Assembly (NCBI RefSeq): GCF_001411805.1
Contig: NZ_CP007214.1
Location: forward strand, 62,001 to 126,000
Length of the DNA stretch: 64,000 bases
Direction of reading: 5' to 3'
DNA from: Burkholderia plantarii
GTDB taxonomy: Bacteria > Pseudomonadota > Gammaproteobacteria > Burkholderiales > Burkholderiaceae
The notes under the pieces were generated by a model, which was given only the letters and a program-made list of their open reading frames with translations, did not search any database and had not been told where the DNA came from. A program made the position numbers and the translations under genes. Below, one piece after another: positions 1 to 64,000 of this stretch (position 1 is the stretch's first letter; each line of letters begins with the position of its first letter).

Positions 1-703
1 AGTGCTCGATCTGCTCGCGGGTGACGCCCACCAGCTCGAAGTTACCGTTCTTGTCCGGCGCCGTGATCGCATAGCCGCGCTTCTGCAGCCCGCGCGCGAG
101 CGAGGCGGTGTAGACGGCGCCGATGACCTTCTGCTGCAGGTACAGCTCGTCGTTGGTGAGCGCACGCCACTCGCCGTCTTCTCGTTGCGTGGCATTGAGG
201 ATGACAGCGTGCGTATGCGTGTCCGGATCCAGGTCACGACTGGTGTTGTGGCGGAACAGGGCGGCGACGATGTTCCCGGTCTCCTCGGTGATCGTTTCCC
301 CGTCGACCGTCTTGCGAGCCTGCGCAGCATATTCCTCGATGTACTCGAGTGCTTCCTTGACAGCCTCCTCGTGCGCGAGGCGGACCTGGTGATCTTCGAA
401 CACCTCGGCGGCGATGCTGACGCTCTTGGGCGCCGAAAACGTCAAATCAATGCCAGGCCGGTGGACCCACTCGGGTTCGCCGTTTTCATCGCGAACGACG
501 CGGCCCAGCTGCTTGCCAGCAACGCGGCCGGACAGCAGCTCGAAGAATTCCTTCTCGTCCACCTGGCCGTCGAGGCCGAGCGAGGCGGCCCCTTTGCCGA
601 ACCACTGGGAGCGCTCGAGGCCCTGTTCGGTGGTGTAGTAATTGTCTTTTGAAAAGTAGTGCAGCGCCTGGCCGGCGCTGCCTACGTTGTGCATGCTCAT
701 CAT
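1..703 (-). CDS. MobF-family conjugative relaxase (TrwC/TraI-like), N-terminal part, cut by window edge
   Basis: Reading the minus strand from the ATG at 703 gives 234 residues that run off the window. The N-terminus has the tyrosine cluster expected of a TrwC/TraI transesterase (Y16, Y22, Y23), then the conserved family stretch WFGKGAASLGLDG. Further in are LTFSAPKSVS and the metal-binding histidine motif DTHTHAVILNAT (three-His site). In this family the protein nicks oriT, stays bound to the 5' end and unwinds the plasmid with a C-terminal helicase, which lies outside the window. It starts 9 bp after the coupling-protein stop, giving the R388 order trwA-trwB-trwC. Three in-frame Met codons lie at the start; 703 is the longest. 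Family call secure; the specific subfamily is not decided. Confidence 0.9.
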   Translation of the reverse strand, partial: MMSMHNVGSAGQALHYFSKDNYYTTEQGLERSQWFGKGAASLGLDGQVDEKEFFELLSGRVAGKQLGRVVRDENGEPEWVHRPGIDLTFSAPKSVSIAAEVFEDHQVRLAHEEAVKEALEYIEEYAAQARKTVDGETITEETGNIVAALFRHNTSRDLDPDTHTHAVILNATQREDGEWRALTNDELYLQQKVIGAVYTASLARGLQKRGYAITAPDKNGNFELVGVTREQIEH

Positions 704-712
704 GGCGCGGTC

Positions 713-2773
713 TCAGAAAATGTCGAAGTGGCCATTGGAATCGTCGGGCGCGCTGCCGAAGCCATCCGACTCGCCGCTGGTACGCCCCTGAACTTCGCCC
801 GTGTCCGCGTCGACGACTTCACCGGACGGGAGCATGATGAGATTGCCCGGCGCGGCACCGGCACCGGCAGCGGCGGAAGCGCAAGCGGCGGAAGCGGCCG
901 GCGCGGTCGCCGCAGCAGAAGGCGGCGAAGAGGGGACGGGAGGGGCCGATGCCGCCGGCGCCGATTGGACCGCCGCAGCAGTTGAGGAAGACGTCGCCGC
1001 CGGCGCCGGCACGGCGATCTGCGGATTCGGGGCCGCGGACGGCGGGAGCCACAACCCGGAAGCCTGGCGCGGAACGAATGGTGTCGCGATCTGCGCGATC
1101 GGAACGTATCCGTATTTCACGCGCGCGACCGGATAATCGCCCGGCGTCACGAGATAGCCCTCCATATCGGGCAACCGCAAGATCTCGGACGCGAGCACAA
1201 TGTCCCGCAGGTTGCGGCGCGCGAAGACGCTCATGCTGTCGCGACGTTCGTCAATCCCGATGGTCGCGTTTTCCTCCTTTTCATCGATATCGGCCTGGCC
1301 GATCGCATTGACCAATGCCTTTGCCGAGTCTCCATCGGTCACACGCAAGAGCAGCTTGGTTTGGCAGCCCGAGATGATGGTGCGCGCGAGGTGATCGCCA
1401 TAAGTTTCGAAAAGTTGGGAAAAATCCTGAAGTCCGAGCACGAAGCAGCCACCGAATTTGCGTGTTCCGGTGACGGCCATCTTCATGATCTCGAGCTTCT
1501 GCAAGCCCGGTAGCTCGTCGTAGAAATACCAGAAGCGCTCGGCGTGAATCGGATCCAGCGACAGCAGTGCCTGGATCGCGACGTCGCACCACAAACTGAT
1601 GACTGGAAGCAGCGCGGATTTTTGTTCCTCATTGACGGTGATGAACAGCCAAGAGTCATCGTCCTCCTTCTGTGTCCACTCGCGAATCGAGAATGGCTCG
1701 CCCTCGTCATGGAGGAAGCGGAAGCTGTCCAGCTGATTTTGCACGGTCATCTTGAGGCTCATGCCGGTCCGCTCGGTAACGGGATCGACATACGTTGCGG
1801 CCGCCTCGCGAATCAAAAGCGCATGAAGTTCGTCGAGGTTGCTGCGCGAGATCGCTTTATATAGCTCAGCATTCGTTCGCTTGTTTGACTGGCCGAGCGC
1901 GCGTAGTGAATCCTTGAAGACCATCCGAGCCGCGATCGCGAAAAAAGGCTGCGGGTCCTTCGGTGGCAGCGGGATGAGCGCCTCCGCGATGTTGTCGTAA
2001 TGGATCTCTCCATGAATCTCTCGCCATGGATTCCAATTCGGACTTCTCGCGTCGAGGGGGTTCAGGATCACATCCTTTCCTTCGCGGTAAAACGCCGCGG
2101 TGAACTCGCCCGAAGAATCGTAGACGACAGCCTTTTTACCGCGCGCTCTTACCTGCGCCATCAACTCGAAGAACTGCCGCGACTTGCCGGTACCCTGTGC
2201 GCCGGCGATGAGCGTATTGAGATTTTCGGCGCCTCTGCGCATTGGCACGCCGGCGATCCGATAGGGGCTCGCATCGTTGCGAGCCACCAATTCGGATTTG
2301 AGCTGTTTTGCCTTGACTAGGCGAGCGCCACGCACCTGATGATCGGTGAGTCGCTTGCGGCCGTACTCCATCCAGAAAAGCGTGACGAGCACGAAGCAGC
2401 CGATAGTGGTCAAGCCCCCGTAGAGAGCGGCATTGTAGATTTCGACGTTGACGGAGTCGGCGGCGTCTCGTGTAAAAGCGAGCGCCTCGGCCGGTTGCAT
2501 GGAGGTGCTTGCCGAGTCGGAATTGAAAGTGATCGTGCGGTTCGCCATTGGCACAACGGTCAGCAAATCGGCCTGAAGGTGCTTGAGCGCGAGATACCGA
2601 TCGTCAGCGGAAGTGGCGAGAAACAGCGAGCCCGCCGCGACCAGGATTCCGGCAATCAGCGAACCGGCCAGAACGAAGAGGACACCGCTGGCGAAGAGTT
2701 TTGCCTGCTGCCACCATAGGGCAATGCCGCGCGAAAAAGTAGCGGTGGTGCTCGGAGCGCGGGCGTTATTCAT
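713..2773 (-). CDS. Type IV coupling protein (TrwB/TraD/VirD4 family)
   Basis: 686 aa inner-membrane ATPase that hands the relaxase-DNA complex to the type IV secretion channel. Two hydrophobic segments (about 27-52 and 115-135) flank a periplasmic loop, as in TrwB/TraD. The Walker A motif GAQGTGKS is at 191-198, and the Walker B region reads YFYDELPGLQ. The last 130 residues are Ala/Pro-rich and probably disordered, ending in an acidic tail with DDS and DIF. The start ATG overlaps the end of the upstream TrwA-like gene by 8 bp, so translation is probably coupled. The relaxase follows 9 bp after the stop. No secretion-channel (virB/trw) genes are in the window, so they must lie beyond the left edge or elsewhere. 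Confidence 0.93.
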   Translation of the reverse strand: MNNARAPSTTATFSRGIALWWQQAKLFASGVLFVLAGSLIAGILVAAGSLFLATSADDRYLALKHLQADLLTVVPMANRTITFNSDSASTSMQPAEALAFTRDAADSVNVEIYNAALYGGLTTIGCFVLVTLFWMEYGRKRLTDHQVRGARLVKAKQLKSELVARNDASPYRIAGVPMRRGAENLNTLIAGAQGTGKSRQFFELMAQVRARGKKAVVYDSSGEFTAAFYREGKDVILNPLDARSPNWNPWREIHGEIHYDNIAEALIPLPPKDPQPFFAIAARMVFKDSLRALGQSNKRTNAELYKAISRSNLDELHALLIREAAATYVDPVTERTGMSLKMTVQNQLDSFRFLHDEGEPFSIREWTQKEDDDSWLFITVNEEQKSALLPVISLWCDVAIQALLSLDPIHAERFWYFYDELPGLQKLEIMKMAVTGTRKFGGCFVLGLQDFSQLFETYGDHLARTIISGCQTKLLLRVTDGDSAKALVNAIGQADIDEKEENATIGIDERRDSMSVFARRNLRDIVLASEILRLPDMEGYLVTPGDYPVARVKYGYVPIAQIATPFVPRQASGLWLPPSAAPNPQIAVPAPAATSSSTAAAVQSAPAASAPPVPSSPPSAAATAPAASAACASAAAGAGAAPGNLIMLPSGEVVDADTGEVQGRTSGESDGFGSAPDDSNGHFDIF

Positions 2774-3215
2774 GGCCGCCCCCGGTCAATTCGCGAATTT
2801 TGGCCCGGGCCATGTCCTGCGCGCGATTGCGCATCTGCGGGTCGCGGTCGTGGGCGATCGCGCAGAGAATCTCGTTTCCGGTGAAGACGGCTTCGAGCTG
2901 GGCGTCCTGAACTTTGTTCAGCCGTATGCCGCCCGGTTGGGTCCGGTCCGGCGCGGGAGACGCTGGACGAGGGGGCGGCGTCGCCGCGACCTGTGCCACC
3001 AGTTCCTGCACGGCAGCCATCAGCGCGAGGATGCGCTGCTCGAGCTGGACCACATTGTCGTTGAGAACGCCTTGGGCGAGATATCGCCGAACGTATTCGG
3101 AAAGCGAAAGCCCGGCTTCGTGAGCCTTGGCGCGATAGAAGGCATCCGTTACCGGATCAGCCTTGATTGACCATGGGCTGAGCGCGCGCTTGCCCGGCGC
3201 TTTGAGACGCGGCAT
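2766..3215 (-). CDS. TrwA-like / MobC-like oriT accessory DNA-binding protein
   Basis: 149 aa. The N-terminal 50 residues (SIKADPVTDAFY, then GLSLSEYVRRYL) look like the ribbon-helix-helix or MobC-type DNA-binding head of relaxosome accessory proteins. A Pro-rich linker and a helical C-terminus follow. The start at 3215 is chosen because a GAGG ribosome site lies 7 nt upstream and the motif begins right after it; an open frame continues to 3332 without a better start. It is the first gene of the trwA-trwB-trwC-like operon and lies beside the candidate oriT, as trwA does in R388. It probably binds the repeated GYGTATTACC sites at 3392-3506, may repress its own operon, and may assist nicking (inference). 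Confidence 0.75.
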   Translation of the reverse strand: MPRLKAPGKRALSPWSIKADPVTDAFYRAKAHEAGLSLSEYVRRYLAQGVLNDNVVQLEQRILALMAAVQELVAQVAATPPPRPASPAPDRTQPGGIRLNKVQDAQLEAVFTGNEILCAIAHDRDPQMRNRAQDMARAKIRELTGGGHE

Positions 3216-3391
3216 GGAGACCTCATGTCGAGAGATCCCTACCTTGAACCCCGAGAATTTTTTTGTCGGCTCGGCGAGAAATCTAGCCGTCCGTGTGGCG
3301 TGGATCGTAGCACGGCGAGCACGAGTCGGCACGTTTCCAAACGGGATTTTCTGCCTGCCTCGCTTTTACGGCCGGCTTGATTTTTCGCATT

Positions 3392-3506
3392 CTGGTAATA
3401 CGCAGGAATGCTATACAATTATTTGAATTCAAAGGCTTATTCGACTGCCTATGCTCCTGAGTAACCGGTTTGGTGTATTACCGGCATGATTTAGGCGTAT
3501 TACCGA
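3392..3506. promoter_or_regulatory. Three repeated sites, candidate accessory-protein binding sites near oriT
   Basis: The 10-mer GYGTATTACC occurs at 3473-3484 and 3495-3506 (direct, 22 bp apart, about two helical turns). It also occurs inverted at 3392-3403. The three copies lie between the TrwA-like gene and the nic hairpin, which is where relaxosome accessory proteins bind in related plasmids. The operon promoter should also lie here, so binding may autoregulate it. Confidence 0.55.
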
Positions 3507-3586
3507 CAAATGTCCCGATGGGCAAACCTTTGCGCGGGGTGGTGCCGAGTTTCGAGGCGGCAGAGCGTATGCCAAGGCGTCATACC

Positions 3587-3732
3587 GCTAAAAGCCTTGC
3601 GGAGCAAGGCTTTTAGCGCCCGCAACGGAGTTGCGTGGTGTGTGACCGCCTACTCGGGGAGTGGGGCCTCAGCCCCACGCGGGTCCTGAGTAGGCGCGTT
3701 CATCTGGATGGGGAGGTCGGTCTCTGCCGACC
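3587..3732 (+). other. Candidate oriT with nic on the + strand
   Basis: A near-perfect hairpin (GCTAAAAGCCTTGC, loop GGA, reverse complement; about 3588-3619) is followed by a second hairpin, CGCAAC-GGA-GTTGCG (3621-3635). Directly after it comes TTGCGTGGTGTGT followed by G (3631-3644). From memory, F plasmid nic reads TTGCGTGGGGTGT, cut before the next G, so 12 of 13 bases agree. The hairpin-then-nic layout is that of MobF systems such as R388. The predicted cut is between 3643 and 3644. Two further nested inverted repeats follow: CCTACTC/GAGTAGG (3649-3694) enclosing GTGGGGC/GCCCCAC, and GGTCGG/CCGACC (3715-3732). With this polarity the tra genes at 1-3215 enter last and 3644 onward enters first. 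Confidence 0.75.
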
Positions 3733-3987
3733 GGACCGGTTTTTCAGCAGGCGTCGCGATCGCCATCGCAGCCAGCCGGAGCGGTGCTTCGTGGCTGGTG
3801 AGGCGGGAGCCTGGGTGAACGACATGGGGACTTCGCAGGACGGTTGCGGTTGTGGGCGTGACGAGAAAAGTGAGCACGGGAGGCGAGCGTCGATCACTCC
3901 GTCGTGGGCCGATTTTTCACGCGGGGGCGGAGCGCAGACAGGGCACGGGTAGTGAGAATTTCGGAGCGACGAGCGTGGTTATGCCAC

Positions 3988-4136
3988 GCAGGTTTTCCAC
4001 ATGTCCACGGGTCCGGACCGACGCCGCGATGCATCCACATCGCAGAGCGTCGGCCGCGCGCCGTTACCCACAACGGTGTTTGTTGTGGATAACGGGAGAA
4101 GCGCGGGGACCGGTGCGTCATGTGGGAAACCTGCCC
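3988..4136. other. Nested inverted repeats carrying DnaA-box-like sequences
   Basis: The outer arms GCAGGTTTTCCACATG and CATGTGGGAAACCTGC pair with one mismatch. Inside them, CCGTTACCCACAA (4062-4074) pairs with TTGTGGATAACGG (4083-4095) with one mismatch. The stem contains a consensus DnaA box (TGTGGATAA, 4084-4092), and the arms hold near-matches (TTTTCCACA 3993-4001, TTACCCACA 4064-4072, TGTGGGAAA 4121-4129). A hairpin with a DnaA box in its stem is the known signal for a DnaA-dependent (ABC) primosome, so this may be a single-strand initiation site or part of an origin. Confidence 0.5.
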
Positions 4137-4290
4137 GCGTTGCGGAGGGGAGGCGGGCGAGATCGGATCGGTTTTGCTGTGAGGCGTGGGCGTCCGAGGG
4201 CGTGTCTCGAGAGGGTGATTTTCGGCGGCCGCGACGGTGGCGGCCGGCCGCGGTGACACAGCGCAGCGTGAGCTGCGCACCTGGATTTCC

Positions 4291-5010
4291 GCGCCGGGCG
4301 GCCCGCGCTCGATAGGAGCGGGCCGCCCGGCGCGGCGGCTGTGCGGCTGGCGCGAGCGCGGATTGGCGATCGCTGGCGCGGGCGGCCCCACCGCGCGCGC
4401 TAGCGCGCTCGTCCCTCACGACCGGCAGTACGCCCGCGAGCAGCGGGCGCGTTCGCCTGGCTGGCAGTTCCGCGCCGGGCGGCCCGCGCTCAGTAGGAGC
4501 GGACCGCCCGGCGCGGCGGCTGCTCGGATGGCGCGAGCGCGGATTTGCGACCGCCGGCGCGGCCGGCCCCACCGCGCGCACCAGCGCGCTCGTCCATCAC
4601 GACCGGCAGTACGCCCGCGAGCAGCGGGCGCGTTTGCCTGGCTGGCCGTTCCGCGCCGTGCGGCCGGCGCACGTTGAAAGCCGACCGCCCGGCGCGGCGG
4701 CTGCTCAGGTGGCGCGAGCGCGGATTTGCGACCGCCGGCGCGAGCGGCACCACCGCGCGCGCCAGCGCGCTCGTCCGTCACGACCGGCAGTTCGCACGCG
4801 AGCAGCGGGCGCGTTCGCCTGGCTGGCCGTTCCGCGCCGGGCGGCCCGCGCTCGGTAGAAGCGGACCGCCCGGCGCGGCGGCTGCTCGGATGGCGCGAGC
4901 GCGGATTGGCGACCACCAGCGCCGACGGCCCCACCGCGCGCCAGCGCGCTCGTCCATCACGACCGGCAGTTCGCACGCGAGCAGCGGGTGCGTTCGCCTG
5001 GCTGGGCGCT
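4291..5010. repeat. Four tandem copies of a 181-bp GC-rich repeat
   Basis: Unit starts are at 4291, 4472, 4653 and 4834, an exact 181-bp period; the last copy is a few bases short. Each unit begins with a long inverted repeat (GCGCCGGGCGG ... CCGCCCGGCGC) and ends with the dispersed hairpin CGCCCGCGAGCAGCGGGCG. Open frames through it on both strands have highly biased composition, so I read it as non-coding. It lies between oriT and the first leading-region gene. Confidence 0.9.
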
Positions 5011-5084
5011 CGCATTTTCGCGCCAGCGCGGTTCAGCTACACTTCGCGCAAGGGGGAGGGAACCACCATGGAGTAGGACCTACG

Positions 5085-5366
5085 ATGTCGGACGCCACGC
5101 AAAAGACGCCGCGCGCACCGCGCGACCTTGACCGCGAAATCGAGCGAACACAGGCAAAACTGAAGAAGCTCGAACTGGAGCGAAAGGAGCAGGCGCGCAA
5201 AGCCGCCGAGCGCAACGAACGCGCCATTCTCGACAGCCTGCGTGATGCGAAGCTGCTGGAACTGCCGGCGGAAAAATGGCAAGAGAAGATCAGGGATATC
5301 GCGCGGCTTCTCTCGGGCGCTCCCTCAGTGAAACCGATAGCCGAGCAGAGTACGCACAGCACGTAA
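5085..5366 (+). CDS. Small coiled-coil protein, possible mobilisation accessory
   Basis: 93 aa and highly charged. Residues about 13-50 form a heptad-like Glu/Lys/Arg helix (DREIERTQAKLKKLELERKE), followed by a helical tail ending in IARLL. The start at 5085 is chosen because it follows the tandem repeats; the frame stays open upstream through the repeat array, but that part has repeat composition. A GGGGGAGGG run lies about 25 nt upstream. It is the only gene near oriT on the + strand. The composition resembles small MobC/TraD-like helical proteins, but I cannot assign a family. Confidence 0.55.
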   Translation: MSDATQKTPRAPRDLDREIERTQAKLKKLELERKEQARKAAERNERAILDSLRDAKLLELPAEKWQEKIRDIARLLSGAPSVKPIAEQSTHST

Positions 5367-5519
5367 TTCGCGCCAGAGACTGAGTCGGGGCAATCTGGTG
5401 TCGCGCACTTATTGCACGGCACGGGATTGCCCCGATTTGTCGGCGCGGGCACGAGCTGGATAATTCCCGCGCGCTCGGCTATCCGGCGGGCCGGCCATTC
5501 GAGCGCCCGCCACCCCGAG

Positions 5520-5798
5520 TCAGGCAGACCGTCCATCAAGCGCAGCCTGTTGTTCGGCCGTCAGTGCTGTCAGGGGGATCTGGGCCTGTCGATTCATGAT
5601 CATCCATGCGTAGGGCTCGGCCAATACTCGCGCCTCACGGCACAGTCTGGCATCGCCGTCAGTGCTCGGACGACGTGCGCGCCACGTGTTGATCGCGGCC
5701 TCGACCTGTTCAATCGTGATCGCGTTTGCTTCCGTCTGAGTCGCTCCTTGGTGGCCGCCAATTGGCGGCAGTTCGGTTAGGCTTCGCCTCAAAACCAT
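5520..5798 (-). CDS. DUF3717 family protein
   Basis: 92 aa. The core ITIEQVEAAINTWRAR, then LCREARVLAEPYAWMI, matches the DUF3717 pattern that I know from Burkholderia plasmid and chromosomal proteins. Function is unknown. The gene reads toward oriT, like most of its neighbours on the minus strand. Its start region has no strong ribosome site; the frame offers no better Met. It lies 20 bp downstream of the tRNA-Arg gene. Confidence 0.7.
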   Translation of the reverse strand: MVLRRSLTELPPIGGHQGATQTEANAITIEQVEAAINTWRARRPSTDGDARLCREARVLAEPYAWMIMNRQAQIPLTALTAEQQAALDGRSA

Positions 5799-5817
5799 TG
5801 GTTCAACAACCTGTCGG

Positions 5818-5894
5818 TGGCGCGTCAGAAGGGATTCGAACCCCCGACCCTCGGATTAGAAATCCGCCGCTCTCTCCGGCTGAGCTACTGACGC
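5818..5894 (-). tRNA. tRNA-Arg (anticodon TCT), with encoded CCA
   Basis: The minus strand folds as a cloverleaf: 7-bp acceptor (GCGTCAG/CTGACGC), D arm with AGCTCAG, anticodon loop TTTCTAA giving TCT, and a T arm with GGTTCGAATCC. Discriminator G and CCA are encoded, for 77 nt in all. The first pair of the anticodon stem is a G-A mismatch. It decodes AGA, a rare codon in this GC-rich background. A tRNA among leading-region genes is unusual and may serve as cargo or as an integration target. Confidence 0.88.
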
Positions 5895-5899
5895 GTGAT

Positions 5900-6073
5900 T
5901 CAAACTGCTTCGACGTTGATGTCGCTTTCCTCGATGCCGTGATGCCGGCAGTAGTCCGCGTGGTCGATGAACCGGTGTCGCGCGCAAAAGCGATCGAGCG
6001 CTTCGTCCATGTCGGCGGCCATTACCGTCGTCTTCATCGCGGCGCCGTCGCGCCAAACATTGAACAGAGCCAT
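5900..6073 (-). CDS. Small hypothetical protein (57 aa)
   Basis: Starts at the ATG at 6073 with an AGGAGA ribosome site 6 nt upstream. The sequence begins MALFNVWRDGAAMKTTV and contains DEALDRFCARHRF, with a His/Cys-rich segment (CARHRFIDHADYCRHHG) that might bind a metal. It ends 6 bp before the tRNA. No family recognised. The good ribosome site and position in a run of small minus-strand genes support it being real. Confidence 0.6.
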   Translation of the reverse strand: MALFNVWRDGAAMKTTVMAADMDEALDRFCARHRFIDHADYCRHHGIEESDINVEAV

Positions 6074-6098
6074 ATCGTTCTCCTGTACGGATGGGGGC

Positions 6099-6476
6099 TC
6101 ACCAGTCGATGGTCTCGTTCATCCACACTGCGGCGCACACGCCGAGTGCAGCGGCGACCGCGATGTCGGGGCGCCCCAAACCGAGAGCGATGATGAGCAA
6201 GCCGGGCGCGGACGCGGAACCGACGACGACGACCTTCTTCAGTGCGGCGCGCACGGGCAGCTTGCCCCGGTTGGGCGCGAACGTTTCAACCGCGACCATC
6301 GCAGCGGCGATGGCGCCAACGAACGCCGCCGCGAGTTCGGGCATGCGGGTCTTGGCGCCGACATAGATAGCAAGAATCGCGAACGTGCCGGCAATCGCGA
6401 GAAAGCGAGTGATGATGGTCCGGATCGTGGCGCGAACACGGGCGTGTGCGGGGGCGAATCGTGCGGTGGAATCCAT
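6099..6476 (-). CDS. Small integral membrane protein
   Basis: 125 aa. The start at 6476 has AGGAG 9 nt upstream; the frame continues upstream without a better site. Hydrophobic stretches at about 20-40 (FLAIAGTFAILAIYVGA), 48-65 and 85-115 suggest three membrane spans with a positively charged N-terminus, so probably inner membrane. No family recognised. It is part of the run of small leading-region genes. Confidence 0.65.
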   Translation of the reverse strand: MDSTARFAPAHARVRATIRTIITRFLAIAGTFAILAIYVGAKTRMPELAAAFVGAIAAAMVAVETFAPNRGKLPVRAALKKVVVVGSASAPGLLIIALGLGRPDIAVAAALGVCAAVWMNETIDW

Positions 6477-6532
6477 GATCAAATCTCCTGTCGTGTGATG
6501 GATGCGCCGGGCTCGGCGCCCGGCGCGTTGGC

Positions 6533-6808
6533 TTAGCTGCAAAGGCAGCCGATGAGTTCGCGCATCGCGCGTTTGGTCTTCGCTTCGCCGTAGCGTTCGC
6601 CGCCCGCATACGCCTGTTCATAGACTTTGATCACCACGTTGATCTGCCCAGCAGACCAGTTGAGCGTCGGCAGAGAGAACGCGAGATCACTGCCATCGTC
6701 AGCGTGGTACACGGCGATCAAGGGCGCCGCCGATGTCTCGGCAAGCGTCACGGCAAAGAAACCCTCGGCGATTCCGTCGATGTGATGCGTTTTTGCTTGA
6801 TTGCTCAT
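6533..6808 (-). CDS. Hypothetical protein (91 aa), leading region
   Basis: Starts with MSNQAKTHHIDGIAEGFFAV at 6808, with GGAGAA about 7 nt upstream. It contains LPTLNWSAGQINVVIKVYEQAYAGG and ends with two cysteines. The opening MSN and its ribosome site resemble those of the gene at 16311-16796, suggesting a shared origin of the 5' regions. Unknown function; soluble by composition. Confidence 0.65.
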   Translation of the reverse strand: MSNQAKTHHIDGIAEGFFAVTLAETSAAPLIAVYHADDGSDLAFSLPTLNWSAGQINVVIKVYEQAYAGGERYGEAKTKRAMRELIGCLCS

Positions 6809-6822
6809 CGTGATTTCTCCGG

Positions 6823-7113
6823 TCAGTGCCAAACCGGCGCCCATGCACCGGTCGATTGGCGGAAAAGGGTGATGCGGGCCGGGCGGCCGGCGACGATCGC
6901 CTCAACGCGCACGGCGCGTGCATCGTCGTCGGGGCGGGTCCAACGGTGAAGCACGCGGAACGCCGCATCGGCGGAACAGCCGAGCCAGTGGGCCGCAGTC
7001 GCGCGAAGCCGGGACGGTTGACGAATGCCTGCCTGGCGGTGAGCCTCGGGGGGTCCGGGGGGAACGCCCGGGCCGTTGGTGTGGTTGGTTCGGTCGGGGG
7101 TGGTTGCGCTCAC
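6823..7113 (-). CDS. Hypothetical protein with N-terminal PPGPPEAHRQAG motif
   Basis: 96 aa from a GTG at 7113 with AAGGA upstream; no Met occurs in the frame, so the GTG is needed. Residues about 17-30 carry GVPPGPPEAHRQAG, a motif also found at the N-terminus of the ParB-like protein and in the 5' region of the gene at 16311. The rest includes HWLGCSADAAFRVLHRW, then RVEAIVAGRPARITLFR, which looks like a small folded domain. It begins 17 bp after the palindrome at 7130-7306, its likely promoter. Confidence 0.6.
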   Translation of the reverse strand: MSATTPDRTNHTNGPGVPPGPPEAHRQAGIRQPSRLRATAAHWLGCSADAAFRVLHRWTRPDDDARAVRVEAIVAGRPARITLFRQSTGAWAPVWH

Positions 7114-7129
7114 GGTTTCGTCCTTTTGT

Positions 7130-7306
7130 GCTGGGTTGTGGATCTGCCATTGGGAGCCGCCTCGACGCGTTTTTAGCGCACGCCGGCCGGGGTGCAAGGG
7201 CGCGCCTCTGGCGCGGGCGCAGCCTTTACCCTTGCGCCCCGGCCGGCGTGCGCTATGCGTCGAAAAGGGGCGGCTCCCAATGGCAGATCCACGCGCTTAA
7301 CCCAGT
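7130..7306 (-). promoter_or_regulatory. Large palindrome A, candidate single-strand promoter (Frpo-like)
   Basis: The arms are about 70 nt and almost perfectly complementary (GATCTGCCATTGGGAGCCGCC on one side, its complement on the other; further in GCGCACGCCGGCCGGGG), with small bulges and a loop of about 28 nt. The right arm on the + strand carries TTGCGC (7232-7237), 16 nt, TATGCG (7254-7259). Folding of the + strand would create a duplex promoter firing toward the gene at 7113. Confidence 0.65.
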
Positions 7307-7817
7307 ACAAAAGGATGGAGCGCAACCACACGCTTTCCCCGGCCGGACCGACCACACGGCCCGGGGCGCTTCTGCCCCGGGTCCCCTCGCCCGGCTTTGC
7401 CGGGCGCTGGACCTGCTGTTCGCCCGCGAGCAGCGGGCGCGTAACCCCGGATGAGAAGTTGGCAAGCGAAGCGCGCAGCGCCGGAACGGCGCGGAGGCGT
7501 CATGGGATTGAAGCCCGAAGGGGCGAGACTCGCGTAGCGAGGCTCGACGCGCAGCGCGAAAGCCCGGTCCGTAGCGCAGCGAAGGAGACGCCCATCGCAG
7601 CGCGCGGCGGCGGCACCACGCAGGTAACGAGCCGGTCGGTGAGACCGAGGCAGAGAACTACCGGTGAGGATTTACGGGGGAGCGGACATTGCAAAGGTGA
7701 GCATGTCCGGGAACATGCTGGTGCTGCCGAGCCGAGCCGGCCGCACCGCCGCCGCGCGAAAGCGAGACGGCGGGCGCGGGGCGGCCGGCCGGCATACCCG
7801 CCGGCGCCGGCGCGTGC
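7307..7817. other. Non-coding stretch of the leading region
   Basis: No convincing gene on either strand. It contains one copy of the dispersed hairpin CGCCCGCGAGCAGCGGGCG (7421-7441). The rest is GC-rich sequence, and its open frames look like composition artefacts. Confidence 0.5.
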
Positions 7818-10049
7818 TCAGTCGCGAGCAGGCATGCCTTCGGCCTCGGCGTCGGCGACCTCGTCGCGATCGATATGGGGCGTGTTGGCCCGGTCGGCGG
7901 CATCGTCCGTAGTGCTGTCGTGGGCGCCAACGTCGTTCCCGCTACCGGCCGGGTCATCGGTGTCCGCCTCGTCCGTGGCCGGTTCATCGGGCTCGGACCG
8001 GTCCTCGTCGTCCTCATCGGCGCGCCCGACACGCCACAGTTCGCGCGGGCGGGTCTTGGCGGCGACAAAGTGCTCAGGGAGCCATCCGGTGGCGCTAACG
8101 AGGCGTTCGGCTTCAGCAGCGGCGGCGTCCTTCTTCAACTTCAGGATGCGCATACCCTCGGCAGGCGAAACGGCGGCGGTCACGACGTCGGCGATGCGGG
8201 CCTTCGGGACGTGGTCGAAGTAGCTGGCGCGGGTGGGCTTCCAGTCGTCGGCGAGATTCAGGCCGAGCGCGGGGATAAGTGCGTTGATGCTGTGCGGCGC
8301 TTCGTCGTGCGCGACACCGTCGAGGCTGGCGGCGACGTACTGCGCGAGGATCGAGAGCAGGCGTTCGTCGGTCTGTTCGATGCACCAGCCGAGCAAGGCG
8401 TCGGTGTCAGTTGGAATGACGCCGCCCCATGCGCCGCGCTGCTCGGTCGCGAGCCGGTAGGCGAGATCGTCGGCGAGTTCCGGCGCGTGCTTGCCAACCT
8501 TGCCGGTGTTGTCCTGCCACTGGATATCGATCGCGCTCCCGGCGGAGCCCGGTGCGTACTCGGAGACGAGGAACCGATGAACGAGCGCGGCGAGGGCGAC
8601 GTGCGGCTGACGCGCGATCGCCATGGCGATGGAGGCGGTACGGCGGGCGTTGAGGCGCAGGGTAAGCGCGGCAGAGTGCGGTCCCTTCGTGGCTGGCGCT
8701 GCTGCGGGGGAGCCGCCGGGCGGCGACGTGGCGTCATCTGCGCCGGGGCCGTCGTCGTCCTCGCCGTCGTTGTCCTCGCCTTCGTCGTCTGCGCTGTTGC
8801 CGCCCTTTTCGGGGTCGGTCGTGTCGCGCGTGATCCATCCCCGCTCGATGTTGGGCACGCCGTCGCTGCCGATCGAGACAACCGCGCCGGCGGTGGCCAT
8901 CTGCAAGGGCGTATACACCTGCAAAGATTCTTCGATCTGCACGTGGCGGTGTTCGAGCGCGGCGAACTCGTCGCCAAGCCGCTCGAAGGTATCGTGGTCA
9001 ATTTCCTCGTGTTCCTGCTCGGCCTGAATCGCGTCCATGCGGGCGGAGATGGCGTCCATCTCCTGCTGCTGCTCGTCGGTCGGCGGCACAGCCATCGCCG
9101 GCAGGCGTTGGAGCGTGGCGCGCGCGGCGTAGTCGAAGATCGGTACGGCCTTGACCCATGCCCATCCCTCTTCCTTGACCGTGGCAGCGACGGTTTCGAG
9201 CAGGTCGGCGGCGACGCGCTCCATCAAGGCATGGTCGGCATACCACGCGGCGCCTTCGTCGGAGAACAGGTCGCGGCGCACGGTGCCGCCGGCCGCCTCG
9301 TAGGCGTCGATGCCGACGAACAGAGCGATGCGGTTGCTTTGGAAATCGTGCTCGCCGGCGACCAGCTTCCGACGAATCGTGGAAGCGGACCGCTCCCATT
9401 CCGGGGCGTCGAACCACGCGCGGTCCTGCTCGTCGTGACTGTCGGAGACGGCGAGGGCTTGCATCACGTCGAGGCGGATCTCGTCGTTGCGAAAAAGCTC
9501 GATCAGCTTCGGGGAGACGCGCGCCAGCTTGAGGCGCTGACGCACCATGGTTTCGCTGATCGCGTAGATGGCCGCGACCTCGGGGATGGAGCGGCCGGCA
9601 TCGACCAGCGCGCGGAACGCGTCGCACTGGTCGGCCGGGTGCATCGGCTGCTGCGTCACGTTTTCGCTGGTGCTGATCAGCACGGCCGCGTCGGTCGAGA
9701 CGACGAGGCAACGCACCTCGGTGTCGAGCGAACGCTTACCTCGCTCGACCGATAGGAGCATCGCGAGCCGGCGGGACTCGCCTGCGGCGACGCCATACGT
9801 CTGCGCGCGCTTCGCGCCGACCTTCATGGGGTGGACAACGAGGTTTTGCAGCAGACCGACAGCCTCGATGTTCGCGGCCAAGGTTTGCACGCCGGTGCGC
9901 TTCGCGCGGCGCACGTTGAACGGGGACGCAACGAGACGCCTGAGAGGAATCAGGCGTTCTTCGCCTGCCAGCTGGTGGGCCTCGGGGGGTGCGGGGGGAA
10001 CGCCCGCGTCGTGAGCGAGAGCCGGGATTTCGGTGATCACTGCGTTCAT
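7818..10049 (-). CDS. ParB/Spo0J-domain protein of the leading region (YubM-like)
   Basis: 743 aa from the ATG at 10049, which has AAGGAGG 7 nt upstream; an open frame continues to 10490 with biased composition. After the GVPPAPPEAH motif (16-24), residues about 30-190 form a ParB N-terminal fold: RLIPLRRLVASPFNVR, GESRR (90-94), SENVTQQPMHPAD (128-140). A helix-turn-helix (PEVAAIYAISETMVRQRLKLA) follows. The long C-terminal part is charged, with an acidic stretch (DDEGEDNDGEDDDG) and two acidic blocks at the end. No ParA partner is nearby, so this is more likely the nuclease or regulatory ParB-like type found in leading regions (YubM of F) than a partition protein. Confidence 0.85.
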   Translation of the reverse strand: MNAVITEIPALAHDAGVPPAPPEAHQLAGEERLIPLRRLVASPFNVRRAKRTGVQTLAANIEAVGLLQNLVVHPMKVGAKRAQTYGVAAGESRRLAMLLSVERGKRSLDTEVRCLVVSTDAAVLISTSENVTQQPMHPADQCDAFRALVDAGRSIPEVAAIYAISETMVRQRLKLARVSPKLIELFRNDEIRLDVMQALAVSDSHDEQDRAWFDAPEWERSASTIRRKLVAGEHDFQSNRIALFVGIDAYEAAGGTVRRDLFSDEGAAWYADHALMERVAADLLETVAATVKEEGWAWVKAVPIFDYAARATLQRLPAMAVPPTDEQQQEMDAISARMDAIQAEQEHEEIDHDTFERLGDEFAALEHRHVQIEESLQVYTPLQMATAGAVVSIGSDGVPNIERGWITRDTTDPEKGGNSADDEGEDNDGEDDDGPGADDATSPPGGSPAAAPATKGPHSAALTLRLNARRTASIAMAIARQPHVALAALVHRFLVSEYAPGSAGSAIDIQWQDNTGKVGKHAPELADDLAYRLATEQRGAWGGVIPTDTDALLGWCIEQTDERLLSILAQYVAASLDGVAHDEAPHSINALIPALGLNLADDWKPTRASYFDHVPKARIADVVTAAVSPAEGMRILKLKKDAAAAEAERLVSATGWLPEHFVAAKTRPRELWRVGRADEDDEDRSEPDEPATDEADTDDPAGSGNDVGAHDSTTDDAADRANTPHIDRDEVADAEAEGMPARD

Positions 10050-10628
10050 GCTACCTCCTTGCTGTGGTGGAAAAATTGCTGCCTTGTGGAGCCGCCTCGA
10101 CGCATGGGTGCGCGAGCGGGAAGGCATGGCAGGGGCGCGCGCCAGGCCGCATGCGGAGCGCAGGCGAAGCCGCGCACCGAACGGGCGCAGGGCGCGGCGA
10201 AGCGAACCCTTGCGATGTCGGCCCGCCGCGCTATGCGTCGGGATGAGGCGGCCCACAGGCAGCGCCACCGCAGCTGAGGGGGTGTAAGGCAGGGATGGGA
10301 TGCCGAAGCCCGGGGCTCGCCGGCGCGGGCCGTGATCGGCCCGCGGCCCCTTCCGCGCGGCAGGCCGCGCGGCTGGCGGGGCGGCCAGCGCCGGGGCGGG
10401 CCGCGCGAGCGGCCAGGCCCCAGGAGCGACCGCACTGGGACACCGGCCGCCGGCGAGCGGCTTGCGTGACAGGCAGCGCCTGGCGCGCAAGGTGCGGCCA
10501 GGCGGCCCGGCTGGATAGTCAGCCAGGCGGAGGCCCAGCGAAGGCGTACCGGCGCCCAGCTGGGGTCGTGGTCGGCACCGCGCGCGGCAGGCCGGCGGTG
10601 GCCGCCGCCGGCACTGTGCCGTCAGTTG
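10050..10628. promoter_or_regulatory. Upstream region of the ParB-like gene with palindrome C
   Basis: No gene visible. Palindrome C spans about 10086-10254: GCCGCCTCGACGCAT on the left matches ATGCGTCGGGATGAGGCGGC on the right, with a long, partly self-pairing loop. The right arm carries TTGCGA (10210-10215), 16 nt, TATGCG (10232-10237), the same core as palindromes A and B. It is 36 bp from the ParB-like start and would fire toward it if the + strand folded. The remaining 370 bp is GC-rich with no signal I can name. Confidence 0.55.
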
Positions 10629-10814
10629 CTACCGGCCTGGTTCGTCCCGCGATCGTCGGCCGGCCTCGTAGGCCGCGGCGAGCGCGTCGCGAACGCACCA
10701 GACAGCGACGTCGTGAAAATCGAGGCGATCGTGGTTGCGGGTCGTCAGGGTCGGAATCAGGAGATGCCGGCGTGCGATGTCCTCGAAGAGGACGAGCAGG
10801 TCGTAGGGGATCAT
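10629..10814 (-). CDS. Small protein resembling DUF6900
   Basis: 61 aa. The pattern IARRHLLIPTLTTRNHDRLDFHDVAVWCVRDALAAAYEAG resembles the short DUF6900 proteins that I recall from plasmids; the match is by eye. Its ATG overlaps the stop of the preceding gene (ATGA at 10811-10814), so the two are probably translationally coupled. Confidence 0.6.
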   Translation of the reverse strand: MIPYDLLVLFEDIARRHLLIPTLTTRNHDRLDFHDVAVWCVRDALAAAYEAGRRSRDEPGR

Positions 10815-10984
10815 CGCGCGTCCTTCCGGACGTCCTGGCCGAGTTCGAACGCATCGCGCAGCGCGTGGATGAGTTCGGCGACGGAGACGGTGACGGTGTC
10901 GTCGTCGGTGGTGCCGGTCATGCGCGAGGCGAAATGCTTATCGACGACGGTACAGAGCAAGTGCTTGATGTAGAAGTGGTGCAT
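10811..10984 (-). CDS. Small hypothetical protein (57 aa), coupled to the next gene
   Basis: The start at 10984 (MHHFYIKHLLCTVVDKHF) follows a weak G-rich ribosome site. The C-terminal half, VTVSVAELIHALRDAFELGQ, resembles in pattern the end of its downstream partner (VRDALAAAYEAG), so the two may be distant paralogues. It ends in an ATGA overlap with the next gene. Unknown function. Confidence 0.55.
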   Translation of the reverse strand: MHHFYIKHLLCTVVDKHFASRMTGTTDDDTVTVSVAELIHALRDAFELGQDVRKDAR

Positions 10985-11033
10985 GGGAACCCCGCAGATC
11001 GGCCGGCCGCGGCGAGCGGCCGGCACGGTATGG

Positions 11034-11546
11034 TCAAGAGAGCTGCACGGCGCCGCGATTGGACGCGAGCGTCAGCGCGAAATACCAGTTGCGATACGTT
11101 TCGGCCAGCATCGGGGCGGCGTCGGCGTCGACGATTCGCATGAAACGTTCGAAGTCTTCCGCCAGCTTCGCGCAGACGAATGTGCCGAGCGTCCCGGACA
11201 CGATCGAGAAGTCGATTAGTTCCTTGAACGGCCCCTCCTTCGCGACGATGGCCCCGTTCGCGTGAGACATCTGCGAGCGCCCGATCACTGTCGGGGCATA
11301 GTCGGCGAGTTCGGCCAGCTGCTCGATGAACAGGCAATGCATGAGATAGGTGCCGGCGTTGAAGTCGAAGGCGATCTGGTGCCGATAGATGCGGCCTGAT
11401 TCGATCTCGGGGGCACGCTCAGGGAACCGCGGCGACGGCATCAGTTTCACGGTGTGCGGCTCCAAGGGCTCGCCATGCGCGTCGAGCAGCGGCGATTCGG
11501 CGATTTCGAGTAACGCGTAAGCGGAAACGGTCAGATTCATGGTCAT
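11034..11546 (-). CDS. Hypothetical protein (170 aa), leading region
   Basis: Starts at 11546, or 6 nt later at a second ATG; AGGA lies about 10 nt upstream. Soluble, with no signal peptide and no motif I recognise. It includes GTYLMHCLFIEQLAELADYAPTV and SNRGAVQLS at the end. It follows the methyltransferase gene after 21 bp on the same strand, so the two probably form one transcript. An anti-defence or methyltransferase-linked role would be only a guess from position. Confidence 0.65.
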   Translation of the reverse strand: MTMNLTVSAYALLEIAESPLLDAHGEPLEPHTVKLMPSPRFPERAPEIESGRIYRHQIAFDFNAGTYLMHCLFIEQLAELADYAPTVIGRSQMSHANGAIVAKEGPFKELIDFSIVSGTLGTFVCAKLAEDFERFMRIVDADAAPMLAETYRNWYFALTLASNRGAVQLS

Positions 11547-11567
11547 GGTCGTTTGTCCTCGAAGGGC

Positions 11568-12224
11568 TCAGGCGGCCGCGGCGAGCTGGGCGCCGGCGAG
11601 CGGAGCGGACAGGCGAGCCTTGGCCGCGGCGAAATAGGTCTCGTCGATCTCGATGCCGATGTAGCGGCGGCCGAGTTCGCGGGCCGCGACGCAGGTTGAC
11701 CCCGAGCCCGCGAACGGGTCGAGAACCGTGTCGCCGGGCTTCGTGAACGAACCGATGAGGGCGCGAAGCGCCGAGACCGGTTTTTCGGTCGGATGGTGCC
11801 GGTTGCCGCTGTAGTCGAAGCGCTGCACGTCGGGAATCGGGTTTTCCGGCGCTGCGGGCCGGCCCTTGCCGAGCACGTACGCTGATTCGTGCTGGTACTT
11901 CACCATGCCGCCCTTCGACGCGTAGCTTTTCGTGAACACGATGTGGCCGCAGACGCGGAAACCGGCGGCCTTCCAGGCCCGGAAGAATCGATCCACCTTG
12001 TTCCAGCCGTAGAAGCTCACGCATACGGTGTCGGGCTTGAGCACGCGGTAGATTTCGGCGAACGCGGGATCGAGCCATTCGTCGCTTCGGTCGTTCGCGA
12101 TCGACCGGCCGCTGCGATCGTGGAAATTGACGAGGTAGGGCGGATCCGTGACGACGCAGTCGACGGATTCGGGCGCGAGTTGGGGCATGGCGACAAGGCA
12201 GTCGCCGTTGTACAAAAGGCTCAC
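11568..12224 (-). CDS. Orphan DNA methyltransferase (beta-type, probably N6-adenine)
   Basis: 218 aa. The catalytic motif DPPY is at 27-30, and the SAM-binding motif DPFAGSGST is at 169-177. Because the catalytic motif precedes the SAM motif, this is beta class. NRHHPTEKPVSALRALI, typical of DNA adenine/N4 methylases, lies between them. I take the GTG at 12224 as start because GGAG lies 6 nt upstream; a TTG at 12236 is the alternative. No restriction endonuclease gene is adjacent. In a leading region, an orphan methylase would protect incoming plasmid DNA from host restriction (known for other plasmids; inferred here). Confidence 0.9.
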   Translation of the reverse strand: MSLLYNGDCLVAMPQLAPESVDCVVTDPPYLVNFHDRSGRSIANDRSDEWLDPAFAEIYRVLKPDTVCVSFYGWNKVDRFFRAWKAAGFRVCGHIVFTKSYASKGGMVKYQHESAYVLGKGRPAAPENPIPDVQRFDYSGNRHHPTEKPVSALRALIGSFTKPGDTVLDPFAGSGSTCVAARELGRRYIGIEIDETYFAAAKARLSAPLAGAQLAAAA

Positions 12225-12236
12225 AGCTGGCTCCAA

Positions 12237-12705
12237 GAGTCAAAGGGACGGCAGCCGGAGCGCTATCGTTCGCGCACCGTGCTACCTGGAGCCAGCGCGC
12301 GCCCGCACGAGAATGGCGGGCAAGCGAGCGTGGAATACCGGAGCAAGCGAAGCGCGCGAGGATATGCCGCGAAAGCGCTTGAAGAGGCTGGGGCCGTGCG
12401 ACGCTCGTCGCGCACGGCGTCCGGGCTCGGTCCGCCAGGCACGGGCGGGCGATCGTGGGATCCAGGTTGAGAGGTCGACTGCGTTTGGCCGAGACGGCGA
12501 GCTGCTCGAACAGGACGGGAGACGCGGGCGGTGTTTCGTCCCGGTCATGAGCGACGCGTCGGCCGGCGTGCGACGCCTGGGGCGGCGCCGGCGGGCCGGC
12601 CGCGCGGCGCGATCGCGATCAGTCCCGCCTCGAGCGCATCGCGCGAGCTGGCATACCTGCGTTCCTGGCGAAGCGGTGGCCAGCGTGGTGGCGAGGCGCT
12701 CCGTC
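12237..12705. other. Non-coding stretch upstream of the methyltransferase
   Basis: About 470 bp with no convincing gene. The frames seen are arginine-rich and lack ribosome sites. It should contain the methyltransferase promoter, but I see no palindrome with the TTGYGN-N16-TAYG core here. Confidence 0.45.
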
Positions 12706-12710
12706 GTCTG

Positions 12711-13105
12711 ACCGCGAGCACCAGCTGCTCGGGCGGATCAGCACCATCAGGACGCCGCCGGCGCCGCGCGGCAGCGCGCGCGGCGTACCGGTGCCGGCCG
12801 ACGCGAGCACCAGCTGCTCGGCGCGCGGATCAGCACCACCAGGTCGGCGCCGGCGTCGAGCCGCGCGGCAGCGCGCGCGGCGCGCCGGTAATGGCCGGCG
12901 CGACCACCCGCTGCTCGGCGCACGGTTCAGCACCACCAGGTCGACGCCGGCGTCGAGCCGCCCGGCAGCACGCGCGGCGCGCCGGTGCCGGCCGGCGCGA
13001 TCACCAGCTGCTCGATGCGCGGATCAGCACCATCAGGTCGACGCCGGCGTCGAGCCGCGCGGCAGCGCGCGCGGCGCGCCGGTGCCGGCCGGCGCGCGGA
13101 TCGTC
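12711..13105. repeat. About four tandem copies of a 92-97-bp repeat
   Basis: The marker GCACCAYCAGG starts at 12741, 12833, 12930 and 13027 (periods 92, 97, 97). Each unit has GACGCCGGCGTCGAGCCG followed by GCGCGCGGCGCGCCGGTGCCGGCC and an AGCTGCTCG segment. It ends directly at the stop codon of the DUF932 gene. Frames through it are repeat artefacts. Confidence 0.85.
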
Positions 13106-13933
13106 TTAGCGGATGCGCTCGCGCAGGGCGTCAGCGAGAATCCACAGCGCCCGGTTGAGGCGGACGTCTTGATCGATCCCGGTCACCTCGCGCGTGCGGC
13201 TGCGCCGGCCGGCCGCGCTGCGGCCCTGCAGGCCACCCCGGACGAGCGATTCCTGTACGCGATTGAGCGTCGTCCACAGATCGTCGGACGCGTCGGCGGC
13301 TCGGCGCGGGCGCAGGATCTGGGCCTCGGTCACGGGCGGCGGCGCTTCCGTCGTGTCGTAGCGGGCCGCCAGCGCGGCCTTGGCGAAAGCGTGCTGCTCA
13401 CGCGGCGCCAGCTGGAGGCTGGACATCTCATCCTTCACCTCGCGGATCAGGTCGAAGCCATCGAGCACCTCATAGGCGCCGGCCACGACGTCGTCGACAA
13501 CGTTCCCCTTGTGCGGGACTCGGACGTCGTGCGTTTTCTGGCCGAGAACGAGGCCGTTCTCGCAGACGAAGCGAAAATACCCTGCGAGCATCTGATAGCT
13601 TGAGCTGCCGTCGTGCGAATTCAGGAGGATGATTTCCGGCGAGTCGCCGCCGGCGGCCTGCGTCGCGTGGCGCAGTCGAATCATGTGCTTCGCATGCTCA
13701 CGCTTGCCGAGATCGCGCACGCGCGATTGGCAGGCCATGAAGGGCTGGAACCCTTCGGCGCGCAGTTTCTCGATCACGGCGATCGTCGGAATGTAGGTGT
13801 AGCGTTCCGACCGGGACGCGTGCTTGTCGAGGGCAAAGATCGACGGCGCTGCACGGCGGATCTGGTCGTCGGTCAGGGGCGAGTGCGAGCGGACGATGTG
13901 GGCGGTGCGGCTGAAATTCGAGGCAAGGCGCAT
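13106..13933 (-). CDS. DUF932 (YubP/YfjQ-like) protein
   Basis: 275 aa from the ATG at 13933, with GGAGAA upstream. The family pattern is clear: SRSERYTYIPTIAVIEKLRAEGF, RDLGKREHAKHMIRLRH, EIILLNSHDGSSSYQMLAGYFRFVCENGLV. DUF932 proteins are frequent in leading regions and phages (YubP of F), with no proven biochemical role. The C-terminus is basic (GRRSRTREVTGIDQDV). It starts about 115 bp from palindrome D and stops at the edge of the 97-bp repeat array. Confidence 0.9.
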   Translation of the reverse strand: MRLASNFSRTAHIVRSHSPLTDDQIRRAAPSIFALDKHASRSERYTYIPTIAVIEKLRAEGFQPFMACQSRVRDLGKREHAKHMIRLRHATQAAGGDSPEIILLNSHDGSSSYQMLAGYFRFVCENGLVLGQKTHDVRVPHKGNVVDDVVAGAYEVLDGFDLIREVKDEMSSLQLAPREQHAFAKAALAARYDTTEAPPPVTEAQILRPRRAADASDDLWTTLNRVQESLVRGGLQGRSAAGRRSRTREVTGIDQDVRLNRALWILADALRERIR

Positions 13934-14047
13934 AGCATTTCTCCAGTGGGTTGAGGATGGGTGTCGAGCTGACCGGGACCGAAGATTCGGAGCCCCGCGT
14001 AGGGGTTGTGCGGTTTCGTTCCGGCCTCGGCTTCCTGCTGCCGCCGG

Positions 14048-14190
14048 TCCCGTTAGTTCGTCGCCCTGCGACACACGGAGCGCGGGCGCGGGGCCGTGCC
14101 AGGGCGGCCGCCTGCGGCCGGCGAAGCGAACCCTTGCGCGGCACCGTGTTCGTGCTACGGTCGCGATTTGGGCGGCGAACGGACGGGACT
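14048..14190 (-). promoter_or_regulatory. Palindrome D, candidate single-strand promoter upstream of the DUF932 gene
   Basis: The arms (about 14048-14103 and 14131-14190) pair imperfectly: GTCCCGT and GTTCG-YCGCCC on one side, their complements on the other. The right arm carries TTGCGC (14134-14139), 16 nt, TACGGT (14156-14161). CGAACCC precedes it, as in palindromes B and C. It lies about 115 bp upstream of the DUF932 start. The rest of 13934-14509 has no gene. Confidence 0.55.
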
Positions 14191-14509
14191 GGACGGAGCG
14201 CGCGGGCTGGAAGGGAAGCGCTCGCCGCGCGGCGAGCGCCGATTCGGGGCATCGCCCCGACTGGATAGCGGTGTTGTGCTCTCGTTAGGGCGTGACGCCC
14301 GCAGGGCCGAGCACGATGGGCTCGGCGCGCAGCGCGAACGCCCGACCCGGCGGGTCACGCCGGGGAACGCTCGAGCTGCTCGGATCTGCGTCGGACGACG
14401 GGCGCCCCGGCGCCCGCATGCCGAGCGGCCGGGCGCGACGTGCGGCGCGTCGCCCGGCCGCGCGGATTGCACGTCGATCACCTGCCGCCGCGCCGGCGGC
14501 GCCGTCAGG

Positions 14510-14971
14510 CTAGAACAGCGACAGTTGCGCGGGGGCTTCGGGCTCGCGCGCGCGGGCGGCCGACGCATCGTGCTCGAGCCACGGGTCCGCGTCGGTTTCG
14601 TCGTCGGGGGCGGTGGCGCTCGCAACGGGCGAAGCGCATCGATCGACAGCGCGCGCGATCGCTTCGAACTCGGCGAGCGTGGTGGCCGCCAGCGCGGCGC
14701 TCGCCTGCTCGGGCGTCGAGCACTCGGCGCTCGCATAGACACCGTCATATCGCCGCGATACACCGAACAGCCCGGCCTTCGCGCCGCGCGGAATGTAGGC
14801 AACGAGGCGGATGCCGTACCAGTCGTCGGTCTTGCGCGCCCATGCGCTGTCGATGTAATCACGAACAAGGCCGTGCGCAGCCGCCACCTCTGCGCCGCGT
14901 CGGATGTGCTCTTGGTACAGATAGTCGCGCGCGGTACGGAAGTTCGGGAGATCGAGATATCGCTGATGCAT
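14510..14971 (-). CDS. Hypothetical protein ending in a beta-clamp-binding motif
   Basis: 153 aa. The N-terminal two thirds (RTARDYLYQEHIRRGAEVAA, DDWYGIRLVAYIPRG, GLFGVSRRYDGVYA) look like a compact domain I do not recognise. An acidic Ala-rich linker follows, then the last residues AQLSLF. QLSLF fits the pentapeptide by which polymerases and other proteins dock on the DnaN sliding clamp. Its position at the extreme C-terminus after a flexible linker is typical of a working clamp motif. Start at 14971; the ribosome site is weak. Confidence 0.65.
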   Translation of the reverse strand: MHQRYLDLPNFRTARDYLYQEHIRRGAEVAAAHGLVRDYIDSAWARKTDDWYGIRLVAYIPRGAKAGLFGVSRRYDGVYASAECSTPEQASAALAATTLAEFEAIARAVDRCASPVASATAPDDETDADPWLEHDASAARAREPEAPAQLSLF

Positions 14972-15156
14972 GGTCCCGCTCTTGGTGGTGTGGGTGCGGG
15001 GCAACGCATCCTGCAGGTGCCCCGCTTCGTCTTCAGTGGGAATCGCTGCGGGTGAACCGGGGGGCGGCCGTCAGAACAGCGGTAGGACGGCCGCCGCTCC
15101 TGTGCCGCGATCCCGAAGCGGCATCGGAGGCGACGATATGCGCGCGTCGGCTGCGA

Positions 15157-15519
15157 TCAGCCGTGAGCCGCACATGGGTGGCCATGCTCGTTCTGGCAAC
15201 CCGGGCACCGAAGCATCGCGAAAAACTCCCACTGCGCCACCCAGCCGTTCATCCAGGCGTTAGAGAGATCGGGGACATCCGCGAAGAACGCAGGCACTTC
15301 TTCGAAGGAACCTGCAGTCTCCACGTCCGCTCCGGCTGCGCGAGCCGCGATGGCGTCGGCGCGTCCGAGCGCTTCGGCATCCCAGATTGCGTTCAGGACG
15401 GCACCCTCGGCTGTAGTAATGGCCTCGTCGCCGCCGTCGCGGGCAGCAATCAGCGCCGTTCCACTGAAGGCGTAGGCGCATCGGACTTCGAGGTACGGGT
15501 TGCTAGAGATCTGGAGCAT
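15157..15519 (-). CDS. Hypothetical protein with C-terminal Cys/His cluster
   Basis: 120 aa. Start at 15519 with GGAGAA upstream. An alanine-rich helical middle (AEALGRADAIAARAAG) follows YAFSGTALIAARDGG. The end reads CPGCQNEHGHPCAAHG, a CxxC plus His/Cys set that could bind zinc. Family not recognised. It lies downstream of the gene at 15575 with a 55-bp gap, on the same strand. Confidence 0.6.
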   Translation of the reverse strand: MLQISSNPYLEVRCAYAFSGTALIAARDGGDEAITTAEGAVLNAIWDAEALGRADAIAARAAGADVETAGSFEEVPAFFADVPDLSNAWMNGWVAQWEFFAMLRCPGCQNEHGHPCAAHG

Positions 15520-15574
15520 CGTCGGTTCTCCGTTGAATTGAGGTTGAAGCGGGCCTGCAGGCCGTGCTCGCGGA

Positions 15575-16231
15575 TCAATGCACATCACGACGGACGAACA
15601 GGCCGGCCGCCGTGGGCGATCGCGGGAACCCGGCGACGTCAGTGCTGGCGCTCAGGATTTCGTCGATGTCGGACTGGAGGCAGCTGCCGGTACGCTTCGC
15701 TCCCACGCGGTGGACTCCCTCGACCTCCACGCCGCAGAGCACGCCGGCGCGGTAGCTGGCAACGCTCAGCGCCGCGCGGCTGTCCGGCGAGAGCCGTTCT
15801 CGATAGCGGCGCTCAACCACATTGAGCGCTCGTTCGACGGCGGCATCGCTGAACGCACGGGTGAGGGAGACCCGGTCGGCCGCGAGTCGAACGACGTGGC
15901 ATCCGACAGGCGTCAGCGCAAAGTGCTCGACCGCAACCGTGCTCCCGCCGGCGCCGAGGCGTCGCGCCTGCAGCGGGTTGACGAAGCGGCCGACCTGGTC
16001 GACGCGCGGGCCGTCAGTCCACGACACGTCGAGCAGCGTGCCGGCGTCGGTCGAATGCACGGACACGGCAAAGGCGCAGGACGGGAACGCTTCGCCGAGG
16101 ATCTTCTGCACGAGCTGCACGGTGTCGACGAGCGTCAGCACGGTGACCAGCGCGAGCGGTTGTTGAACGGCGGTGGCGCCGACATCTTTGTCGACGCGAC
16201 GAGTTGGGAGAGCGGCGGGACGATTCAGCAT
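15575..16231 (-). CDS. Protein with an LPD29-like domain
   Basis: 218 aa, start at 16231 with GGAG 9 nt upstream. The stretch VSVHSTDAGTLLDVSWTDGPRVDQV resembles the LPD29 domain, in which a short strand pair ends in SWTDGP; such domains occur in large polyvalent proteins of mobile elements. RVSLTRAFSDAAVERALNVVERRYRERL follows. Function unknown; the domain call is from memory and moderate. Confidence 0.6.
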   Translation of the reverse strand: MLNRPAALPTRRVDKDVGATAVQQPLALVTVLTLVDTVQLVQKILGEAFPSCAFAVSVHSTDAGTLLDVSWTDGPRVDQVGRFVNPLQARRLGAGGSTVAVEHFALTPVGCHVVRLAADRVSLTRAFSDAAVERALNVVERRYRERLSPDSRAALSVASYRAGVLCGVEVEGVHRVGAKRTGSCLQSDIDEILSASTDVAGFPRSPTAAGLFVRRDVH

Positions 16232-16310
16232 GACGAGTCTCCAGATTCGAATGAAATGCGGATGGCACGCGCCGGCCGGGCCGGCGGCCGGGGTTACCAT
16301 AGGAGGCGGC

Positions 16311-16796
16311 TCACGGGTTCCAGAAGTAGCGGCTCATGGGCTCGCGAAGGGCCTCGGAGAGCGCGAGGGCGCCGGAGAGATCGGCGATCAGCGCCGGGCT
16401 GTAGCTGCCGAGGACGTCCCAACCGAGATCGTCGTAGATCAGCCTGATGCAGCCCTTCCAACCGGCGGTGCCGACTTCCCCTGCGTAAAGTTCTTCTTCG
16501 CCGCTCGCCATCAGAGCGGCCATGATTTCGCCAAGGTCGGTTGTGACGGGGGTGGCCCACTTCTCGCCGTCGTGCAACCGGAGCGCATAGCCGGCGCCGA
16601 TCAGGCCGGCCGCCGCGCAGGCGACGATCGAGCGCTCCACCAACTGCCGGAGAACAACGATATCGTCGGGGTGAGGATTGGCGGCGACGTATGCGGCAGT
16701 GACGGCATCCTTGAAATGACGGGTCGTGGCTTGCTCGAGCAGGTTCGCCACGATGGCGTAGCCGTCGATCATGAATTCTTCGGTTTCGTTGCTCAT
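16311..16796 (-). CDS. Hypothetical protein (161 aa), leading region
   Basis: Starts MSNETEEFMIDGYAIVANLL at 16796 with CGGAGA upstream. Alternatively an in-frame GTG at 16916 would add 40 residues containing GVPPGPPEAHRQAG; the same leader is certainly translated in the gene at 6823. Middle: ALRLHDGEKWATPVTTDLGEIMAALMASG; the end has DLGWDVLGSYSPALIADLSGALALSEALREPM. No family recognised. Palindrome B lies just upstream. Confidence 0.6.
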   Translation of the reverse strand: MSNETEEFMIDGYAIVANLLEQATTRHFKDAVTAAYVAANPHPDDIVVLRQLVERSIVACAAAGLIGAGYALRLHDGEKWATPVTTDLGEIMAALMASGEEELYAGEVGTAGWKGCIRLIYDDLGWDVLGSYSPALIADLSGALALSEALREPMSRYFWNP

Positions 16797-16927
16797 AGCG
16801 TGGTCTCCGGTAAGAGGGGATTTCATGTCGCCTGCCTGGCGGTGAGCCTCGGGGGGTCCGGGGGGAACGCCCGGGACGTTGGTGTGGTTGGTTCGGTCGG
16901 GGGTGGTTGCGCTCACGGTTTCGTCCT

Positions 16928-17220
16928 TTCGTTTCGGGTTGTGGATCTGCCATTGGGAGCCGCCTCGACGCGTTTTTAGCGCTCGCCGGCCGGGCCACAA
17001 GGGCGCGTCCTGGCGCGGTGGGTGCGCGGCGTAGCCCTGCACCCACCGTGACGGGACGTGGGCGCAACGCTCGCCCGGAAGCCGCAGGCGGAGCGCAGCC
17101 GCAGGCGAGCACCGAACGGGTGAGGACGGGCGGTGCGCCGAACCCTTGTGGCCCGGCCGGCGTGCGCTATGCGTCGAAAAGGGGCGGCTCCCGGTGGCAG
17201 ATCCACGCGCTTAACCCGAG
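16928..17220 (-). promoter_or_regulatory. Large palindrome B, candidate single-strand promoter
   Basis: The arms (16935-17004 and 17143-17216) are near-identical to those of palindrome A, including the GATCTGCCAYYGGGAGCCGCC and CGCCGGCCGGGCCACAAGGG blocks, with a loop of about 140 nt that has its own GGTGGGTGC/GCACCCACC hairpin. The right arm carries TTGTGG (17146-17151), 16 nt, TATGCG (17168-17173). It sits directly upstream of the GTG at 16916. Confidence 0.65.
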
Positions 17221-17680
17221 ACGAAAGGACGGAGCGCAAGCACACGCTTCCCCGGCCGGAGCGACCACACGGCCCGGGGCGCTGCTGCCCCGGGTCCCCT
17301 CGCCCGGCCTTGCCGGGCGCTAGACCTGCTGTTCGCCCGCGATCAGCGGGCGCGTAACCCTTGACCGGCCGTTAGCCCGCGCTCAGCGGGCACGTTCATC
17401 ACGAATGGGGCCGAACCGCGACCGATGGCCAGCCTCGACGCGCGACGCGAGCGGCACGACGGTGTACCCGCGCAGCGGGCTCGTCCATCTCGACCTGCTG
17501 TTCGCCCGCGACCAGCGGGCGCGTAGCCCACGACCGGCCGTTCGCCAGCAAACACCGGGCACGTCGTCGGCAACGCGAAGGCAGGCGGAGCGCGCAGGCG
17601 TCAGAGATAGACGAAGGGCGGGGCCTGCGCGTCATGCGAGTGCGGTATGCTCCGCAGATCACCGTCTGCAGATCTGGCAC
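17221..17680. other. Non-coding boundary region with dispersed hairpin copies
   Basis: No convincing gene. Copies of the CGCCCGCGANCAGCGGGCG hairpin lie at 17334-17354 and 17503-17523, with a diverged one near 17372. The recurring context is GACCTGCTGTTCG before it and CGTARCCC after it. It marks the right end of the leading region as I define it. Confidence 0.6.
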
Positions 17681-18157
17681 ATGCTGATACGAGAGAACGG
17701 GCAACGCGTCACGCTGCTGCGAGCAGCATCAGATCGCGCACAAGCGCAGGCCGCGCCGGCGAAAAGGGGGCGGCCGCGCAAACACACGGTCATCGGAGCA
17801 TTTCGGGCGACGGACGGCGTGCCGGAGGAGATCCTGCGCAGCCTGGGCACGGCCGAACGGAAGGCGCTCGAGCTGTGGATGGCGGCGCTCCGCGAAAGTC
17901 AGGCGCGAGCGGCCGCAGCGCCGGTGCTGGCCAGCGCCTGCCCGCGCCTGGACGAGTTGGTGAGCGCCCTCGACGCAGCCGCGGACACGCTCACGTCGAC
18001 GGAAGCAGATGCGCTGTGGGAGCGGCTGCAGGCCGTGAAACAGTCGCTCCGCCGCGCCGGCCACGCCAGGCCGGCGACGAAGGAGCGGCCGCCTGCCGCA
18101 GCAGCTGGCCAGCGCGACCTGGTCGAGGAGCTGCAGGCGTCCATCAATGCCCAGTAG
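17681..18157 (+). CDS. Hypothetical AT-hook-like protein, copy 1 of a duplicated gene
   Basis: 158 aa. KRGRPRK near residue 29 resembles an AT-hook (GRP core), suggesting minor-groove DNA binding. The rest is helical and Ala-rich (LDELVSALDAAADTLTSTEADALWERLQAVKQSLRR) and ends in LVEELQASINAQ. The frame is open further upstream, but only this Met starts a plausible protein. It is followed 45 bp later by the gene at 18203. The 3' two thirds is repeated almost exactly at 26625-26925. Confidence 0.6.
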   Translation: MLIRENGQRVTLLRAASDRAQAQAAPAKRGRPRKHTVIGAFRATDGVPEEILRSLGTAERKALELWMAALRESQARAAAAPVLASACPRLDELVSALDAAADTLTSTEADALWERLQAVKQSLRRAGHARPATKERPPAAAAGQRDLVEELQASINAQ

Positions 18158-18202
18158 CGGGGGGCGCTGCGCACCTCCCGCCGGCCGATCCCTCGCTCAA
18201 CC

Positions 18203-18649
18203 ATGGCCAGACGCCCGACCAATCACGCCCGCCACGCGGCACTATCGCGACTTCACAAGCGCACGCTACTACCGCTGCCTCAGAAAGCCGTGGACGCGAT
18301 GGCGCTGGAATATCATGCCGCGCTCGCGGCACTCGCGTCGGGACACGGATCGAGACACGGCGTGGAGTTGCTGCAGCAGCTGGCGGTGATCGCTCGGTTC
18401 ATCGGGGAGACGAGCAGCACCCGGCTCGATCCCACGCTCCTGGATCAGCTGACGGCAGCGCTGCAGGCCACGCTCGAGCGCGGCACCGCCACCGGCGAGT
18501 GGTTGATCGATGCCGCGGACCGCGCGCTCTGCGCGGCGCTGGTGATCGAGCACGAGCGCCAGCTGCGTGTGATACCGATCGGCAGCTTGGAGAAGGCGGT
18601 CGATCGCGCAAAGCATTTCGCGACTGCCTGTCGGGACAAGGAGGAGTAG
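18203..18649 (+). CDS. Hypothetical protein, copy 1 of a triplicated gene
   Basis: 148 aa. A basic N-terminus (ARRPTNHARHAALSRLHKR) is followed by helical sequence (LLQQLAVIARFIGE, LDQLTAALQATLERGTATGEWLIDAADRALCAAL). No family recognised. Another full copy is at 26971-27414 and a 5'-truncated copy at 19890-20216. It always follows the AT-hook-like gene when the DNA is complete, so the two may act together. Confidence 0.6.
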   Translation: MARRPTNHARHAALSRLHKRTLLPLPQKAVDAMALEYHAALAALASGHGSRHGVELLQQLAVIARFIGETSSTRLDPTLLDQLTAALQATLERGTATGEWLIDAADRALCAALVIEHERQLRVIPIGSLEKAVDRAKHFATACRDKEE

Positions 18650-19412
18650 GCCGCGGCTCAACGCTATGAGCGACGGCGCGCGGCCGCCGCCGCTCGGGTT
18701 CCTGGTCCGAGCCGAGCTTGCGGCGAGGGTGGAGTTGCCGCGCCAAGCAAGGCGTGCGCGGCTGTGGCTCGAAAGGTGCGCCGGCACGGATCGCTCGAGC
18801 AGGCGAACCAACGGATGCTTCAAGTTGACCTGTTCGCACTTCGGTTGGCGGAAGAAATCTCCCTCTGGCACCGGCGTCTTCGGACCCATCCATACCTCGT
18901 CGAATTTGCAGGAAACTCGCACCAATATGCCTGTTCCTTGCAAATCTCACAACACCGTTTCGGCCTCGGTGCCTTCCCAAACAAGCCGTTTTGAATTATT
19001 CAGGGTCGACTCGTTGGGATAACCTTCTGATACTCCTTAGGGATACCAGCCACATTTTTGTTTGCAGGCGTTATCGAAAGTTCGCAAGCGTATACCCGAT
19101 TACCGATGATGTATCACATCAGAAAATAACCGCAATGTTCAGTTCTGAAATGACTTGAAAAATCGCTGAGAGCTGCAGGAGACGGGGCCATTCCTTCAAA
19201 GAATGACAGCAATCATTGCGTCCGCTCTTCCTGGGTTCCCGATAACGGGCCAATCGACAAGTTGTCAGGAAAAAACAGGACATTTCCACCAGAGCTGCAG
19301 ACGTGGACGGCAACGACACTATTGAAGTGTCACATGCACGACTTTTCCCGTCGCCCTAGACTTAGGAAGATTATCAATGATCGCCGTCATTTATTGACCC
19401 ATGTATGTTTTC
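18650..19412. other. Lower-GC stretch without a clear gene
   Basis: From about 18,950 the base composition drops sharply against the neighbouring DNA, suggesting a separate origin. Short open frames exist on both strands, but none has a ribosome site or recognisable protein. Confidence 0.4.
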
Positions 19413-19637
19413 TCAGTTCGGACAAAGATAAAACGGCCATACATCTACCCCAAAGCACATCCTGAAGCAATCTGCACATTGACTGGTTCCATAGACACTC
19501 CCCGGCGTTTGACCCATTCTAGCTATACAGCTGGCGTAGAGTTCAGTGCAGTCATCTGCATTGGCCGCAATTGGGACGATCAGTGCTGCCCCTGATAGGA
19601 TACATATGCCGAAAAATTTAACTAGAATGCGCTTCAT
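19413..19637 (-). CDS. Small secreted cysteine-rich protein
   Basis: 74 aa. The signal peptide is classical: basic start MKRILVKFF, hydrophobic core, cleavage after ANA. The mature part is about 47 residues with six cysteines (CTELYASC, CADCFRMC, LCPN), suggesting disulfides and a secreted or periplasmic role. The start at 19637 has GGAG 7 nt upstream; another ATG 6 nt earlier overlaps that site. Low-GC surroundings suggest transfer. Could be an effector-like peptide, but nothing shows this directly. Confidence 0.6.
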   Translation of the reverse strand: MKRILVKFFGICILSGAALIVPIAANADDCTELYASCIARMGQTPGSVYGTSQCADCFRMCFGVDVWPFYLCPN

Positions 19638-19889
19638 GGACATCTCCGCACTTGAAAGGTTATAGAAATATAATGCGAGAAATTGCCAAGCTCATAAATT
19701 GAGCTCATTTATATTAGCGGTTCGCGCAGAAATAGATTATTAATTATTTGAGTTTTTTTGAAAAATCGTTCCACGAGCATGCAGCGCATGCATTGCTGCG
19801 AAACGCGAGCACGCGTATTACGTCGTGTACGCGCAGCGCAACAAGGCAACACGGCAAACCTTGGTCAACGTCGCATATCCTATATTTAT

Positions 19890-20216
19890 CATGCCACGCT
19901 CGCGTCGGGACACGGATCGAGACACGGCGTCGAGTTGCTGCAGCAGCTGGCGGTGATCGCTCGGTTCATCGGGGAGACGAGCAGCACCCGGCTCGATCCC
20001 ACGCTCCTGGATCAGCTGACGGCAGCGCTGCAGGCCACGCTCGAGCGCGGCACCGCCACTGGCGAGTGGTTGATCGATGCCGCGGACCGCGCGCTCTGCG
20101 CGGCGCTGGTGAGCGAGCACGAGCGCCAGCTGCGCGTTACGCCGATCGGCAGCTTGGAGAAGGCGGTCGATCGCGCGAAGCGCTTCGCGACTGCCTGCCA
20201 GGACAAGGAGGAGTAG
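19890..20216 (+). pseudogene. 5'-truncated copy of the gene at 18203
   Basis: From about 19,888 the DNA matches 18,310-18,649 almost exactly, ending in the same ATACQDKEE-type tail. The first third is missing and replaced by unrelated low-GC sequence, although the frame stays open upstream. The junction falls just before the CATGCCRCGCTCGCG segment. Confidence 0.75.
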
Positions 20217-20354
20217 GCCGACGCTCACGGCGATGAGCGGCGCGCGCAGCGAGCCCCGAGGCCGCCGACGCGCGGCGGCCTCGGGGCTCGAGGTCAAGGA
20301 GACGGCATATCGAACATGATCGGGCCGGCCTCCCATGGTCGGCTGTTCTCGATC

Positions 20355-21260
20355 CTATGTAGGGCGCCTGTAGGTTGATCGGGCCTCCAAATTGAACTTT
20401 TCCAATGCCCTGTCGCCCCTATGAATCACGGGATCGTCGCCCGAAAAATCAGTATAGGTGTAATCGTCCTCAGTACGAGTGAGGGTGCCAGCCAATTCTC
20501 GCCTCTGCACGCCAGTCGGCAATAGATATTCTTCTTCGCGGGAGTTGAAGGGATTAAGAAGAGAGCGGCTTGTATTGATAATCGATATCGAAGCATATTT
20601 TCCACTGGCTCGCGTGTCAAAATGATAGGCCTGACTTCCCTTTCCAACTGTAAAACGTGACGTGACAGACAGGAATGGACTACTCGCATTTGACTTGGCG
20701 TGGACCTCCATCAATCCTCTCAATTTTTTGATATTGGATTCGTTTTCCGGATCTTCCGCCACCTGTAAATTTCTGGAGAATTTTGCCGCCTCCGCGCGAG
20801 CCACCTTCGCTGCATTCGGCATGTTCCTTGCTTCATTTGAGGCGGCGCGGTTTTGGGCACGGTCGTATTTGACTTTTGCGCTTGAGACTTGCACGTAGTC
20901 GGGGTCAAGGCTTTCTGAGGGGTCAGCCTTCTCAAGTCTAATTCTTCTCTCGATGTCTTTCGGAAACTGGCCCAATTGATACCTGCGAGGCGACAGGGAC
21001 CTGTCACCCTGTATCTCCCGAGGAGGCTGCAAATCTGCGGAATTGTCAGATTTCGGATGGTCAAGCAAAGGACTTAGGCCAGTTAACGCTTTGCTCGGGT
21101 GTTTAAGCAAAGGGCTTAGGCCGGCTGACGCTTGGTCCCCTCCGATCGTGGAAAGTGACGTTGACGCTTCTCGGGGTGGGGGCGTCGTGGATGTAGATCG
21201 AGACTTTCCTTTGGACTGCTCTTCTAGCTGCCGTCCGCGCTGCCAATTTGACGGAACCAT
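20355..21260 (-). CDS. Putative ADP-ribosyltransferase-type effector or toxin
   Basis: 301 aa, start at 21260 with AAGGAGG 7 nt upstream. The first 120 residues are polar and Pro/Ser-rich with a repeated GLSPLL-x-HP (47-55, 61-69), as in secreted-effector leaders. The C-terminal domain has PFLSVTS (195-201), then AYHFDTRA, then NPFNSREEEYLLPTG (236-250). An STS-like strand followed by an ExE (242-244) before LLP-G is the layout of ADP-ribosyltransferases of the scabin/pierisin type. I do not see a clear catalytic Arg ahead of the STS motif, so activity is uncertain. Markedly lower GC than its neighbours; no immunity gene recognised next to it. Confidence 0.5.
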   Translation of the reverse strand: MVPSNWQRGRQLEEQSKGKSRSTSTTPPPREASTSLSTIGGDQASAGLSPLLKHPSKALTGLSPLLDHPKSDNSADLQPPREIQGDRSLSPRRYQLGQFPKDIERRIRLEKADPSESLDPDYVQVSSAKVKYDRAQNRAASNEARNMPNAAKVARAEAAKFSRNLQVAEDPENESNIKKLRGLMEVHAKSNASSPFLSVTSRFTVGKGSQAYHFDTRASGKYASISIINTSRSLLNPFNSREEEYLLPTGVQRRELAGTLTRTEDDYTYTDFSGDDPVIHRGDRALEKFNLEARSTYRRPT

Positions 21261-22005
21261 TTGTGGCCCTCCTTGTGTAAATATTATTTCTTACGTCGCC
21301 ATGGGAAACCGGAGCGGTGATACGAAACTATTTGCCCTCGGTTTCGGCAGATTTAAAAGCAATTTTTGCGCCACTACCGCTGCGGTTAAACCGTAATAGC
21401 CTCATCAATATTGTTAGTCAGTAGAGGGTAATTTCTGACTCTGTTTCCCCTGAACCCTTGAGCGAATTTCGACCCAAGTATGGCGGTGGGCGTGTTGCAA
21501 CTGGTGCGTCAAGGCGACGACGTCGTGATCGGCAGCGTTCCCATACGGGTTCTTCCGGCGGGCATGTCGAGCTGCCTGATGGACGATCGATTCGCGACCT
21601 GGGCGCATGTCGCCGGGACGACGCTGCGGGTACCGATGGACATCGCCGAGTTTGCCAAACAAGTCAGCCAAGCTCGTGCGCCTGAGAACGCCTGGGTCGC
21701 CGACTCGCTTCCCCGACGAGGTGTTGACGCTCGATGCCGACCAGTGGCGCGCTCCGGCGTCTTGGGCGGCGCGATCGTTGGATGTGGTTCAGCGGCATGA
21801 GAGTGCAATTGAACCCTGCTGTCCGGTCGCTTCGTCCGGAACAGGGCAATCATTTACCCACCACGATCAGCCGAATGACGCCATAACTGCGTCGTTGAAA
21901 TGGCACACATATTGCATAATCGATTTCTGGCGGGATGCATTGAACGAATCGGCTTCCCGCGACGAACGACGAACAGAGTGTTCAGACCAATTGAGGGACC
22001 ATAAA
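21261..22005. other. Stretch with possible gene debris
   Basis: About 745 bp upstream of the putative toxin. An open frame at 21480-21800 on the + strand (LVRQGDDVVIGSVPIRVLPAG) has protein-like composition in its first 60 codons but no clear start or family, so it may be a gene fragment. The toxin promoter should lie between 21261 and 21400; no operator is obvious. Confidence 0.4.
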
Positions 22006-22293
22006 ATGAAATTCTTGAAAATCGGGGGTGCCATTTGCGGTGCCGTCATCGCTTGGCTAGCCTATCGGCATGCTTTCACAGATATGTTCGGTGCGCGAGG
22101 CAACAATGCATTCGCTTTTTGTGGCGTGGGCACTACCGCGGGGCTGGTGTTTTCGATGTTGCCGAAGCGTGGCGGTAAGGACGCGGATTCCGATGACGAC
22201 TCGAGTTCAGACTCCGAGCCGGGCTCGTCTTCGGATCTGGTATGCGGACCGGATTTCCAGTTCGATCCCTCCGGGACAAACGACAAAGATTGA
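22006..22293 (+). CDS. Small membrane protein with acidic Ser/Asp-rich tail
   Basis: 95 aa. MKFLKIGGAICGAVIAWLAY forms a first hydrophobic segment and FAFCGVGTTAGLVFSML a second, so probably two membrane spans. SDDDSSSDSEPGSSSD follows, then a short soluble end. GAGGG lies about 10 nt upstream. No family recognised. Confidence 0.5.
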   Translation: MKFLKIGGAICGAVIAWLAYRHAFTDMFGARGNNAFAFCGVGTTAGLVFSMLPKRGGKDADSDDDSSSDSEPGSSSDLVCGPDFQFDPSGTNDKD

Positions 22294-22370
22294 AGCAAGA
22301 GCGGGCGGTGGCCGACTGCGCCCGTGTCTGTCTAATTTGACATAAATCAAATTAACGGCGAACCGATTGT

Positions 22371-24039
22371 AGCGGCTAAGTTGTAATGTCCGCTTCTGGC
22401 TAAGTTCAAATGTCCGCTTTTCGACCCATCGTAAGCTGACCGGCCGCTGGGAATCCAGCGCTGGAGGCTGCGATGGCTGCAACGGAACGGATCACGATGA
22501 CGATGCGCGAGCTGGACAGGTTCAAGGTCATTCAGGACGTGGCGGACGGCATGCTCAAGCCGTGGCGCGCCGCGGAACGGCTCGGGCTGACGACGCGGCA
22601 GATCCGCAGACTGGTCGGCAGGCTGCGTGATCTGGGTGCGCCGGGTCTCGTGTCGGGTCGTCGATCAAAGCCCAGCAACAACCGTCTGGATGCCGTGACG
22701 GCCGACCGTGCAATCTCGATCATCCGTGAGCGCTACGCAGATTTCGGGCCGACGCTGGCCTGCGAGAAGCTGTATGAGTGTCATGGCATTCGCCTGGCGA
22801 AGGAAACGGTGCGTGGGCTCATGACGGCCGCCGGCCTGTGGGTGCCGCGCCGCCAGCGTCCGCCGAAGGTCTACCAGCCGCGAGCGCGGCGCGCGTGCCT
22901 GGGCGAACTGATCCAGATCGACGGCAGCGAGCATGCGTGGTTCGAGCAGCGCGCACCGCAATGCACGCTGCTGGTGTACGTCGACGACGCGACGAGCCGG
23001 CTGATGCATCTGCACTTCACGGTGAGCGAATCGACGTTCAGCTACTTTGAGGCGACGCGCGCGTACATCGAGCTTCACGGCAAACCGGGCGCGTTCTACA
23101 GCGACAAGGCCAGTGTGTTTCGCAGCACGTCGGCCGGCAAGACGGGCAACAGTGTGACGCACTTTGGCCGGGCGATGTACGAGCTGAACATCGACACGTT
23201 CTGCGCGAACTCAAGTTCCGCGAAGGGACGCGTGGAGCGCGCGCACCTGACGCTGCAGGACCGGCTCGTCAAGGAGTTGCGTCTGAAGGGTATCAGCACG
23301 GTCGCCGACGCCAACGCGTACGCGCCCTGCTACATCGCGGCCTATAACGCGCGCTTTGCGAAGCCGCCGAGAAGCACGTTCGACGCGCACCGTCCGTTGC
23401 GTGACGATGAGGATCTGGATCTGCTGCTGACGTGGCGCGAACTGCGGCGCGTGACGAAGTCGCTGACGGTGCAGTACGACCGTGTGCTGTACCTGCTCGA
23501 CGACACGCCGGCGAACCGCAAACTCATCCACCGGTATATCGACGTCTGGGAGTACCCGGACGGGCGCATCGAGATCCGGGCGGATGGCCAGACATTGCCC
23601 TGCCGGCAGTATGACCGGCTCGCGGAAATCGATCAGGGCGCGGTGGTCGAGCACAAGCGCCTGGCTCACGCGCTACAGGTCGCGCAGGCGCTGCAGGCGC
23701 AGCGTGACAACCGGCGCATCTCGGGCTCGCCATCGCGCACGAACCAGGGCATCGAAGTGCGCAAGCCCGGGCGTCCACCCGGTACAAAGAAACAGCGCGA
23801 GTTCACGCAGGCCGATGTCGAGCACGTAGTCGTGGAACTCTCGCAACGCAAGACCGCGCCACCGCGCAAACCTGGCCGGCGGTCCGCAAGCGACAGTGGA
23901 ACAGGCGTAAGCGCCCTGCCCGTTAAGGCGCCATCCTTCGACACTGCGTGAGTTGAAACCCCGAGATAGAGATTTCTAACCCCGCAAGAGCGGACATCTG
24001 AACTTGGCTGGACAGCGGACATCTGGATCTGGCTTTGAC
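22371..24039 (+). mobile_element. ISNCY-family insertion sequence flanked by a 9-bp direct repeat
   Basis: Long subterminal inverted repeats each carry two ATGTCCGCT blocks: left at about 22386-22418, right at about 23989-24022, with GCYAAGTTC between them. ACCGATTGT occurs just outside both ends (22362-22370 and 24040-24048), consistent with a target duplication. One transposase gene fills it. End positions are read by eye, plus or minus a few bases. Confidence 0.8.
22473..23951 (+). CDS. ISNCY-family transposase
   Basis: 492 aa. N-terminal helix-turn-helix region (WRAAERLGLTTRQIRRLVGRL), then a DDE catalytic core: IQIDGSEHAWFE with the first Asp, YSDKASVFR with the second, and KGRVERAHLTLQDRLVKELR with the Glu. 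The C-terminal part is basic. Length and domain order fit intact transposases of this group. The gene fills the element and appears undamaged. Confidence 0.9.
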   Translation: MAATERITMTMRELDRFKVIQDVADGMLKPWRAAERLGLTTRQIRRLVGRLRDLGAPGLVSGRRSKPSNNRLDAVTADRAISIIRERYADFGPTLACEKLYECHGIRLAKETVRGLMTAAGLWVPRRQRPPKVYQPRARRACLGELIQIDGSEHAWFEQRAPQCTLLVYVDDATSRLMHLHFTVSESTFSYFEATRAYIELHGKPGAFYSDKASVFRSTSAGKTGNSVTHFGRAMYELNIDTFCANSSSAKGRVERAHLTLQDRLVKELRLKGISTVADANAYAPCYIAAYNARFAKPPRSTFDAHRPLRDDEDLDLLLTWRELRRVTKSLTVQYDRVLYLLDDTPANRKLIHRYIDVWEYPDGRIEIRADGQTLPCRQYDRLAEIDQGAVVEHKRLAHALQVAQALQAQRDNRRISGSPSRTNQGIEVRKPGRPPGTKKQREFTQADVEHVVVELSQRKTAPPRKPGRRSASDSGTGVSALPVKAPSFDTA

Positions 24040-24049
24040 ACCGATTGTT

Positions 24050-24210
24050 GGTCCAAAGTTCAAATGTCGTGTTTCCGCTAAATTGAAATGTCGTGTTTAC
24101 GGGTTCTGGCTGTTGGCCAGCATTACCTGAGGAGCGCTGGCCATGAACGGAACTGGGACGATCACCACGTCGATGACCGAGATGGGCCAGGTGAAGGCGC
24201 CGGGGCGCCT
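24050..24210 (+). mobile_element. Remnant of the left end of a second insertion sequence
   Basis: Two AAATGTCGTGTTT-type blocks (24061 onward) mirror the subterminal repeats of the neighbouring ISNCY element. They are followed by the start of a transposase-like frame (ATG at 24143: MNGTGTITTSMTEMGQVK), which is lost after about 20 codons. The rest of the element is missing. Confidence 0.6.
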
Positions 24211-24230
24211 TGAACTTGCATGGGAGTGGG

Positions 24231-24503
24231 TTATATCCGCAGGTTGTCACCATTCATCTTAACCGTATATGCGATGCATGCAGGCATATCCATATCGGCG
24301 TCGACGAACGTGAAAACGCCAAGCGCGTCCGAATCGGCAGCCTCTGCCTGAATGGTGTCGACGATAGAGAATTGGTGCATCTGTTCATCTTCGAAAATTT
24401 GCCGCGCTTTGAGGGTGTTATCGTCGCAGGAACTCATAATCCAATACTTCACATCTCCGTCAATTGTAGCGCGGCATTTAATTACCTCGACTATTTTACT
24501 CAT
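24231..24503 (-). CDS. Hypothetical small acidic protein (90 aa)
   Basis: MSKIVEVIKCRATIDGDVKY begins the protein, followed by IFEDEQMHQFSIVDTIQAEAADSDALG and VDADMDMPACIAYTV. Acidic, soluble, low GC. The start region lacks a clear ribosome site. Size and acidity recall immunity proteins, but that is only an impression. The complementary frame at 24210-24518 looks like its shadow. Confidence 0.5.
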   Translation of the reverse strand: MSKIVEVIKCRATIDGDVKYWIMSSCDDNTLKARQIFEDEQMHQFSIVDTIQAEAADSDALGVFTFVDADMDMPACIAYTVKMNGDNLRI

Positions 24504-24764
24504 ATTTTACTCATTTGATGGCGGTTAATATTCAAACAACATAACCATTATATCAAACACAAGATGACAAAAGGTCATTGAGTGATTTTGTTTTATTTAA
24601 ATACCGAACGCGTCTGCCATGCTCAACGCTAAACCCGTTGAGAGATCGGGTCGCGTATGCCTCTCCGCGCTGAATACGGGATATCATGCGGGGGCTACGA
24701 ACATTCCGTCCACCTGCGAAGGTGCCCCTGCCCGCTTGGGCTATACGTCCTCTTTAGATTAACG

Positions 24765-26003
24765 ATGATTGAGATCCGCATTGGAACAAGGCGCGTCCCT
24801 CAAGAAGAAATTCTCGATGACCCATCAAAATTTCAGGATCTACTTGAACCGGCGCATAGCGACCATCGGGAGATCAAGTGTTTGTGCAGTTCGTCAGCAC
24901 CACCACTCGTCGTCCGCAGCGTAAAAGCTGGTTATATTCTGGCGCGGTGGCCACGATCTGGCCCTCTACACAATAAGGACACGTGCCGATTCCACGCGGC
25001 TGCGCCGAACTCCTTGTCGCCGGTAGCGGGAGATTTGAGATCGGCGTTCTGTGCGACCGACGAAGGCTTGGACATCAAACTCGACTTCAATCTCGCCGTG
25101 CGGAACGAGCCGATCGCGCCTCGCGGCGAGCCTGGCGTGGGTGCAAACGGCGGCGGCGCCACGACAAGTCGGGCGTCAGTTGGTCTTCTAGCGATGCTTG
25201 AATATCTGTGGGAGCAATCGAGCCTTCATAAATGGCTTGGCGACGGAACACGCCGAAATTGGTCGACGTGCTATTCGATGCTAGTTAGCACCGCCGGACA
25301 AGGGAAGATTAATGGAAGATCGATGGCAAATGTTCTCCATATCATGGAGCCGTTTGACGAGTCCAAAAAGCGGGAGATTGACGCAGATCTCGATGTCTTT
25401 ATAAGCGGCTTGGGAAACAACGGGAATGTCGATCGACGCGGAATAATAATCGGAGAAATTAAGAGTTTGACACCAACAAAAAAAGGCGATCGATTCAAGA
25501 TAACACTCAAGAACTCGAGCATCGGAAATATTTTTGTGTCGAAAAATATCTACGACAACGCCCAAAAGTCCTACAAAGCAGCCATAGCGTCAATTGGCAC
25601 CGACAACTGCAAAGTCGTTGCCATTATCTACATTAAACGATTGGACAGCGGGTTTGTGGACGTTTTGGGCCTGGCCGCAATGATGACCAATCGAGTGTTT
25701 ATTCCGTGCGATTCAAGCTATGAAATGGAAATGGCCGATCGACTTGTTCGTGACCGGAGGCGCTTCACGAAGCCTCTTCGACATCTCGACAAGGCACCGG
25801 TGCATCCCGATTTTATCCTGGACGACGTTCGGTCCTCGACTGTTATCGAAGTATGGGGAATGGCGGGACTCCAAGAGTACGAGACGAGAAAGCAGGAAAA
25901 AATAAAGCATTATCAAGATACCGGGACCGAATGTATCGGATGGGAACCCGCAAAAGCAACGATCGAATCGATCAAGCTTCCTTCGCCGGTGACGCGACTG
26001 TGA
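24765..26003 (+). CDS. DUF1173 family protein
   Basis: 412 aa from the ATG at 24765; the open frame begins at 24657, but the first part is not protein-like. A Cys/His set near the N-terminus (KCLCSSSAPPLVV, then HNKDTCRFH) fits the family. The C-terminal third has HPDFILDDVRSSTVIEVWGMAG followed by YETRKQEKIKHY, which has the spacing of a PD-(D/E)xK nuclease core (D ... E-x-W; later K). DUF1173 proteins are common on Burkholderia mobile DNA; their role is not established. It stands alone between an IS remnant and integrase debris. Confidence 0.8.
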   Translation: MIEIRIGTRRVPQEEILDDPSKFQDLLEPAHSDHREIKCLCSSSAPPLVVRSVKAGYILARWPRSGPLHNKDTCRFHAAAPNSLSPVAGDLRSAFCATDEGLDIKLDFNLAVRNEPIAPRGEPGVGANGGGATTSRASVGLLAMLEYLWEQSSLHKWLGDGTRRNWSTCYSMLVSTAGQGKINGRSMANVLHIMEPFDESKKREIDADLDVFISGLGNNGNVDRRGIIIGEIKSLTPTKKGDRFKITLKNSSIGNIFVSKNIYDNAQKSYKAAIASIGTDNCKVVAIIYIKRLDSGFVDVLGLAAMMTNRVFIPCDSSYEMEMADRLVRDRRRFTKPLRHLDKAPVHPDFILDDVRSSTVIEVWGMAGLQEYETRKQEKIKHYQDTGTECIGWEPAKATIESIKLPSPVTRL

Positions 26004-26190
26004 GAGCCTGCGTGCTTCTATTCTTGCCTAGCAGTTTTCTGAAATATCACGCGGCCCGTCTTGGGTTGCTAGATGCGCGAGGGCTGTCGTCGTTTCACAG
26101 AGTATCGGATAACGATTTCAAGAGAAGCGGCTGGCGATGGTGCCGGCGGCCGGGCGACGTTCATCCCCGGTCAGCCAGGCGGCCCCTCGC

Positions 26191-26620
26191 TCACTTGGCT
26201 CGGCGTGCGGCCAAGCGCGCATGATACTTCGCGCTCTCCAGGCGCATGCGCTGCTGCTCGGCGTTGACATAGATCGTGGTGGTTTGCAGCGAGCCATGGC
26301 CCAGCACCTGCTGCAGGACCTCGATCGCCATGCCGGCCGCGGCCGACTGCGTCCCAAACGTGTGCCGAAACGCGTGCGGCGAGGTCGCGGCCAGCTGCCG
26401 GCGGGCCGACTCCTCAAGGTCCGGCAGTTGCTCGTGCAGGCGCCTGAGCGCCCGCGTCACGACCCGGCGCGCGGCGTGTAGCCGGCCACGCGCGTCACTT
26501 CCCCTGCGTCGGTCACCCCAAACTTTTCCCGACTGGCCCGCGTGGGCGGCACCACCGTCGGCGCCACCAACGGCACGCCATCGGCCGCCGTGCCGGGCGC
26601 GTCCAGATCCAGGCCGCGGT
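26191..26620 (-). pseudogene. Tyrosine recombinase remnant (C-terminal part)
   Basis: The minus strand encodes HAFRHTFGTQSAAAG, then VLQQVLGHGSLQTTTIYVNAEQ, i.e. the HxxR, H and Tyr motifs of an integrase, very close to the end of the intact recombinase at 53390-55213. A frameshift near 26,480 breaks the upstream part (EKFGVTDAGEVTRVAGYTPRA), and the N-terminal two thirds is missing, replaced at about 26,624 by the duplicated AT-hook-like gene. Confidence 0.8.
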
Positions 26621-26624
26621 CCTA

Positions 26625-26925
26625 ACGGAAGGCGCTCGAGCTGTGGATGGCGGCGTTCCGCGAGAGTCAGGCGCGAGCGGCCGCGGCGCCGGTGCTGGCC
26701 GGTGCCTGCCTGCGCCTGGACAAGTTGGTGAGCGCCCTCGACGCGGCCGCGGACACGCTCACGTCGACGGAAGCAGATGCGCTGTGGGAGCGACTGCAGG
26801 CCGTGAAACAGTCGCTCCGCCGCGCCGGCCACGCCAGGCCGGCGACGAAGGAGCGGCCGCCTGCCGCAGCAGCTGGCCAGCGCGACCTGGTCGAGGAGCT
26901 GCAGGCGTCCATCAATGCCCAGTAG
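26625..26925 (+). pseudogene. 5'-truncated copy of the AT-hook-like gene
   Basis: Matches 17857-18157 nearly base for base, from CGGAAGGCGCTCGAGC to the same stop. The first third, including the AT-hook-like motif, is missing because the integrase remnant abuts it. A Met at 26647 could restart translation of a 92-aa protein. Confidence 0.75.
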
Positions 26926-26970
26926 CGGGGTGCGCTGCGCACCTCCCGCCGGCCGATCTCTCGCTCAACC

Positions 26971-27414
26971 ATGGCCAGACGCCCGACCAATCACGCCCGC
27001 CACGCGGCACTATCGCGACTTCACAAGCGCACGCTGCTACCGCTGCCCCAGAAAGCCGTGGACGCGATGGCGCTGGAATATCATGCCGCGCTCGCAGCGC
27101 TCGCGTCGAGACACGGATCGAGACACGGCGTCGAGTTGCCGCAGCAGCTGGTGGAGATTGCGCGGTTCATCGGGGAAGAGAGCAGCACGCGGCTCGATCC
27201 CACGCTCCTGGATCAGCTAACGGCAGCGCTCCAGGCCACGCTCGAGCGCGGCACCGCCACCGGCGAGTGGTTGATCGATGCCGCGGACCGCGCTCTCTGC
27301 GCGGCGCTGGTAATCGAGCACGAGCGCCAGCTGCGTGTGATACTGATCGGCAGCTTGGAGAAAGCACTCGATCGCGCGAAGCGGTTAGTTAGGGTGCGGC
27401 GCGACGGCGAGTAG
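26971..27414 (+). CDS. Hypothetical protein, copy 2 of the triplicated gene
   Basis: 147 aa, closely matching the protein at 18203-18649 over its length, with differences such as VEIARFIGEESS and a different last dozen residues (RLVRVRRDGE). Same spacing to the preceding (truncated) partner as in copy 1. Function unknown. Confidence 0.6.
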   Translation: MARRPTNHARHAALSRLHKRTLLPLPQKAVDAMALEYHAALAALASRHGSRHGVELPQQLVEIARFIGEESSTRLDPTLLDQLTAALQATLERGTATGEWLIDAADRALCAALVIEHERQLRVILIGSLEKALDRAKRLVRVRRDGE

Positions 27415-27535
27415 CGGGCGCGCTCACCATGCTGGTTGTGCGATGCCGGCGGTGGCCGCAGCGCACGCGAAGCGAGCGCGGTGTTTCGCTGCGGCACCGC
27501 CGGCCTAGCCGACCGACAGTGAGTGGATGAGTCGA

Positions 27536-28810
27536 TCAGACCAGCTGCGCGGCTTCGGCCGCGCGCCAGCGAACGCCGGCCGGGCTGGCCGTGCGACGCC
27601 ACCACGCCATATCGGTAAGGCAGCCTTGGGTCACCAACGAGAATACGGGCTCCGACCACACGTGTGGGTAGTCGTCACGCGCGTTTGCCCGCTGTTGGGG
27701 TGTCTCCAGCCAGGTGTACCCAGTCATGTTGAGCGAATACCCGTTCGCGGGTTGATACCACCGGCTGTAGCCTGCTCGAAAGCCGTCTGTCGGATAAGCA
27801 ACGCGTCCAAACGAATCCCGGTAGAAACCGTCGCGCCCATATGCGGCAAGCGCAGCATCTAGTGCGTCAAAATCGGGAGCACGCCGGCCGATTTCTCGAG
27901 ATGCGTCCAACAGGAAAGAGGCCCGGGGGATCTCATCGCCTGGTGCGATTACTGAGACGTCAATTTCGAAAATGCTTCCCCCGGCGACGCGAGTTACGCG
28001 CTCCACTGCAGCCTTGACGGCTTCGATGTCGGTTGCACCTCGGATAAGCAATACGAAATCGCCATTGCCCTGCATCGTGTCGAGCGAGTACATCCACGAC
28101 ACTTCGGCATATTTGTTGCGCTTACCAGCCTGCTTGGATGGGGCCTTCCATTCAATGTCCCGCATACCAAAAGCGAAATCGAGCGTCTGGTTGGTATTTC
28201 GCTCAATACCATGAAGCAGTCCACCGATCGCCGTCATCGCGGGAAATCCAAGGCAGATCAGTCCGCTTGCGAGGTTCGCGCTCTCGACGTGCCCCGTCAA
28301 AGCGACCAGGTCGTCGTTACCTCCCCATGCTGGGGATTCACTGACACGGGCGACACCACGCCGGAGCAATCGAAGACGACCGCCGGCCTGCATGACCATT
28401 TCACCGTGGTTCGATAGCGAGGTTGAAACCGGCTGAATGAGCCACTGCGTGCTGGGCAACCACTTCTCCCACAGTCGCTGCGCGACTTCGTGGGACAACC
28501 CCATGCTCGCCACGGGTGTGGTGGTGACATACTGATTTTCGCGCCAACCGTCCAGGGGCAACAGGATCTGCTTGAGTGCGCCGTCGGTGATGTCCGGCAG
28601 CGACGGTCGGAGTGAGTCAAGGTCGGTTTCCGCGATCTCAATGCGCACTTTGGCCATGTCGGCCGCATTGTACGGGCATGCCCAATGTCGACGCCGCATG
28701 TTGGTGGTCGCGGATGAAACTACGTCCATTTCCGCGCTGAGGATTTGTGCGCGTAGCGCCGCCTGCTGCAGGCGCGCATTCATCATTTTCGGGGCGTGGG
28801 TGGCGATCAT
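27536..28810 (-). CDS. Orphan Cas8f/Cas5f-like fusion (Csy1/Csy2-related) protein
   Basis: 424 aa. Residues about 180-405 follow the Csy2 (Cas5f) pattern I know from type I-F: ICLGFPAMTAIGGLLHGIER (185-204), KQAGKRNK (226-233), RVAGGSIFEID (274-284), PANGYSLNMTGY (354-365), RANARDD (374-380), then a Trp pair. Residues about 83-165 (LLPLDGWRENQYVTTTP ... GLSHEVAQRLWEKWL ... VSESPAWGG) recall the middle of Csy1 (Cas8f). The start at 28810 overlaps the upstream stop as ATGA, with AGGA upstream; a Met 21 nt earlier is possible. No cas7f, cas6f, cas3 or array is in the window. It is either a remnant or a repurposed effector subunit. Confidence 0.6.
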   Translation of the reverse strand: MIATHAPKMMNARLQQAALRAQILSAEMDVVSSATTNMRRRHWACPYNAADMAKVRIEIAETDLDSLRPSLPDITDGALKQILLPLDGWRENQYVTTTPVASMGLSHEVAQRLWEKWLPSTQWLIQPVSTSLSNHGEMVMQAGGRLRLLRRGVARVSESPAWGGNDDLVALTGHVESANLASGLICLGFPAMTAIGGLLHGIERNTNQTLDFAFGMRDIEWKAPSKQAGKRNKYAEVSWMYSLDTMQGNGDFVLLIRGATDIEAVKAAVERVTRVAGGSIFEIDVSVIAPGDEIPRASFLLDASREIGRRAPDFDALDAALAAYGRDGFYRDSFGRVAYPTDGFRAGYSRWYQPANGYSLNMTGYTWLETPQQRANARDDYPHVWSEPVFSLVTQGCLTDMAWWRRTASPAGVRWRAAEAAQLV

Positions 28811-29169
28811 TTTGCGTATCCTGCGACCCATCCCTCCGACAGCATCAATGCCGCCATCCGCCGCACTTCGTCGTTGGCATCGGGATCGCCGTGAAAGATT
28901 TTATCGACCGTCTCATTATCGGTATCAGTCTGATACATCACCGTGAAGTTATAATTCTCCCGAAAGTCAACCTTAACAGAAAAATCTCCAGCCACGAATT
29001 CAGCATCAACCGAGAAGGCGTTTTCGTTGGCGCCGCCGGCATCGCGAAACTCCGCGACCGCGTCCCGAATCAGTTTCCCCAGGCGCCAAACGGCCGGATC
29101 CCCCACGGATTCAGCTTGCTGCTGCAAAAAATCAAAAACCTGCGACTTGAAACCATTATGCTGGGTCAT
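28807..29169 (-). CDS. 120-aa protein coupled to the Csy2-like gene
   Basis: Begins MTQHNGFKSQVFDFLQQQAE with AGGTG upstream. Mixed helix and strand by composition, acidic; it includes FSVDAEFVAGDFSVKVDFRENYNFTVMYQTD and ends in EGWVAGYAK. No family recognised. The stop overlaps the start of the Csy2-like gene, so the two should be made together. It does not resemble Csy3 or Csy4. Confidence 0.65.
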   Translation of the reverse strand: MTQHNGFKSQVFDFLQQQAESVGDPAVWRLGKLIRDAVAEFRDAGGANENAFSVDAEFVAGDFSVKVDFRENYNFTVMYQTDTDNETVDKIFHGDPDANDEVRRMAALMLSEGWVAGYAK

Positions 29170-29942
29170 TTTATCGCACCTATTTTTACCGACCCGCCTA
29201 TCGGATCAGGCGCTTCTATTATACATGAATCACCAAGACAAAATGATATTTAATTGATTTTATTTTCAACGAGATACGATTCGAAAATTAAGACCCAATT
29301 CCAAATCATCCGATAAAAATGGCGCTTTGTTGTTATTTTCAAATTCGATTATTTAATTAAATTCAGCCCCTGGAAAAACCGTTTCTTATCCAACTGGGGC
29401 GACTTGAAGAAGGCTTTCCCTCGAATATCAGCGCACTTGGCGAGTGTGTGCTGGGTGCGCTCTCGGGCGTGCTCTGTTGCCGGCCGCCAACATAGAGCGA
29501 GCGAAGGAGCACCCACGATGCCGTGGTTCACCTGGCCGGCTGCATTGCCGAGCGTTGCGCCGGCCAGGGGGGGGAGATCGCTCGGGCCGACCCCGAGAGC
29601 TGCGCGCGGTCGGTGAGTACCATATATAAACGCCGCGATTTGGCAAGCGGCTTTGGTGAGCGTAAGGTGCTAGGATGAGCGATAGCGCCCCAAAAATCTA
29701 GAACGAGTCGACTGGCTGCGATCGGCCAAAAGCAGACAGTTGTCCTGCGCGTCAGTGGGCCGAACAAATGGCCGCTCTACACGAGCGAGCAGCCATTTCT
29801 GCGCGTTAGATGCGGGACGCTTCCTTTTCCCTCTAGTCGGCGGGGTAGGAAGGTGCGAACGGGTAGAGTTTGAAGATCCTTATGCGGCGGGCATCTCGCT
29901 GCCATCTATCCAACTCGCCTCCTGAACCTTCCAAATTTGACT
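29170..29942. other. Low-GC spacer with an intergenic repeat
   Basis: No gene supported. 29170-29400 is AT-rich and may hold the promoter for the minus-strand pair. At about 29657-29745 is one copy of a repeat (TGCTAGGATGAGCGATAGCG ... CGACTGGCTGCGATCGGCC) that recurs inverted at 42340-42425. Confidence 0.55.
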
Positions 29943-32900
29943 CTATTTTGGCCTGAACCAGAAGCGGGCGCCCTCGCCGAGCAGACGGAGGATGCCGTCG
30001 GCTTCCTCGCTCATTGGGTTTGGCAAAATGTCGATTCGCGTTGCGCTCGAAGTTGCCGGATTGGCGACGTAGATCACGACATAATGCTGACCGGACCGGA
30101 CGCGGGCCGCCTTCCGGGCGGCGCGGACCTCGGACTCTCCCATCTCGAACTGGCACCGGTCGCCCTGGCTGGATTTGACCTCGATAAGCCAAGTCCGCCG
30201 ATCATGCTTTAGCTCGAAGTCGTAGCCAAGGTCGTCGGACCAAGCCTTACCCTTCTGCAGGGCGCCGAAGCGCGAGACCCACGCCTTGTCGATGTCTTGG
30301 TTACGGAAGCGGTTTTTGAGCCAGTGATAGACTACGAGTTCTCCCAAGCGCCCAATCATGTCCTTCTTTGCTTGCGGTGTTCGATCCGGCCCGGGCGGCA
30401 CATCGCGCGGATTACGGTTAGTCGGTGGCTTGTTGGTTGGCTTTTCGAGCAGAGCCAGCTCGGTCGGCGTGCCAAGGCGCGCCGATTTGACCTGCTTGGA
30501 GAGCCGAGCGGCGATCTCGGCCGAGATTTCGGTCCAGTCCGCGTGTTCGGGGTCGACATCGAGGTCGTTTATGCGAACGGAGCGTGCCTTCGCCGCGCGC
30601 TCCTCCTTCTCCCGCTGGGCTTCTTTCGCAGCAGCGTCGATCGCATCGGCACCGATGCCCAGCGCGTCACGATCGAGCGTGGGATCCATGCCGTTGGGCC
30701 AGAGGCCGAGTTTGACACACCAGGCGATTAGCACGCATTCGTCCATTGGCTTGACATCGACAGCGCCGGTTGCGTCGAGCTTGGCGCGAATATGCTGCTC
30801 GGCCGCTTTTGCCTCGCGCCAATAGTCGGGGATACTCGAGGCTGGACCCTTCCACCATGCCCGCACGATGGGCGTCGCCGCGGTTGCGAAGCGGCTGATC
30901 GCCGACAGGTTGGCGGATCGAACATCGGCAAGATCGGGCAACCCGTGTGGGTTCGCGCCGATCGCAGGCGCCCCTGCGCCTTCCAGCCACCGTGCGACAT
31001 GCTCCTCCAGCACAGCTTCCGGCACGAAATGGTAAAGCGTGAGCCAGGCTGGCTCCGCCTTCATCAATCGCAGGCCGTCACGGCGTTGCGCGTACTCGGG
31101 AGCGGGCGTGAAAGTTTCGAGAGTTGGCGCGGCCGCATTGCGTAGCGCCTCCAAAATGGACACCTCATGTTCGACGATGTAGTTCAGGAGCTGCGAGGCG
31201 TGGACCGCAGGATAGGTCAGCGGGTCGCTTCCTGTCGCCGCGAGGCTCTCGTTGAATCGCGCAAAATCGAAGTCGAGAAGCTCGCTGAATTGCGCGGCGG
31301 ATTGAGCTTGCCGGCACGCCTTGAGCAACGCGTCGGCATCCGTCGAGGCGGCGGTGATGAGGCGCATAAGCTCAGCGAGCAGACGAGCGGGGTCCGCGCC
31401 GTGCTCGACCTCAAGCCGATCGCAGTCATTCAGCGCTTCCGGTCCCGATCCATAGTGGATGGCGGCGCGAATCCACGGCATCCGATGGTCGACGCGCTCG
31501 CCGACAAGATGCTGGATCGAAGCCACGGAGCCGTCTTCGAGCTGGAGGGTGCGACCGAGCCGAGAAATTACGTCCTCATTGAGGCCGACTTCGTCGATCT
31601 CTTCGCCGACAGAGGCGAGCTCGTGGGCTAGAAGACGCATACCATTGGCGACCGGGGAGAGATCGATCGCCTCGCAGATCGCCGGCAGGCAGAGTTGTAG
31701 GCCGTTCCAAGTTAGCGGATCACCGATCCGGGTAACGACAAGAGTCGGTCGGTCAGAACGTCGAAACACATAGGCTGGCCGATCACCGGGAGCTGTGATT
31801 CGCTGATCGTTGATCTCGAAGGCGACGTCTTCGGCGGCAACGAGGGCAATATTGCCGAGGCGCTCGAGAACGAGCCCGCGGTCTGAAGGAAGCTGGCCGG
31901 CGTCGGTGCCCCGCAGCCCCTCCATGGCCACCGCGAGCATCACGCGAAGCCACGGACATTGGTCTAGCACCGTTTCACTGGTCTCGATGTCGTCGAGCGC
32001 CACGTCGTCGATCTTAACGTCGTAGCGCATCGTCGACAGGCGGCTCACCTTCTTGCCGAACAGGGCTTCCGCTGCTGCACCCACCCGCGCGCGATCAACA
32101 CCCTTGATGTCGAGAAGGAGGCCATCGATCGACGCGACGAGGCTAGGCGCAAGGTCGTCGTCGCTATCGCGAACGTAGAGCGGTGCGGTCTCCTTGTTCG
32201 CGATCGTGACGGCAAGATCGGCGCGTCGGCGGACCAAGATCGGCATATCGTTCGCCGCCTTGCCGGTCGCTTGCGCATCCCCAGCATGCTTGTCCGCGAT
32301 GACCTTCCAGGTGGCGTTGTAGAGGTTGGCGAGCTGCTGCTCATAGTGCGGGCGAACCGCGCCAGCGGCATATTGAGACGCTAGGAAACGGGCTTGTTCG
32401 ATGGCGGTCGTGGGATCGTTTAGGACACGAAGGTGCCCGTAGATGCGCAACATCTTGAGCGCGTCCGGCTGCCGGCGGTCAATGATTTTGCCGATCGTAA
32501 CCGCCACCTGCCGAAGATAGAAGGGAAACCGCTCGTTGCTGGAGACCCAGACGTCCGATGGCCTGTAGAAATGGCGAACCGGACCTTCGGACGATGGATC
32601 GTCGGCGGGGAGCCATGCACTGCTACGAACGAAGGCGCCCGCTGGTGTCGACCATGGATATTGGTCATTCGGGTAGTGCTCGTGACGAAGGTCGCCTCGA
32701 AGCAGTTCCTTTCCGGCGCCTGCCAGCCATTCGATCACCAGACCGGCGTAGATCTCACGGCAGTCGTCGGAGAAGCGTTCGTGGTCGCTCTGGCCTGGCA
32801 GGTGCCATAGAGCGTTCGCGAACTTGTAGTTCGTGGAATAGGTGTGGCTGAGGCTTTCCTTGTTGAACTTGCTGACATCCCGCTTCCAGTCGGCGATGGC

Positions 32901-35489
32901 CGCGTCGCTAAGACCTAACTTCCTGGCGAACCCGAAGCTCGTCACCTCGTAGGACCGGGTGGGGGGCATGAAGGGCAAGGGAAGCGCGCGTAGACCGCTC
33001 CCGACGCCCAATCCGCGCAGAAACTCCGCCCAAAGCGCCACCTGGCCCTTGAAGGCGCGATGGCTCGTCGGCGCGAGGAGACGCTTTCGATACAAGGCAA
33101 AATCGGCGACGTCGGGCGGCGCGGAGCTGAAGAGCGCATTTAGCCGTCGGCCGAGGAGTTCTTCGGGCCAGGTTTCCGAGAAAACAGCCTCCGTCGCGTG
33201 GATCATCCCATCCGCCGTGGGAACGAGCAGGCTATAGGAGGAATCGACCTTGATGGATCTGGTTGCCTGGGCGCGACGCCAGATCGCGAATGCCCAGCGT
33301 AGACCGGCCAGAGCCTCCTCGACCGAGGCGCCCGCGTTGACCACCTGAGAGATGCGGGTGAGGACCGTTTCGCCGTCATAGGCCGAGACTTGGCCGCGCT
33401 CAAGGAACTCGCGCGCGGCGCGCAGTTCGCCGTGCCAAGGGAGCGTGCTCGCTGCGAAGGCGAAGTGGGCCGCCAGCGGCGCTGGTACGCGGAGCTGCTC
33501 GAGCGGGATCTCCGCATTCTCGCCAGACGGCCGGGTCGCGGGCGGAAAAAAGAGGGAGGGTTCGATCTGCTCGCCCTTGCGCCGCCGGCGCCGGACGCGC
33601 GGAAGCTGACCGCCGTTCTGGACGTCGCGGTGACCAGCGCGAACTGTCCCGTCATCGCATAGGATGACGGGCAAGCCGACGAGCATCTCCGGCCCCTCTT
33701 TCATGAAGGAGGGGAGATCCCGATAGAAGGCGGTCCAATGACTCGTCGCTGGGCGCTTACCCGCGCGAAGGGTGCCGGCGACCTCTGCCGCAATCCGCGC
33801 GCACTCGAGGGGCGCCAGCCGGTCGCGGAACAAATTTGGCGCGTATTGCCGAAGGAAATGCGTTAGCCGGGCCATGCGCTCAACTTTGAGCTCGGGCAGG
33901 AGCGGCGCGATCGGCGGGGATATAGTCGCGCCGTGCCTCGCGATCGCCAAAAGATCGAAGGTCGGCGACGCCTCGAAGGTGGCGCGCACCTCCCTGGGGC
34001 AGCGCCAACCGACCGAGAGCAAACCGCCCAGCGTGACGGCACATGGGATAACTTGGGCGGATCCGAACTCCTGATCGCCGAGACGCGCAATTTCCGCGGC
34101 CGAGAGGGCGGGCAAATCGAGTCGCTCGTTCGGGCTCTTCGCTGCGGTCAGGCTGGATGGGTTCGTCCAGACAAGGAGATCGACAGATGCCTTCGCCCGG
34201 GCGATCGCTGCGAGAGCCGAATGGCTGCGGCCGGCATCGCGGTCCGCCAGCCAACGCACGCTCGCGGCGGCGAGTGTGACGGCTTGGGTAAGGAGCAGGC
34301 GATTTAGCGCGACGCCGGCATCGAGGGCCTTGCGGTTCGAGGACGGGAAGAAGCTGCCGTGAAGATGTCCTTGAAAGGGCGCGGTGGCGCCCTCCCCCAT
34401 AGGCAGGAACGTGTAGAGACGAGGCGACGAGATCTCGTGATCGAGGGGCACCGCCAAGCCGACCTCACCAACGCCTGACCAATCCTTCCAACTGCTATGG
34501 AGTTGCCTGGCCGCGACGCCATCGTCGACGGCTCGCCGCATTAGCTCTTCGGGTGCATGATCGCGGACCAGTAGCCAGTGAGCTCCGCTTAGCGTGACGA
34601 TTGACGCGGCAATCGGCGCAGATGCGATCGGCTCTTCATGCCGCTTGAGTGTGAACGCCGAGGAGGTCTCGCCAGCTCGATTCCGAACCCTAGCGTCGAG
34701 CTTCGCGAGACGATCGAGAAAGAGGAGCAACGGCGCGGACTCGTCGTCCAACGCTGCGACCTCGTCCCGCGCAATCTGCAGCGAGTCCGAATCCCGAAGT
34801 GGAAGCCGAATGACGGACGAGAAGCCGCGCGCGGCATAATCTGCGATGATCGCCGGCTGCGTGCCAAGCGCGATCGGCAGGAAGAACATCGGCAGATCGG
34901 ACTGCGCGAAAGCAAGGACAGTCGGATGATTGATCCGGGAGGTCAAATCTTTGGATCGTGCGAAGGTGAAGCAATATCCCTCGAACGTGGCTACGCCACT
35001 CACGCCGAGCGCCTGCGAGTAAATCTCGGGAGAATCGCAGACATGGCTTACGCTCCGGAAACCGAGCCCCTTGTTGCCGATCGACTCCCCAGGCGGTTTG
35101 GTGGACATGCCGATGCGTGAAAGCGCGACCACATTGTCGTGGGTGAACGGCTTTCCGCGATTCGCGACATAGAGCGTGCCGAAATCGCCCTCGTCTTCGA
35201 CCAGGAGCACCTCTATCTGACCATTATGCTGGCCTCGCTCATGGACGTCGTTGGCGTTCTGAACGAGCTCGATCAGGAACCGACCATGATAGTCGGCCGC
35301 CGTGTGCTCAGCGACGCTTTTATTCTGGGCGTAGACGTCGTCGAGATAGACGCCGGTGGTCACGTTGATCGTCCCTGCAAACGCCTGCAGCTTGTCATTC
35401 GCAAGACGATCGATCTGATCGGCGGGCGTTAGGGCCTCGTCGTGTGCCGCCGCAACAACGGCAGAAGTGAAATCAACAGCGCTTACCAA
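29943..35489 (-). CDS. Giant sacsin/HSP90-like ATPase with C-terminal DUF3883 nuclease-like domain
   Basis: 1848 aa. The N-terminal domain has the GHKL ATP-binding motifs: ELVQNANDV (74-82) and IGNKGLGFRSVSHV (137-150), as in sacsin and other HSP90-like ATPases. The last 145 residues start KKDMIGRLGELVVYHWL and contain LGYDFELKHDRRTWLIEVKSS (about 1754-1774). That D...E-x-K arrangement fits DUF3883 (NO VEIN C-terminal), a PD-(D/E)xK-like fold. About 1,450 residues lie between with no repeat or other motif I recognise. The start is a TTG at 35489 after a GTGGGGG site; an ATG 16 nt upstream is out of frame. A single-gene ATPase-nuclease in accessory DNA suggests a phage- or plasmid-defence role (inference). 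Confidence 0.88.
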   Translation of the reverse strand: MVSAVDFTSAVVAAAHDEALTPADQIDRLANDKLQAFAGTINVTTGVYLDDVYAQNKSVAEHTAADYHGRFLIELVQNANDVHERGQHNGQIEVLLVEDEGDFGTLYVANRGKPFTHDNVVALSRIGMSTKPPGESIGNKGLGFRSVSHVCDSPEIYSQALGVSGVATFEGYCFTFARSKDLTSRINHPTVLAFAQSDLPMFFLPIALGTQPAIIADYAARGFSSVIRLPLRDSDSLQIARDEVAALDDESAPLLLFLDRLAKLDARVRNRAGETSSAFTLKRHEEPIASAPIAASIVTLSGAHWLLVRDHAPEELMRRAVDDGVAARQLHSSWKDWSGVGEVGLAVPLDHEISSPRLYTFLPMGEGATAPFQGHLHGSFFPSSNRKALDAGVALNRLLLTQAVTLAAASVRWLADRDAGRSHSALAAIARAKASVDLLVWTNPSSLTAAKSPNERLDLPALSAAEIARLGDQEFGSAQVIPCAVTLGGLLSVGWRCPREVRATFEASPTFDLLAIARHGATISPPIAPLLPELKVERMARLTHFLRQYAPNLFRDRLAPLECARIAAEVAGTLRAGKRPATSHWTAFYRDLPSFMKEGPEMLVGLPVILCDDGTVRAGHRDVQNGGQLPRVRRRRRKGEQIEPSLFFPPATRPSGENAEIPLEQLRVPAPLAAHFAFAASTLPWHGELRAAREFLERGQVSAYDGETVLTRISQVVNAGASVEEALAGLRWAFAIWRRAQATRSIKVDSSYSLLVPTADGMIHATEAVFSETWPEELLGRRLNALFSSAPPDVADFALYRKRLLAPTSHRAFKGQVALWAEFLRGLGVGSGLRALPLPFMPPTRSYEVTSFGFARKLGLSDAAIADWKRDVSKFNKESLSHTYSTNYKFANALWHLPGQSDHERFSDDCREIYAGLVIEWLAGAGKELLRGDLRHEHYPNDQYPWSTPAGAFVRSSAWLPADDPSSEGPVRHFYRPSDVWVSSNERFPFYLRQVAVTIGKIIDRRQPDALKMLRIYGHLRVLNDPTTAIEQARFLASQYAAGAVRPHYEQQLANLYNATWKVIADKHAGDAQATGKAANDMPILVRRRADLAVTIANKETAPLYVRDSDDDLAPSLVASIDGLLLDIKGVDRARVGAAAEALFGKKVSRLSTMRYDVKIDDVALDDIETSETVLDQCPWLRVMLAVAMEGLRGTDAGQLPSDRGLVLERLGNIALVAAEDVAFEINDQRITAPGDRPAYVFRRSDRPTLVVTRIGDPLTWNGLQLCLPAICEAIDLSPVANGMRLLAHELASVGEEIDEVGLNEDVISRLGRTLQLEDGSVASIQHLVGERVDHRMPWIRAAIHYGSGPEALNDCDRLEVEHGADPARLLAELMRLITAASTDADALLKACRQAQSAAQFSELLDFDFARFNESLAATGSDPLTYPAVHASQLLNYIVEHEVSILEALRNAAAPTLETFTPAPEYAQRRDGLRLMKAEPAWLTLYHFVPEAVLEEHVARWLEGAGAPAIGANPHGLPDLADVRSANLSAISRFATAATPIVRAWWKGPASSIPDYWREAKAAEQHIRAKLDATGAVDVKPMDECVLIAWCVKLGLWPNGMDPTLDRDALGIGADAIDAAAKEAQREKEERAAKARSVRINDLDVDPEHADWTEISAEIAARLSKQVKSARLGTPTELALLEKPTNKPPTNRNPRDVPPGPDRTPQAKKDMIGRLGELVVYHWLKNRFRNQDIDKAWVSRFGALQKGKAWSDDLGYDFELKHDRRTWLIEVKSSQGDRCQFEMGESEVRAARKAARVRSGQHYVVIYVANPATSSATRIDILPNPMSEEADGILRLLGEGARFWFRPK

Positions 35490-35814
35490 GCTGCCCCCAC
35501 GTCATGATTGCCTCTTCAACTGCTAACCTAAAGCTATGAGCGATCATAGCTTAGGATGATGTTGGAGTTCATTTGTTGCTGCGTTGCCGAGCAGAGACAA
35601 AGGGTTTGCCGTTCTCGAAACCGAGCAATCCAAGATAAACAAGGCATTTTTTATGAATTGACCATGCAACAACGCGACACCTTCTGTCCGTCGCTGGGAG
35701 ATCAAGGCATCAAACCGGCCAGGATGGAGCGAATTACTGGCAAGAGTCAACCAAGGGTCAACCGACATCTGAATGGCAAAAACAGCTAGTCGAATTCGCG
35801 AACTGTAGAGACGA
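35490..35814 (+). other. Short region with a possible small + strand gene
   Basis: An open frame at 35556-35789 (77 aa, ending ITGKSQPRVNRHLNGKNS, which recalls a helix-turn-helix recognition helix) finishes 25 bp before a strong terminator. This supports a transcript, but the start is uncertain and no family is evident. Confidence 0.35.
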
Positions 35815-35844
35815 GAAAGCGGCTGTAGCCGCTTTCTTCTTTTC
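35815..35844 (+). terminator. Rho-independent terminator
   Basis: GAAAGCGGCT, loop GT, AGCCGCTTTC, then TTCTTTT. The 10-bp stem plus T-tract points to the + strand. It probably ends the small frame at 35556-35789. Confidence 0.8.
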
Positions 35845-36233
35845 GACTGTTTCATTGTCACATTCGAGCTGTCATCATCCTGCAGCTTAACGACAAGATC
35901 GGACCCAGGAGTGGAAAGAAAGCCGAACACGTGGTGACAGGCAGCGCGCCGGTTGCGCTCCCTGCACGGCTCCGCTCTCGTGATGTGTAGTAGGTCATAA
36001 CGTGGCGCATAACGACGTGTTGACGTGGCCGCCGTATGACTACTTTGAACCCGCGAGCGGTCATGCGAAGCCAGTTCCTCCCATTGACCGCGATGGGTCG
36101 GATCGAGTCCTCCGCGCTTCTCCAGAGCGGCCATTCGATTTCGCGGGCACGCGCCATCGCCGACGGCAGTTGCCCCTGCCTGCCTCGCCACTCGCAGCGG
36201 CCGACCACTGCGGATCGAAGCCGACACCCGCTT
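35845..36233. other. Spacer with no supported gene
   Basis: About 390 bp. The frames on both strands overlap each other and lack ribosome sites. I see nothing definite here. Confidence 0.4.
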
Positions 36234-36959
36234 CTATTCCACCTCGGCGGCCGGCCTTTTACGGCGCGGCGGCCTCGGCGCCGGGGTGCCTCGATAGGCC
36301 TCGGGCGGTAGCAACGACAGGAACGTCCGAGCCTGTTCCGGGTCCGTGCAGCTGAGCCAGTCATCGTACTGGTCGGGCAGCAAGATCACGACGCCGCGCT
36401 TTTCGTTGGGGGAGCCTTCCCCCTCGAGATGTCGGTGGAACTGGCTCAGGAACGGGTGACCATCCGCGTTGACGGTCAGCATCGTGAAGCCGTAGGTGAC
36501 GGCGCCATCAGGCTCCGGCCACGGCTTCCACAGCCCGGCCACGGCGCACGGCGCGCCGCTGGCCAGCTCGATCCCCCATCGCTCCGATTTGTCCTTCAGG
36601 ACCTTGCGCACCAGGTCGGCGCGGTTCGGCCCATCGAGATCGGGGAGTGGTGGATACCGCGGCTCATAGATGACCTCCGCCGGCACGATAGCAAAACGGC
36701 ACGCGTGCCACGAATCCTTGAAGCTGGCTTTCTGTCCGACCGTCTCGCTGCGCGCGTTCATCGTGTCGAACTTGAACTTGCCGATCTTCGACTGCGGCCG
36801 GATTCCGAAGCTGCCCAGCAGCGATTCGCGATCGCCCCCGGCGCCGCGGCGGATTAACGGCGCGGGGTAGTCGCAGTAGACCTCGGCCGGCCATTCACCG
36901 TCCGGCGGTGCGGACTCGAAGCGCTCGGCGTACCGGCTCCTGCTGGTGGCCACGAAGTT
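36234..36959 (-). pseudogene. SRAP (HMCES/YedK-like) protein, 5' end lost to an IS110-family insertion
   Basis: The frame encodes NFVATSRSRYAERF, then EVYCDYPAPLIRR, CRFAIVPAEVIYEP, ELASGAPCAVAGLWKPW, TMLTVNADGHPFLSQFH and KRGVVILLPDQYDDWL, the whole SRAP domain in order. Family members start MC-T-N-F, with Cys2 as the catalytic residue that crosslinks to abasic sites in single-stranded DNA. Here the sequence breaks exactly before NF, and the upstream DNA belongs to the adjacent IS, so the catalytic Cys is gone. A GTG at 36953 could still start a 239-aa protein, but it would be inactive. Confidence 0.8.
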
Positions 36960-38093
36960 CGATGGGATGAACGCCGCTGCGCACTGAGCGCATCATACGC
37001 GTGCGGTACTTCTGAACGGAGGCAGCTATGAATCCCATCCCTGTGGGAGTCGATATCGGCAAGAACGTCTTCCAGATCCACTACATTGCGCCCGGGAGCG
37101 GCGAAATCGTCAACAAACCGCTCAAGCGCGCCAACTTTCTCGAATACTTCGCCAACCTAGAGCCCTGCCTGATTGGCATGGAGGCATGCGGGGGCTCCCA
37201 ACACTGGGCGCGATCGCTCAGCAAGCTCGGGCACAAGGTCCGTCTCATGGCCCCGCGCTTTGCCAAGGCATTCAACATCGGTAACAAGAACGACGCGGCG
37301 GATGCACGAGCAATCTGGCTTGCAGTCCAGCAGCCCGGCAACAAGGTAGCAGTGAAGAGCGAGGCTCAACAGGCCGTGCTGGCCCTGCATCGGCTGCGCC
37401 AGCAACTCGTGAAGTTCCGCACCTCCCAGATCAATTGCATCCGCGGACTCTTAGGCGAATACGGCGAAGTCATGCCGGCAAGCCGGCGCGCCTTCGACGC
37501 AAATATCGCCGCAGTCTTAGACCGAGTCAGCCAGCATGTCGCAGCTCCGTTGATCGATACACTCCGCGAACAGTGGTCGGCCTTGACGCACCTGGACGAA
37601 CAGATCGCGCGCATCGAGCAAAGGCTCAAACAATGGATGAGCACCGACTCGAGCGCGCAAGCGGTCGGCGCCATTCCGGGTGTTGGCTTGCTGACCGCCA
37701 CCGCTGCGGTCGCCACGATCGGCGACGCATCGGCGTACAAGTCCGGCCGTGAGTTCGCCGCGTCGATCGGTCTCGTACCGAGGCAAGTTGGCTCGGGCGG
37801 GCGAACGACACTGCTCGGGATCAGCAAACGGGGCGACGCTTATCTACGCACCCTCCTCGTGCATTGCGCGAGAGTCATCAGCGTGCAGCTCCGATCCAAG
37901 CATCCGTGGATTGAACAGTTGCTGAAGCGACGACCGTATAACGTAGCGATTGTCGCACTGGCCAACAAACTGGCGCGCGTCATCTGGGCCGTGCTCGCTC
38001 GCGGCAGACCGTATCAACAAGATTTTGTCAGCACCAAGCCGGCATAGCCTGGCAGGAATCGTCAACGACAGAGGAGTGAACTTCATCCGATCG
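36960..38093 (+). mobile_element. IS110-family insertion sequence
   Basis: Left end CGATGGGATGAA at about 36960; right end TTCATCCGATCG at about 38082-38093, an inverted pair with one mismatch. The left end is fixed by the break in the SRAP gene. The missing SRAP 5' end is not found on the right side, so DNA was lost or rearranged after insertion. Confidence 0.65.
37028..38047 (+). CDS. IS110-family transposase
   Basis: 339 aa. The N-terminal RuvC-like DEDD domain begins GVDIGKNVFQIH (first Asp), continues with CLIGMEACGGSQHWAR (Glu) and ends NKNDAADARAIW (Asp pair). The C-terminal domain has AVGAIPGVGLLTATAAVA, then FAASIGLVPRQVGSGGRTTLLGISKRGDAYLRTLLVH, the transposase_20 motif with its Ser. 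Full length, so probably active. AGGAGGCAG-like purines lie upstream. Confidence 0.93.
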   Translation: MNPIPVGVDIGKNVFQIHYIAPGSGEIVNKPLKRANFLEYFANLEPCLIGMEACGGSQHWARSLSKLGHKVRLMAPRFAKAFNIGNKNDAADARAIWLAVQQPGNKVAVKSEAQQAVLALHRLRQQLVKFRTSQINCIRGLLGEYGEVMPASRRAFDANIAAVLDRVSQHVAAPLIDTLREQWSALTHLDEQIARIEQRLKQWMSTDSSAQAVGAIPGVGLLTATAAVATIGDASAYKSGREFAASIGLVPRQVGSGGRTTLLGISKRGDAYLRTLLVHCARVISVQLRSKHPWIEQLLKRRPYNVAIVALANKLARVIWAVLARGRPYQQDFVSTKPA

Positions 38094-38681
38094 CTCGGCG
38101 TAACAGAAGGAGATGACAGGACAGGTTGGACCGTGACTCGCTAAACCTGAGTGTGTACTGGCGCTTCGAGCGCGAAAGTTCGTATAGGAGCGAGTCAGCG
38201 GTTCTCATCGTGGCCCGCGACAGCATCCACGTCGCAACAAGGCCGAATATACGTACGCGATCCGGCTTTTCCGTCCTACCCTTCTCCATTTTTGGAGCGC
38301 TATCGACCGCACTCGATACTTGATGCATCAGGGTCACTTACCTTCGCCCGCTCTTGGCAGGTGGGGGAATTCGTGCTGCGAAAATTTGCTCCTCGCCCGT
38401 GACGTAGGTGGTTGGTTTGACCGTGATCCGCTAAACCTGAGTATGCACTGGCGCTCACAGCACGATAATTCGACAAGGAGCGGGCTCACGGCAGTTGGCT
38501 GCTTCCGACCCGAAGCGGTCGATCGTAAGCTCGCGCTCCCTTTGTCGCTTTTTGAAGTACTGCAGTCATCCGACCGTCGGTCTTTTTGGTCAGGCATCGT
38601 CCAACACGGTCAACAGCGCGGCAGAACCTTATCGACTTGACGTACACCGAGCTCCGAGTCATTGGATGCGAGGAAGCCGCA
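38094..38681. repeat. Degenerate intergenic repeats
   Basis: GACCGTGAYYCGCTAAACCTGAGT occurs at about 38130-38153 and again at about 38420-38443, each followed by similar sequence (TGYACTGGCGCT), giving two diverged copies of a roughly 290-bp unit. No gene supported. Confidence 0.6.
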
Positions 38682-39323
38682 TCAGAGAGAGATTGCACCG
38701 GAAGCCGCTCGTATTGCCGCAGCAATCTCGTCTTCGCCGCGTCCCCCATTGATGGCAATGCTTTCCCCAAAGACAAAGTGAGGAACCGAACGGACACCGG
38801 CACCGGCCGACCTGGCCGCTTCCTGCTCGACGCGGCGGTGCTGTTCAGGATCAAGTGCGATGGCACGCGCCTGGTTGCGGTCGAAACCGTAGTCGGCTGC
38901 GATGTCGGCCAATACATCCGCGTCGGAAATATTCTTCGCTTTGATGAAGTATGCGTCAGTGATTGCAACGGCGAGCCTGTGCTGCGTGTCACGCCCAGCG
39001 GCTGCCAGAATCACGGCATGAGCAGCTTGGGTCGGATACGCCCAGAGCTGGCGGCCAAGATCTAGTGAGAAACCCGAAGCGCGAGCTTCTCTCTCGGGGC
39101 GAGCAAAGGCCACTTTCGGATCGGTTATGCCGTAGCGCGAACGCAGCAAGTCGGGAATATAGAGGCCCCCCGCCGGCGCATCGGGCAGCAGCAAGACGGG
39201 ATGCTGCCGGATATCAACGACCAGGTCGGGAAAACGCTCCGCCAGCACTTTGTCGAGACGGTGATGCCCGACGATGCACCACGGGCATGTGATTTCAGTA
39301 TAGAGGTCTATTTGCATAACCAT
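38682..39323 (-). CDS. DsbA-family (FrnE-like) thiol oxidoreductase
   Basis: 213 aa. The N-terminal EITCPWCIVGHHRLDKVL carries the redox CxxC (CPWC) of the thioredoxin-fold FrnE/DsbA family. A helical insert follows, and the cis-Pro loop AGVRSVPHFVFGE lies near the C-terminus. No signal peptide, so cytoplasmic, as for FrnE; likely a disulfide isomerase or oxidoreductase in stress response. The first of four minus-strand redox genes to end, probably with the SDR gene upstream (24-bp gap). Start 39323 or 39317; the ribosome site is weak. Confidence 0.85.
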   Translation of the reverse strand: MVMQIDLYTEITCPWCIVGHHRLDKVLAERFPDLVVDIRQHPVLLLPDAPAGGLYIPDLLRSRYGITDPKVAFARPEREARASGFSLDLGRQLWAYPTQAAHAVILAAAGRDTQHRLAVAITDAYFIKAKNISDADVLADIAADYGFDRNQARAIALDPEQHRRVEQEAARSAGAGVRSVPHFVFGESIAINGGRGEDEIAAAIRAASGAISL

Positions 39324-39346
39324 GTTCTGGCGGTCTGATCTGCACG

Positions 39347-40258
39347 CTATGCATTTGAAGGTAGCTCGGCATCGATTCTGGTCAATTGAACCGATACGTC
39401 CCACAGTCGTCTTGCGAGTTCTGGATTCCGCGCGTCCTGAGACGGAGTGCATTCACCAGAGGGACCTCGCAATTCGGAAGTTTTCGTCGGCCCGTAATAG
39501 CCGCCGCACTTTATTTGTCCGGTCGCCGCTTGCAATGCGCCCCACGCGCCCTGAGCCGGCGTGTTGAAAAACAGGCCGATCAATGACATTGCGATGTTGC
39601 CCCACCAGCTATCGCGCGCAAGGTTGGTTCCAGCAAGACCCGGGTGGCAGGCCAAAGCCGTAACCGCTATCCCCGCCGCCCGCAGTCGCCGATCCAGCTC
39701 AAAGACAAAAAGCAGATTCGCAAGCTTGCTGGCTGCATAGCGAGGCATCCACTCGTAACTCTTCTCCGCATCAAGATCGTCCCATTCGATCTTCGCGCTC
39801 TTGTGCAGACCGCTGCTCGTGACAACGATGCGCGACCCGGATGTTTCCGTGAGCCTGGGCAACATGAGCACGGTGAACGCAAAGCAGCCAAGATGATTGA
39901 CGCCGAATGTCAGCTCGAAGCCTTGCACCGTGCGCTTCAGCTTCGGCCCTTGCACGCCCGCATTATTGATGAGCGCGTCGATGCGCGGTTCCTTTTCGGC
40001 CAGTTTTGCTGCGTTCCGCACGCTCGTCAGGTCTGCGAGGTCAAGCGGCAGGAATGCAAGATTCGCTTCGGGGGTCATCAGACGAATCCGGCTAATGGCA
40101 GCTTCCGCCTTCGCCGCGTCGCGGCACGCGAGAAGCACCCTGGCTCGCCGTGCCGCCAACGTACTCGCTATTTCAAGGCCTATGCCGGTGTTGGCGCCGG
40201 TGACGATAAAGGTCTTGCCTGATTGATCGGGTACATCGGCATTGGTGAATCCGCTCAT
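39347..40258 (-). CDS. Short-chain dehydrogenase/reductase
   Basis: 303 aa Rossmann protein. NAD(P)-binding TGANTGIG near residue 20, structural NNAG near 98, SS-strand VVTSSG, and catalytic YAASK. Length and the segment following the active site (WWGNIAMSL) fit the retinol-dehydrogenase-like SDRs. Substrate not predictable. Lies between the NmrA-like and DsbA-like genes on the same strand. Confidence 0.88.
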   Translation of the reverse strand: MSGFTNADVPDQSGKTFIVTGANTGIGLEIASTLAARRARVLLACRDAAKAEAAISRIRLMTPEANLAFLPLDLADLTSVRNAAKLAEKEPRIDALINNAGVQGPKLKRTVQGFELTFGVNHLGCFAFTVLMLPRLTETSGSRIVVTSSGLHKSAKIEWDDLDAEKSYEWMPRYAASKLANLLFVFELDRRLRAAGIAVTALACHPGLAGTNLARDSWWGNIAMSLIGLFFNTPAQGAWGALQAATGQIKCGGYYGPTKTSELRGPSGECTPSQDARNPELARRLWDVSVQLTRIDAELPSNA

Positions 40259-40287
40259 GGCGTGAACCGTGTCGAGACGTTATTGCG

Positions 40288-40941
40288 TCAATGGTTAGCG
40301 ATGCCTGGCGCGGCGCGCACGAACTTCCTGTCGGTCACCTGTTCGACCAGGAACTTCGCAAGGTTGCCTCTGGAGAGCTTCGTGCCGAGTCTGGTTTTTC
40401 CGTACCAGCCCACATCCACGCGGCCATCGGCGGGACCATCCTTTAGGTTCGGAATGCGTACCAGTGTCCAGTCCAGGTCCGAATTGGCGATCAATTCGCC
40501 AGTCGCGTTGATGTCCTCATACCCCTTGCGCGCGATAACCTTGAACAACAGCGCGAACGCATGGGTTTTGAAGGCAAAACCATCCTTGGGATCACGATAG
40601 GCAGCCGTAGAAATCTGGATAAGACGGCGCCCGCCCGCGTGCTTCATCGCGGCGATGACGTTGGTCAAGCCGCGCATGATCGGCTTATCGCCCTGCACCT
40701 TGAGACTGTTGGGACCCAGGGCGCTGATGACCGCATCGGCACCCTGGACGCACTTCGCAATGGCACGCTGGTCTTTGAGGTCGCCGACAACCATTTCCAC
40801 CCTTGCCGCGAACGGCGCGAGTTTCTTGGCGTCGCGCGTATAGACCGACAGTTTGTAGCCCTGCGTCAAGGCTTCCTCGATGATGTGCCTTCCGGTCGGC
40901 CCGGTCGCACCGAACAGTGCGATGGTTTTCTTCCCGGCCAT
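40288..40941 (-). CDS. NmrA/biliverdin-reductase-B-like NAD(P)-binding protein
   Basis: 217 aa. Starts MAGKKTIALFGATGPTGRHI, the GxTGxTG NAD(P) motif of atypical SDRs. VVGDLKDQ and DAVISALGPN follow, both typical of this group. No catalytic YxxxK is obvious. Likely a flavin, quinone or redox-sensing reductase. Ends 29 bp before the SDR gene; probably co-transcribed with the azoreductase 4 bp upstream. Confidence 0.85.
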   Translation of the reverse strand: MAGKKTIALFGATGPTGRHIIEEALTQGYKLSVYTRDAKKLAPFAARVEMVVGDLKDQRAIAKCVQGADAVISALGPNSLKVQGDKPIMRGLTNVIAAMKHAGGRRLIQISTAAYRDPKDGFAFKTHAFALLFKVIARKGYEDINATGELIANSDLDWTLVRIPNLKDGPADGRVDVGWYGKTRLGTKLSRGNLAKFLVEQVTDRKFVRAAPGIANH

Positions 40942-40945
40942 GAGG

Positions 40946-41563
40946 TCACGCCGCCTTCGCCAACAAGGCTTTGATGGCCGCTTCGGTGTTGGCGATTGCG
41001 GTGTTCACCGCATCGGGGCCGAAAACCGTGCCCTCGACACGCACCACCTTAACGTCGGTCAGGCCGATGAAACCAAGCAGATGCAGCAGATAGTTGGTCT
41101 GAAAGTCGAACGGTGCCCAAGCACCTTCCGAAAACACGCCTCCGGTAGCGGTAACGAGATAGACCTGCTTGCCGGTCAGCAGCCCCTTCGGCCCAGTATC
41201 GCTGTAGCCGAAGGTGACGCGCGGCCAGGTGACGTGATCGAACCAAGCCTTGAGCTGCGAGGGCAGACCGAAGTTGATCATGCCCGAACCGAGCACGATC
41301 ACATCGGCGACCTTCAACTCATCGACCAACTCTTGCGCGACCTTCACCGCCTCGACCTGTTCCGGTGTGCGATCTTCGGGTGCCGTGACCCGGCCCTGGA
41401 TGTAGGCCGGCGCGATGTGCGGCGGCGGATTCGCGGCAAGGTCGCGCACGGCCAGCGGACCGCCCGAGCGGGCCTGGATACCATCGGCGATTTCGGTGGC
41501 AAAGCGGGTGGAAAGGCTGTCGGGCCCGCGCGGGCTGGAAGTGATCAGTAGGGTGTGGCTCAC
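40946..41563 (-). CDS. azoR: FMN-dependent NADH-azoreductase
   Basis: 205 aa flavodoxin-like protein: [18 protein letters not shown] at the N-terminus (phosphate loop), [31 protein letters not shown] (FMN isoalloxazine loop) and [11 protein letters not shown], the standard AzoR pattern. It reduces azo compounds and quinones with NADH. First gene of the minus-strand redox set, divergent from the HxlR regulator, and presumably under its control through the operator at 41591-41615. Confidence 0.92.
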
Positions 41564-41590
41564 GGCGGCTCCAAGGTATAAAAAGAGAAC

Positions 41591-41615
41591 TAAGTAAGAT
41601 ATCGACTCTTACTTA
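41591..41615. promoter_or_regulatory. Operator palindrome between azoR and the HxlR gene
   Basis: TAAGTAAGA, 7-nt spacer, TCTTACTTA: a perfect 9-bp inverted repeat in the divergent intergenic region. Size and position fit the binding site of a dimeric winged-helix HxlR regulator. Confidence 0.75.
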
Positions 41616-41672
41616 CCAATTCATACAAAGGATGGTATGGTTCCTGCCGTTTCCCCACAAGAAGGCACACGC

Positions 41673-42107
41673 ATGTCACTTAGTCACCCGGAGCTACCTG
41701 CCGACATGCCTGCGCCGGACGCTGGCGGCTGCCTGGCAACCCGTGAAATCCTGGATCGCATCGGCGACAAGTGGAGCCTCTACATTGTCGCTACGCTGGC
41801 CAATGGCCCGCGGCGCTTCAACGAATTGAAGCGCGGCATCGACGGCATTTCCCAGCGGATGCTGACACTCACCTTGCGCGGACTGGAACGCGACGGACTG
41901 ATAACGCGAACGATGTATCCAACGATTCCTCCTCGCGTCGATTACGAACTCACTGACATGGGAAGAACGCTGTTGAAGCCTGTCATGGCGTTGGTCAACT
42001 GGGCGAGCGAGAATCAAGTCGCCATTGCCGAGGCGCATAAACGTTTTGACGAGGCGCCGGAGCCAGATCAGGTCTCGATTCAGGGCGTTGTCTACCAGCG
42101 TCGATAG
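41673..42107 (+). CDS. HxlR-family transcriptional regulator
   Basis: 144 aa. The HxlR pattern is complete: GGCLATREILDRIGDKWSLYIVATL with the conserved Cys near the N-terminus, GPRRFNELKRGIDGISQRMLTLTLRGLERDGLI (winged helix), and YELTDMGRTLLKPVMAL. Regulators of this kind sense electrophiles or quinones through that Cys, matching the redox genes it faces. The start at 41673 has GAAGG upstream; an ATG at 41637 would add 12 residues. Confidence 0.92.
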   Translation: MSLSHPELPADMPAPDAGGCLATREILDRIGDKWSLYIVATLANGPRRFNELKRGIDGISQRMLTLTLRGLERDGLITRTMYPTIPPRVDYELTDMGRTLLKPVMALVNWASENQVAIAEAHKRFDEAPEPDQVSIQGVVYQRR

Positions 42108-42680
42108 ACGGGTCCAGACCGTAGGCTTGTGCCAATACAGCGGCGAAATCCAAATGCCGGCTCCCGTTGGGACCTGTTCCAACGCGGATCTTTCGTGGGC
42201 TGAGAAGGCGCTGCATTTTCCGATCTATCCAACCATGAGTCGGCCACGACCAATCGGAAAAGTTGCATAGGCTGCTTGGGTGTCCGCTCCCTGAGCCAAA
42301 CGGGACGCCTCAACGTCTCGCCGTTGACGCAAACCAATGACGCTTCATGGCCGATCGCAGCCAGTCGACCCGTTCTAAACTATAGGGCGCTATCGCTCAT
42401 CCTAGCACCTTACACTCACCCAAACTGCTTGCTAAATTGCGGCGTTCATATAGGTACACATCGACGTTCCTCCACGATTCGCGATGCGTTGCATCGCTGC
42501 ACACGCGGCCAAGAGGCGGCCGATCGGCGGCAGCAAACCGCCGTATCTCGACGCAATATACGTGACTTTCCGCCACCCGCGCGGCGCTCGGCCGGGATCG
42601 AGCGGGCTGGCACGACGGCGCGGTAGGCCGCGCGACGCGGGGCTCGCTTTTTGAGACGGCTAGGTTACAATGCCTGAAAG
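42108..42680. other. Spacer with an inverted copy of the 29.7-kb repeat
   Basis: No gene supported. About 42340-42425 matches, in reverse, 29657-29745. The upstream 230 bp is unremarkable. Confidence 0.55.
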
Positions 42681-42696
42681 CTGTATATCCATACAG
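42681..42696. promoter_or_regulatory. LexA box (SOS operator)
   Basis: CTGTATATCCATACAG, an exact CTGT-N8-ACAG match, 18 bp before the imuA start. Expected to bind LexA and make the cassette DNA-damage inducible. Confidence 0.9.
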
Positions 42697-42714
42697 TATT
42701 AGTGAACGAACACC

Positions 42715-43434
42715 ATGCACCCCGCTCTCGCCCATCCTGAACGCATCCACCCGGATTTGTGGCGCGCCAACCAGTTGGCGCAGGCCGGCTCGCGCGGTAT
42801 CGACACAGGCCACGCGGCGCTGTCGGCCGAGCTGCCCGGCGGCGGCTGGCCACCTGGTTGCCTCGTTGAGCTGCTGGCACAACAGCCCGGCATCGGTGAA
42901 CTGCGGTTGCTGGCGCCCGTGCTCGCGCGCCTGGCGCCGAAGCCGGTCGTCATCGTCCAGCCGCCCCATCGGCTGCAGCCGGCCGCGCTCGCGTACTGGG
43001 GTGTCGATCCTGCCGGGTTCGTGAACCTGAAAGCGCCCCGCACGGCCGATGCCCTCTGGGCCGCCGAGCAAGCACTACGCGCCGGTACGTGCGGGGCGGT
43101 GCTGCTCTGGCAGCACGCGGTGCGATCGGACGCGCTGCGGCGCCTCAATCTTGCCGCGCAGTCCGGTGCCGCCCTGTTCTTCCTGCTCCGACCAACCGCG
43201 GCCGCGCGCGATGCGTCGCCGGCGCCGCTGCGCCTCGCGCTCGCACCGAGGCGCGATGGCATCGACGTGACGTTCGTGAAGCGCCGCGGCGCGCAGCGCG
43301 ATGAGCCGCTGTTCGTGCCGTTGTCCCCCTCCCCGATTTTGCTGGACCGCCATGCTCGTCTGGATCGGCGTGCATCTGCCGCGCCTCACTCTCGAATCGT
43401 TCCAGCCCCTGTCGCCCGGGCCATCGTCGAATGA
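42715..43434 (+). CDS. imuA: ImuA, RecA-like mutagenesis-cassette protein
   Basis: 239 aa. HPDLWRANQLA and GHAALSAELPGGGWPPGCLVELLAQQPGIGELRLLAPVLARLAPKPVVIVQPPHRL are the ImuA pattern: a RecA/SulA-like fold with a degenerate nucleotide site. It acts with ImuB and DnaE2 in damage-induced mutagenesis. First gene of the cassette; its 3' end overlaps imuB by 83 bp. A fragment of a second imuA follows dnaE2 (48075-48210). Confidence 0.92.
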   Translation: MHPALAHPERIHPDLWRANQLAQAGSRGIDTGHAALSAELPGGGWPPGCLVELLAQQPGIGELRLLAPVLARLAPKPVVIVQPPHRLQPAALAYWGVDPAGFVNLKAPRTADALWAAEQALRAGTCGAVLLWQHAVRSDALRRLNLAAQSGAALFFLLRPTAAARDASPAPLRLALAPRRDGIDVTFVKRRGAQRDEPLFVPLSPSPILLDRHARLDRRASAAPHSRIVPAPVARAIVE

Positions 43435-44830
43435 CGTCGACGGCCTGGTGGTGCTCGAGCAGGACCGCGTCGTGACGCTCGATCGCGCCGCGCGCGACCT
43501 GGGCGTCACGCCCGGCATGCGCCGCGGCGGCGTTCTCTCGCTCGCGCCCGACGCGCAGATCTGCATGCGCGACACCGCGCGCGAGGACGAGCTGCTGCGC
43601 GGCGTTGCCTACGCGTTGCTCCAGTTCACGCCGAGCGTGGTGCTCGAGGCGGAGGCCGTCGTGCTGCTCGACGTGACCGCAAGCCTGCGACTGTTCGGCG
43701 GCATTCGCGCGCTACGGCGTCGCGTGCGCCAGCTGGTGGCGTCATTCGGTCTGACGGCCGCCGTGTCCTTGGCGTCGACCGGCGCGGCCGCCTGGACGCT
43801 TGCCCGCGGTCTGCGCGGTGGCGCCGCGTTGACTCCTCGCTCGCTGCGCCGCGCGCTCGCGCGTGCCCCGCTCGCCGTGGCGCCGCCGGCGCGCCGGTAT
43901 GCCGAGTGGTTCGACGAGCTGGGCTGCACGACGCTCGCGGAACTGCAGCGCCTGCCGCGTGCCGGGCTCAAGAAGCGCTGCGGCACCGCCCTGCTCGACT
44001 GGCTCGACCACGTCGCCGGCTCGGCGCCGACGGCTTACGAGTGGCTCGAGGCGCCGCCCGCGTTCGACGTGCGCATCGAGCTACCGGACCGCGTCGAGCA
44101 CGCCGACGCGCTCGTGTTCGCCGCGCATCGCCTGGTGCTGCAGCTGACCGGCTGGCTGACGGCCAAGCAGCTGGACGTGTGTGCGTTCGTGCTGAAGCTC
44201 GAGCACGAGCGCGGCCGGGATGCGATCGCCCCGACAGAGTTGGAGATCGTGCTCGGCGGGCCGACCCGCTTCGAAGAGCATCTGATGCGCCTGGTCAAAG
44301 AGCGCCTCGGCCGCCTCGAGCTGCCGACGCCGGCGATCGCGATCGCATTGCACGCGCATCGCGTCCAGGCCGCGGCAGCGCCGAGCGAGACGCTCTTTCC
44401 CGAGCCCGGCGGCACGCCGCAGGACCACGCGCGGCTCCTCGAGCTGCTCACCGCGCGTCTCGGTGCCGAAAACGTGCTCACGCCGGCGCCGGCGCCCGAC
44501 TTCCGACCGGAGGTCGCCGCGCAGTGGGTGCCCCTCGATCAGCGCAAGAAGGCGGCGTCGGCGCCGGCAGATCTGCCGCGGCCAGCCTGGTTGCTGGAGG
44601 CGCCGGTGCAGCTGCTCATGCGCGCGAATCGCCCCTTCTACGGCACGCCGCTACGCATGATGTCGCCCGGCGAACGCATCGAGTGTGGGTGGGAGGACGG
44701 CCAGGCCGTCACGCGCGACTACTTCGTCGCGGAGGACGACCACGGCGTGTGCTACTGGTTGTTTCGCGAGCGCGTGTCCGCGCGCGACGAGCGCGAGCCT
44801 CGCTGGTTCCTGCACGGCCTGTTCGGCTGA
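43352..44830 (+). CDS. imuB: ImuB, catalytically degenerate Y-family polymerase homologue
   Basis: 492 aa from the ATG at 43352 (MLVWIGVHLPRLTLE). The Y-family fold is recognisable, but the usual catalytic acidic residues are absent from the N-terminal palm (WIGVHLPRL in place of the D-x-D strand), as in other ImuB proteins. In this family it bridges ImuA, DnaE2 and the beta clamp. The C-terminal region contains ECGWEDGQAVTRDYFVAEDDHG. Overlaps imuA, and dnaE2 starts 6 bp after its stop. Confidence 0.92.
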   Translation: MLVWIGVHLPRLTLESFQPLSPGPSSNDVDGLVVLEQDRVVTLDRAARDLGVTPGMRRGGVLSLAPDAQICMRDTAREDELLRGVAYALLQFTPSVVLEAEAVVLLDVTASLRLFGGIRALRRRVRQLVASFGLTAAVSLASTGAAAWTLARGLRGGAALTPRSLRRALARAPLAVAPPARRYAEWFDELGCTTLAELQRLPRAGLKKRCGTALLDWLDHVAGSAPTAYEWLEAPPAFDVRIELPDRVEHADALVFAAHRLVLQLTGWLTAKQLDVCAFVLKLEHERGRDAIAPTELEIVLGGPTRFEEHLMRLVKERLGRLELPTPAIAIALHAHRVQAAAAPSETLFPEPGGTPQDHARLLELLTARLGAENVLTPAPAPDFRPEVAAQWVPLDQRKKAASAPADLPRPAWLLEAPVQLLMRANRPFYGTPLRMMSPGERIECGWEDGQAVTRDYFVAEDDHGVCYWLFRERVSARDEREPRWFLHGLFG

Positions 44831-44836
44831 CGTGCG

Positions 44837-47800
44837 ATGTGTGCCGCGCCGATCGGCGTGCTGCCCGCTTACGCGGAACTGCAGTGCGCGAGCAATTTTT
44901 CCTTTCTGCACGGCGCGTCACGCGCGGAGGAGCTGGTCGAGCGCGCGGCGCGGCTCGGCTATAGCGCGATCGCGATCACGGACGAGTGCTCGCTCGCCGG
45001 CATCGTGCGCGCGCACGTCGAGGCGAAGGCGGCAGGCCTGCCGCTCATCATTGGCTCGCACTTCCATCTGACGTCGGCCGACGGCTCGCCGGCCCTGGCG
45101 TTCACGGCACTCGCGATGAACCGCGAAGGCTACGGCAACCTCTGTGAGCTGATCACGCTCGCACGCACGCGTGGCGCAAAGGGCACGTATCGGTTGGCGC
45201 CGCTGGATCTCGAGCACCCCGAGGCACCGCTCACGCACCTCCGAGGCCTGCCTGACTGCATGGCGATTCTCACGCCCGACTTTCCCGCTAACGAACAACG
45301 GCTCGACGCCCAGATCGAGTGGTTTGCGGCCGTGTTCGGCGATCGCGCGCGCGTCGCGCTGACGCTGCACGCCCGGGCGATGGACGATATCCACCGCGGC
45401 GCCGTCGAGCGAGCCGCAGCACGGCACGGCGTGTCGGTGGTGGCCACCAGCTGGCCGGTCATGCACGTGCGCTCGCGAAAACCCCAGCAGGACGTCCTCA
45501 CGGCTATCCGGCTCGGCCGTTCGGTCAAGGAGTGCGGCTACGAGCTGGCGCCGAATGCCGAGCGGCATCTGCGTTCGCGCCTGCGTCTGGCGAACCTCTA
45601 CCCCACCGGCGCGCTCGAGGAGACGGTGCGCATCGCGAGGCGCTGCACGTTCTCGCTCGACGAGCTGCGCTACGAGTACCCCGACGAACTGGTGCCGGCC
45701 GGCTACTCGCCGGCGTCGTACCTGCGCGAGCAGACCTACATCGGAGCCCACGAACGATTTCCTGACGGCATTCCGTTCAACGTCCAGGCGCAGATCGAAC
45801 ATGAGCTGCAGCTGATCGCGAAATTGAAGTACGAGCCGTACTTTCTGACGGTCTACGACATCGTCCGGTTTGCGCGTAGCCAAAACATCCTGTGTCAGGG
45901 GCGCGGCTCGGCCGCGAACAGCGCCGTGTGCTACTGTCTTCGTGTGACCGAGGTCGACCCCGCACGCGGTAACATGCTATTCGAGCGCTTCATTAGTTGC
46001 GAGCGCAACGAACCGCCCGACATCGACGTCGACTTCGAGCACCAGCGTAGAGAAGAGGTTATGCAATACATCTACGCCAAGTACGGACGCGATCGCGCGG
46101 CACTGACCGCGGCGGTGTCGACCTACCGCCCGCGCGGCGCGCTGCGCGAGGCCGGCAAGGCGCTTGGCGTCGATCCCATCATCGTCGATCGCGTCGCGAA
46201 GGCACATCACTGGTTCGATTCGAAAGCGGATCTGCTCGCGCGATTCGCCGAGGCCGGGCTCGACGTCGAGGCACCCCTGAACCAGCAGTGGGCCGCGTTC
46301 GCCACCGCCCTGCTCGGCTACCCGAGGCACCTGTCGCAGCACTCCGGCGGCTTCGTGATCAGTCGCACGAAACTCTCGCGCATGGTGCCGATCGAGAACG
46401 CCGCGATGGAAGATCGCACGATCATCCAGTGGGACAAGGACGACATCGAGGCGCTGGGCCTGCTGAAAATCGACATCCTGGCTCTGGGAATGCTGAGCAT
46501 GGTGCGGCGCGCCTTGGAGATGATCTCGGAGAAGCGCGGCGAGCCCTTCGAGCTGCAGGACATTCCTCCCGAGGATGCCGCGACCTACGAGATGCTCTGC
46601 GAGGGTGACTCCATGGGCGTGTTCCAGGTCGAGTCGCGCGCGCAGATGTCGATGCTGCCGAGGCTGCAGCCGAGATGCTTCTACGACCTGGTCATCGAGG
46701 TGGCCATCGTCCGGCCCGGGCCGGTGCAAGGCGGGATGGTCCACCCGTTCCTCCGCCGGCGGCAGGGCCTGGAGCCCGTGACGTTTCCGTCTCGAGACGT
46801 CGAGAAGGCGCTCAAGCGCACGCTCGGCGTACCCATCTTCCAGGAGCAGGTGATGCAGGTCGCGATGCTCGCGGCCGGGTTCTCCGCCGGCGAGGCCGAC
46901 CAGTTGCGCCGCGCGATGGCCGCCTGGAAGCGCAAGGGCGGGCTGGAACCCTACCGCGATCGGCTCGTGAACGGCATGCTCGTCCGCGGATACGATCAGG
47001 AATTCGCAGAAGCGATTTTCGAACAGGTGAAAGGCTTCGGCAGCTACGGCTTCCCGGAGAGCCATGCGGCCAGCTTCGCCCTGCTCGTCTACGCCAGCGC
47101 CTGGCTGCGCCGGCACGAGCCGGCCGTGTTCCTGGCCGCGCTGCTCAACAGCCAGCCGATGGGCTTCTACACACCGTCTCAGCTGCTGCAAGACGCCAGA
47201 CGCCGCGGCGTGCGCATCCTGCCCGTCGACGTCACGATCAGCACGTGGGATTCGACGCTCGAGAGCGACACCACCGCGGCGCCCGTGCGCATCGGACTAT
47301 CCCATCTGCGCGGCATGCGCGAGGAGGCTGCCGCGCGCATCGAGCTGGCGCGATCCGTGCGGCCGTTCGTCGACGTCGCCGACCTGGCGCGGCGAGCGGC
47401 GCTCGATCGCCATGACCTGCAGGTGCTCGCGGCCGCGGGCGCGTTGCGCTCGCTCGCCGGCGGCAACCGGCGTGATGCGATGTGGCTGGCCGCCGCCGCA
47501 GTGCCCGACCGGGATCTGCTGCGCGGCACCGAGCGAGATGACGTGGCGCCGGCGCTGCCGCAGGCCTCGGAGGGGCGCGAGATCGTGTCCGACTACCGGT
47601 CGATGGGCTTCACGCTCGGCCGCCATCCACTCGAGCTGCTGCGCGTCCGTCTGCGTGCCGACCGGCTGCTGCCGGCGGCCGAGTTGGCGTATCTGCGCAA
47701 CGGCCAGTTCGCGCGCGCGTGCGGGATCGTGACAGTGCGTCAGCGGCCGGGTACGGCTAAGGGCGTGCTGTTCATCACGCTCGAGGACGAGACCGGGCAG

Positions 47801-47986
47801 ACCAACGTCATCATCTGGCCCACGCTGCTCGAACAATACCGGCGCGAGGCGCTTGGCGCGTCACTGCTCGCGGTGTACGGTATCTGGCAGACGGATGGGA
47901 AGGTGCGGCACCTGGTGGCGAAGCGCCTGGAAGACCGGACCACGCTGCTCGGCGGTCTGCACGTCGAGTCGCATGATTTTCACTGA
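44837..47986 (+). CDS. dnaE2: DnaE2 (ImuC), error-prone DNA polymerase III alpha
   Basis: 1049 aa, the usual length of DnaE2. N-terminal PHP domain (AYAELQCASNFSFLHGAS), catalytic palm aspartates in PPDIDVDFEHQRREEV, RPGPVQGGMVHPFLRRR, and a C-terminal OB domain (GVLFITLEDETGQTNVIIWPTL). It carries out translesion and mutagenic synthesis under SOS control. Start ATG 44837, last gene of the cassette. Confidence 0.95.
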   Translation: MCAAPIGVLPAYAELQCASNFSFLHGASRAEELVERAARLGYSAIAITDECSLAGIVRAHVEAKAAGLPLIIGSHFHLTSADGSPALAFTALAMNREGYGNLCELITLARTRGAKGTYRLAPLDLEHPEAPLTHLRGLPDCMAILTPDFPANEQRLDAQIEWFAAVFGDRARVALTLHARAMDDIHRGAVERAAARHGVSVVATSWPVMHVRSRKPQQDVLTAIRLGRSVKECGYELAPNAERHLRSRLRLANLYPTGALEETVRIARRCTFSLDELRYEYPDELVPAGYSPASYLREQTYIGAHERFPDGIPFNVQAQIEHELQLIAKLKYEPYFLTVYDIVRFARSQNILCQGRGSAANSAVCYCLRVTEVDPARGNMLFERFISCERNEPPDIDVDFEHQRREEVMQYIYAKYGRDRAALTAAVSTYRPRGALREAGKALGVDPIIVDRVAKAHHWFDSKADLLARFAEAGLDVEAPLNQQWAAFATALLGYPRHLSQHSGGFVISRTKLSRMVPIENAAMEDRTIIQWDKDDIEALGLLKIDILALGMLSMVRRALEMISEKRGEPFELQDIPPEDAATYEMLCEGDSMGVFQVESRAQMSMLPRLQPRCFYDLVIEVAIVRPGPVQGGMVHPFLRRRQGLEPVTFPSRDVEKALKRTLGVPIFQEQVMQVAMLAAGFSAGEADQLRRAMAAWKRKGGLEPYRDRLVNGMLVRGYDQEFAEAIFEQVKGFGSYGFPESHAASFALLVYASAWLRRHEPAVFLAALLNSQPMGFYTPSQLLQDARRRGVRILPVDVTISTWDSTLESDTTAAPVRIGLSHLRGMREEAAARIELARSVRPFVDVADLARRAALDRHDLQVLAAAGALRSLAGGNRRDAMWLAAAAVPDRDLLRGTERDDVAPALPQASEGREIVSDYRSMGFTLGRHPLELLRVRLRADRLLPAAELAYLRNGQFARACGIVTVRQRPGTAKGVLFITLEDETGQTNVIIWPTLLEQYRREALGASLLAVYGIWQTDGKVRHLVAKRLEDRTTLLGGLHVESHDFH

Positions 47987-48074
47987 GGGGAGGGAACGAT
48001 GGACCGGGAAGCAGCGAGTGAAGCGTCACGTCGATGGGTCCAAACTGCCACGCAGACCGCTGAGGCACAAGAGC

Positions 48075-48210
48075 TGGTTGCCTCGTTGAGCTGCTGGCAC
48101 AACAGCCCGGCATCGGTGAACTGCGGCTGCTGGCGCCCGTGCTCGCACGCCTGGCGCCGAAGCCGGTCGTCATCGTCCAGCCGCCCCATCGGCTGCAGCA
48201 GCCCGCGCTC
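48075..48210 (+). pseudogene. imuA fragment
   Basis: CTGGTTGCCTCGTTGAGCTG onward repeats 42857-42990 of imuA with only a few changes, then diverges after CATCGGCTGCAGC. It lies 90 bp after dnaE2 and in the same direction. It suggests a second cassette was once adjacent or that a recombination event left this piece. Confidence 0.85.
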
Positions 48211-48272
48211 AATGCGCTCGAGCACGCGCTTCGGCGCGGGCGCAACTGCGCACGCGGCAGACCAAGGCAAAA

Positions 48273-48806
48273 TCAACTGACCGGGATGATGACCCATTTA
48301 AACCGGTCATTTTCATTGGAGTTCGGCTGTGCAAACACCCCACGGTCGTCACCACTGCCTTTCGAGTTGGCACCCTTTACGTAGTGGCCATCTTTGGTGC
48401 GCAAATAAAAGACATTCCCGTAACTATCCGTGTCGCTCACCTGAAAAAGTTGGAATTTGTAACGATCGCCTTTCGATCCATCAATATGACCTGCGTTGTG
48501 CCCCCATATTTTACGGTCGCCATCGCTGTCTGTTTGGTTACCTTGAAAAAGAAAGCCCCCATATCTGGAGTTGTTCAGGAACGATACAGTACCGTCGCCT
48601 TGATCATGAGTAACCGTCCAGCGATATCGACTATCATCTCCACCTCGGTCACCCTCATGAATATAGGCCTCCCGATCGCCATAGGAATCCGTGTGCTGCC
48701 CGAGCTTCAAATAGGCCCCGAATCCGTGATTGATAACATAATACTCAACTGAACTATCCAAATTTTCGATCTTGATGGCTCGCGCAAGCACGTCATCGCC
48801 AATCAT
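48273..48806 (-). CDS. Beta-trefoil (lectin-like) protein with three internal repeats
   Basis: 177 aa, start at 48806 with AAGGAG upstream. Three repeats of about 50 residues each have a Gly-aromatic strand, a G-x-x-x-x-S/D-x-GDR/DDR turn, and a final RY/RF-x-W/F: GAYLKLG ... SYGDREAYIHEG ... RYRWTV; GGFLFQG ... SDGDRKIWGHN ... RYKFQL; GHYVKGA ... SGDDRGVFAQP ... RFKWVI. Threefold repetition of this kind indicates a beta-trefoil, often carbohydrate- or actin-binding. No signal peptide. Low GC. Target unknown; a toxin or effector role is possible. Confidence 0.7.
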   Translation of the reverse strand: MIGDDVLARAIKIENLDSSVEYYVINHGFGAYLKLGQHTDSYGDREAYIHEGDRGGDDSRYRWTVTHDQGDGTVSFLNNSRYGGFLFQGNQTDSDGDRKIWGHNAGHIDGSKGDRYKFQLFQVSDTDSYGNVFYLRTKDGHYVKGANSKGSGDDRGVFAQPNSNENDRFKWVIIPVS

Positions 48807-49062
48807 ATATTTCTCCTTAGTTTTAAAAATTATTACTCAAAAATCGAGTGATCAAACCATTCAATCCCAGAAACCAATTGACCGGCTTTTTCTGAAAATC
48901 ATTGATAAAGCGAACTGCCTTCGAAATTCCGGAGCGTTGCTACCTCATGGACCAGACCCAGCTTATAAGCGACCGACGAAACGTATCGGCGCTCTGACGG
49001 CTCCGAGCGGGTCGCATTCGACTGCTTGATCTACTAAAGCCTCTGTCGCACCGGATGCCAAA

Positions 49063-49347
49063 TCAGTTGGAATTGTCAGTAGCGGGCACCAGTGTCCGAT
49101 CGTCTTCGGTTACTTTGTATGGATGGACAACGATGCTGCTGTTCGCCCTTATGTAGTAGAGAACATAATTCGACAAGTCAGCCGTGTCTCGGTAGATTAC
49201 CATCAACACTCCCTTAGGATCTTCATTGGAATAACCTCTGTAATCGTCCCGTTTTATTTCAAGAGCACGCGGCGCCAACGGCTGCGGGTACAAAACAAAA
49301 TCTATCGCGATGTCAACGTCAGCCTTATTGCGCACTGTAATAGTCAC
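49063..49347 (-). CDS. Hypothetical protein (94 aa)
   Basis: Starts at a GTG (49347) just after GGAGGG; begins TITVRNKADVDIAIDFVLYPQ. Strand-rich with KRDDYRGYSNEDPKGVLMVIYRD and NYVLYYIRANSSIVVHPYKV. Could be a small beta-sandwich. Low GC, same strand as the beta-trefoil gene, 256 bp upstream of it; the two may belong to one acquired module. Confidence 0.55.
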   Translation of the reverse strand: MTITVRNKADVDIAIDFVLYPQPLAPRALEIKRDDYRGYSNEDPKGVLMVIYRDTADLSNYVLYYIRANSSIVVHPYKVTEDDRTLVPATDNSN

Positions 49348-50733
49348 GATCCCTCCGAAAAATAATTTTTAATCACCTGATCACGGCATGCCCTATCGGA
49401 CAGCAGCCATATCTCCACCCTTCACTATAGTTCAAATCAACTTAACAATTCTTATCGATTGAGTTGCTAAGTATTGTGATTTTCCATCTATCTGGCATTT
49501 TTCAATTTGACCATTCTGACACCATCCCCTCGATGCTGTGAAGCTCACAAAATGAAAACTCGAAAGAGCCGAGCGCATAGACATCTTTGGACTTGCGATA
49601 GCATCGGTCGGTGGAACAAAAACGCCTATTGTTCCAAGAAATTGCTCCGACTGGCGCAAATGATATAACAACGAGAACTAGCCATTGAAACGAGAACCGT
49701 TATCTTCGCGCAGCTTTCGATTACGACCATCTAAATAGATGAATCGCTCGCACGCAGCAGGATTCCGTTCATGTGCGGACGCTAGCGTGCGGCGCATGCC
49801 GCAACACATCCACGCGCGTCGAGGCCATAGAAACCAAGGGAAATATCTAGCCGTAATCATTCAGACGGGAGTGGTAACCGTTAATACAAGGAAGCGGGCA
49901 GCTCCGGGACAGAAGCGATACGCTGATTAACCATGTCCTCGATCACGCCAGACGAAGCGAATTGTCGAAGGGATGTTGGAGTAGGCCATGGCATTGAGCA
50001 TGGCCAGGAGCTTGCGTATGCAGGCGACCGCGTTAATCGAAGACCTCATGGACGGGTACGGTGCGTCGCGATGGGCGCGTCTAGGTAAAGCACGCGGCGA
50101 ATCTCGAAGCCCCCCCCCTGCATACATCGGCGTCCTTTTCCCAAAGCGCTGTCAACCGGAGGGACGCCCATGAGTGTTGTGAGATGGCACCGATCGATCC
50201 TGCCAAGTTTGTGCAGTTGAACGATCAAGCAGTCCGCACTCCAGACCGGCTGGATTCCGCCACGCGCTCGCTGCAATCGGTCGAGTTCGCTCGAATGCTC
50301 GCTCACGCGGCCAGCTTATCCCAGCGTCGACGCCGTCGAGTTGGGCCTGAATGGAGACAATGTTGGCGTGCAAACTGGGACGCAGACGGCTCAGGCGTCG
50401 TTAGCAGCCACTGCCGCTCGGATCCGAGCATGGCAATCAACTAGCGCCGTCGAGTCAGCTGGGCAGCCAACCCCTTGCTGGCGCTCGTCGAAAACAGAGC
50501 CCAGCAGACGGGCCAGGTCCTCGTAACGGGTGAGCACCGAGGCCGTTTTTGCGAGCGCGCTTCACCAAATCGGCCCCGGCGCGCGCCATCAACAAGCGCC
50601 GCGCGCCAGTGGCGCCCAACCGAGGTACTTCGATTCTTACCGCTGGCGCCGGAAGAGGATGAGCGCCAGCAGTTAAAATCCACATAGATTTGATTAAATT
50701 CGCGCGTTCAGCGCACCACCGGATGCTGCGGAT
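49348..50733. other. Low-GC to mixed stretch with no firm gene
   Basis: A 79-aa minus-strand frame (49432-49671) has some protein-like composition but no ribosome site or family. 49680-50700 has only short overlapping frames and looks like eroded mobile DNA. I could not identify any piece. Confidence 0.4.
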
Positions 50734-51834
50734 TCAGACGCGCCGCTGCCGTAAAAACGGCTCCTCGGAGCTCACCGGAATATACACAAACATGCGCTGT
50801 TGGAATGCAGCCGGCGCACGAACAATATTCATCGCTGTGAACGATCGATACCCATTAACCACTTGACCGGGTCCACCCCAAGAATAGGCATTGTATGGGG
50901 AATCGTCTTTAATGCGCGTCAGCACATCTAATTGCCCGCCCGCAGAACCACCGGACAGGTTCTTCTGTTCGCCATCATTCACGTCAGTGATGATGTAACC
51001 CTTAAGGCGAAGAATCAAACAGCGCTCACTTATCGATTTGGTATATTCGACCACGGCCGTCTCATCATATTGCCCCGCACCCTGCGGCGCAGGCAGGATC
51101 GATCGCGGCGTTGGAGCAGCAATAAAGGCGCCGTCGAAATTTTTGTCGAACCTGAGTTCAAGATTCTTGGTCCAATCGTTAAATGAATATTGAAGAACGC
51201 GGTTGTTTTCGATACCTTGCGGATATCTAAACCAATCCCCAGAATTGTATTTTATGAGATTAACACCACGCTCAGCCGAGCCAGTGGCTTCATTATTTGG
51301 GTGAAAACCTGGCACCCAAAATAGAGAATTAGTCACCAATGAAAGTGGGGCGTCAGCAGATAACTGTAGCACCGGCTTCCAGTCTCTTTCTTTAAGCATT
51401 CTTGAAAGATACAAATGTCCACTATCATGCGCAGAAATTCCTTTTATGCGTTCGAGAACTACGATAGTGGAATCGTGAGGGTCAATCCGCATACGCATTA
51501 ACGCAAGGGCGTTGTTCGACCAAATCGAAACCGTTTCATTAGGTACGCTTCGACCAGGAGATAGGATACCGGCGGCACCGCCAGTGCCGAATATTTGTGG
51601 ATCCAGCCACGTCGCGACGGTGTATGCGACCCCAAAGATTCCCATTGACAGCCCGAAAAGCGGTATCTTGCTGGAGTCCGGAAAGGGAAGTGCGCCCATA
51701 ACTGCATAATTTATGCTTAACAGAGACAGCGTTAGGGGTTTCCAATCCGGCTCAGTGTCCGCGCGGTGGAGTGTGAAGGAATAGAGATACTCGGTATCGT
51801 TAACGATAGCGTCCGTGATGGCTAGGTTTTCCAT
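50734..51834 (-). CDS. Hypothetical protein (366 aa) with N-terminal hydrophobic segments
   Basis: Start at 51834 with AAGGAT upstream. Hydrophobic stretches at about 34-50 and 59-78 (LFGLSMGIFGVAYTVATWL) may be membrane segments or a buried core. The rest is strand-rich: LYLSRMLKERDWKPVLQLSADAPLSLVTNSLFWVPGFHPNNEATGSAE, then WFRYPQGIENNRVLQYSFNDW. No family recognised. Low GC, same strand as the beta-trefoil gene; probably part of the same acquired segment. Confidence 0.65.
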   Translation of the reverse strand: MENLAITDAIVNDTEYLYSFTLHRADTEPDWKPLTLSLLSINYAVMGALPFPDSSKIPLFGLSMGIFGVAYTVATWLDPQIFGTGGAAGILSPGRSVPNETVSIWSNNALALMRMRIDPHDSTIVVLERIKGISAHDSGHLYLSRMLKERDWKPVLQLSADAPLSLVTNSLFWVPGFHPNNEATGSAERGVNLIKYNSGDWFRYPQGIENNRVLQYSFNDWTKNLELRFDKNFDGAFIAAPTPRSILPAPQGAGQYDETAVVEYTKSISERCLILRLKGYIITDVNDGEQKNLSGGSAGGQLDVLTRIKDDSPYNAYSWGGPGQVVNGYRSFTAMNIVRAPAAFQQRMFVYIPVSSEEPFLRQRRV

Positions 51835-52379
51835 TGTTGACTATCCTTCTTGGGTCGATTGGCTCATGGAGGGATTTTTACAGCAACTGTGGATATTGCC
51901 GCATTACGCGGTCAAAGTAGCCGATCTTTTTAATAAAAAAAAGAAATTCAACACAATGAATCGAAGTGGAGAATGCGGCAGACAACGCTATGCGTTTTAC
52001 GGCCTTCAGAATGGCCAACCGTGCATGCTTGCACTATTCGATCAGCGCCTGTCAGTGCCACTCAAAATTTTGCGGGCCTGGCCGCCCGCGAGGACATGGC
52101 TTGAAGGGACGACCACAAGACGTGCGAGGTCGCCGCCCTTAACACATAATGACGCTTGAGATAACGTGAAGGGCTGGGCTGGCTTCACCAGCGCCAAGTC
52201 TCTCCGTGGACGTCGGCCCGCGCCTCGCTGTCCGACACGTAGTCGTGCATTCCGACGGGTATCGTCGGGTTCTTCGGATGACGCGCGAACCAAGACAGTG
52301 GGAGCCGGTTATCAATCGATTTATAAGCGGGCACAGGATGCCCTTTCCCAGAGCTACGTCGCCTGAGGCTGGGCCACTC
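51835..52379. other. Spacer holding one copy of a short dispersed repeat
   Basis: No gene. 52271-52345 (CAGTGGGAGCCGGTTATC and flanks) is repeated at 60675-60750 in the same orientation, about 80 percent identical by eye. Confidence 0.55.
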
Positions 52380-52680
52380 GTTTCTGTTGCACATCGCGAT
52401 GGTAACGGCAACCCATGAACAAGTCCGAAGCCTGGGCGTGGACCGAGGCGAGTCGCAGCAACTGACGTGCCAATTTGAACCCCGCATGACCTTCTCGCGG
52501 ATGCGGGTGGGCTGGTGCGAATTCTCGGTTCGGTTGTTCTGCCCCTGTGCTACCGGTGCTCGACGTCCAGACGCGAAGCTTGTCGGTCATCATCACGCGC
52601 GGGCGGCCGTGGCACTTGAGCAGCTTGCGCATCAGCCGCTTGGCGGCGGCAACGATGTCGCTGCTCCAGCACGTCATTGT
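52380..52680 (-). pseudogene. IS6-family transposase remnant
   Basis: The minus strand, using two frames, encodes KRLMRKLLKCHGRPRVMMTDKL, then NNRTENSHQPTRIREKVMRG and FKLARQLLRLASVHAQASDLF: the C-terminal third of an IS6-type transposase, including the Glu of the DDE triad in NRTENSHQP. Frameshifted and truncated at the N-terminus, where integrase debris takes over. Confidence 0.8.
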
Positions 52681-52704
52681 TTGCCTGACTGTTGCCGCGC
52701 GCCC

Positions 52705-52820
52705 GCCATCCGGCGTGAAACTTCGCCGCCTCGACGCGCTGCCGGCACTGCGCGGCCGTGACGTAGACGGACGTGATTTGCAGCGACGCACGGCCGAGCA
52801 GCTGCTCACCGGCCGCCGAT
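52705..52820 (-). pseudogene. Duplicate of the integrase 3' end
   Basis: About 110 bp nearly identical to 53405-53515, encoding GRASLQITSVYVTAAQCRQRVEAAKFHAG, the Tyr-motif end of the large recombinase. Joined to the IS6 remnant. Confidence 0.8.
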
Positions 52821-52852
52821 TGCTGTCGCGTCACAAGCGCGCTCCGCAATGG

Positions 52853-53059
52853 CTAGATGATCGTGATCACGACCCCGGTTTGGAGGATTTTCAGTTTGCG
52901 CAAACCGCGGCCGGCCAGCACGAGGCTACCGCCATCCAAAAGTTTGAATTCTGGAATGCCGTAGACCGGCGGAGGACCCGGAGATAGCTCTCGTCTTTTC
53001 ACGATGACATCGTAGGAGTTCCCGGCCGCGTCGACTGCCTTGAAGTGCTCTGTTTTCAT
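52853..53059 (-). CDS. Hypothetical protein (68 aa)
   Basis: MKTEHFKAVDAAGNSYDVIVKRRELSPG followed by YGIPEFKLLDGGSLVLAGRGLRKL; strand-rich, basic. Start at the ATG 53059 with weak ribosome site. Last gene of the minus-strand module that includes the recombinase. Confidence 0.55.
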   Translation of the reverse strand: MKTEHFKAVDAAGNSYDVIVKRRELSPGPPPVYGIPEFKLLDGGSLVLAGRGLRKLKILQTGVVITII

Positions 53060-53139
53060 GGGCAATTCAGTGGTTGATCAACGGCTGAAAGCATTCAATA
53101 CATGGATGTCCGAATTAATAGCGTGTCGCTACCCGCACC

Positions 53140-53349
53140 TCAAGTCGTGACGACGACCCGCATCGGCGGCTCTCCTGGCAGAACGAATTCGTCCTGGCGG
53201 CCCAACCGCACATCGCGCAGCATCTGCTCCAGTTCCGCAATACGGACGGTCGGTACCGGCGGCACAGTCTCGCCGTCCGGGGCGAGCGAGTCTAGGCGCT
53301 TGAGAATCAAGGCCACGGCGGTTTGACGCGAGAGAAAGTATGTAGCCAT
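53140..53349 (-). CDS. Hypothetical protein (69 aa)
   Basis: MATYFLSRQTAVALILKRLDSL, then VRIAELEQMLRDVRLGRQDEFVLPGEPP. Helical, no family recognised. 40 bp after the recombinase stop on the same strand, so probably part of its transcript. Confidence 0.5.
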   Translation of the reverse strand: MATYFLSRQTAVALILKRLDSLAPDGETVPPVPTVRIAELEQMLRDVRLGRQDEFVLPGEPPMRVVVTT

Positions 53350-53389
53350 AGGCGAGTCAGGAAAAGCCGATCCGTTGCGAGGGAGCCCT

Positions 53390-55213
53390 CTACCGCTCGC
53401 GAGCGATCCCGGCGTGAAACTTCGCCGCCTCGATGCGTTGCCGGCGCTGCTCGGCCGTGACGTAGACGGACGTGGTTTGCAGCGACGCGTGGCCGAGCAG
53501 CTGCTGGACGACGTCGAGCGTCATGCCGCTGGCCACCGACTGCGTGCCGAACGTGTGGCGAAGACTATGTGGGCTCGTGCGCGCCAGCTGGCGGCGCTCG
53601 GGCTCGCTCAGATCGCCCATCGTCACCTGCAGGCGCTTGAGTACCCACGCGACCAGGGTCGCCGCGCCGCGCACCGAATAGCCTGCCGCGTCGGCGCCCG
53701 CCGCGCCAGACTCAAACTTCGTTTGTGCCCGCAGTGTCTGCGGGATCACCAGCGGGGCGAGCAAGGCGCCGGCCGCCTGGTCACTGTCGAACTGGCGGCC
53801 ACGGTCGACCCAATGCGCGCGCAGCGCGGCCACGCACGCGTCCGAGACCGCGACGAATCGCTCCTTCCTGCCCTTGCCGATCACCTGCAGCCACCACGTC
53901 GCCGGCACCTCGCCGTCGCCGGCCAGCCAGGCCAGCTGCCCGCGGCTCGCCGCGGCCGCTTCCGACACGCGCAGGCCGGAGTCGCCCATCAGGAGCAACA
54001 GCGCCCGGGCCGCGCGCCAGCGGGCGGCCTCGGGTGACGGGCTCTCGCTCCAGCTGGCGATCTCGGCGCGGACCCGCGTCCACAGGTCGAGCGGCAGCGC
54101 GCGGTCGACGCGCAGCAGCGCCGCGCGCTTGACGGGGCGCGGATCGGTCACGGCCGCCCAGGGGTTGCCCGCCAGGTAGCGAATGCGCACCAGCCAGTCG
54201 AACGCGGCCCGGATCGTGCGGATCGCGTACCGCTGACTGTCGAGCGACATCGGCTCGTCGCTGAACGGGCGCCAGCGGCGCGAGCCGCGCGCGGCACGTG
54301 GCCCGCAGAACGCGGCCGACGGGCTCGCGAGAAACGCCTTGAAGGCATCGCAGTCCTCCACTCTGAGCGACGACAGCGCGGTGCCGCGCTCGACCACGCA
54401 CCAGAGCAGCAGGCGTTCAAGTTCGCGCCGGTAGCTGCGCAGCGTGTTGGGCGCGTCCGTGTAGCGGTTCAGGTAGGCCGCGATCGCATCCAGATCGTGG
54501 TTCGCCCGCACGAACGAAAACTCGGTGTGGCGGTTCAAGCCCCGCTGCCCCGACATCTCGGGCGGGATGGCGATGCGCTCGAGCGGCACCAGCTGCGCGC
54601 GCGAGGGCGCCAGCACCTCGGCGGCCGGCGCGAGCGGGTCCGCGGCCTCGACGTCACGGTCAACTGTGGCGCCGATCGTCTCAGCATGGCGGCGCAGCCA
54701 CGCCACGAGCACGCGGGCGCGCGTGAGACCGATCCGGGGCACCGATCGCCACCAGCTCCCGCCGCGGCGATTGCAGTAGGCGACCAGCTCGGCGAGGGTC
54801 CGGATACCCTCCCCTGCCAGGCGCTCGGCCACGAGCGGCCGAAACCAGCGGCCGATCTCGTGCTCGCCGACGGGCTTGGCCGCAGCCCAGGCGCCGGCCG
54901 CTTGTTCGATCATGTGCAGCGACACGGGCGTCAGACGCGGCTCGCCGTGCTTGCGGATGCTCTCCTGCAGGTGCTGTTTCAGCACGCTCGAGCCCTCGCG
55001 CAGCGCGAGCGAGACCAGGTCGTCGCGCATCGTGCGCAGCAGCGCGTCCAGCTCGTGCGGGGCATCCGCGTAGGGCGTCGTCTCGCGGTCGAAATAGAGC
55101 CGCGCGATGGTCGCCGTCGGCACCCCTTTTACACGCGCACGCAGGGCCGTGAACTCGGTTCGGCTGTAGGTGCGGGGCGCCGGCAGCTCGAGTTGCTGAA
55201 CGCGGTTCGTCAT
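53390..55213 (-). CDS. Large tyrosine recombinase (integrase)
   Basis: 607 aa from the ATG at 55213, which overlaps the upstream stop as ATGA. The C-terminal half has all catalytic motifs: GDSGLRVSEAAA (Arg), IGKGRKERFVAVS (Lys), HSLRHTFGT (HxxR, about 549-552), LLGHASLQTTSVYV (His about 575, Tyr about 584). The N-terminal half has an extra domain typical of the long Burkholderia-type integrases (VPRIGLTRARVLVAWLRRHAETIG) followed by a SAM-like core-binding domain (TDAPNTLRSYRRELERLLLWC). Intact, so it may move the module; a likely source of the integrase fragments elsewhere in the window. Confidence 0.92.
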   Translation of the reverse strand: MTNRVQQLELPAPRTYSRTEFTALRARVKGVPTATIARLYFDRETTPYADAPHELDALLRTMRDDLVSLALREGSSVLKQHLQESIRKHGEPRLTPVSLHMIEQAAGAWAAAKPVGEHEIGRWFRPLVAERLAGEGIRTLAELVAYCNRRGGSWWRSVPRIGLTRARVLVAWLRRHAETIGATVDRDVEAADPLAPAAEVLAPSRAQLVPLERIAIPPEMSGQRGLNRHTEFSFVRANHDLDAIAAYLNRYTDAPNTLRSYRRELERLLLWCVVERGTALSSLRVEDCDAFKAFLASPSAAFCGPRAARGSRRWRPFSDEPMSLDSQRYAIRTIRAAFDWLVRIRYLAGNPWAAVTDPRPVKRAALLRVDRALPLDLWTRVRAEIASWSESPSPEAARWRAARALLLLMGDSGLRVSEAAAASRGQLAWLAGDGEVPATWWLQVIGKGRKERFVAVSDACVAALRAHWVDRGRQFDSDQAAGALLAPLVIPQTLRAQTKFESGAAGADAAGYSVRGAATLVAWVLKRLQVTMGDLSEPERRQLARTSPHSLRHTFGTQSVASGMTLDVVQQLLGHASLQTTSVYVTAEQRRQRIEAAKFHAGIARER

Positions 55214-55596
55214 GATCGCTTGGCCATCTCTCGAAACTTGCGCTGCCACTCGGCGGGCGTCAGGCGCCCGAAGGCCTCGAGCGCGACGGCGCGCGCCTGG
55301 TCGATCGTCTCGCCGCGAAGCCCGGCAATCGACCAGCCCGTGGCGGCGTCCGCGACGTCGTAGCGCGACGCCTGCATCACGCCGAGCAGCGGCGCGCGGT
55401 GGATCGCGAACACGCGGCCGCGAAACTCGAACGGGATACCGATGTGTTCCACGCGATGGCCGCCAGCCAGGCGCAGATGGAAGACGATGCCGCCCGCCTC
55501 GATGCGGGGCGCGTACAGGTCCGCTTGCTGGGAATCCGTAGCGCCGACCGGCTGAGCGTTCGCCGGCGACGACAGGCTGCTCGATGTCATGGTCAT
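55210..55596 (-). CDS. Hypothetical protein (128 aa) coupled to the recombinase
   Basis: Strand-rich middle (AGGIVFHLRLAGGHRVEHIGIPFEFRGRVFAIHRAP), then helical LRGETIDQARAVALEAFGRLTPAEWQRKF. No family recognised. Its start and stop both overlap neighbours as ATGA, so it is translated together with the gene before and the recombinase after. It could be a recombination accessory factor (inference from position). Confidence 0.7.
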   Translation of the reverse strand: MTMTSSSLSSPANAQPVGATDSQQADLYAPRIEAGGIVFHLRLAGGHRVEHIGIPFEFRGRVFAIHRAPLLGVMQASRYDVADAATGWSIAGLRGETIDQARAVALEAFGRLTPAEWQRKFREMAKRS

Positions 55597-55910
55597 GCCT
55601 CGTGGATGGGTGTGTCGACGAGCAAACTACGGCGTGCCACCGGGCGCCGATGCGCTGCGCTTCGAATTCGTGCTGCCGCGGCTCTGGCCGAGTCGGTCAC
55701 ACTCGACCACTCCTGATGCCACCAGTCGATGACGGCCGCCGCGCTCCCAATGGACGGCGCCACCACGACATCCGCCAGCTCGTCGGCGACACCTGACCAC
55801 CAGCCGTCGCCTTCAGCGTCCGAGGCGCGCGCGTCGATCGCCGCGCGGTAGATGGCTTTCGCGGCGTCCAGACGCGTCAGCGCTTCATCACTGCTTTGGT
55901 CCGGCTTCAT
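55593..55910 (-). CDS. Hypothetical protein (105 aa)
   Basis: Helical: DEALTRLDAAKAIYRAAIDARA, then WWSGVADELADVVVAPSIGSAAAVIDWWHQEW. Start at 55910, stop overlapping the next start. No family recognised. Confidence 0.6.
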   Translation of the reverse strand: MKPDQSSDEALTRLDAAKAIYRAAIDARASDAEGDGWWSGVADELADVVVAPSIGSAAAVIDWWHQEWSSVTDSARAAAARIRSAAHRRPVARRSLLVDTPIHEA

Positions 55911-55960
55911 GCGCGCTCACTTCGGTTGTTTCGTTGCAATCTCGGTTGCGGCCGGATCGA

Positions 55961-57049
55961 TCAAAATCCATAGCTGTCCTCGGCCCAGCGCTTCAGCACG
56001 CGGTAGTCGTGTTCCGGAAGCACGATCTGGCCGTCTTCGGCCGCCTCGAGCACGCGCTCCATTTGCCCACTGAGCACGAGGTTGCCGTGCAGTCCATAGA
56101 AGTACCACCCAAAGGGCGTGCCGACCTGCTCATCGAGTTTCGTGAGCTTCCCGTACAGGCCGTAGCAATCGAGCCGATGCGTGTCCCGCAACGCCGCTAT
56201 TTTCTGCGTATGCGTCCACGCGGGAATGTAGTCCACATCCCGGCGCCCGTTCGGTGCGGTGTAGTCGGACGTCTTGAAGACCCAACGTGTGCAGATCCGC
56301 TCGCCTGCCAGGCCGGCGCTCGAGGCGGACCAGTCGTCGAAGAACCGGCGGCCGCGCCATTGCTGACGGTCGTAGCCGGGCGTCATCTCGCGAATGGACT
56401 GCACGCGTTCATCGCGTGTCCTCATGTTGGTGGTGCGGACCTGGCGATCGCCCTGCCGGCCGTGGTTCTCACTCCACACTGCCTCGCCTTGCTCGACAAA
56501 CATCGCGATGTCGATGATCTGATCGAGCCGGTACCGCGGCTCGCCGAGGGGCGCCCGCTCGAATCGGTTGCCCTCCGTGTGGCCATGACGCAGCTCGTGC
56601 GCATCGGGCCGATACCACGCGCCGGCGCGCGGAAAAATCTCGCGCTCAACATACTCGTCCTCTTCCCACACCGTGATCTGGATGAAGTCGCTTTGCCGGT
56701 CGGTCGAGGTCGGGCTCCTGTCGTACATCAGATAGTGCAGCACGGGTTCCCGCTCGGCCATCCGATACCCGCTCTCCGCGAACTCGTCGCAGACGGCCGC
56801 AGCCGTGCCGAACCGATCCAGCTGCAGGTCGATCCACGCTCGATAGTCGGCCGCCACTTCCTGGTTGTGCGCGTCGAGCACGCGACTCGGTTGCGACGAA
56901 AACTCGTCGCGCGTCTTGACGTGGCGGACCGAGCGGAACTCGGTTCGCGCCGCAAACATCGCGATCAGCGCGGTGTGCTTCTTCTGTACCTCGGTGCTAG
57001 CGACCAAGGTGGCCAGCACGTCGGTCTGCAATTCGTAGTCGTGGCGCAT
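55961..57049 (-). CDS. Hypothetical protein (362 aa)
   Basis: Start at 57049 (MRHDYELQTDVLATLVASTE); the long frame runs on upstream through the XRE gene in another register, which is not coding. Features: AREPVLHYLMYDRS-like segment, FIQITVWEEDEYVEREIFP, HELRHGHTEGNRFER, RLDQIIDIAMFVEQGEAVWSENHG, and a Gly/aromatic end (FGWYFYGLHGNLVLSGQ). Soluble, mixed fold, no family recognised. 11 bp after the XRE regulator stop. Confidence 0.65.
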   Translation of the reverse strand: MRHDYELQTDVLATLVASTEVQKKHTALIAMFAARTEFRSVRHVKTRDEFSSQPSRVLDAHNQEVAADYRAWIDLQLDRFGTAAAVCDEFAESGYRMAEREPVLHYLMYDRSPTSTDRQSDFIQITVWEEDEYVEREIFPRAGAWYRPDAHELRHGHTEGNRFERAPLGEPRYRLDQIIDIAMFVEQGEAVWSENHGRQGDRQVRTTNMRTRDERVQSIREMTPGYDRQQWRGRRFFDDWSASSAGLAGERICTRWVFKTSDYTAPNGRRDVDYIPAWTHTQKIAALRDTHRLDCYGLYGKLTKLDEQVGTPFGWYFYGLHGNLVLSGQMERVLEAAEDGQIVLPEHDYRVLKRWAEDSYGF

Positions 57050-57060
57050 CGTGGTGGCTC

Positions 57061-57723
57061 TCAGCGCGTGGGGTTGGCCAACGGCGCCGGCGACGGAGCG
57101 CGCTGCTCGAGGTGGATCACGTTCGCGCGCCCGAACTGGATGCGCTCGCCGAGGCAGTAGCCGTCGAACTCGTCGCCGACGTCGCCGGCGCGAACGAACT
57201 CCGTGACCAGCGCTTGGTAAATGTCGTCGCGCGGCTCCACGTAGCTGACGCTCGCGCGCAGGCGCGGCCCCGTTTTGGGCTGCAGCTCGACCAGGTCGCC
57301 GCGCTCGATCGTGTCGCGTTCGGCGTCGCGCAGCGTATCCCAGCCGCGCGTGAGGTGGGCCACGCGCTCCAGGTCCGTCGAGCTGCGGAACCCCCACACG
57401 CGACGCAGCAGCTGCCAGGCAGCGGCCGGCATCTTCGCATCGCCGGCCTCCCAGCGCTGCACCTGGCGCGGTTGCACGCCCAGGCGCTCGGCGACGTCAG
57501 CCTGCGTGCGACCGTTAATCACGCGCATGTGCTTGATCTCAGCCGGGGTGGGCGCGTGACGTTCGCCGGCGACTTCGAACGTCACGCCCCCGTCCCACTC
57601 CAGCGCGACCGGCTCGTAGCACGCCTCGCAGGTGGCCGCGGCGCCGTCGTAGCTGTCATCGGCGTGATGGATCTGACCGCGGTGGCCGCAAGCCCGGCAG
57701 CGATACACGTACAAGACCGACAT
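57061..57723 (-). CDS. XRE-family regulator with N-terminal zinc ribbon
   Basis: 220 aa, start at 57723 with TAGGAGG upstream. N-terminus YVYRCRACGHRG ... CEACYEPV is a CxxC-CxxC zinc ribbon, followed by helix-turn-helix NGRTQADVAERLGVQPRQVQRWEAGDAKMP. The C-terminal half (LRASVSYVEPRDDIYQALVTEFVRAGDVGDEFDGYCLGERIQFGRANVIHL) is strand-rich. It probably controls this module by binding the two palindromes directly upstream. Confidence 0.82.
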   Translation of the reverse strand: MSVLYVYRCRACGHRGQIHHADDSYDGAAATCEACYEPVALEWDGGVTFEVAGERHAPTPAEIKHMRVINGRTQADVAERLGVQPRQVQRWEAGDAKMPAAAWQLLRRVWGFRSSTDLERVAHLTRGWDTLRDAERDTIERGDLVELQPKTGPRLRASVSYVEPRDDIYQALVTEFVRAGDVGDEFDGYCLGERIQFGRANVIHLEQRAPSPAPLANPTR

Positions 57724-57743
57724 GAAACCTCCTAGACAGAACC

Positions 57744-57786
57744 CGTCTTAAAGACGTTTATGTCAGCCTAGCACGTCCTAAAGACG
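57744..57786. promoter_or_regulatory. Two operator palindromes upstream of the XRE gene
   Basis: CGTCTTAAAGACG at 57744-57756 (perfect, 6-bp arms) and CGTCCTAAAGACG at 57774-57786 (one mismatch), centres 30 bp apart, close to three helical turns. They overlap where the promoter of the XRE gene should be. Confidence 0.8.
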
Positions 57787-57844
57787 TGTCAAGGAATTCC
57801 GATCCGGGGCCGCGACTCGTGCCAGGTAACCCGCCACACGCGGC

Positions 57845-58111
57845 TTAACCACGCGAGGGGTTGTCTCCTGGCCAGCGGCGAACTGGCCCCGGTCGTTCGT
57901 CCATCGGCGGCATGTCGCGCTCGGCGCGACTGAGGTTGGTCCACCGAGCATGCCCGCATGCCGCGCAGCGAATCCACGCGCGACGGGGGATGCTATTGGC
58001 CGGCCAGCGATGGGGCGGCAGATCTCGCGACGCCTCGTCGCCGGTCGCGGGCGTCGCGACGGCATGGTCGGCGTGCGCCCGGCACCGCGGGCAGTGTCGA
58101 TCAACTTTCAC
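57845..58111 (-). CDS. Small zinc-ribbon protein (88 aa)
   Basis: From a GTG at 58111 with GGAGG 6 nt upstream. VKVDRHCPRCRAHADHAV has a CxxC and IRCAACGHARWTNLS another CxxC, so a zinc ribbon. The start overlaps the stop of the previous gene. The C-terminal end is Pro/Arg-rich. Partner of the zinc-ribbon XRE regulator is possible but not shown. Confidence 0.65.
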   Translation of the reverse strand: MKVDRHCPRCRAHADHAVATPATGDEASRDLPPHRWPANSIPRRAWIRCAACGHARWTNLSRAERDMPPMDERPGPVRRWPGDNPSRG

Positions 58112-58424
58112 GCGCGCCTCCGCGCAGATCGGTTCGGGCATCGGGCGGTGCGACGTTCCAGCGCTCGGGTCGCAGCAACTCGAACAGCCGGCGCGAGTCG
58201 GCGGCCACCGTCGCGGCCAGTACGGTAACGGCGCCGTCTGGCGACGCGTCGGCGAGGCTCCGCGCAAGCCGGACATAGAGCGCGTAGGCGCCGATGGCTT
58301 GCGAGCGCAGGGCTTCGCGCTGTGCCGGCATGACCCCGAGCGCGGCCGTGCGCGCCAGCTCGAGGATGGCCGTCTCGGTGTCCTGAACGAGGTCCGCGTA
58401 GGTCAGCGACGTGGCGGGCGTCAC
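58101..58424 (-). CDS. Hypothetical helical protein (107 aa)
   Basis: GTG start at 58424 with GGGGAG upstream. SLTYADLVQDTETAILELARTAALGV is followed by GAYALYVRLARSLADASPD and RLFELLRPERW. Its opening resembles that of the gene upstream (LSYATLLRNTDLLLQ), so the two are probably paralogues. Function unknown. Confidence 0.6.
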   Translation of the reverse strand: MTPATSLTYADLVQDTETAILELARTAALGVMPAQREALRSQAIGAYALYVRLARSLADASPDGAVTVLAATVAADSRRLFELLRPERWNVAPPDARTDLRGGARES

Positions 58425-58437
58425 GCAGGCTCCCCGT

Positions 58438-58710
58438 TTAGTCGCGCGGCGGGCGAACGCCAGCGTCGTCGGGATCGCGAACCCGCTCGCGCAGGCGGGC
58501 GAGATCCTGGCGGAACGTCGCGCAGGCGGCCGGATCGAGCGCCAAGAAGGCTTCGTCGCCCATTGCTTCGAACAGGGCGATCACGCCGAGCGCCATCGGT
58601 TGGCTGGCCTCGCCCGTCGCGAGGGCGGTGCGCCCGCCGAGGATGCCCTGCAGGAGCAGGTCGGTGTTGCGCAGGAGGGTGGCGTAGCTCAGGCAGGGTT
58701 GGTCGGTCAT
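58438..58710 (-). CDS. Hypothetical helical protein (90 aa), paralogue of the next gene
   Basis: MTDQPCLSYATLLRNTDLLLQGIL, then ALATGEASQPMALGVIALFEAMGD and CATFRQDLARLRERV. Start 58710; the frame is open upstream to 58884 but the extra part is not protein-like. 13 bp before the following gene. First gene of the minus-strand set ending at 52853. Confidence 0.6.
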   Translation of the reverse strand: MTDQPCLSYATLLRNTDLLLQGILGGRTALATGEASQPMALGVIALFEAMGDEAFLALDPAACATFRQDLARLRERVRDPDDAGVRPPRD

Positions 58711-59648
58711 GGTCGCCGGCGGGTCGGTTGGACGAGGCGGGGTGGCCGGCGGGCCGCGCCGGGCGAGGTGTAATCGGTACCATAGGCGTTTTTGGGCATT
58801 AAACGCAATGCCGATAATACGAGTTATTAGCATCGCGAAACCTTTGTCAATACTTAAATAAAAATGGATTTTAATAAAACTCAACTAATTCGCGATATTC
58901 CAGATACGCCAATGGCACTCTTATTTTGCTAAAAAAAACGGAGACATCAATCCGAGGGGTGTTGTCACCGGGCCTGGTGGGTGGCTGGTGATCGCTGATA
59001 GGGGTTTGACCGGGATATCCCGACGCCGTCCGTAACGTGGATGCCGAGACTTGCCTCCGTTGTTGCAGGCCAATCCGTTCACTCTGCATAAACTTCGACG
59101 CAAGACAACGTGACGCCATCGATGTTTTTGTCGGCGTCGATGTCGGTAAATGCCATCATCACGCGGTGGCACCCGATCGGAACGGTAAGCGCCTTTACAA
59201 CACGCCTCCACCCAACGACGAGGCCAAGCTGCGCGCCCTCATCGCCGAACTCAAGACTCACGGTCGACTGCTGTTCGCGTCGGTCAGCCGTCCACCATCG
59301 GTGCGCTTCCTGTAGCCGTCGCCCGCGCTGAAGGCGTACTCGTGGCCTATTGTGAACACCGATATAGCATCGTATATTTAGCGCGGAAAGCGGATTTTTC
59401 ATCCATGGCGGTTGCACGTTATTGAATAATCGATAACAAAGAAGACCAAAATAAACTCGACACCTAACGAGGCACACCGCGCCTCGATCGAATCCAATGA
59501 TGGCGCATGAGATCCAGCACGAACCGGACAGCACGACCCGCCAATGTGACAGCGAACCGGCGCCATCGAATACATTTTTAGGGACGTCTGGTCTGCTTGC
59601 CGGCTCGCCAACCGAATCCGCCATAAACCATTCTTGTGGAGATCGTCC
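58711..59648. other. Spacer with an IS110 fragment
   Basis: Lower-GC stretch. 59118-59300 on the + strand encodes DVFVGVDVGKCHHHAVAPDRNGKRL and continues to LIAELKTHGRLLF, the first 60 residues of an IS110-type transposase with its DVGK motif; the rest is missing. Nothing else recognised. The GH12 promoter should lie between 59400 and 59640. Confidence 0.65.
59118..59300 (+). pseudogene. IS110-family transposase, N-terminal fragment
   Basis: Contains the first catalytic Asp context (FVGVDVGKCHHHAVA) and the segment up to LKTHGRLLF, after which the frame is lost. It is not from the intact IS110 at 36960, whose N-terminus differs (GVDIGKNVFQIH). Confidence 0.75.
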
Positions 59649-60416
59649 ATGCTACTGAATCCGTCGCCCCGCATCCTGTGGTTGCTGCCCCTGTCGATCC
59701 TGTTCGGCGGCACCGCCTCGGCGCAAAGCTGCATCTCGACGCAATACGGTTCACTCGCACAAGGCAGCTACACGATCCAGAACGACGAATGGGGCCTGGC
59801 CAATGACCCCGGCGGTTGGCAGCAGGCCTGCACCGGCAGCGCCGCGAGCAACAGTTGGTCGTCCACCTGGTGGTGGGCCACCGGCAGCGGCGGGATCAAG
59901 TCCTACCCGAGCATTTACCGCGGCTGGCAGATGGGGGCCTGGTCGCCCGACACTGGCGGCTTCCCGGTCCAAGTGTCAGCCCAGGCGCCCCTACCCACCC
60001 ATGTCAGCTACAGCATGAGCGGAAACAACCAGTATGACGCCGCCTACGACCTGTTCTTCTCGCCCTCGAACAACCCCGGCTCGCCCTCGGGCGAGATGAT
60101 GGTCTGGCTTGCTTACTCGGGCAACCAGCCGGCCGGCAACCGGGTGGCGTCAGGCGTGACGCTAGGCGGCATAGACGGCACCTGGGACGTCTACCAGGGC
60201 AGCAACGGCTGGCCGGTATGGAGCTTCGTGCGCACCGCGCAGACCACCGACTTCAGCGGCAACCTCCAGCCCTTTGTCTATTACCTCGCCTATACCAAGG
60301 GCTGGCTTAACCCAAACTGGTACACGCTGAACACCCAGTTCGGCGTCGAGGTGATCCAGAGCAACGGCGCAAACGGCTCCGTGAACGTCAGCAGTTTCAG
60401 TGCCTCGGCACGCTAG
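59649..60416 (+). CDS. Secreted GH12 family glucanase / xyloglucanase
   Basis: 255 aa, ATG 59649 with GGAG 9 nt upstream. Signal peptide MLLNPSPRILWLLPLSILFGG, cleaved after ASA (25). The mature domain has YTIQNDEWGL, a Trp-rich segment (SSTWWWATG), the nucleophile strand GEMMVWL (Glu149) and the acid/base in FGVEVIQS (Glu234), the GH12 layout. Such enzymes hydrolyse beta-1,4-glucan or xyloglucan outside the cell, which suggests a plant- or fungus-associated lifestyle. Ends without further domains. Confidence 0.88.
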   Translation: MLLNPSPRILWLLPLSILFGGTASAQSCISTQYGSLAQGSYTIQNDEWGLANDPGGWQQACTGSAASNSWSSTWWWATGSGGIKSYPSIYRGWQMGAWSPDTGGFPVQVSAQAPLPTHVSYSMSGNNQYDAAYDLFFSPSNNPGSPSGEMMVWLAYSGNQPAGNRVASGVTLGGIDGTWDVYQGSNGWPVWSFVRTAQTTDFSGNLQPFVYYLAYTKGWLNPNWYTLNTQFGVEVIQSNGANGSVNVSSFSASAR

Positions 60417-60439
60417 TCGATGCACCGGCGCGCGGCCGG

Positions 60440-60680
60440 CAGCGTGCGCGAAGTGTCATCGGCTCGGCCAGGAAGTCGGCGCGGTGGCCGCCGACACCGG
60501 GCCGCCAGGATGACGACATCCGCACTGACTTTGGCCGCAGCGCCTGCCGTCAGCCCAAACGCCGAGATGGCCGTCCTCAAGCGTGCCGCCTGCTCATCGA
60601 GCGAGGCAGCGGCCGCGGAGGACTGCTCTACCAGCGCGGCATTCTGCTGGGTGACCTCGTCCAGTATTGTCAGGTTGTTC
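60440..60680 (-). pseudogene. Methyl-accepting chemotaxis protein, 3' fragment
   Basis: The minus strand encodes LDEVTQQNAALVEQSSAAAASLDEQAARLRTAISAF, the end of an MCP signalling domain. The upstream part is missing at about 60,680, where the short repeat also found at 52271 begins. The natural C-terminus is followed by read-through into the GH12 3' end. Confidence 0.85.
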
Positions 60681-60750
60681 GGATGACGGGAGAACCGAGA
60701 CAGTGGGAGCCGGTTATCGATCGATTTACGCCGCCAAGCGGGCGCAGGAC
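60675..60750. repeat. Second copy of the 52.3-kb short repeat
   Basis: TTCGGATGACG ... CAGTGGGAGCCGGTTATCGATCGATTTA matches 52271-52345 in the same orientation. Both copies lie next to truncated genes, so this could be an IS end or a recombination scar. Confidence 0.6.
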
Positions 60751-60787
60751 AACGGAACCTTTCTCAGTCGTCACCTCTCCGCACCTG

Positions 60788-61693
60788 CTAATCGTCCCCC
60801 TTAATGCTCGAGCCGATAAGCTCCCGTAACCATTGATGCGAAAGGTCGCGATGTGACCGCTCGTGCCACAGCATTACCATTTCGTACCCGGGAACCTCGA
60901 CCGGTGGCGCGATCGATCGCAATCTGGATTCGCCGTTGAGCAATCGCGATGGGAGCATCGCAACCAAGTCCGTACGCGACAACACGTCTTGTACGAAGGT
61001 GAAATGTGGCACTGAAAGTACAACTCGCCTCTTCAAACCAAGCTGTGCCAAAGTCATATCAGTGATGCCGACAAATCCCCCTCCATCCGGTGACACGATT
61101 ACATGATCCAGTTTGCAAAACTGCGACACGGTAATTCTCCGCTTGAGACGCGGATGATCAGGCCGTCCGACCAAGACATACTTTTCCTGAAACAAGGTCT
61201 TCCGGCGTAACCCCTCAGGCGCTTCGTCCGCAGTATGGAATGCCAGGTCAACTTCACCTATTTCGCACTGTCTGGCGATGAGACGCGACGCTATCTGCGT
61301 AACGCTAATGCGGGTATTCGGCGCAAATTTACGCAGCCTTGGAAGCATGGGTAGGAGTACTGTAGTTTCACTATAATCCGTCGCTGCAATCTTCCAAGTT
61401 AGGGCTGCGGTGTACGGGTCAAACGGCTGTAACGGTGACATGACTTCGTTCAAGGCCGCCAAGGCCATGGAAAGCGACTCCCGCAGCGAGTCGGCCCTCG
61501 CCGTTGGTCGCATACCGCGGGGTCCGGGCAAAAGCAGAGGATCCTTGAAGACTCTTCTAAGCTTCGATAGGTGGACGCTGACAGACGGCTGAGACAGATT
61601 GAGACGCTCGGCCGCCCGGCTCACGTTGTGCTCCTCAAGCAATACATTGAGCGTGCGCAAAAGGTTCAGGTCGAGGCTACGCAAATTATCCAT
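60788..61693 (-). CDS. LysR-family transcriptional regulator
   Basis: 301 aa. Helix-turn-helix SLDLNLLRTLNVLLEEHNVSRAAERLNLSQPSVSVHLSKLRRVFKDPLL, then a NodD/PnbR-like effector domain (TWKIAATDYSETTVLLPML, EVDLAFHTADEAPEGLRRKTLFQEKYVLVGR). Divergent from the quinone reductase, with a 164-bp gap holding an inverted repeat. Likely activator or repressor of the two oxidoreductases in response to an aromatic or electrophilic compound. Confidence 0.92.
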   Translation of the reverse strand: MDNLRSLDLNLLRTLNVLLEEHNVSRAAERLNLSQPSVSVHLSKLRRVFKDPLLLPGPRGMRPTARADSLRESLSMALAALNEVMSPLQPFDPYTAALTWKIAATDYSETTVLLPMLPRLRKFAPNTRISVTQIASRLIARQCEIGEVDLAFHTADEAPEGLRRKTLFQEKYVLVGRPDHPRLKRRITVSQFCKLDHVIVSPDGGGFVGITDMTLAQLGLKRRVVLSVPHFTFVQDVLSRTDLVAMLPSRLLNGESRLRSIAPPVEVPGYEMVMLWHERSHRDLSHQWLRELIGSSIKGDD

Positions 61694-61701
61694 GGCAATA
61701 C

Positions 61702-61735
61702 CAGGTATCTATGAAATTCATTTCCAATATACCTG
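61702..61735. promoter_or_regulatory. Inverted repeat in the LysR / quinone reductase intergenic region
   Basis: CAGGTAT (61702-61708) and ATACCTG (61729-61735) with a 20-nt spacer. Position just upstream of the LysR start fits an autoregulatory and activation site. Confidence 0.6.
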
Positions 61736-61857
61736 ATCACCATTTACGCTGCGTGCGTCACCATCAACGAGATGAACGGTGAAAATCCTCAGGGCCGTCT
61801 AGCTCTGAGGAGAACGGTCGAAAGCCGCCTCCTCCCTTCATTATTCAGGATCACCAC

Positions 61858-62700
61858 ATGAGCAACGTTCTTATCGTCCACGCCCATCCAGAGGCCCAGT
61901 CACTGACCGGCTCTTTGAAGAACCTCGCGGTCGAGACGCTGACCGCGCAGGGCCATCAGGTTCAAGTATCCGACCTCTACGCCATGCACTGGAAGGCCGT
62001 CGCCGATGCAGCCGACTTTCCGCAGCGTAAGAACGCCGATCGGCTACGCTATGCATCGGAATCGGGCAACGCCTTCGCCACGGGCACCCAACCCGCCGAT
62101 ATCGTGGCCGAGCAGCAAAAGCTGCTGTGGGCCGATGCGGTCATCCTCACCTTCCCGTTGTGGTGGTTCAGCGCACCGGCGATCCTGAAGGGTTGGGTCG
62201 AGCGCGTCTACGCGCATGGTTTCGCTTACGGTGTCGGCCTGCATGGTGGTGAACGCTGGGGCGATCGGTATGGTGAAGGAACGCTAGCCGGTCGCCGGGC
62301 AATGGTTGTCGTCAGCATCGGCGGCCGCGAGCCGCACTATAGCGAGCGCGGCGTCAATGGGCGACTCGACGAAATCTTGTGGCCCATCCAGCATGGACAA
62401 CTCTTCTACCCAGGCATGGATGTTATGCCGCCCTTCCCCATCTTCCAGAGCGACCGCCTGTCTGAAGAGCGCTGGGTAGAAGTCGCGGCTGCCTTCAAGG
62501 TCCGGATGGAGAATCTCTTCACCGACACGCCAGTCCCGTATCGCACTCAGAATGGCGGACACTATGATGGACAGCAGGTGCTCAAGCCCGGTCTCGGTTC
62601 CGGAGAAACCGGCCTCCGCATCCACCTGGCGCAACATGGCGATCCTGTCGAGAAGCTGGGCTCAGCCGAATCACAGTCCGCGGCACTTGCCCGCTCCTGA
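61858..62700 (+). CDS. NAD(P)H quinone oxidoreductase (flavodoxin-like, MdaB/NQO type)
   Basis: 280 aa. VLIVHAHPEAQSLTGSLKNLAVETL is the FMN/FAD phosphate loop of the flavodoxin_2 family; LTFPLWWFSAPAILKGWVERVYAHGFAYG is the flavin-ring loop; VVVSIGG follows. Two-electron quinone reduction. The C-terminal 40 residues are longer than in the minimal family. Followed 16 bp later by the alcohol dehydrogenase, so one transcript. Confidence 0.9.
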   Translation: MSNVLIVHAHPEAQSLTGSLKNLAVETLTAQGHQVQVSDLYAMHWKAVADAADFPQRKNADRLRYASESGNAFATGTQPADIVAEQQKLLWADAVILTFPLWWFSAPAILKGWVERVYAHGFAYGVGLHGGERWGDRYGEGTLAGRRAMVVVSIGGREPHYSERGVNGRLDEILWPIQHGQLFYPGMDVMPPFPIFQSDRLSEERWVEVAAAFKVRMENLFTDTPVPYRTQNGGHYDGQQVLKPGLGSGETGLRIHLAQHGDPVEKLGSAESQSAALARS

Positions 62701-62716
62701 TCAGGATTGCCAAATT

Positions 62717-63724
62717 ATGCGCGCGTTCCGCTCCAATGGTCAGGTCGGCCTCGAAGCCCTCACGATGGTCGACTTGCCCGATCCGGGTATACCGGGCCCG
62801 GGAGAAATCCGGGTCCACCTGCATGCGACCTCGCTCAATTATCACGATCTGGGCGTCGTGATGGGGCGCCTTCCAGCCGCTCCGGGACGCATCCCCATGG
62901 CGGACGGAGCAGGCGTGGTCGAGGCGGTCGGGCCGGACGTAGAGGCTTTCTCGGTCGGCGACCATGTCGTGTCGACCTTCTTTCCGACGTGGCTTGATGG
63001 CGAGCCGCAGATCGCCGATTTCGCGACGACCCCGGGCGACGGTGTCGACGGTTACGCACGCGAAGTGGTTGTGGCGCCAGTACACGCCTTCACACACGCA
63101 CCGAAGGGTTACACCCATGCCGAAGCAGCAACGCTGACGACGGCAGGGCTAACGGCTTGGCGCGCTCTCGTCGTCGATGGTGGATTGAAGGCCGGTGCAA
63201 CTGTGCTGGTGCTGGGCACGGGCGGGGTGTCGATCTTCGCGCTTCAATTCGCCAAAGCGATGGGGGCGTCGGTGATCGTGACATCTTCATCCGACGACAA
63301 GCTGGAACGTGCCCGCGCGCTCGGCGCCGATCACACCGTCAATTATCGCGAGATCCCAGAATGGGGCAGGCATGTCCGCGATATTACCGGCGGACGCGGC
63401 GTCGACCATGTCGTCGAGGTCGGGGGACCCGGCACACTGGCCCAGTCAATCCAGGCTGGGCGGGTCGGCGGGCATCTGGCGCTGATCGGCGTTCTCACTG
63501 GACGCGGCGGCGATGTGCCCACGGGTTTGCTGATGGCGCGCCAACAGCGACTCCAGGGCGTCGTGGTCGGTAACCGCCAGCATCAACTCGAAATGGTACG
63601 GGCGCTCGTCATCGTCGGCGTCAGGCCCATCATCGACCACGCCTTCACGTTCCCCAAACTGGCCGACGCCTTCCGTCTGCAGCAAACAGCCAGCCACTTC
63701 GGCAAGATCGTCGTGGAATATTGA
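62717..63724 (+). CDS. Zinc-independent medium-chain alcohol dehydrogenase / quinone oxidoreductase
   Basis: 335 aa MDR protein. MRAFRSNGQVGLEALTMVDLPDPGIPGPGEIRVHLHATSLNYHDL, then DGAGVVEAVGPDVEAFSVGDHVV. Rossmann motif VLVLGTGGVSIFALQFAKAMG; no zinc-ligand Cys or His at the usual places. It probably reduces quinones or enones with NAD(P)H. Second gene after the quinone reductase. Confidence 0.9.
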   Translation: MRAFRSNGQVGLEALTMVDLPDPGIPGPGEIRVHLHATSLNYHDLGVVMGRLPAAPGRIPMADGAGVVEAVGPDVEAFSVGDHVVSTFFPTWLDGEPQIADFATTPGDGVDGYAREVVVAPVHAFTHAPKGYTHAEAATLTTAGLTAWRALVVDGGLKAGATVLVLGTGGVSIFALQFAKAMGASVIVTSSSDDKLERARALGADHTVNYREIPEWGRHVRDITGGRGVDHVVEVGGPGTLAQSIQAGRVGGHLALIGVLTGRGGDVPTGLLMARQQRLQGVVVGNRQHQLEMVRALVIVGVRPIIDHAFTFPKLADAFRLQQTASHFGKIVVEY

Positions 63725-63893
63725 AAGGGACGATGGGGCGCCTCCATCAACTCTACCTCGGCGGAGCCGTCTTGTTACGGGTTTATCCTGTCGAGACGGC
63801 GTAGTGTTTGAGGTCTTCGTGAGGAGCCGACGTCCCCCCGCCCTTGAGTAGCACGACGCTTTAGAGTCCAATCACGTAGTCAGGAGATTGGGC

Positions 63894-64000
63894 ATGAAGA
63901 AGCGATTCACCGAAGAGCAGATCATTGGTTTCCTGCGCGAGGCGGAGGCCGGCTTGCCGATCAAGGAGCTTTATCGGCAGCATGGCTTTTCCGAAGCAAG
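63894..64000 (+). CDS. IS3-family transposase orfA, cut by window edge
   Basis: MKKRFTEEQIIGFLREAEAG followed by LPIKELYRQHGFSEAS: the helix-turn-helix start of an IS3-family (IS407-like) OrfA. AGGAG lies 11 nt upstream. The IS left end should be between about 63730 and 63880, but I could not fix it. Confidence 0.88.
   Translation, partial: MKKRFTEEQIIGFLREAEAGLPIKELYRQHGFSEA

Follow-up and report, generated by a model that had tools for sequence, protein, structure and literature searches.

The literature compared here documents single-strand promoters for enteric plasmids, namely F and those of the ColIb-P9 type. According to the in vivo work in PMC9849209, the two examples in F, Frpo1 and Frpo2, are near-duplicates (92% identity) about 5 kb apart, and ardA is expressed rapidly after entry. 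Frpo-like candidates in PMC11541004 were collected by BLAST (E 1e-6) starting from five known Frpo/ssi sequences, and consensus searches were also run in four islands. The term 'Burkholderia' has 0 occurrences in its main text. The comparison also covered PMC7736820, PMC12826799, PMC10085688, PMC9455977 and PMC10104558.

The locus analyzed here is part of a 64,000-nucleotide stretch (the window) of a 197,362-bp contig of Burkholderia plantarii. It includes four long palindromes, P1–P4, all oriented alike within what is presumed to be the leading region of this 197-kb plasmid. The initial annotation attributed to all four a promoter-like core in the right arm, consisting of TTG(C/T)GN, 16 nt and a TA-containing box. 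Indeed, the pattern TTGYGN-N16-TAYGSK matches exactly in each of them, always on the + strand. The hairpin of P1 (7121..7315, +; subfamily I) carries TTGCGC-N16-TATGCG at 7232..7259 (+), which would be the non-template strand of the folded hairpin. The corresponding cores are TTGCGA-N16-TATGCG (10210..10237, +) in P2 (10078..10263, +; subfamily I), TTGCGC-N16-TACGGT (14134..14161, +) in P3 (14041..14196, +; subfamily II) and TTGTGG-N16-TATGCG (17146..17173, +) in P4 (16922..17231, +; subfamily I). CGAACCC directly precedes TTG in P2, P3 and P4, the three of four expected from the annotation, while P1 has TTTACCC instead. Refolding of the stem from single-stranded DNA restores both the -35 and the -10 box in P1–P4, the boxes being weak (3/6 identity each to TTGACA and TATAAT, respectively). 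Genome-wide, the pattern has 16 matches in 8.08 Mb (12 forward, 4 reverse), including four on this contig that are exactly P1–P4, and the reversed control pattern has 46; since the pattern was picked post hoc from the P1–P4 sites, these counts by themselves are weak evidence.

Folding of the + strand, suggested as a check in the annotation, gave strong structures in all four cases. The minimum free energies as single-stranded DNA are -108.5 (P1), -74.7 (P2), -63.8 (P3) and -149.7 (P4) kcal/mol, with z-scores against shuffled sequences of -20.0, -5.9, -5.7 and -14.1. Not a single shuffle folded equally well (0/200 for each of P1, P2 and P3; 0/100 for P4). A sliding scan (200 nt) over the entire contig puts P1 and P4 at the top as its two most extreme structures, with P2 and P3 in 9th and 19th place among the 25 listed.

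All four palindromes adjoin minus-strand genes on their upstream side, as had been noticed before; the gap to the open reading frame is ~30 bp for P2, ~0.1 kb for P3 and P4 and ~0.3 kb for P1. Downstream of P2 is a gene for a ParB-like leading-region protein (7818..10049, minus strand; 26% to the F ParB-like gene following ssb, no Pfam match at E 0.01), and downstream of P3 a gene for a DUF932 protein (13106..13933, minus strand; 58% to its DUF932 counterpart among the F leading-region genes). The cluster downstream of P4 includes a gene for an LPD29-domain protein (15575..16231, minus strand). An N6/N4 DNA methyltransferase (11568..12236, minus strand) is related at 60% to a leading-region DNA methylase of F. 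On the left, a TrwB/TraD-type coupling protein (713..2773, minus strand) marks the side of the presumed oriT (about 3.3–3.9 kb), accompanied by a putative NikA-like relaxosome protein (2766..3332, minus strand; 21 bits, under the Pfam cut-off of 27). This layout, with the coupling protein and the NikA-like gene on one side and relatives of F leading genes (ParB-like, DUF932, methylase) on the other, places P1–P4, by synteny and gene content, in the leading region of the plasmid and ahead of early genes. The + strand is presumed to be the transferred one because of the synteny with R388 and F. What we take to be the R388 and F nick sequences are on the same strand as the hairpin elements of those plasmids, the presumed R388 sequence being located at 16162 on the + strand.

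P1–P4 are similar to Frpo1 and Frpo2 of F in being leading-region hairpins with promoter boxes in the stem, in having near-duplicate copies a few kb apart and in overlapping cargo (ParB-like, DUF932, methylase). However, none of them significantly matches the parts of the F leading region assigned, by position and folding, to Frpo1 and Frpo2, and therefore we regard them as working like Frpo rather than as Frpo proper. At the BLAST threshold of PMC11541004 (E 1e-6) no match of P1–P4 was obtained in the F leading region, the sequence used for this comparison. The matches of P2 (E 2e-4) and P3 (E 0.003) in F correspond to another site, upstream of an antirestriction gene. The candidates in PMC11541004 have an identical proposed function and similar gene company.

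Within a set of nine sequences, the best link is that of P2 to the ColIb-P9/F antirestriction-gene element (E 3e-5), the core region of P2 being 80% identical to the ColIb-P9 element over 40 nt. ColIb-P9 has two CCCTTG cores (TTGCAT-N15-TAAGAT, the AAG being unpaired), one located 229 bp before ardA and the other 230 bp ahead of a second antirestriction gene. We infer that these are the known ssi sites of IncI1 ColIb-P9; ardA is said to be expressed rapidly upon entry (PMC9849209). The ColIb-P9 cores differ from P1–P4 in having a spacer of 15 instead of 16 nt and an internal loop instead of staggered bulges. In R388 (IncW) the cap and the CCCTTG core occur twice, at about 19.9 and 23.9 kb, both copies being on the + strand and, as in P1–P4, upstream of minus-strand genes; the R388 core, TTGCCC-N15-TAGGGC, represents a poor -10. 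The DR1/DR2 repeats of RA3 were also considered as relatives and dropped as iteron-like.

We consider it quite probable that P1–P4 are single-strand promoters working like Frpo/ssi, which would serve the ParB-like, DUF932, methyltransferase and LPD29 genes on entry. This reading, already put forward in the initial annotation, is well supported at the level of sequence by the TA spacing, the types of mismatches on the two strands, the bulges, the gene orientation and the core before ardA. Upon entry of the + strand into the recipient each palindrome would fold into a long stem, the right arm (TTG, 16 nt, TA) acting as the non-template and the left arm as the template strand. Two bulges, in the template strand at or next to the -10 and in the non-template strand near the start, would keep the region of initiation partly open, and host RNA polymerase might start there, exit via the stem base and transcribe the minus-strand leading genes (ParB-like, DUF932, methyltransferase, LPD29 and small unknown ones), and the transcript may additionally prime second-strand synthesis. 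Once the plasmid becomes duplex, the hairpin would be lost and the right-arm boxes would face away from the genes; the duplex left arm would mostly have no correctly spaced TTG/TA pair, and expression would stop. Such a family may help plasmids to express their first genes on arrival.

The CCCTTG core ties P1–P4 to hairpins of many Beta- and Gammaproteobacteria and of R388, F and ColIb-P9, the family extending over Burkholderia, Cupriavidus, Caballeronia, Pandoraea, Variovorax, Zoogloeaceae and enterobacteria. Searches of the open literature turned up no account of this family for Burkholderia, which is not proof of absence. For this analysis we defined family members by ACCCTTG followed by TA at 15, 16 or 18 nt, inside a stem; all of P1–P4 have this arrangement. 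The 137 pattern matches were reduced to 75 non-redundant loci by leaving out those near contig ends or with >80% identity in the 50 nt after TTG. Six spurious loci (L062, L063, L084, L086, L099 and L136, one of them presumably 16S rRNA-like) were removed by inspection, and P1–P3 were added with the motif already known to the remaining 69, yielding 72 elements. The 17 viral-contig loci contributed only to subfamily V or 'other', apart from the spurious L136. Subfamily V, found for example in PromA plasmids, has the cap and the CCCTTG core without TA at 15–18 nt and was kept, along with 'other', as a contrast set. Counts over related elements are not independent.

TA occurs 15, 16 or 18 nt after TTG in 36 of the 72 elements (12, 19 and 5, respectively), and the other half have no TA at 15–18, spacing 17 being represented by 0 elements. 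Any other spacing between 3 and 32 is found in 0–2 elements, except for 20, found in nine. The annotation interpreted the constant 16-nt spacing as a result of selection on a promoter, and the enrichment of TA at sigma70-compatible spacing across diverged relatives agrees with it. Because subfamilies I and II were defined by spacing, their internal spacing is circular as evidence; the TA count over all elements and the lower-stem signatures are independent of that definition.

The arms of the 19 non-redundant Burkholderiales-type elements (subfamilies I and II) have diverged and yet are still self-complementary. Median identity over the 19-nt TTG-to-TA interval is 42%, and right arms pair with their own left arms at a score of 12.1 versus 7.1 with left arms of others in the same subfamily. 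Stem mismatches in these elements, read on the element strand, are mostly G·T (69) or A·G (58) rather than A·C (7) or C·T (6), that is, 127 versus 13. Between TTG and TA alone there are 28 G·T versus 1 A·C (p 1e-7), with G·T prevailing in 18 of the 19 elements, one tie and no reverse case; P1–P4 by themselves have 19 G·T and 0 A·C. Inverted repeats elsewhere in the plasmid (554 overlapping windows) have a G·T:A·C ratio of 1579:1379, and subfamily III displays no strand bias (12 G·T, 19 A·C). The excess of G·T and A·G on the element strand points to selection for folding of this strand, not of the duplex or of the gene mRNA. For subfamilies I and II it led us to reject a protein-bound palindrome or a cruciform. 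We also rejected base composition as the source of the G·T excess, since composition predicts nearly equal G·T and A·C. The right arm consists of 0.38 G, 0.28 C, 0.20 A and 0.14 T; with this composition, A·G would be somewhat more frequent than C·T. Another possible source of mismatches that we considered is a mutational bias from C to T on the transferred strand.

The same mismatches bear on the idea that the hairpins are leader structures or terminators of minus-strand transcripts. Strong hairpins at gene starts are what it would lead one to expect, but G·T on the + strand would become A·C in minus-strand mRNA (69 versus 7 in subfamilies I and II), and at the Rfam gathering threshold the sole match in the window is a tRNA. 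We regard this explanation as highly improbable.

The promoter-side gene is oriented as predicted in 62 of 63 cases in the redundant set of subfamilies I–IV (five others have no left gene), a count obtained with a home-made gene caller whose output was inspected visually for the window alone. In the non-redundant set the result is 29/29, with four others having no left gene; the rules for subfamily III differ slightly between the former count and the latter one, the mismatch counts following the latter. Subfamily V exhibits no preference (18 with, 26 against). This subfamily, having the cap and core with neither the spaced TA nor the orientation, could be taken to mean that the hairpins are ssi sites only for complementary-strand priming and that gene expression is incidental; moreover, Frpo transcripts are described as both priming and expressing. 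Nevertheless, priming alone is at odds with the orientation of elements that do have TA and with the bulges of subfamilies I and II being placed at the -10 and near the start, and seems unlikely to us.

Slightly less likely still are ordinary double-strand promoters, in which the minus-strand sequence of the left arm would drive the minus-strand genes and the palindrome would be an operator. The elements are directly upstream of genes, and the left arms of P1 and P4 keep TTG-N16-TA on the minus strand, making a weak duplex promoter possible in these two; the left arms of P2 and P3, on the other hand, have no such pair. Of 73 elements examined, 26 were dropped for weak arm alignment and seven had no left anchor. 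Among the 40 anchored ones, TTG with TA at 15–18 nt is present in the right arm only in 26, in both arms in three, in the left arm only in one and in neither in 10. The search pattern demanded TTG in the right arm, so the comparison of arms is fair only for TA, which alone is found at 15–18 nt in 29 right and five left arms. In addition, a protein-bound or cruciform duplex would not be expected to give strand-biased mismatches. The single-strand promoter reading is favored because the right-arm boxes face away from the genes in duplex DNA.

P1 and P4 are nearly identical in their outer arms and flanks (148/153 and 203/218 aligned bases), and several copies per plasmid are common, which might suggest mobile or repetitive elements without a regulatory role. 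Gene orientation and strand-specific pairing make this very improbable. Randomly oriented copies elsewhere in the genome would have counted against the annotation. Searches with P1, P2 and P3, in which 40 candidates were scored of 115, 194 and 119, respectively, returned no full second copy outside the leading region; apart from the element itself, they gave P4 (retrieved by P1 and by P2) and a single match of 29 nt on a chromosome.

Two bulges distinguish the stems of subfamilies I and II. On the template side, a bulge at the -10 or next to it is within the set position limits in 18 of the 19 elements, P3 being one place outside, and a non-template-side bulge near the predicted start is present in all 19. 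In P1 the former is TTTT (7170..7173, +), opposite the -10, and the latter comprises five of the nucleotides AAAAGG (7263..7268, +; register ambiguous by 1 nt); P4 likewise has TTTT opposite the -10 (16973..16976, +). The in-register double bulge is absent from subfamilies III and IV. A(-11) is unpaired in 20 of 36 elements and T(-12) in three, and after A(-11) the highest value among 22 positions is 17 of 36; A(-11) is mostly paired in subfamily I, and in P3 it is unpaired, facing G. Near-fixed in place and length and free in sequence, the two bulges would lie on either side of the segment to be melted by polymerase, and little melting would then be needed for reading folded single-stranded DNA. 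The template-side bulge of most members would also disrupt the TTG/TA spacing of the gene-facing arm, turning the duplex off. Whether Burkholderiales plasmids thus have a pre-opened promoter with staggered bulges, silent as duplex, within one large F/ColIb-P9/R388/Burkholderia family that is on only while entering, we judge to be evenly balanced. The double-bulge hairpin would be a new variant of the already known Frpo/ssi-type promoters, and its geometry a direct statement on how RNA polymerase could start on folded single-stranded DNA. The signature in sequence and structure extends beyond enteric plasmids to Burkholderia and relatives. If the reading is true, leading regions and candidate anti-defense genes could be located and oriented where Frpo BLAST may miss them, P1–P4 versus Frpo1/Frpo2 of F being an example of such a miss.

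The apical cap CGAACGGGYGAGGA is exact in P4 (CGAACGGGTGAGGA at 17113..17126, +); judged by eye, it is degenerate in P2 (CGAACGGGCG) and absent from P1 and P3. The cap-plus-CCCTTG pattern has P4 as its single match in the genome, and the 73-nt apical stretch of P4 (17083–17155) has matches in 254 plasmid records.

The four palindromes (P1, 7121..7315; P2, 10078..10263; P3, 14041..14196; P4, 16922..17231; + strand) are real, as all four segments fold strongly as single-stranded DNA. The fold energies of P1 to P4 are −108.5, −74.7, −63.8 and −149.7 kcal/mol (z of −20.0, −5.9, −5.7 and −14.1, respectively). When contig C3, the 197,362-bp sequence to which the window belongs, was scanned in full for structure, P1 and P4 were the top two, P2 ranked 9th and P3 19th. 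The promoter-like core proposed in the initial annotation, TTGYGN-N16-TAYGSK, was likewise borne out in every right arm on the + strand, each with weak boxes (3/6 versus consensus). It occurs 16 times in the 8.08-Mb genome and in C3 only in the four palindromes, counts that should be read keeping in mind its post hoc definition from already seen sites. Genome searches with P1, P2 and P3 (40 candidates scored per query) returned the queries themselves, a single chromosomal match of 29 nt and, for P1 and P2, also P4. P1 and P4 lie within a duplicated module (7000-7460 and 16790-17380; 148/153 and 203/218 aligned bases identical), much as Frpo1 and Frpo2 of F are described as near-duplicates (PMC9849209).

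Among plasmid records, Burkholderia plantarii p1 is the closest (99.0% at the P1 region and 99.7% at the P4 region); it is typed MOBF/MPF_F. B. glumae plasmids come next, and p3_YH67 is likewise MOBF/MPF_F. Genes for a TrwB-type coupling protein and a NikA-like protein are located left of the palindromes; in the B. glumae plasmids the MobF relaxase lies further out, beyond this side. All genes called between 5.9 kb and P4 are on the minus strand, including those for a ParB-like protein, a methyltransferase and a DUF932 protein (26, 60 and 58% to their F counterparts, respectively) and an LPD29 protein. R388 has the same gene layout, except for its stbABC genes. The R388 nick sequence is on the same strand as the R388 elements, and the F nick sequence is placed likewise relative to those of F. 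By synteny, therefore, it is very probably the + strand that is transferred.

Related elements were collected. The apical 73-nt stretch of P4, which includes the cap CGAACGGGTGAGGA, matched 254 plasmid records at E 0.01, Enterobacter plasmids among them, and a wider P4 search matched R388, PromA, Pandoraea and Xanthomonas plasmids. A pattern search found 90 stretches in 84,980 species genomes and 17 in 2.9 million viral contigs. The 137 matches over all loci were reduced to 75 non-redundant elements, and to 69 once six spurious ones were dropped. These hairpins share a CCCTTG core and were divided into subfamilies I (P1, P2, P4), II (P3), III, IV and V/other. F and ColIb-P9 also carry the core (TTGCAT-N15-TAAGAT, AAG unpaired), 230 bp upstream of an antirestriction gene in F, and 229 bp upstream of ardA and 230 bp upstream of another antirestriction gene in ColIb-P9. 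P2 matches the ColIb-P9 element at 80% over 40 nt (E 3e-5, nine-sequence set). The F plasmid locus has a further hairpin similar to the cap family (4622-4821, TTGCAT-N15-TAACGT), ~1 kb upstream of leading-region genes that end with a DNA methylase.

The strand on which selection acts was addressed with the 19 non-redundant elements of subfamilies I and II, including P1-P4. Their TTG-to-TA intervals have a median identity of 42%, and yet spacers fit their own left arms much better than those of subfamily mates (12.1 versus 7.1). Selection on duplex DNA should give G·T equal to A·C and A·G equal to C·T, while selection on the other strand or on the mRNA of the genes should reverse the balance. 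On the element strand we counted 69 G·T and 58 A·G against 7 A·C and 6 C·T stem mismatches (G·G 8, A·A 8, T·T 7, C·C 3). Restricting the count to the TTG-to-TA interval leaves 28 G·T against 1 A·C (p 1e-7, ignoring kinship of elements), with G·T in excess in 18/19 elements and one tie. The window's own four elements have 19 G·T and no A·C stem mismatches. Other inverted repeats of the plasmid, used as a control, give 1579:1379 (554 overlapping windows). Judging from these sequences, we infer that in subfamilies I and II selection is on the folding of one strand, the element strand. Stem mismatches are also biased in subfamily IV (18:6) and weakly in V/other (26:12); no such bias was found in subfamily III (12:19).

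TA is enriched at −10-like spacing after TTG. Among 72 elements (the 69 plus P1-P3, added with the motif already known), TTG-to-TA spacing is 15 in 12, 16 in 19, 17 in none and 18 in 5; every other spacing from 3 to 32 occurs in 0-2, except for nine at 20, which by eye are subfamily V-like. Thus, counting TA at 15-18, half of the elements have no sigma70-like TA. Lower-stem signatures, sought independently of this spacing, lie at constant distance (I 9/9, II 6/6, IV 5/5, III 6/8). For the comparison of arms 73 elements were examined, one from ColIb-P9 included; 26 were left out for weak arm alignment and 7 had no left anchor. In the remaining 40, TTG plus TA at 15-18 is present in the right arm only in 26, in both in three (P1 and P4 among them), in the left only in one and in neither in 10. 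TA alone gives 29 right and 5 left, TTG in the right arm having been a search condition.

All 19 subfamily I/II elements have two staggered bulges. Extra left-arm bases, 4-5 nt in subfamily I and 2-3 nt in subfamily II, form a template-side bulge at or beside the −10, within set limits in 18/19 elements and one position outside in P3. Its letters vary (AAAA, CCCC, TTCT, AACC, GCCC, as complement); its place is nearly constant. The right-arm bulge is within limits in 19/19; it consists of 4-6 extra bases and, counted from the T of TA, begins at 9-12 nt, close to the predicted start. The in-register pair was not found in subfamily III/IV elements, where mismatches or loops take its place (L058 is a partial exception). 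In a set of 36 elements, the counts with an unpaired base are 20 for A(−11), 3 for T(−12) and 6 for the next base; the runner-up among the 22 positions reaches 17. This signal is due to subfamilies II-IV, A(−11) being mostly paired in I.

Folding of the + strand would make the left arm the template and the right arm its non-template partner, so that transcription from a promoter made of the right-arm letters would exit the stem base leftward and enter the genes on the minus strand. Read as duplex, those letters would face right, away from the genes. Since the two readings differ in their predictions, orientation was used as a test, with neighbours called by a home-made gene caller. In subfamilies I-IV the promoter-side gene faces as predicted for the folded strand in 62/63 elements having a left neighbour (I 15/15, II 10/10, III 27/28, IV 10/10); five more have none. 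Subfamily V is split, 18 with and 26 against. The non-redundant set, with a slightly different rule for subfamily III, gives 29/29 for I-IV and 16 with, 16 against for V/other. Subfamily V (L018, L025, L030, L071, L087 and other loci) has the cap and CCCTTG core without TA at 15-18 nt, some elements having TA at 20; these are perhaps priming sites, not promoters.

The single-strand promoter reading of the initial annotation fits the fold, the one-strand mismatch bias, the bulges and the orientation to genes. The simplest account of these sequence features is that the palindromes are candidate single-strand promoters acting like Frpo/ssi, which would shut themselves off once the plasmid has turned duplex. 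The idea is already known from F, where early expression requires Frpo1 and Frpo2 (PMC9849209), and it has been carried by homology to many plasmids (PMC11541004). BLAST of P1-P4 against the F Frpo1/Frpo2 stretches gave no match, and we therefore do not class them as Frpo proper; the CCCTTG core is what they have in common with the F and ColIb-P9 elements. Three things appear to be new in the literature searched: the wide family with the CCCTTG core, including its branch in the Burkholderiales, the mismatch evidence for one strand, and the design with two bulges.

Several other features of the window were recorded. A tRNA gene lies within the presumed leading region (5821-5894, minus strand; Rfam RF00005, 64.4 bits). 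Near the presumed oriT, a GC-rich palindromic 47-nt unit is present in three copies, plus a fourth by eye (4289-4880). A strong hairpin at 3990-4130 (inside the 3900-4200 fold, z −6.3) has a DnaA-box-like TGTGGATAA in an inner stem, kept in two of the collected loci (L009 and L021), and is similar to single-strand initiation sites of the DnaA-dependent type. Finally, an 1848-aa ORF (29943-35489, minus strand) has sacsin-like and NO VEIN C-terminal domains.
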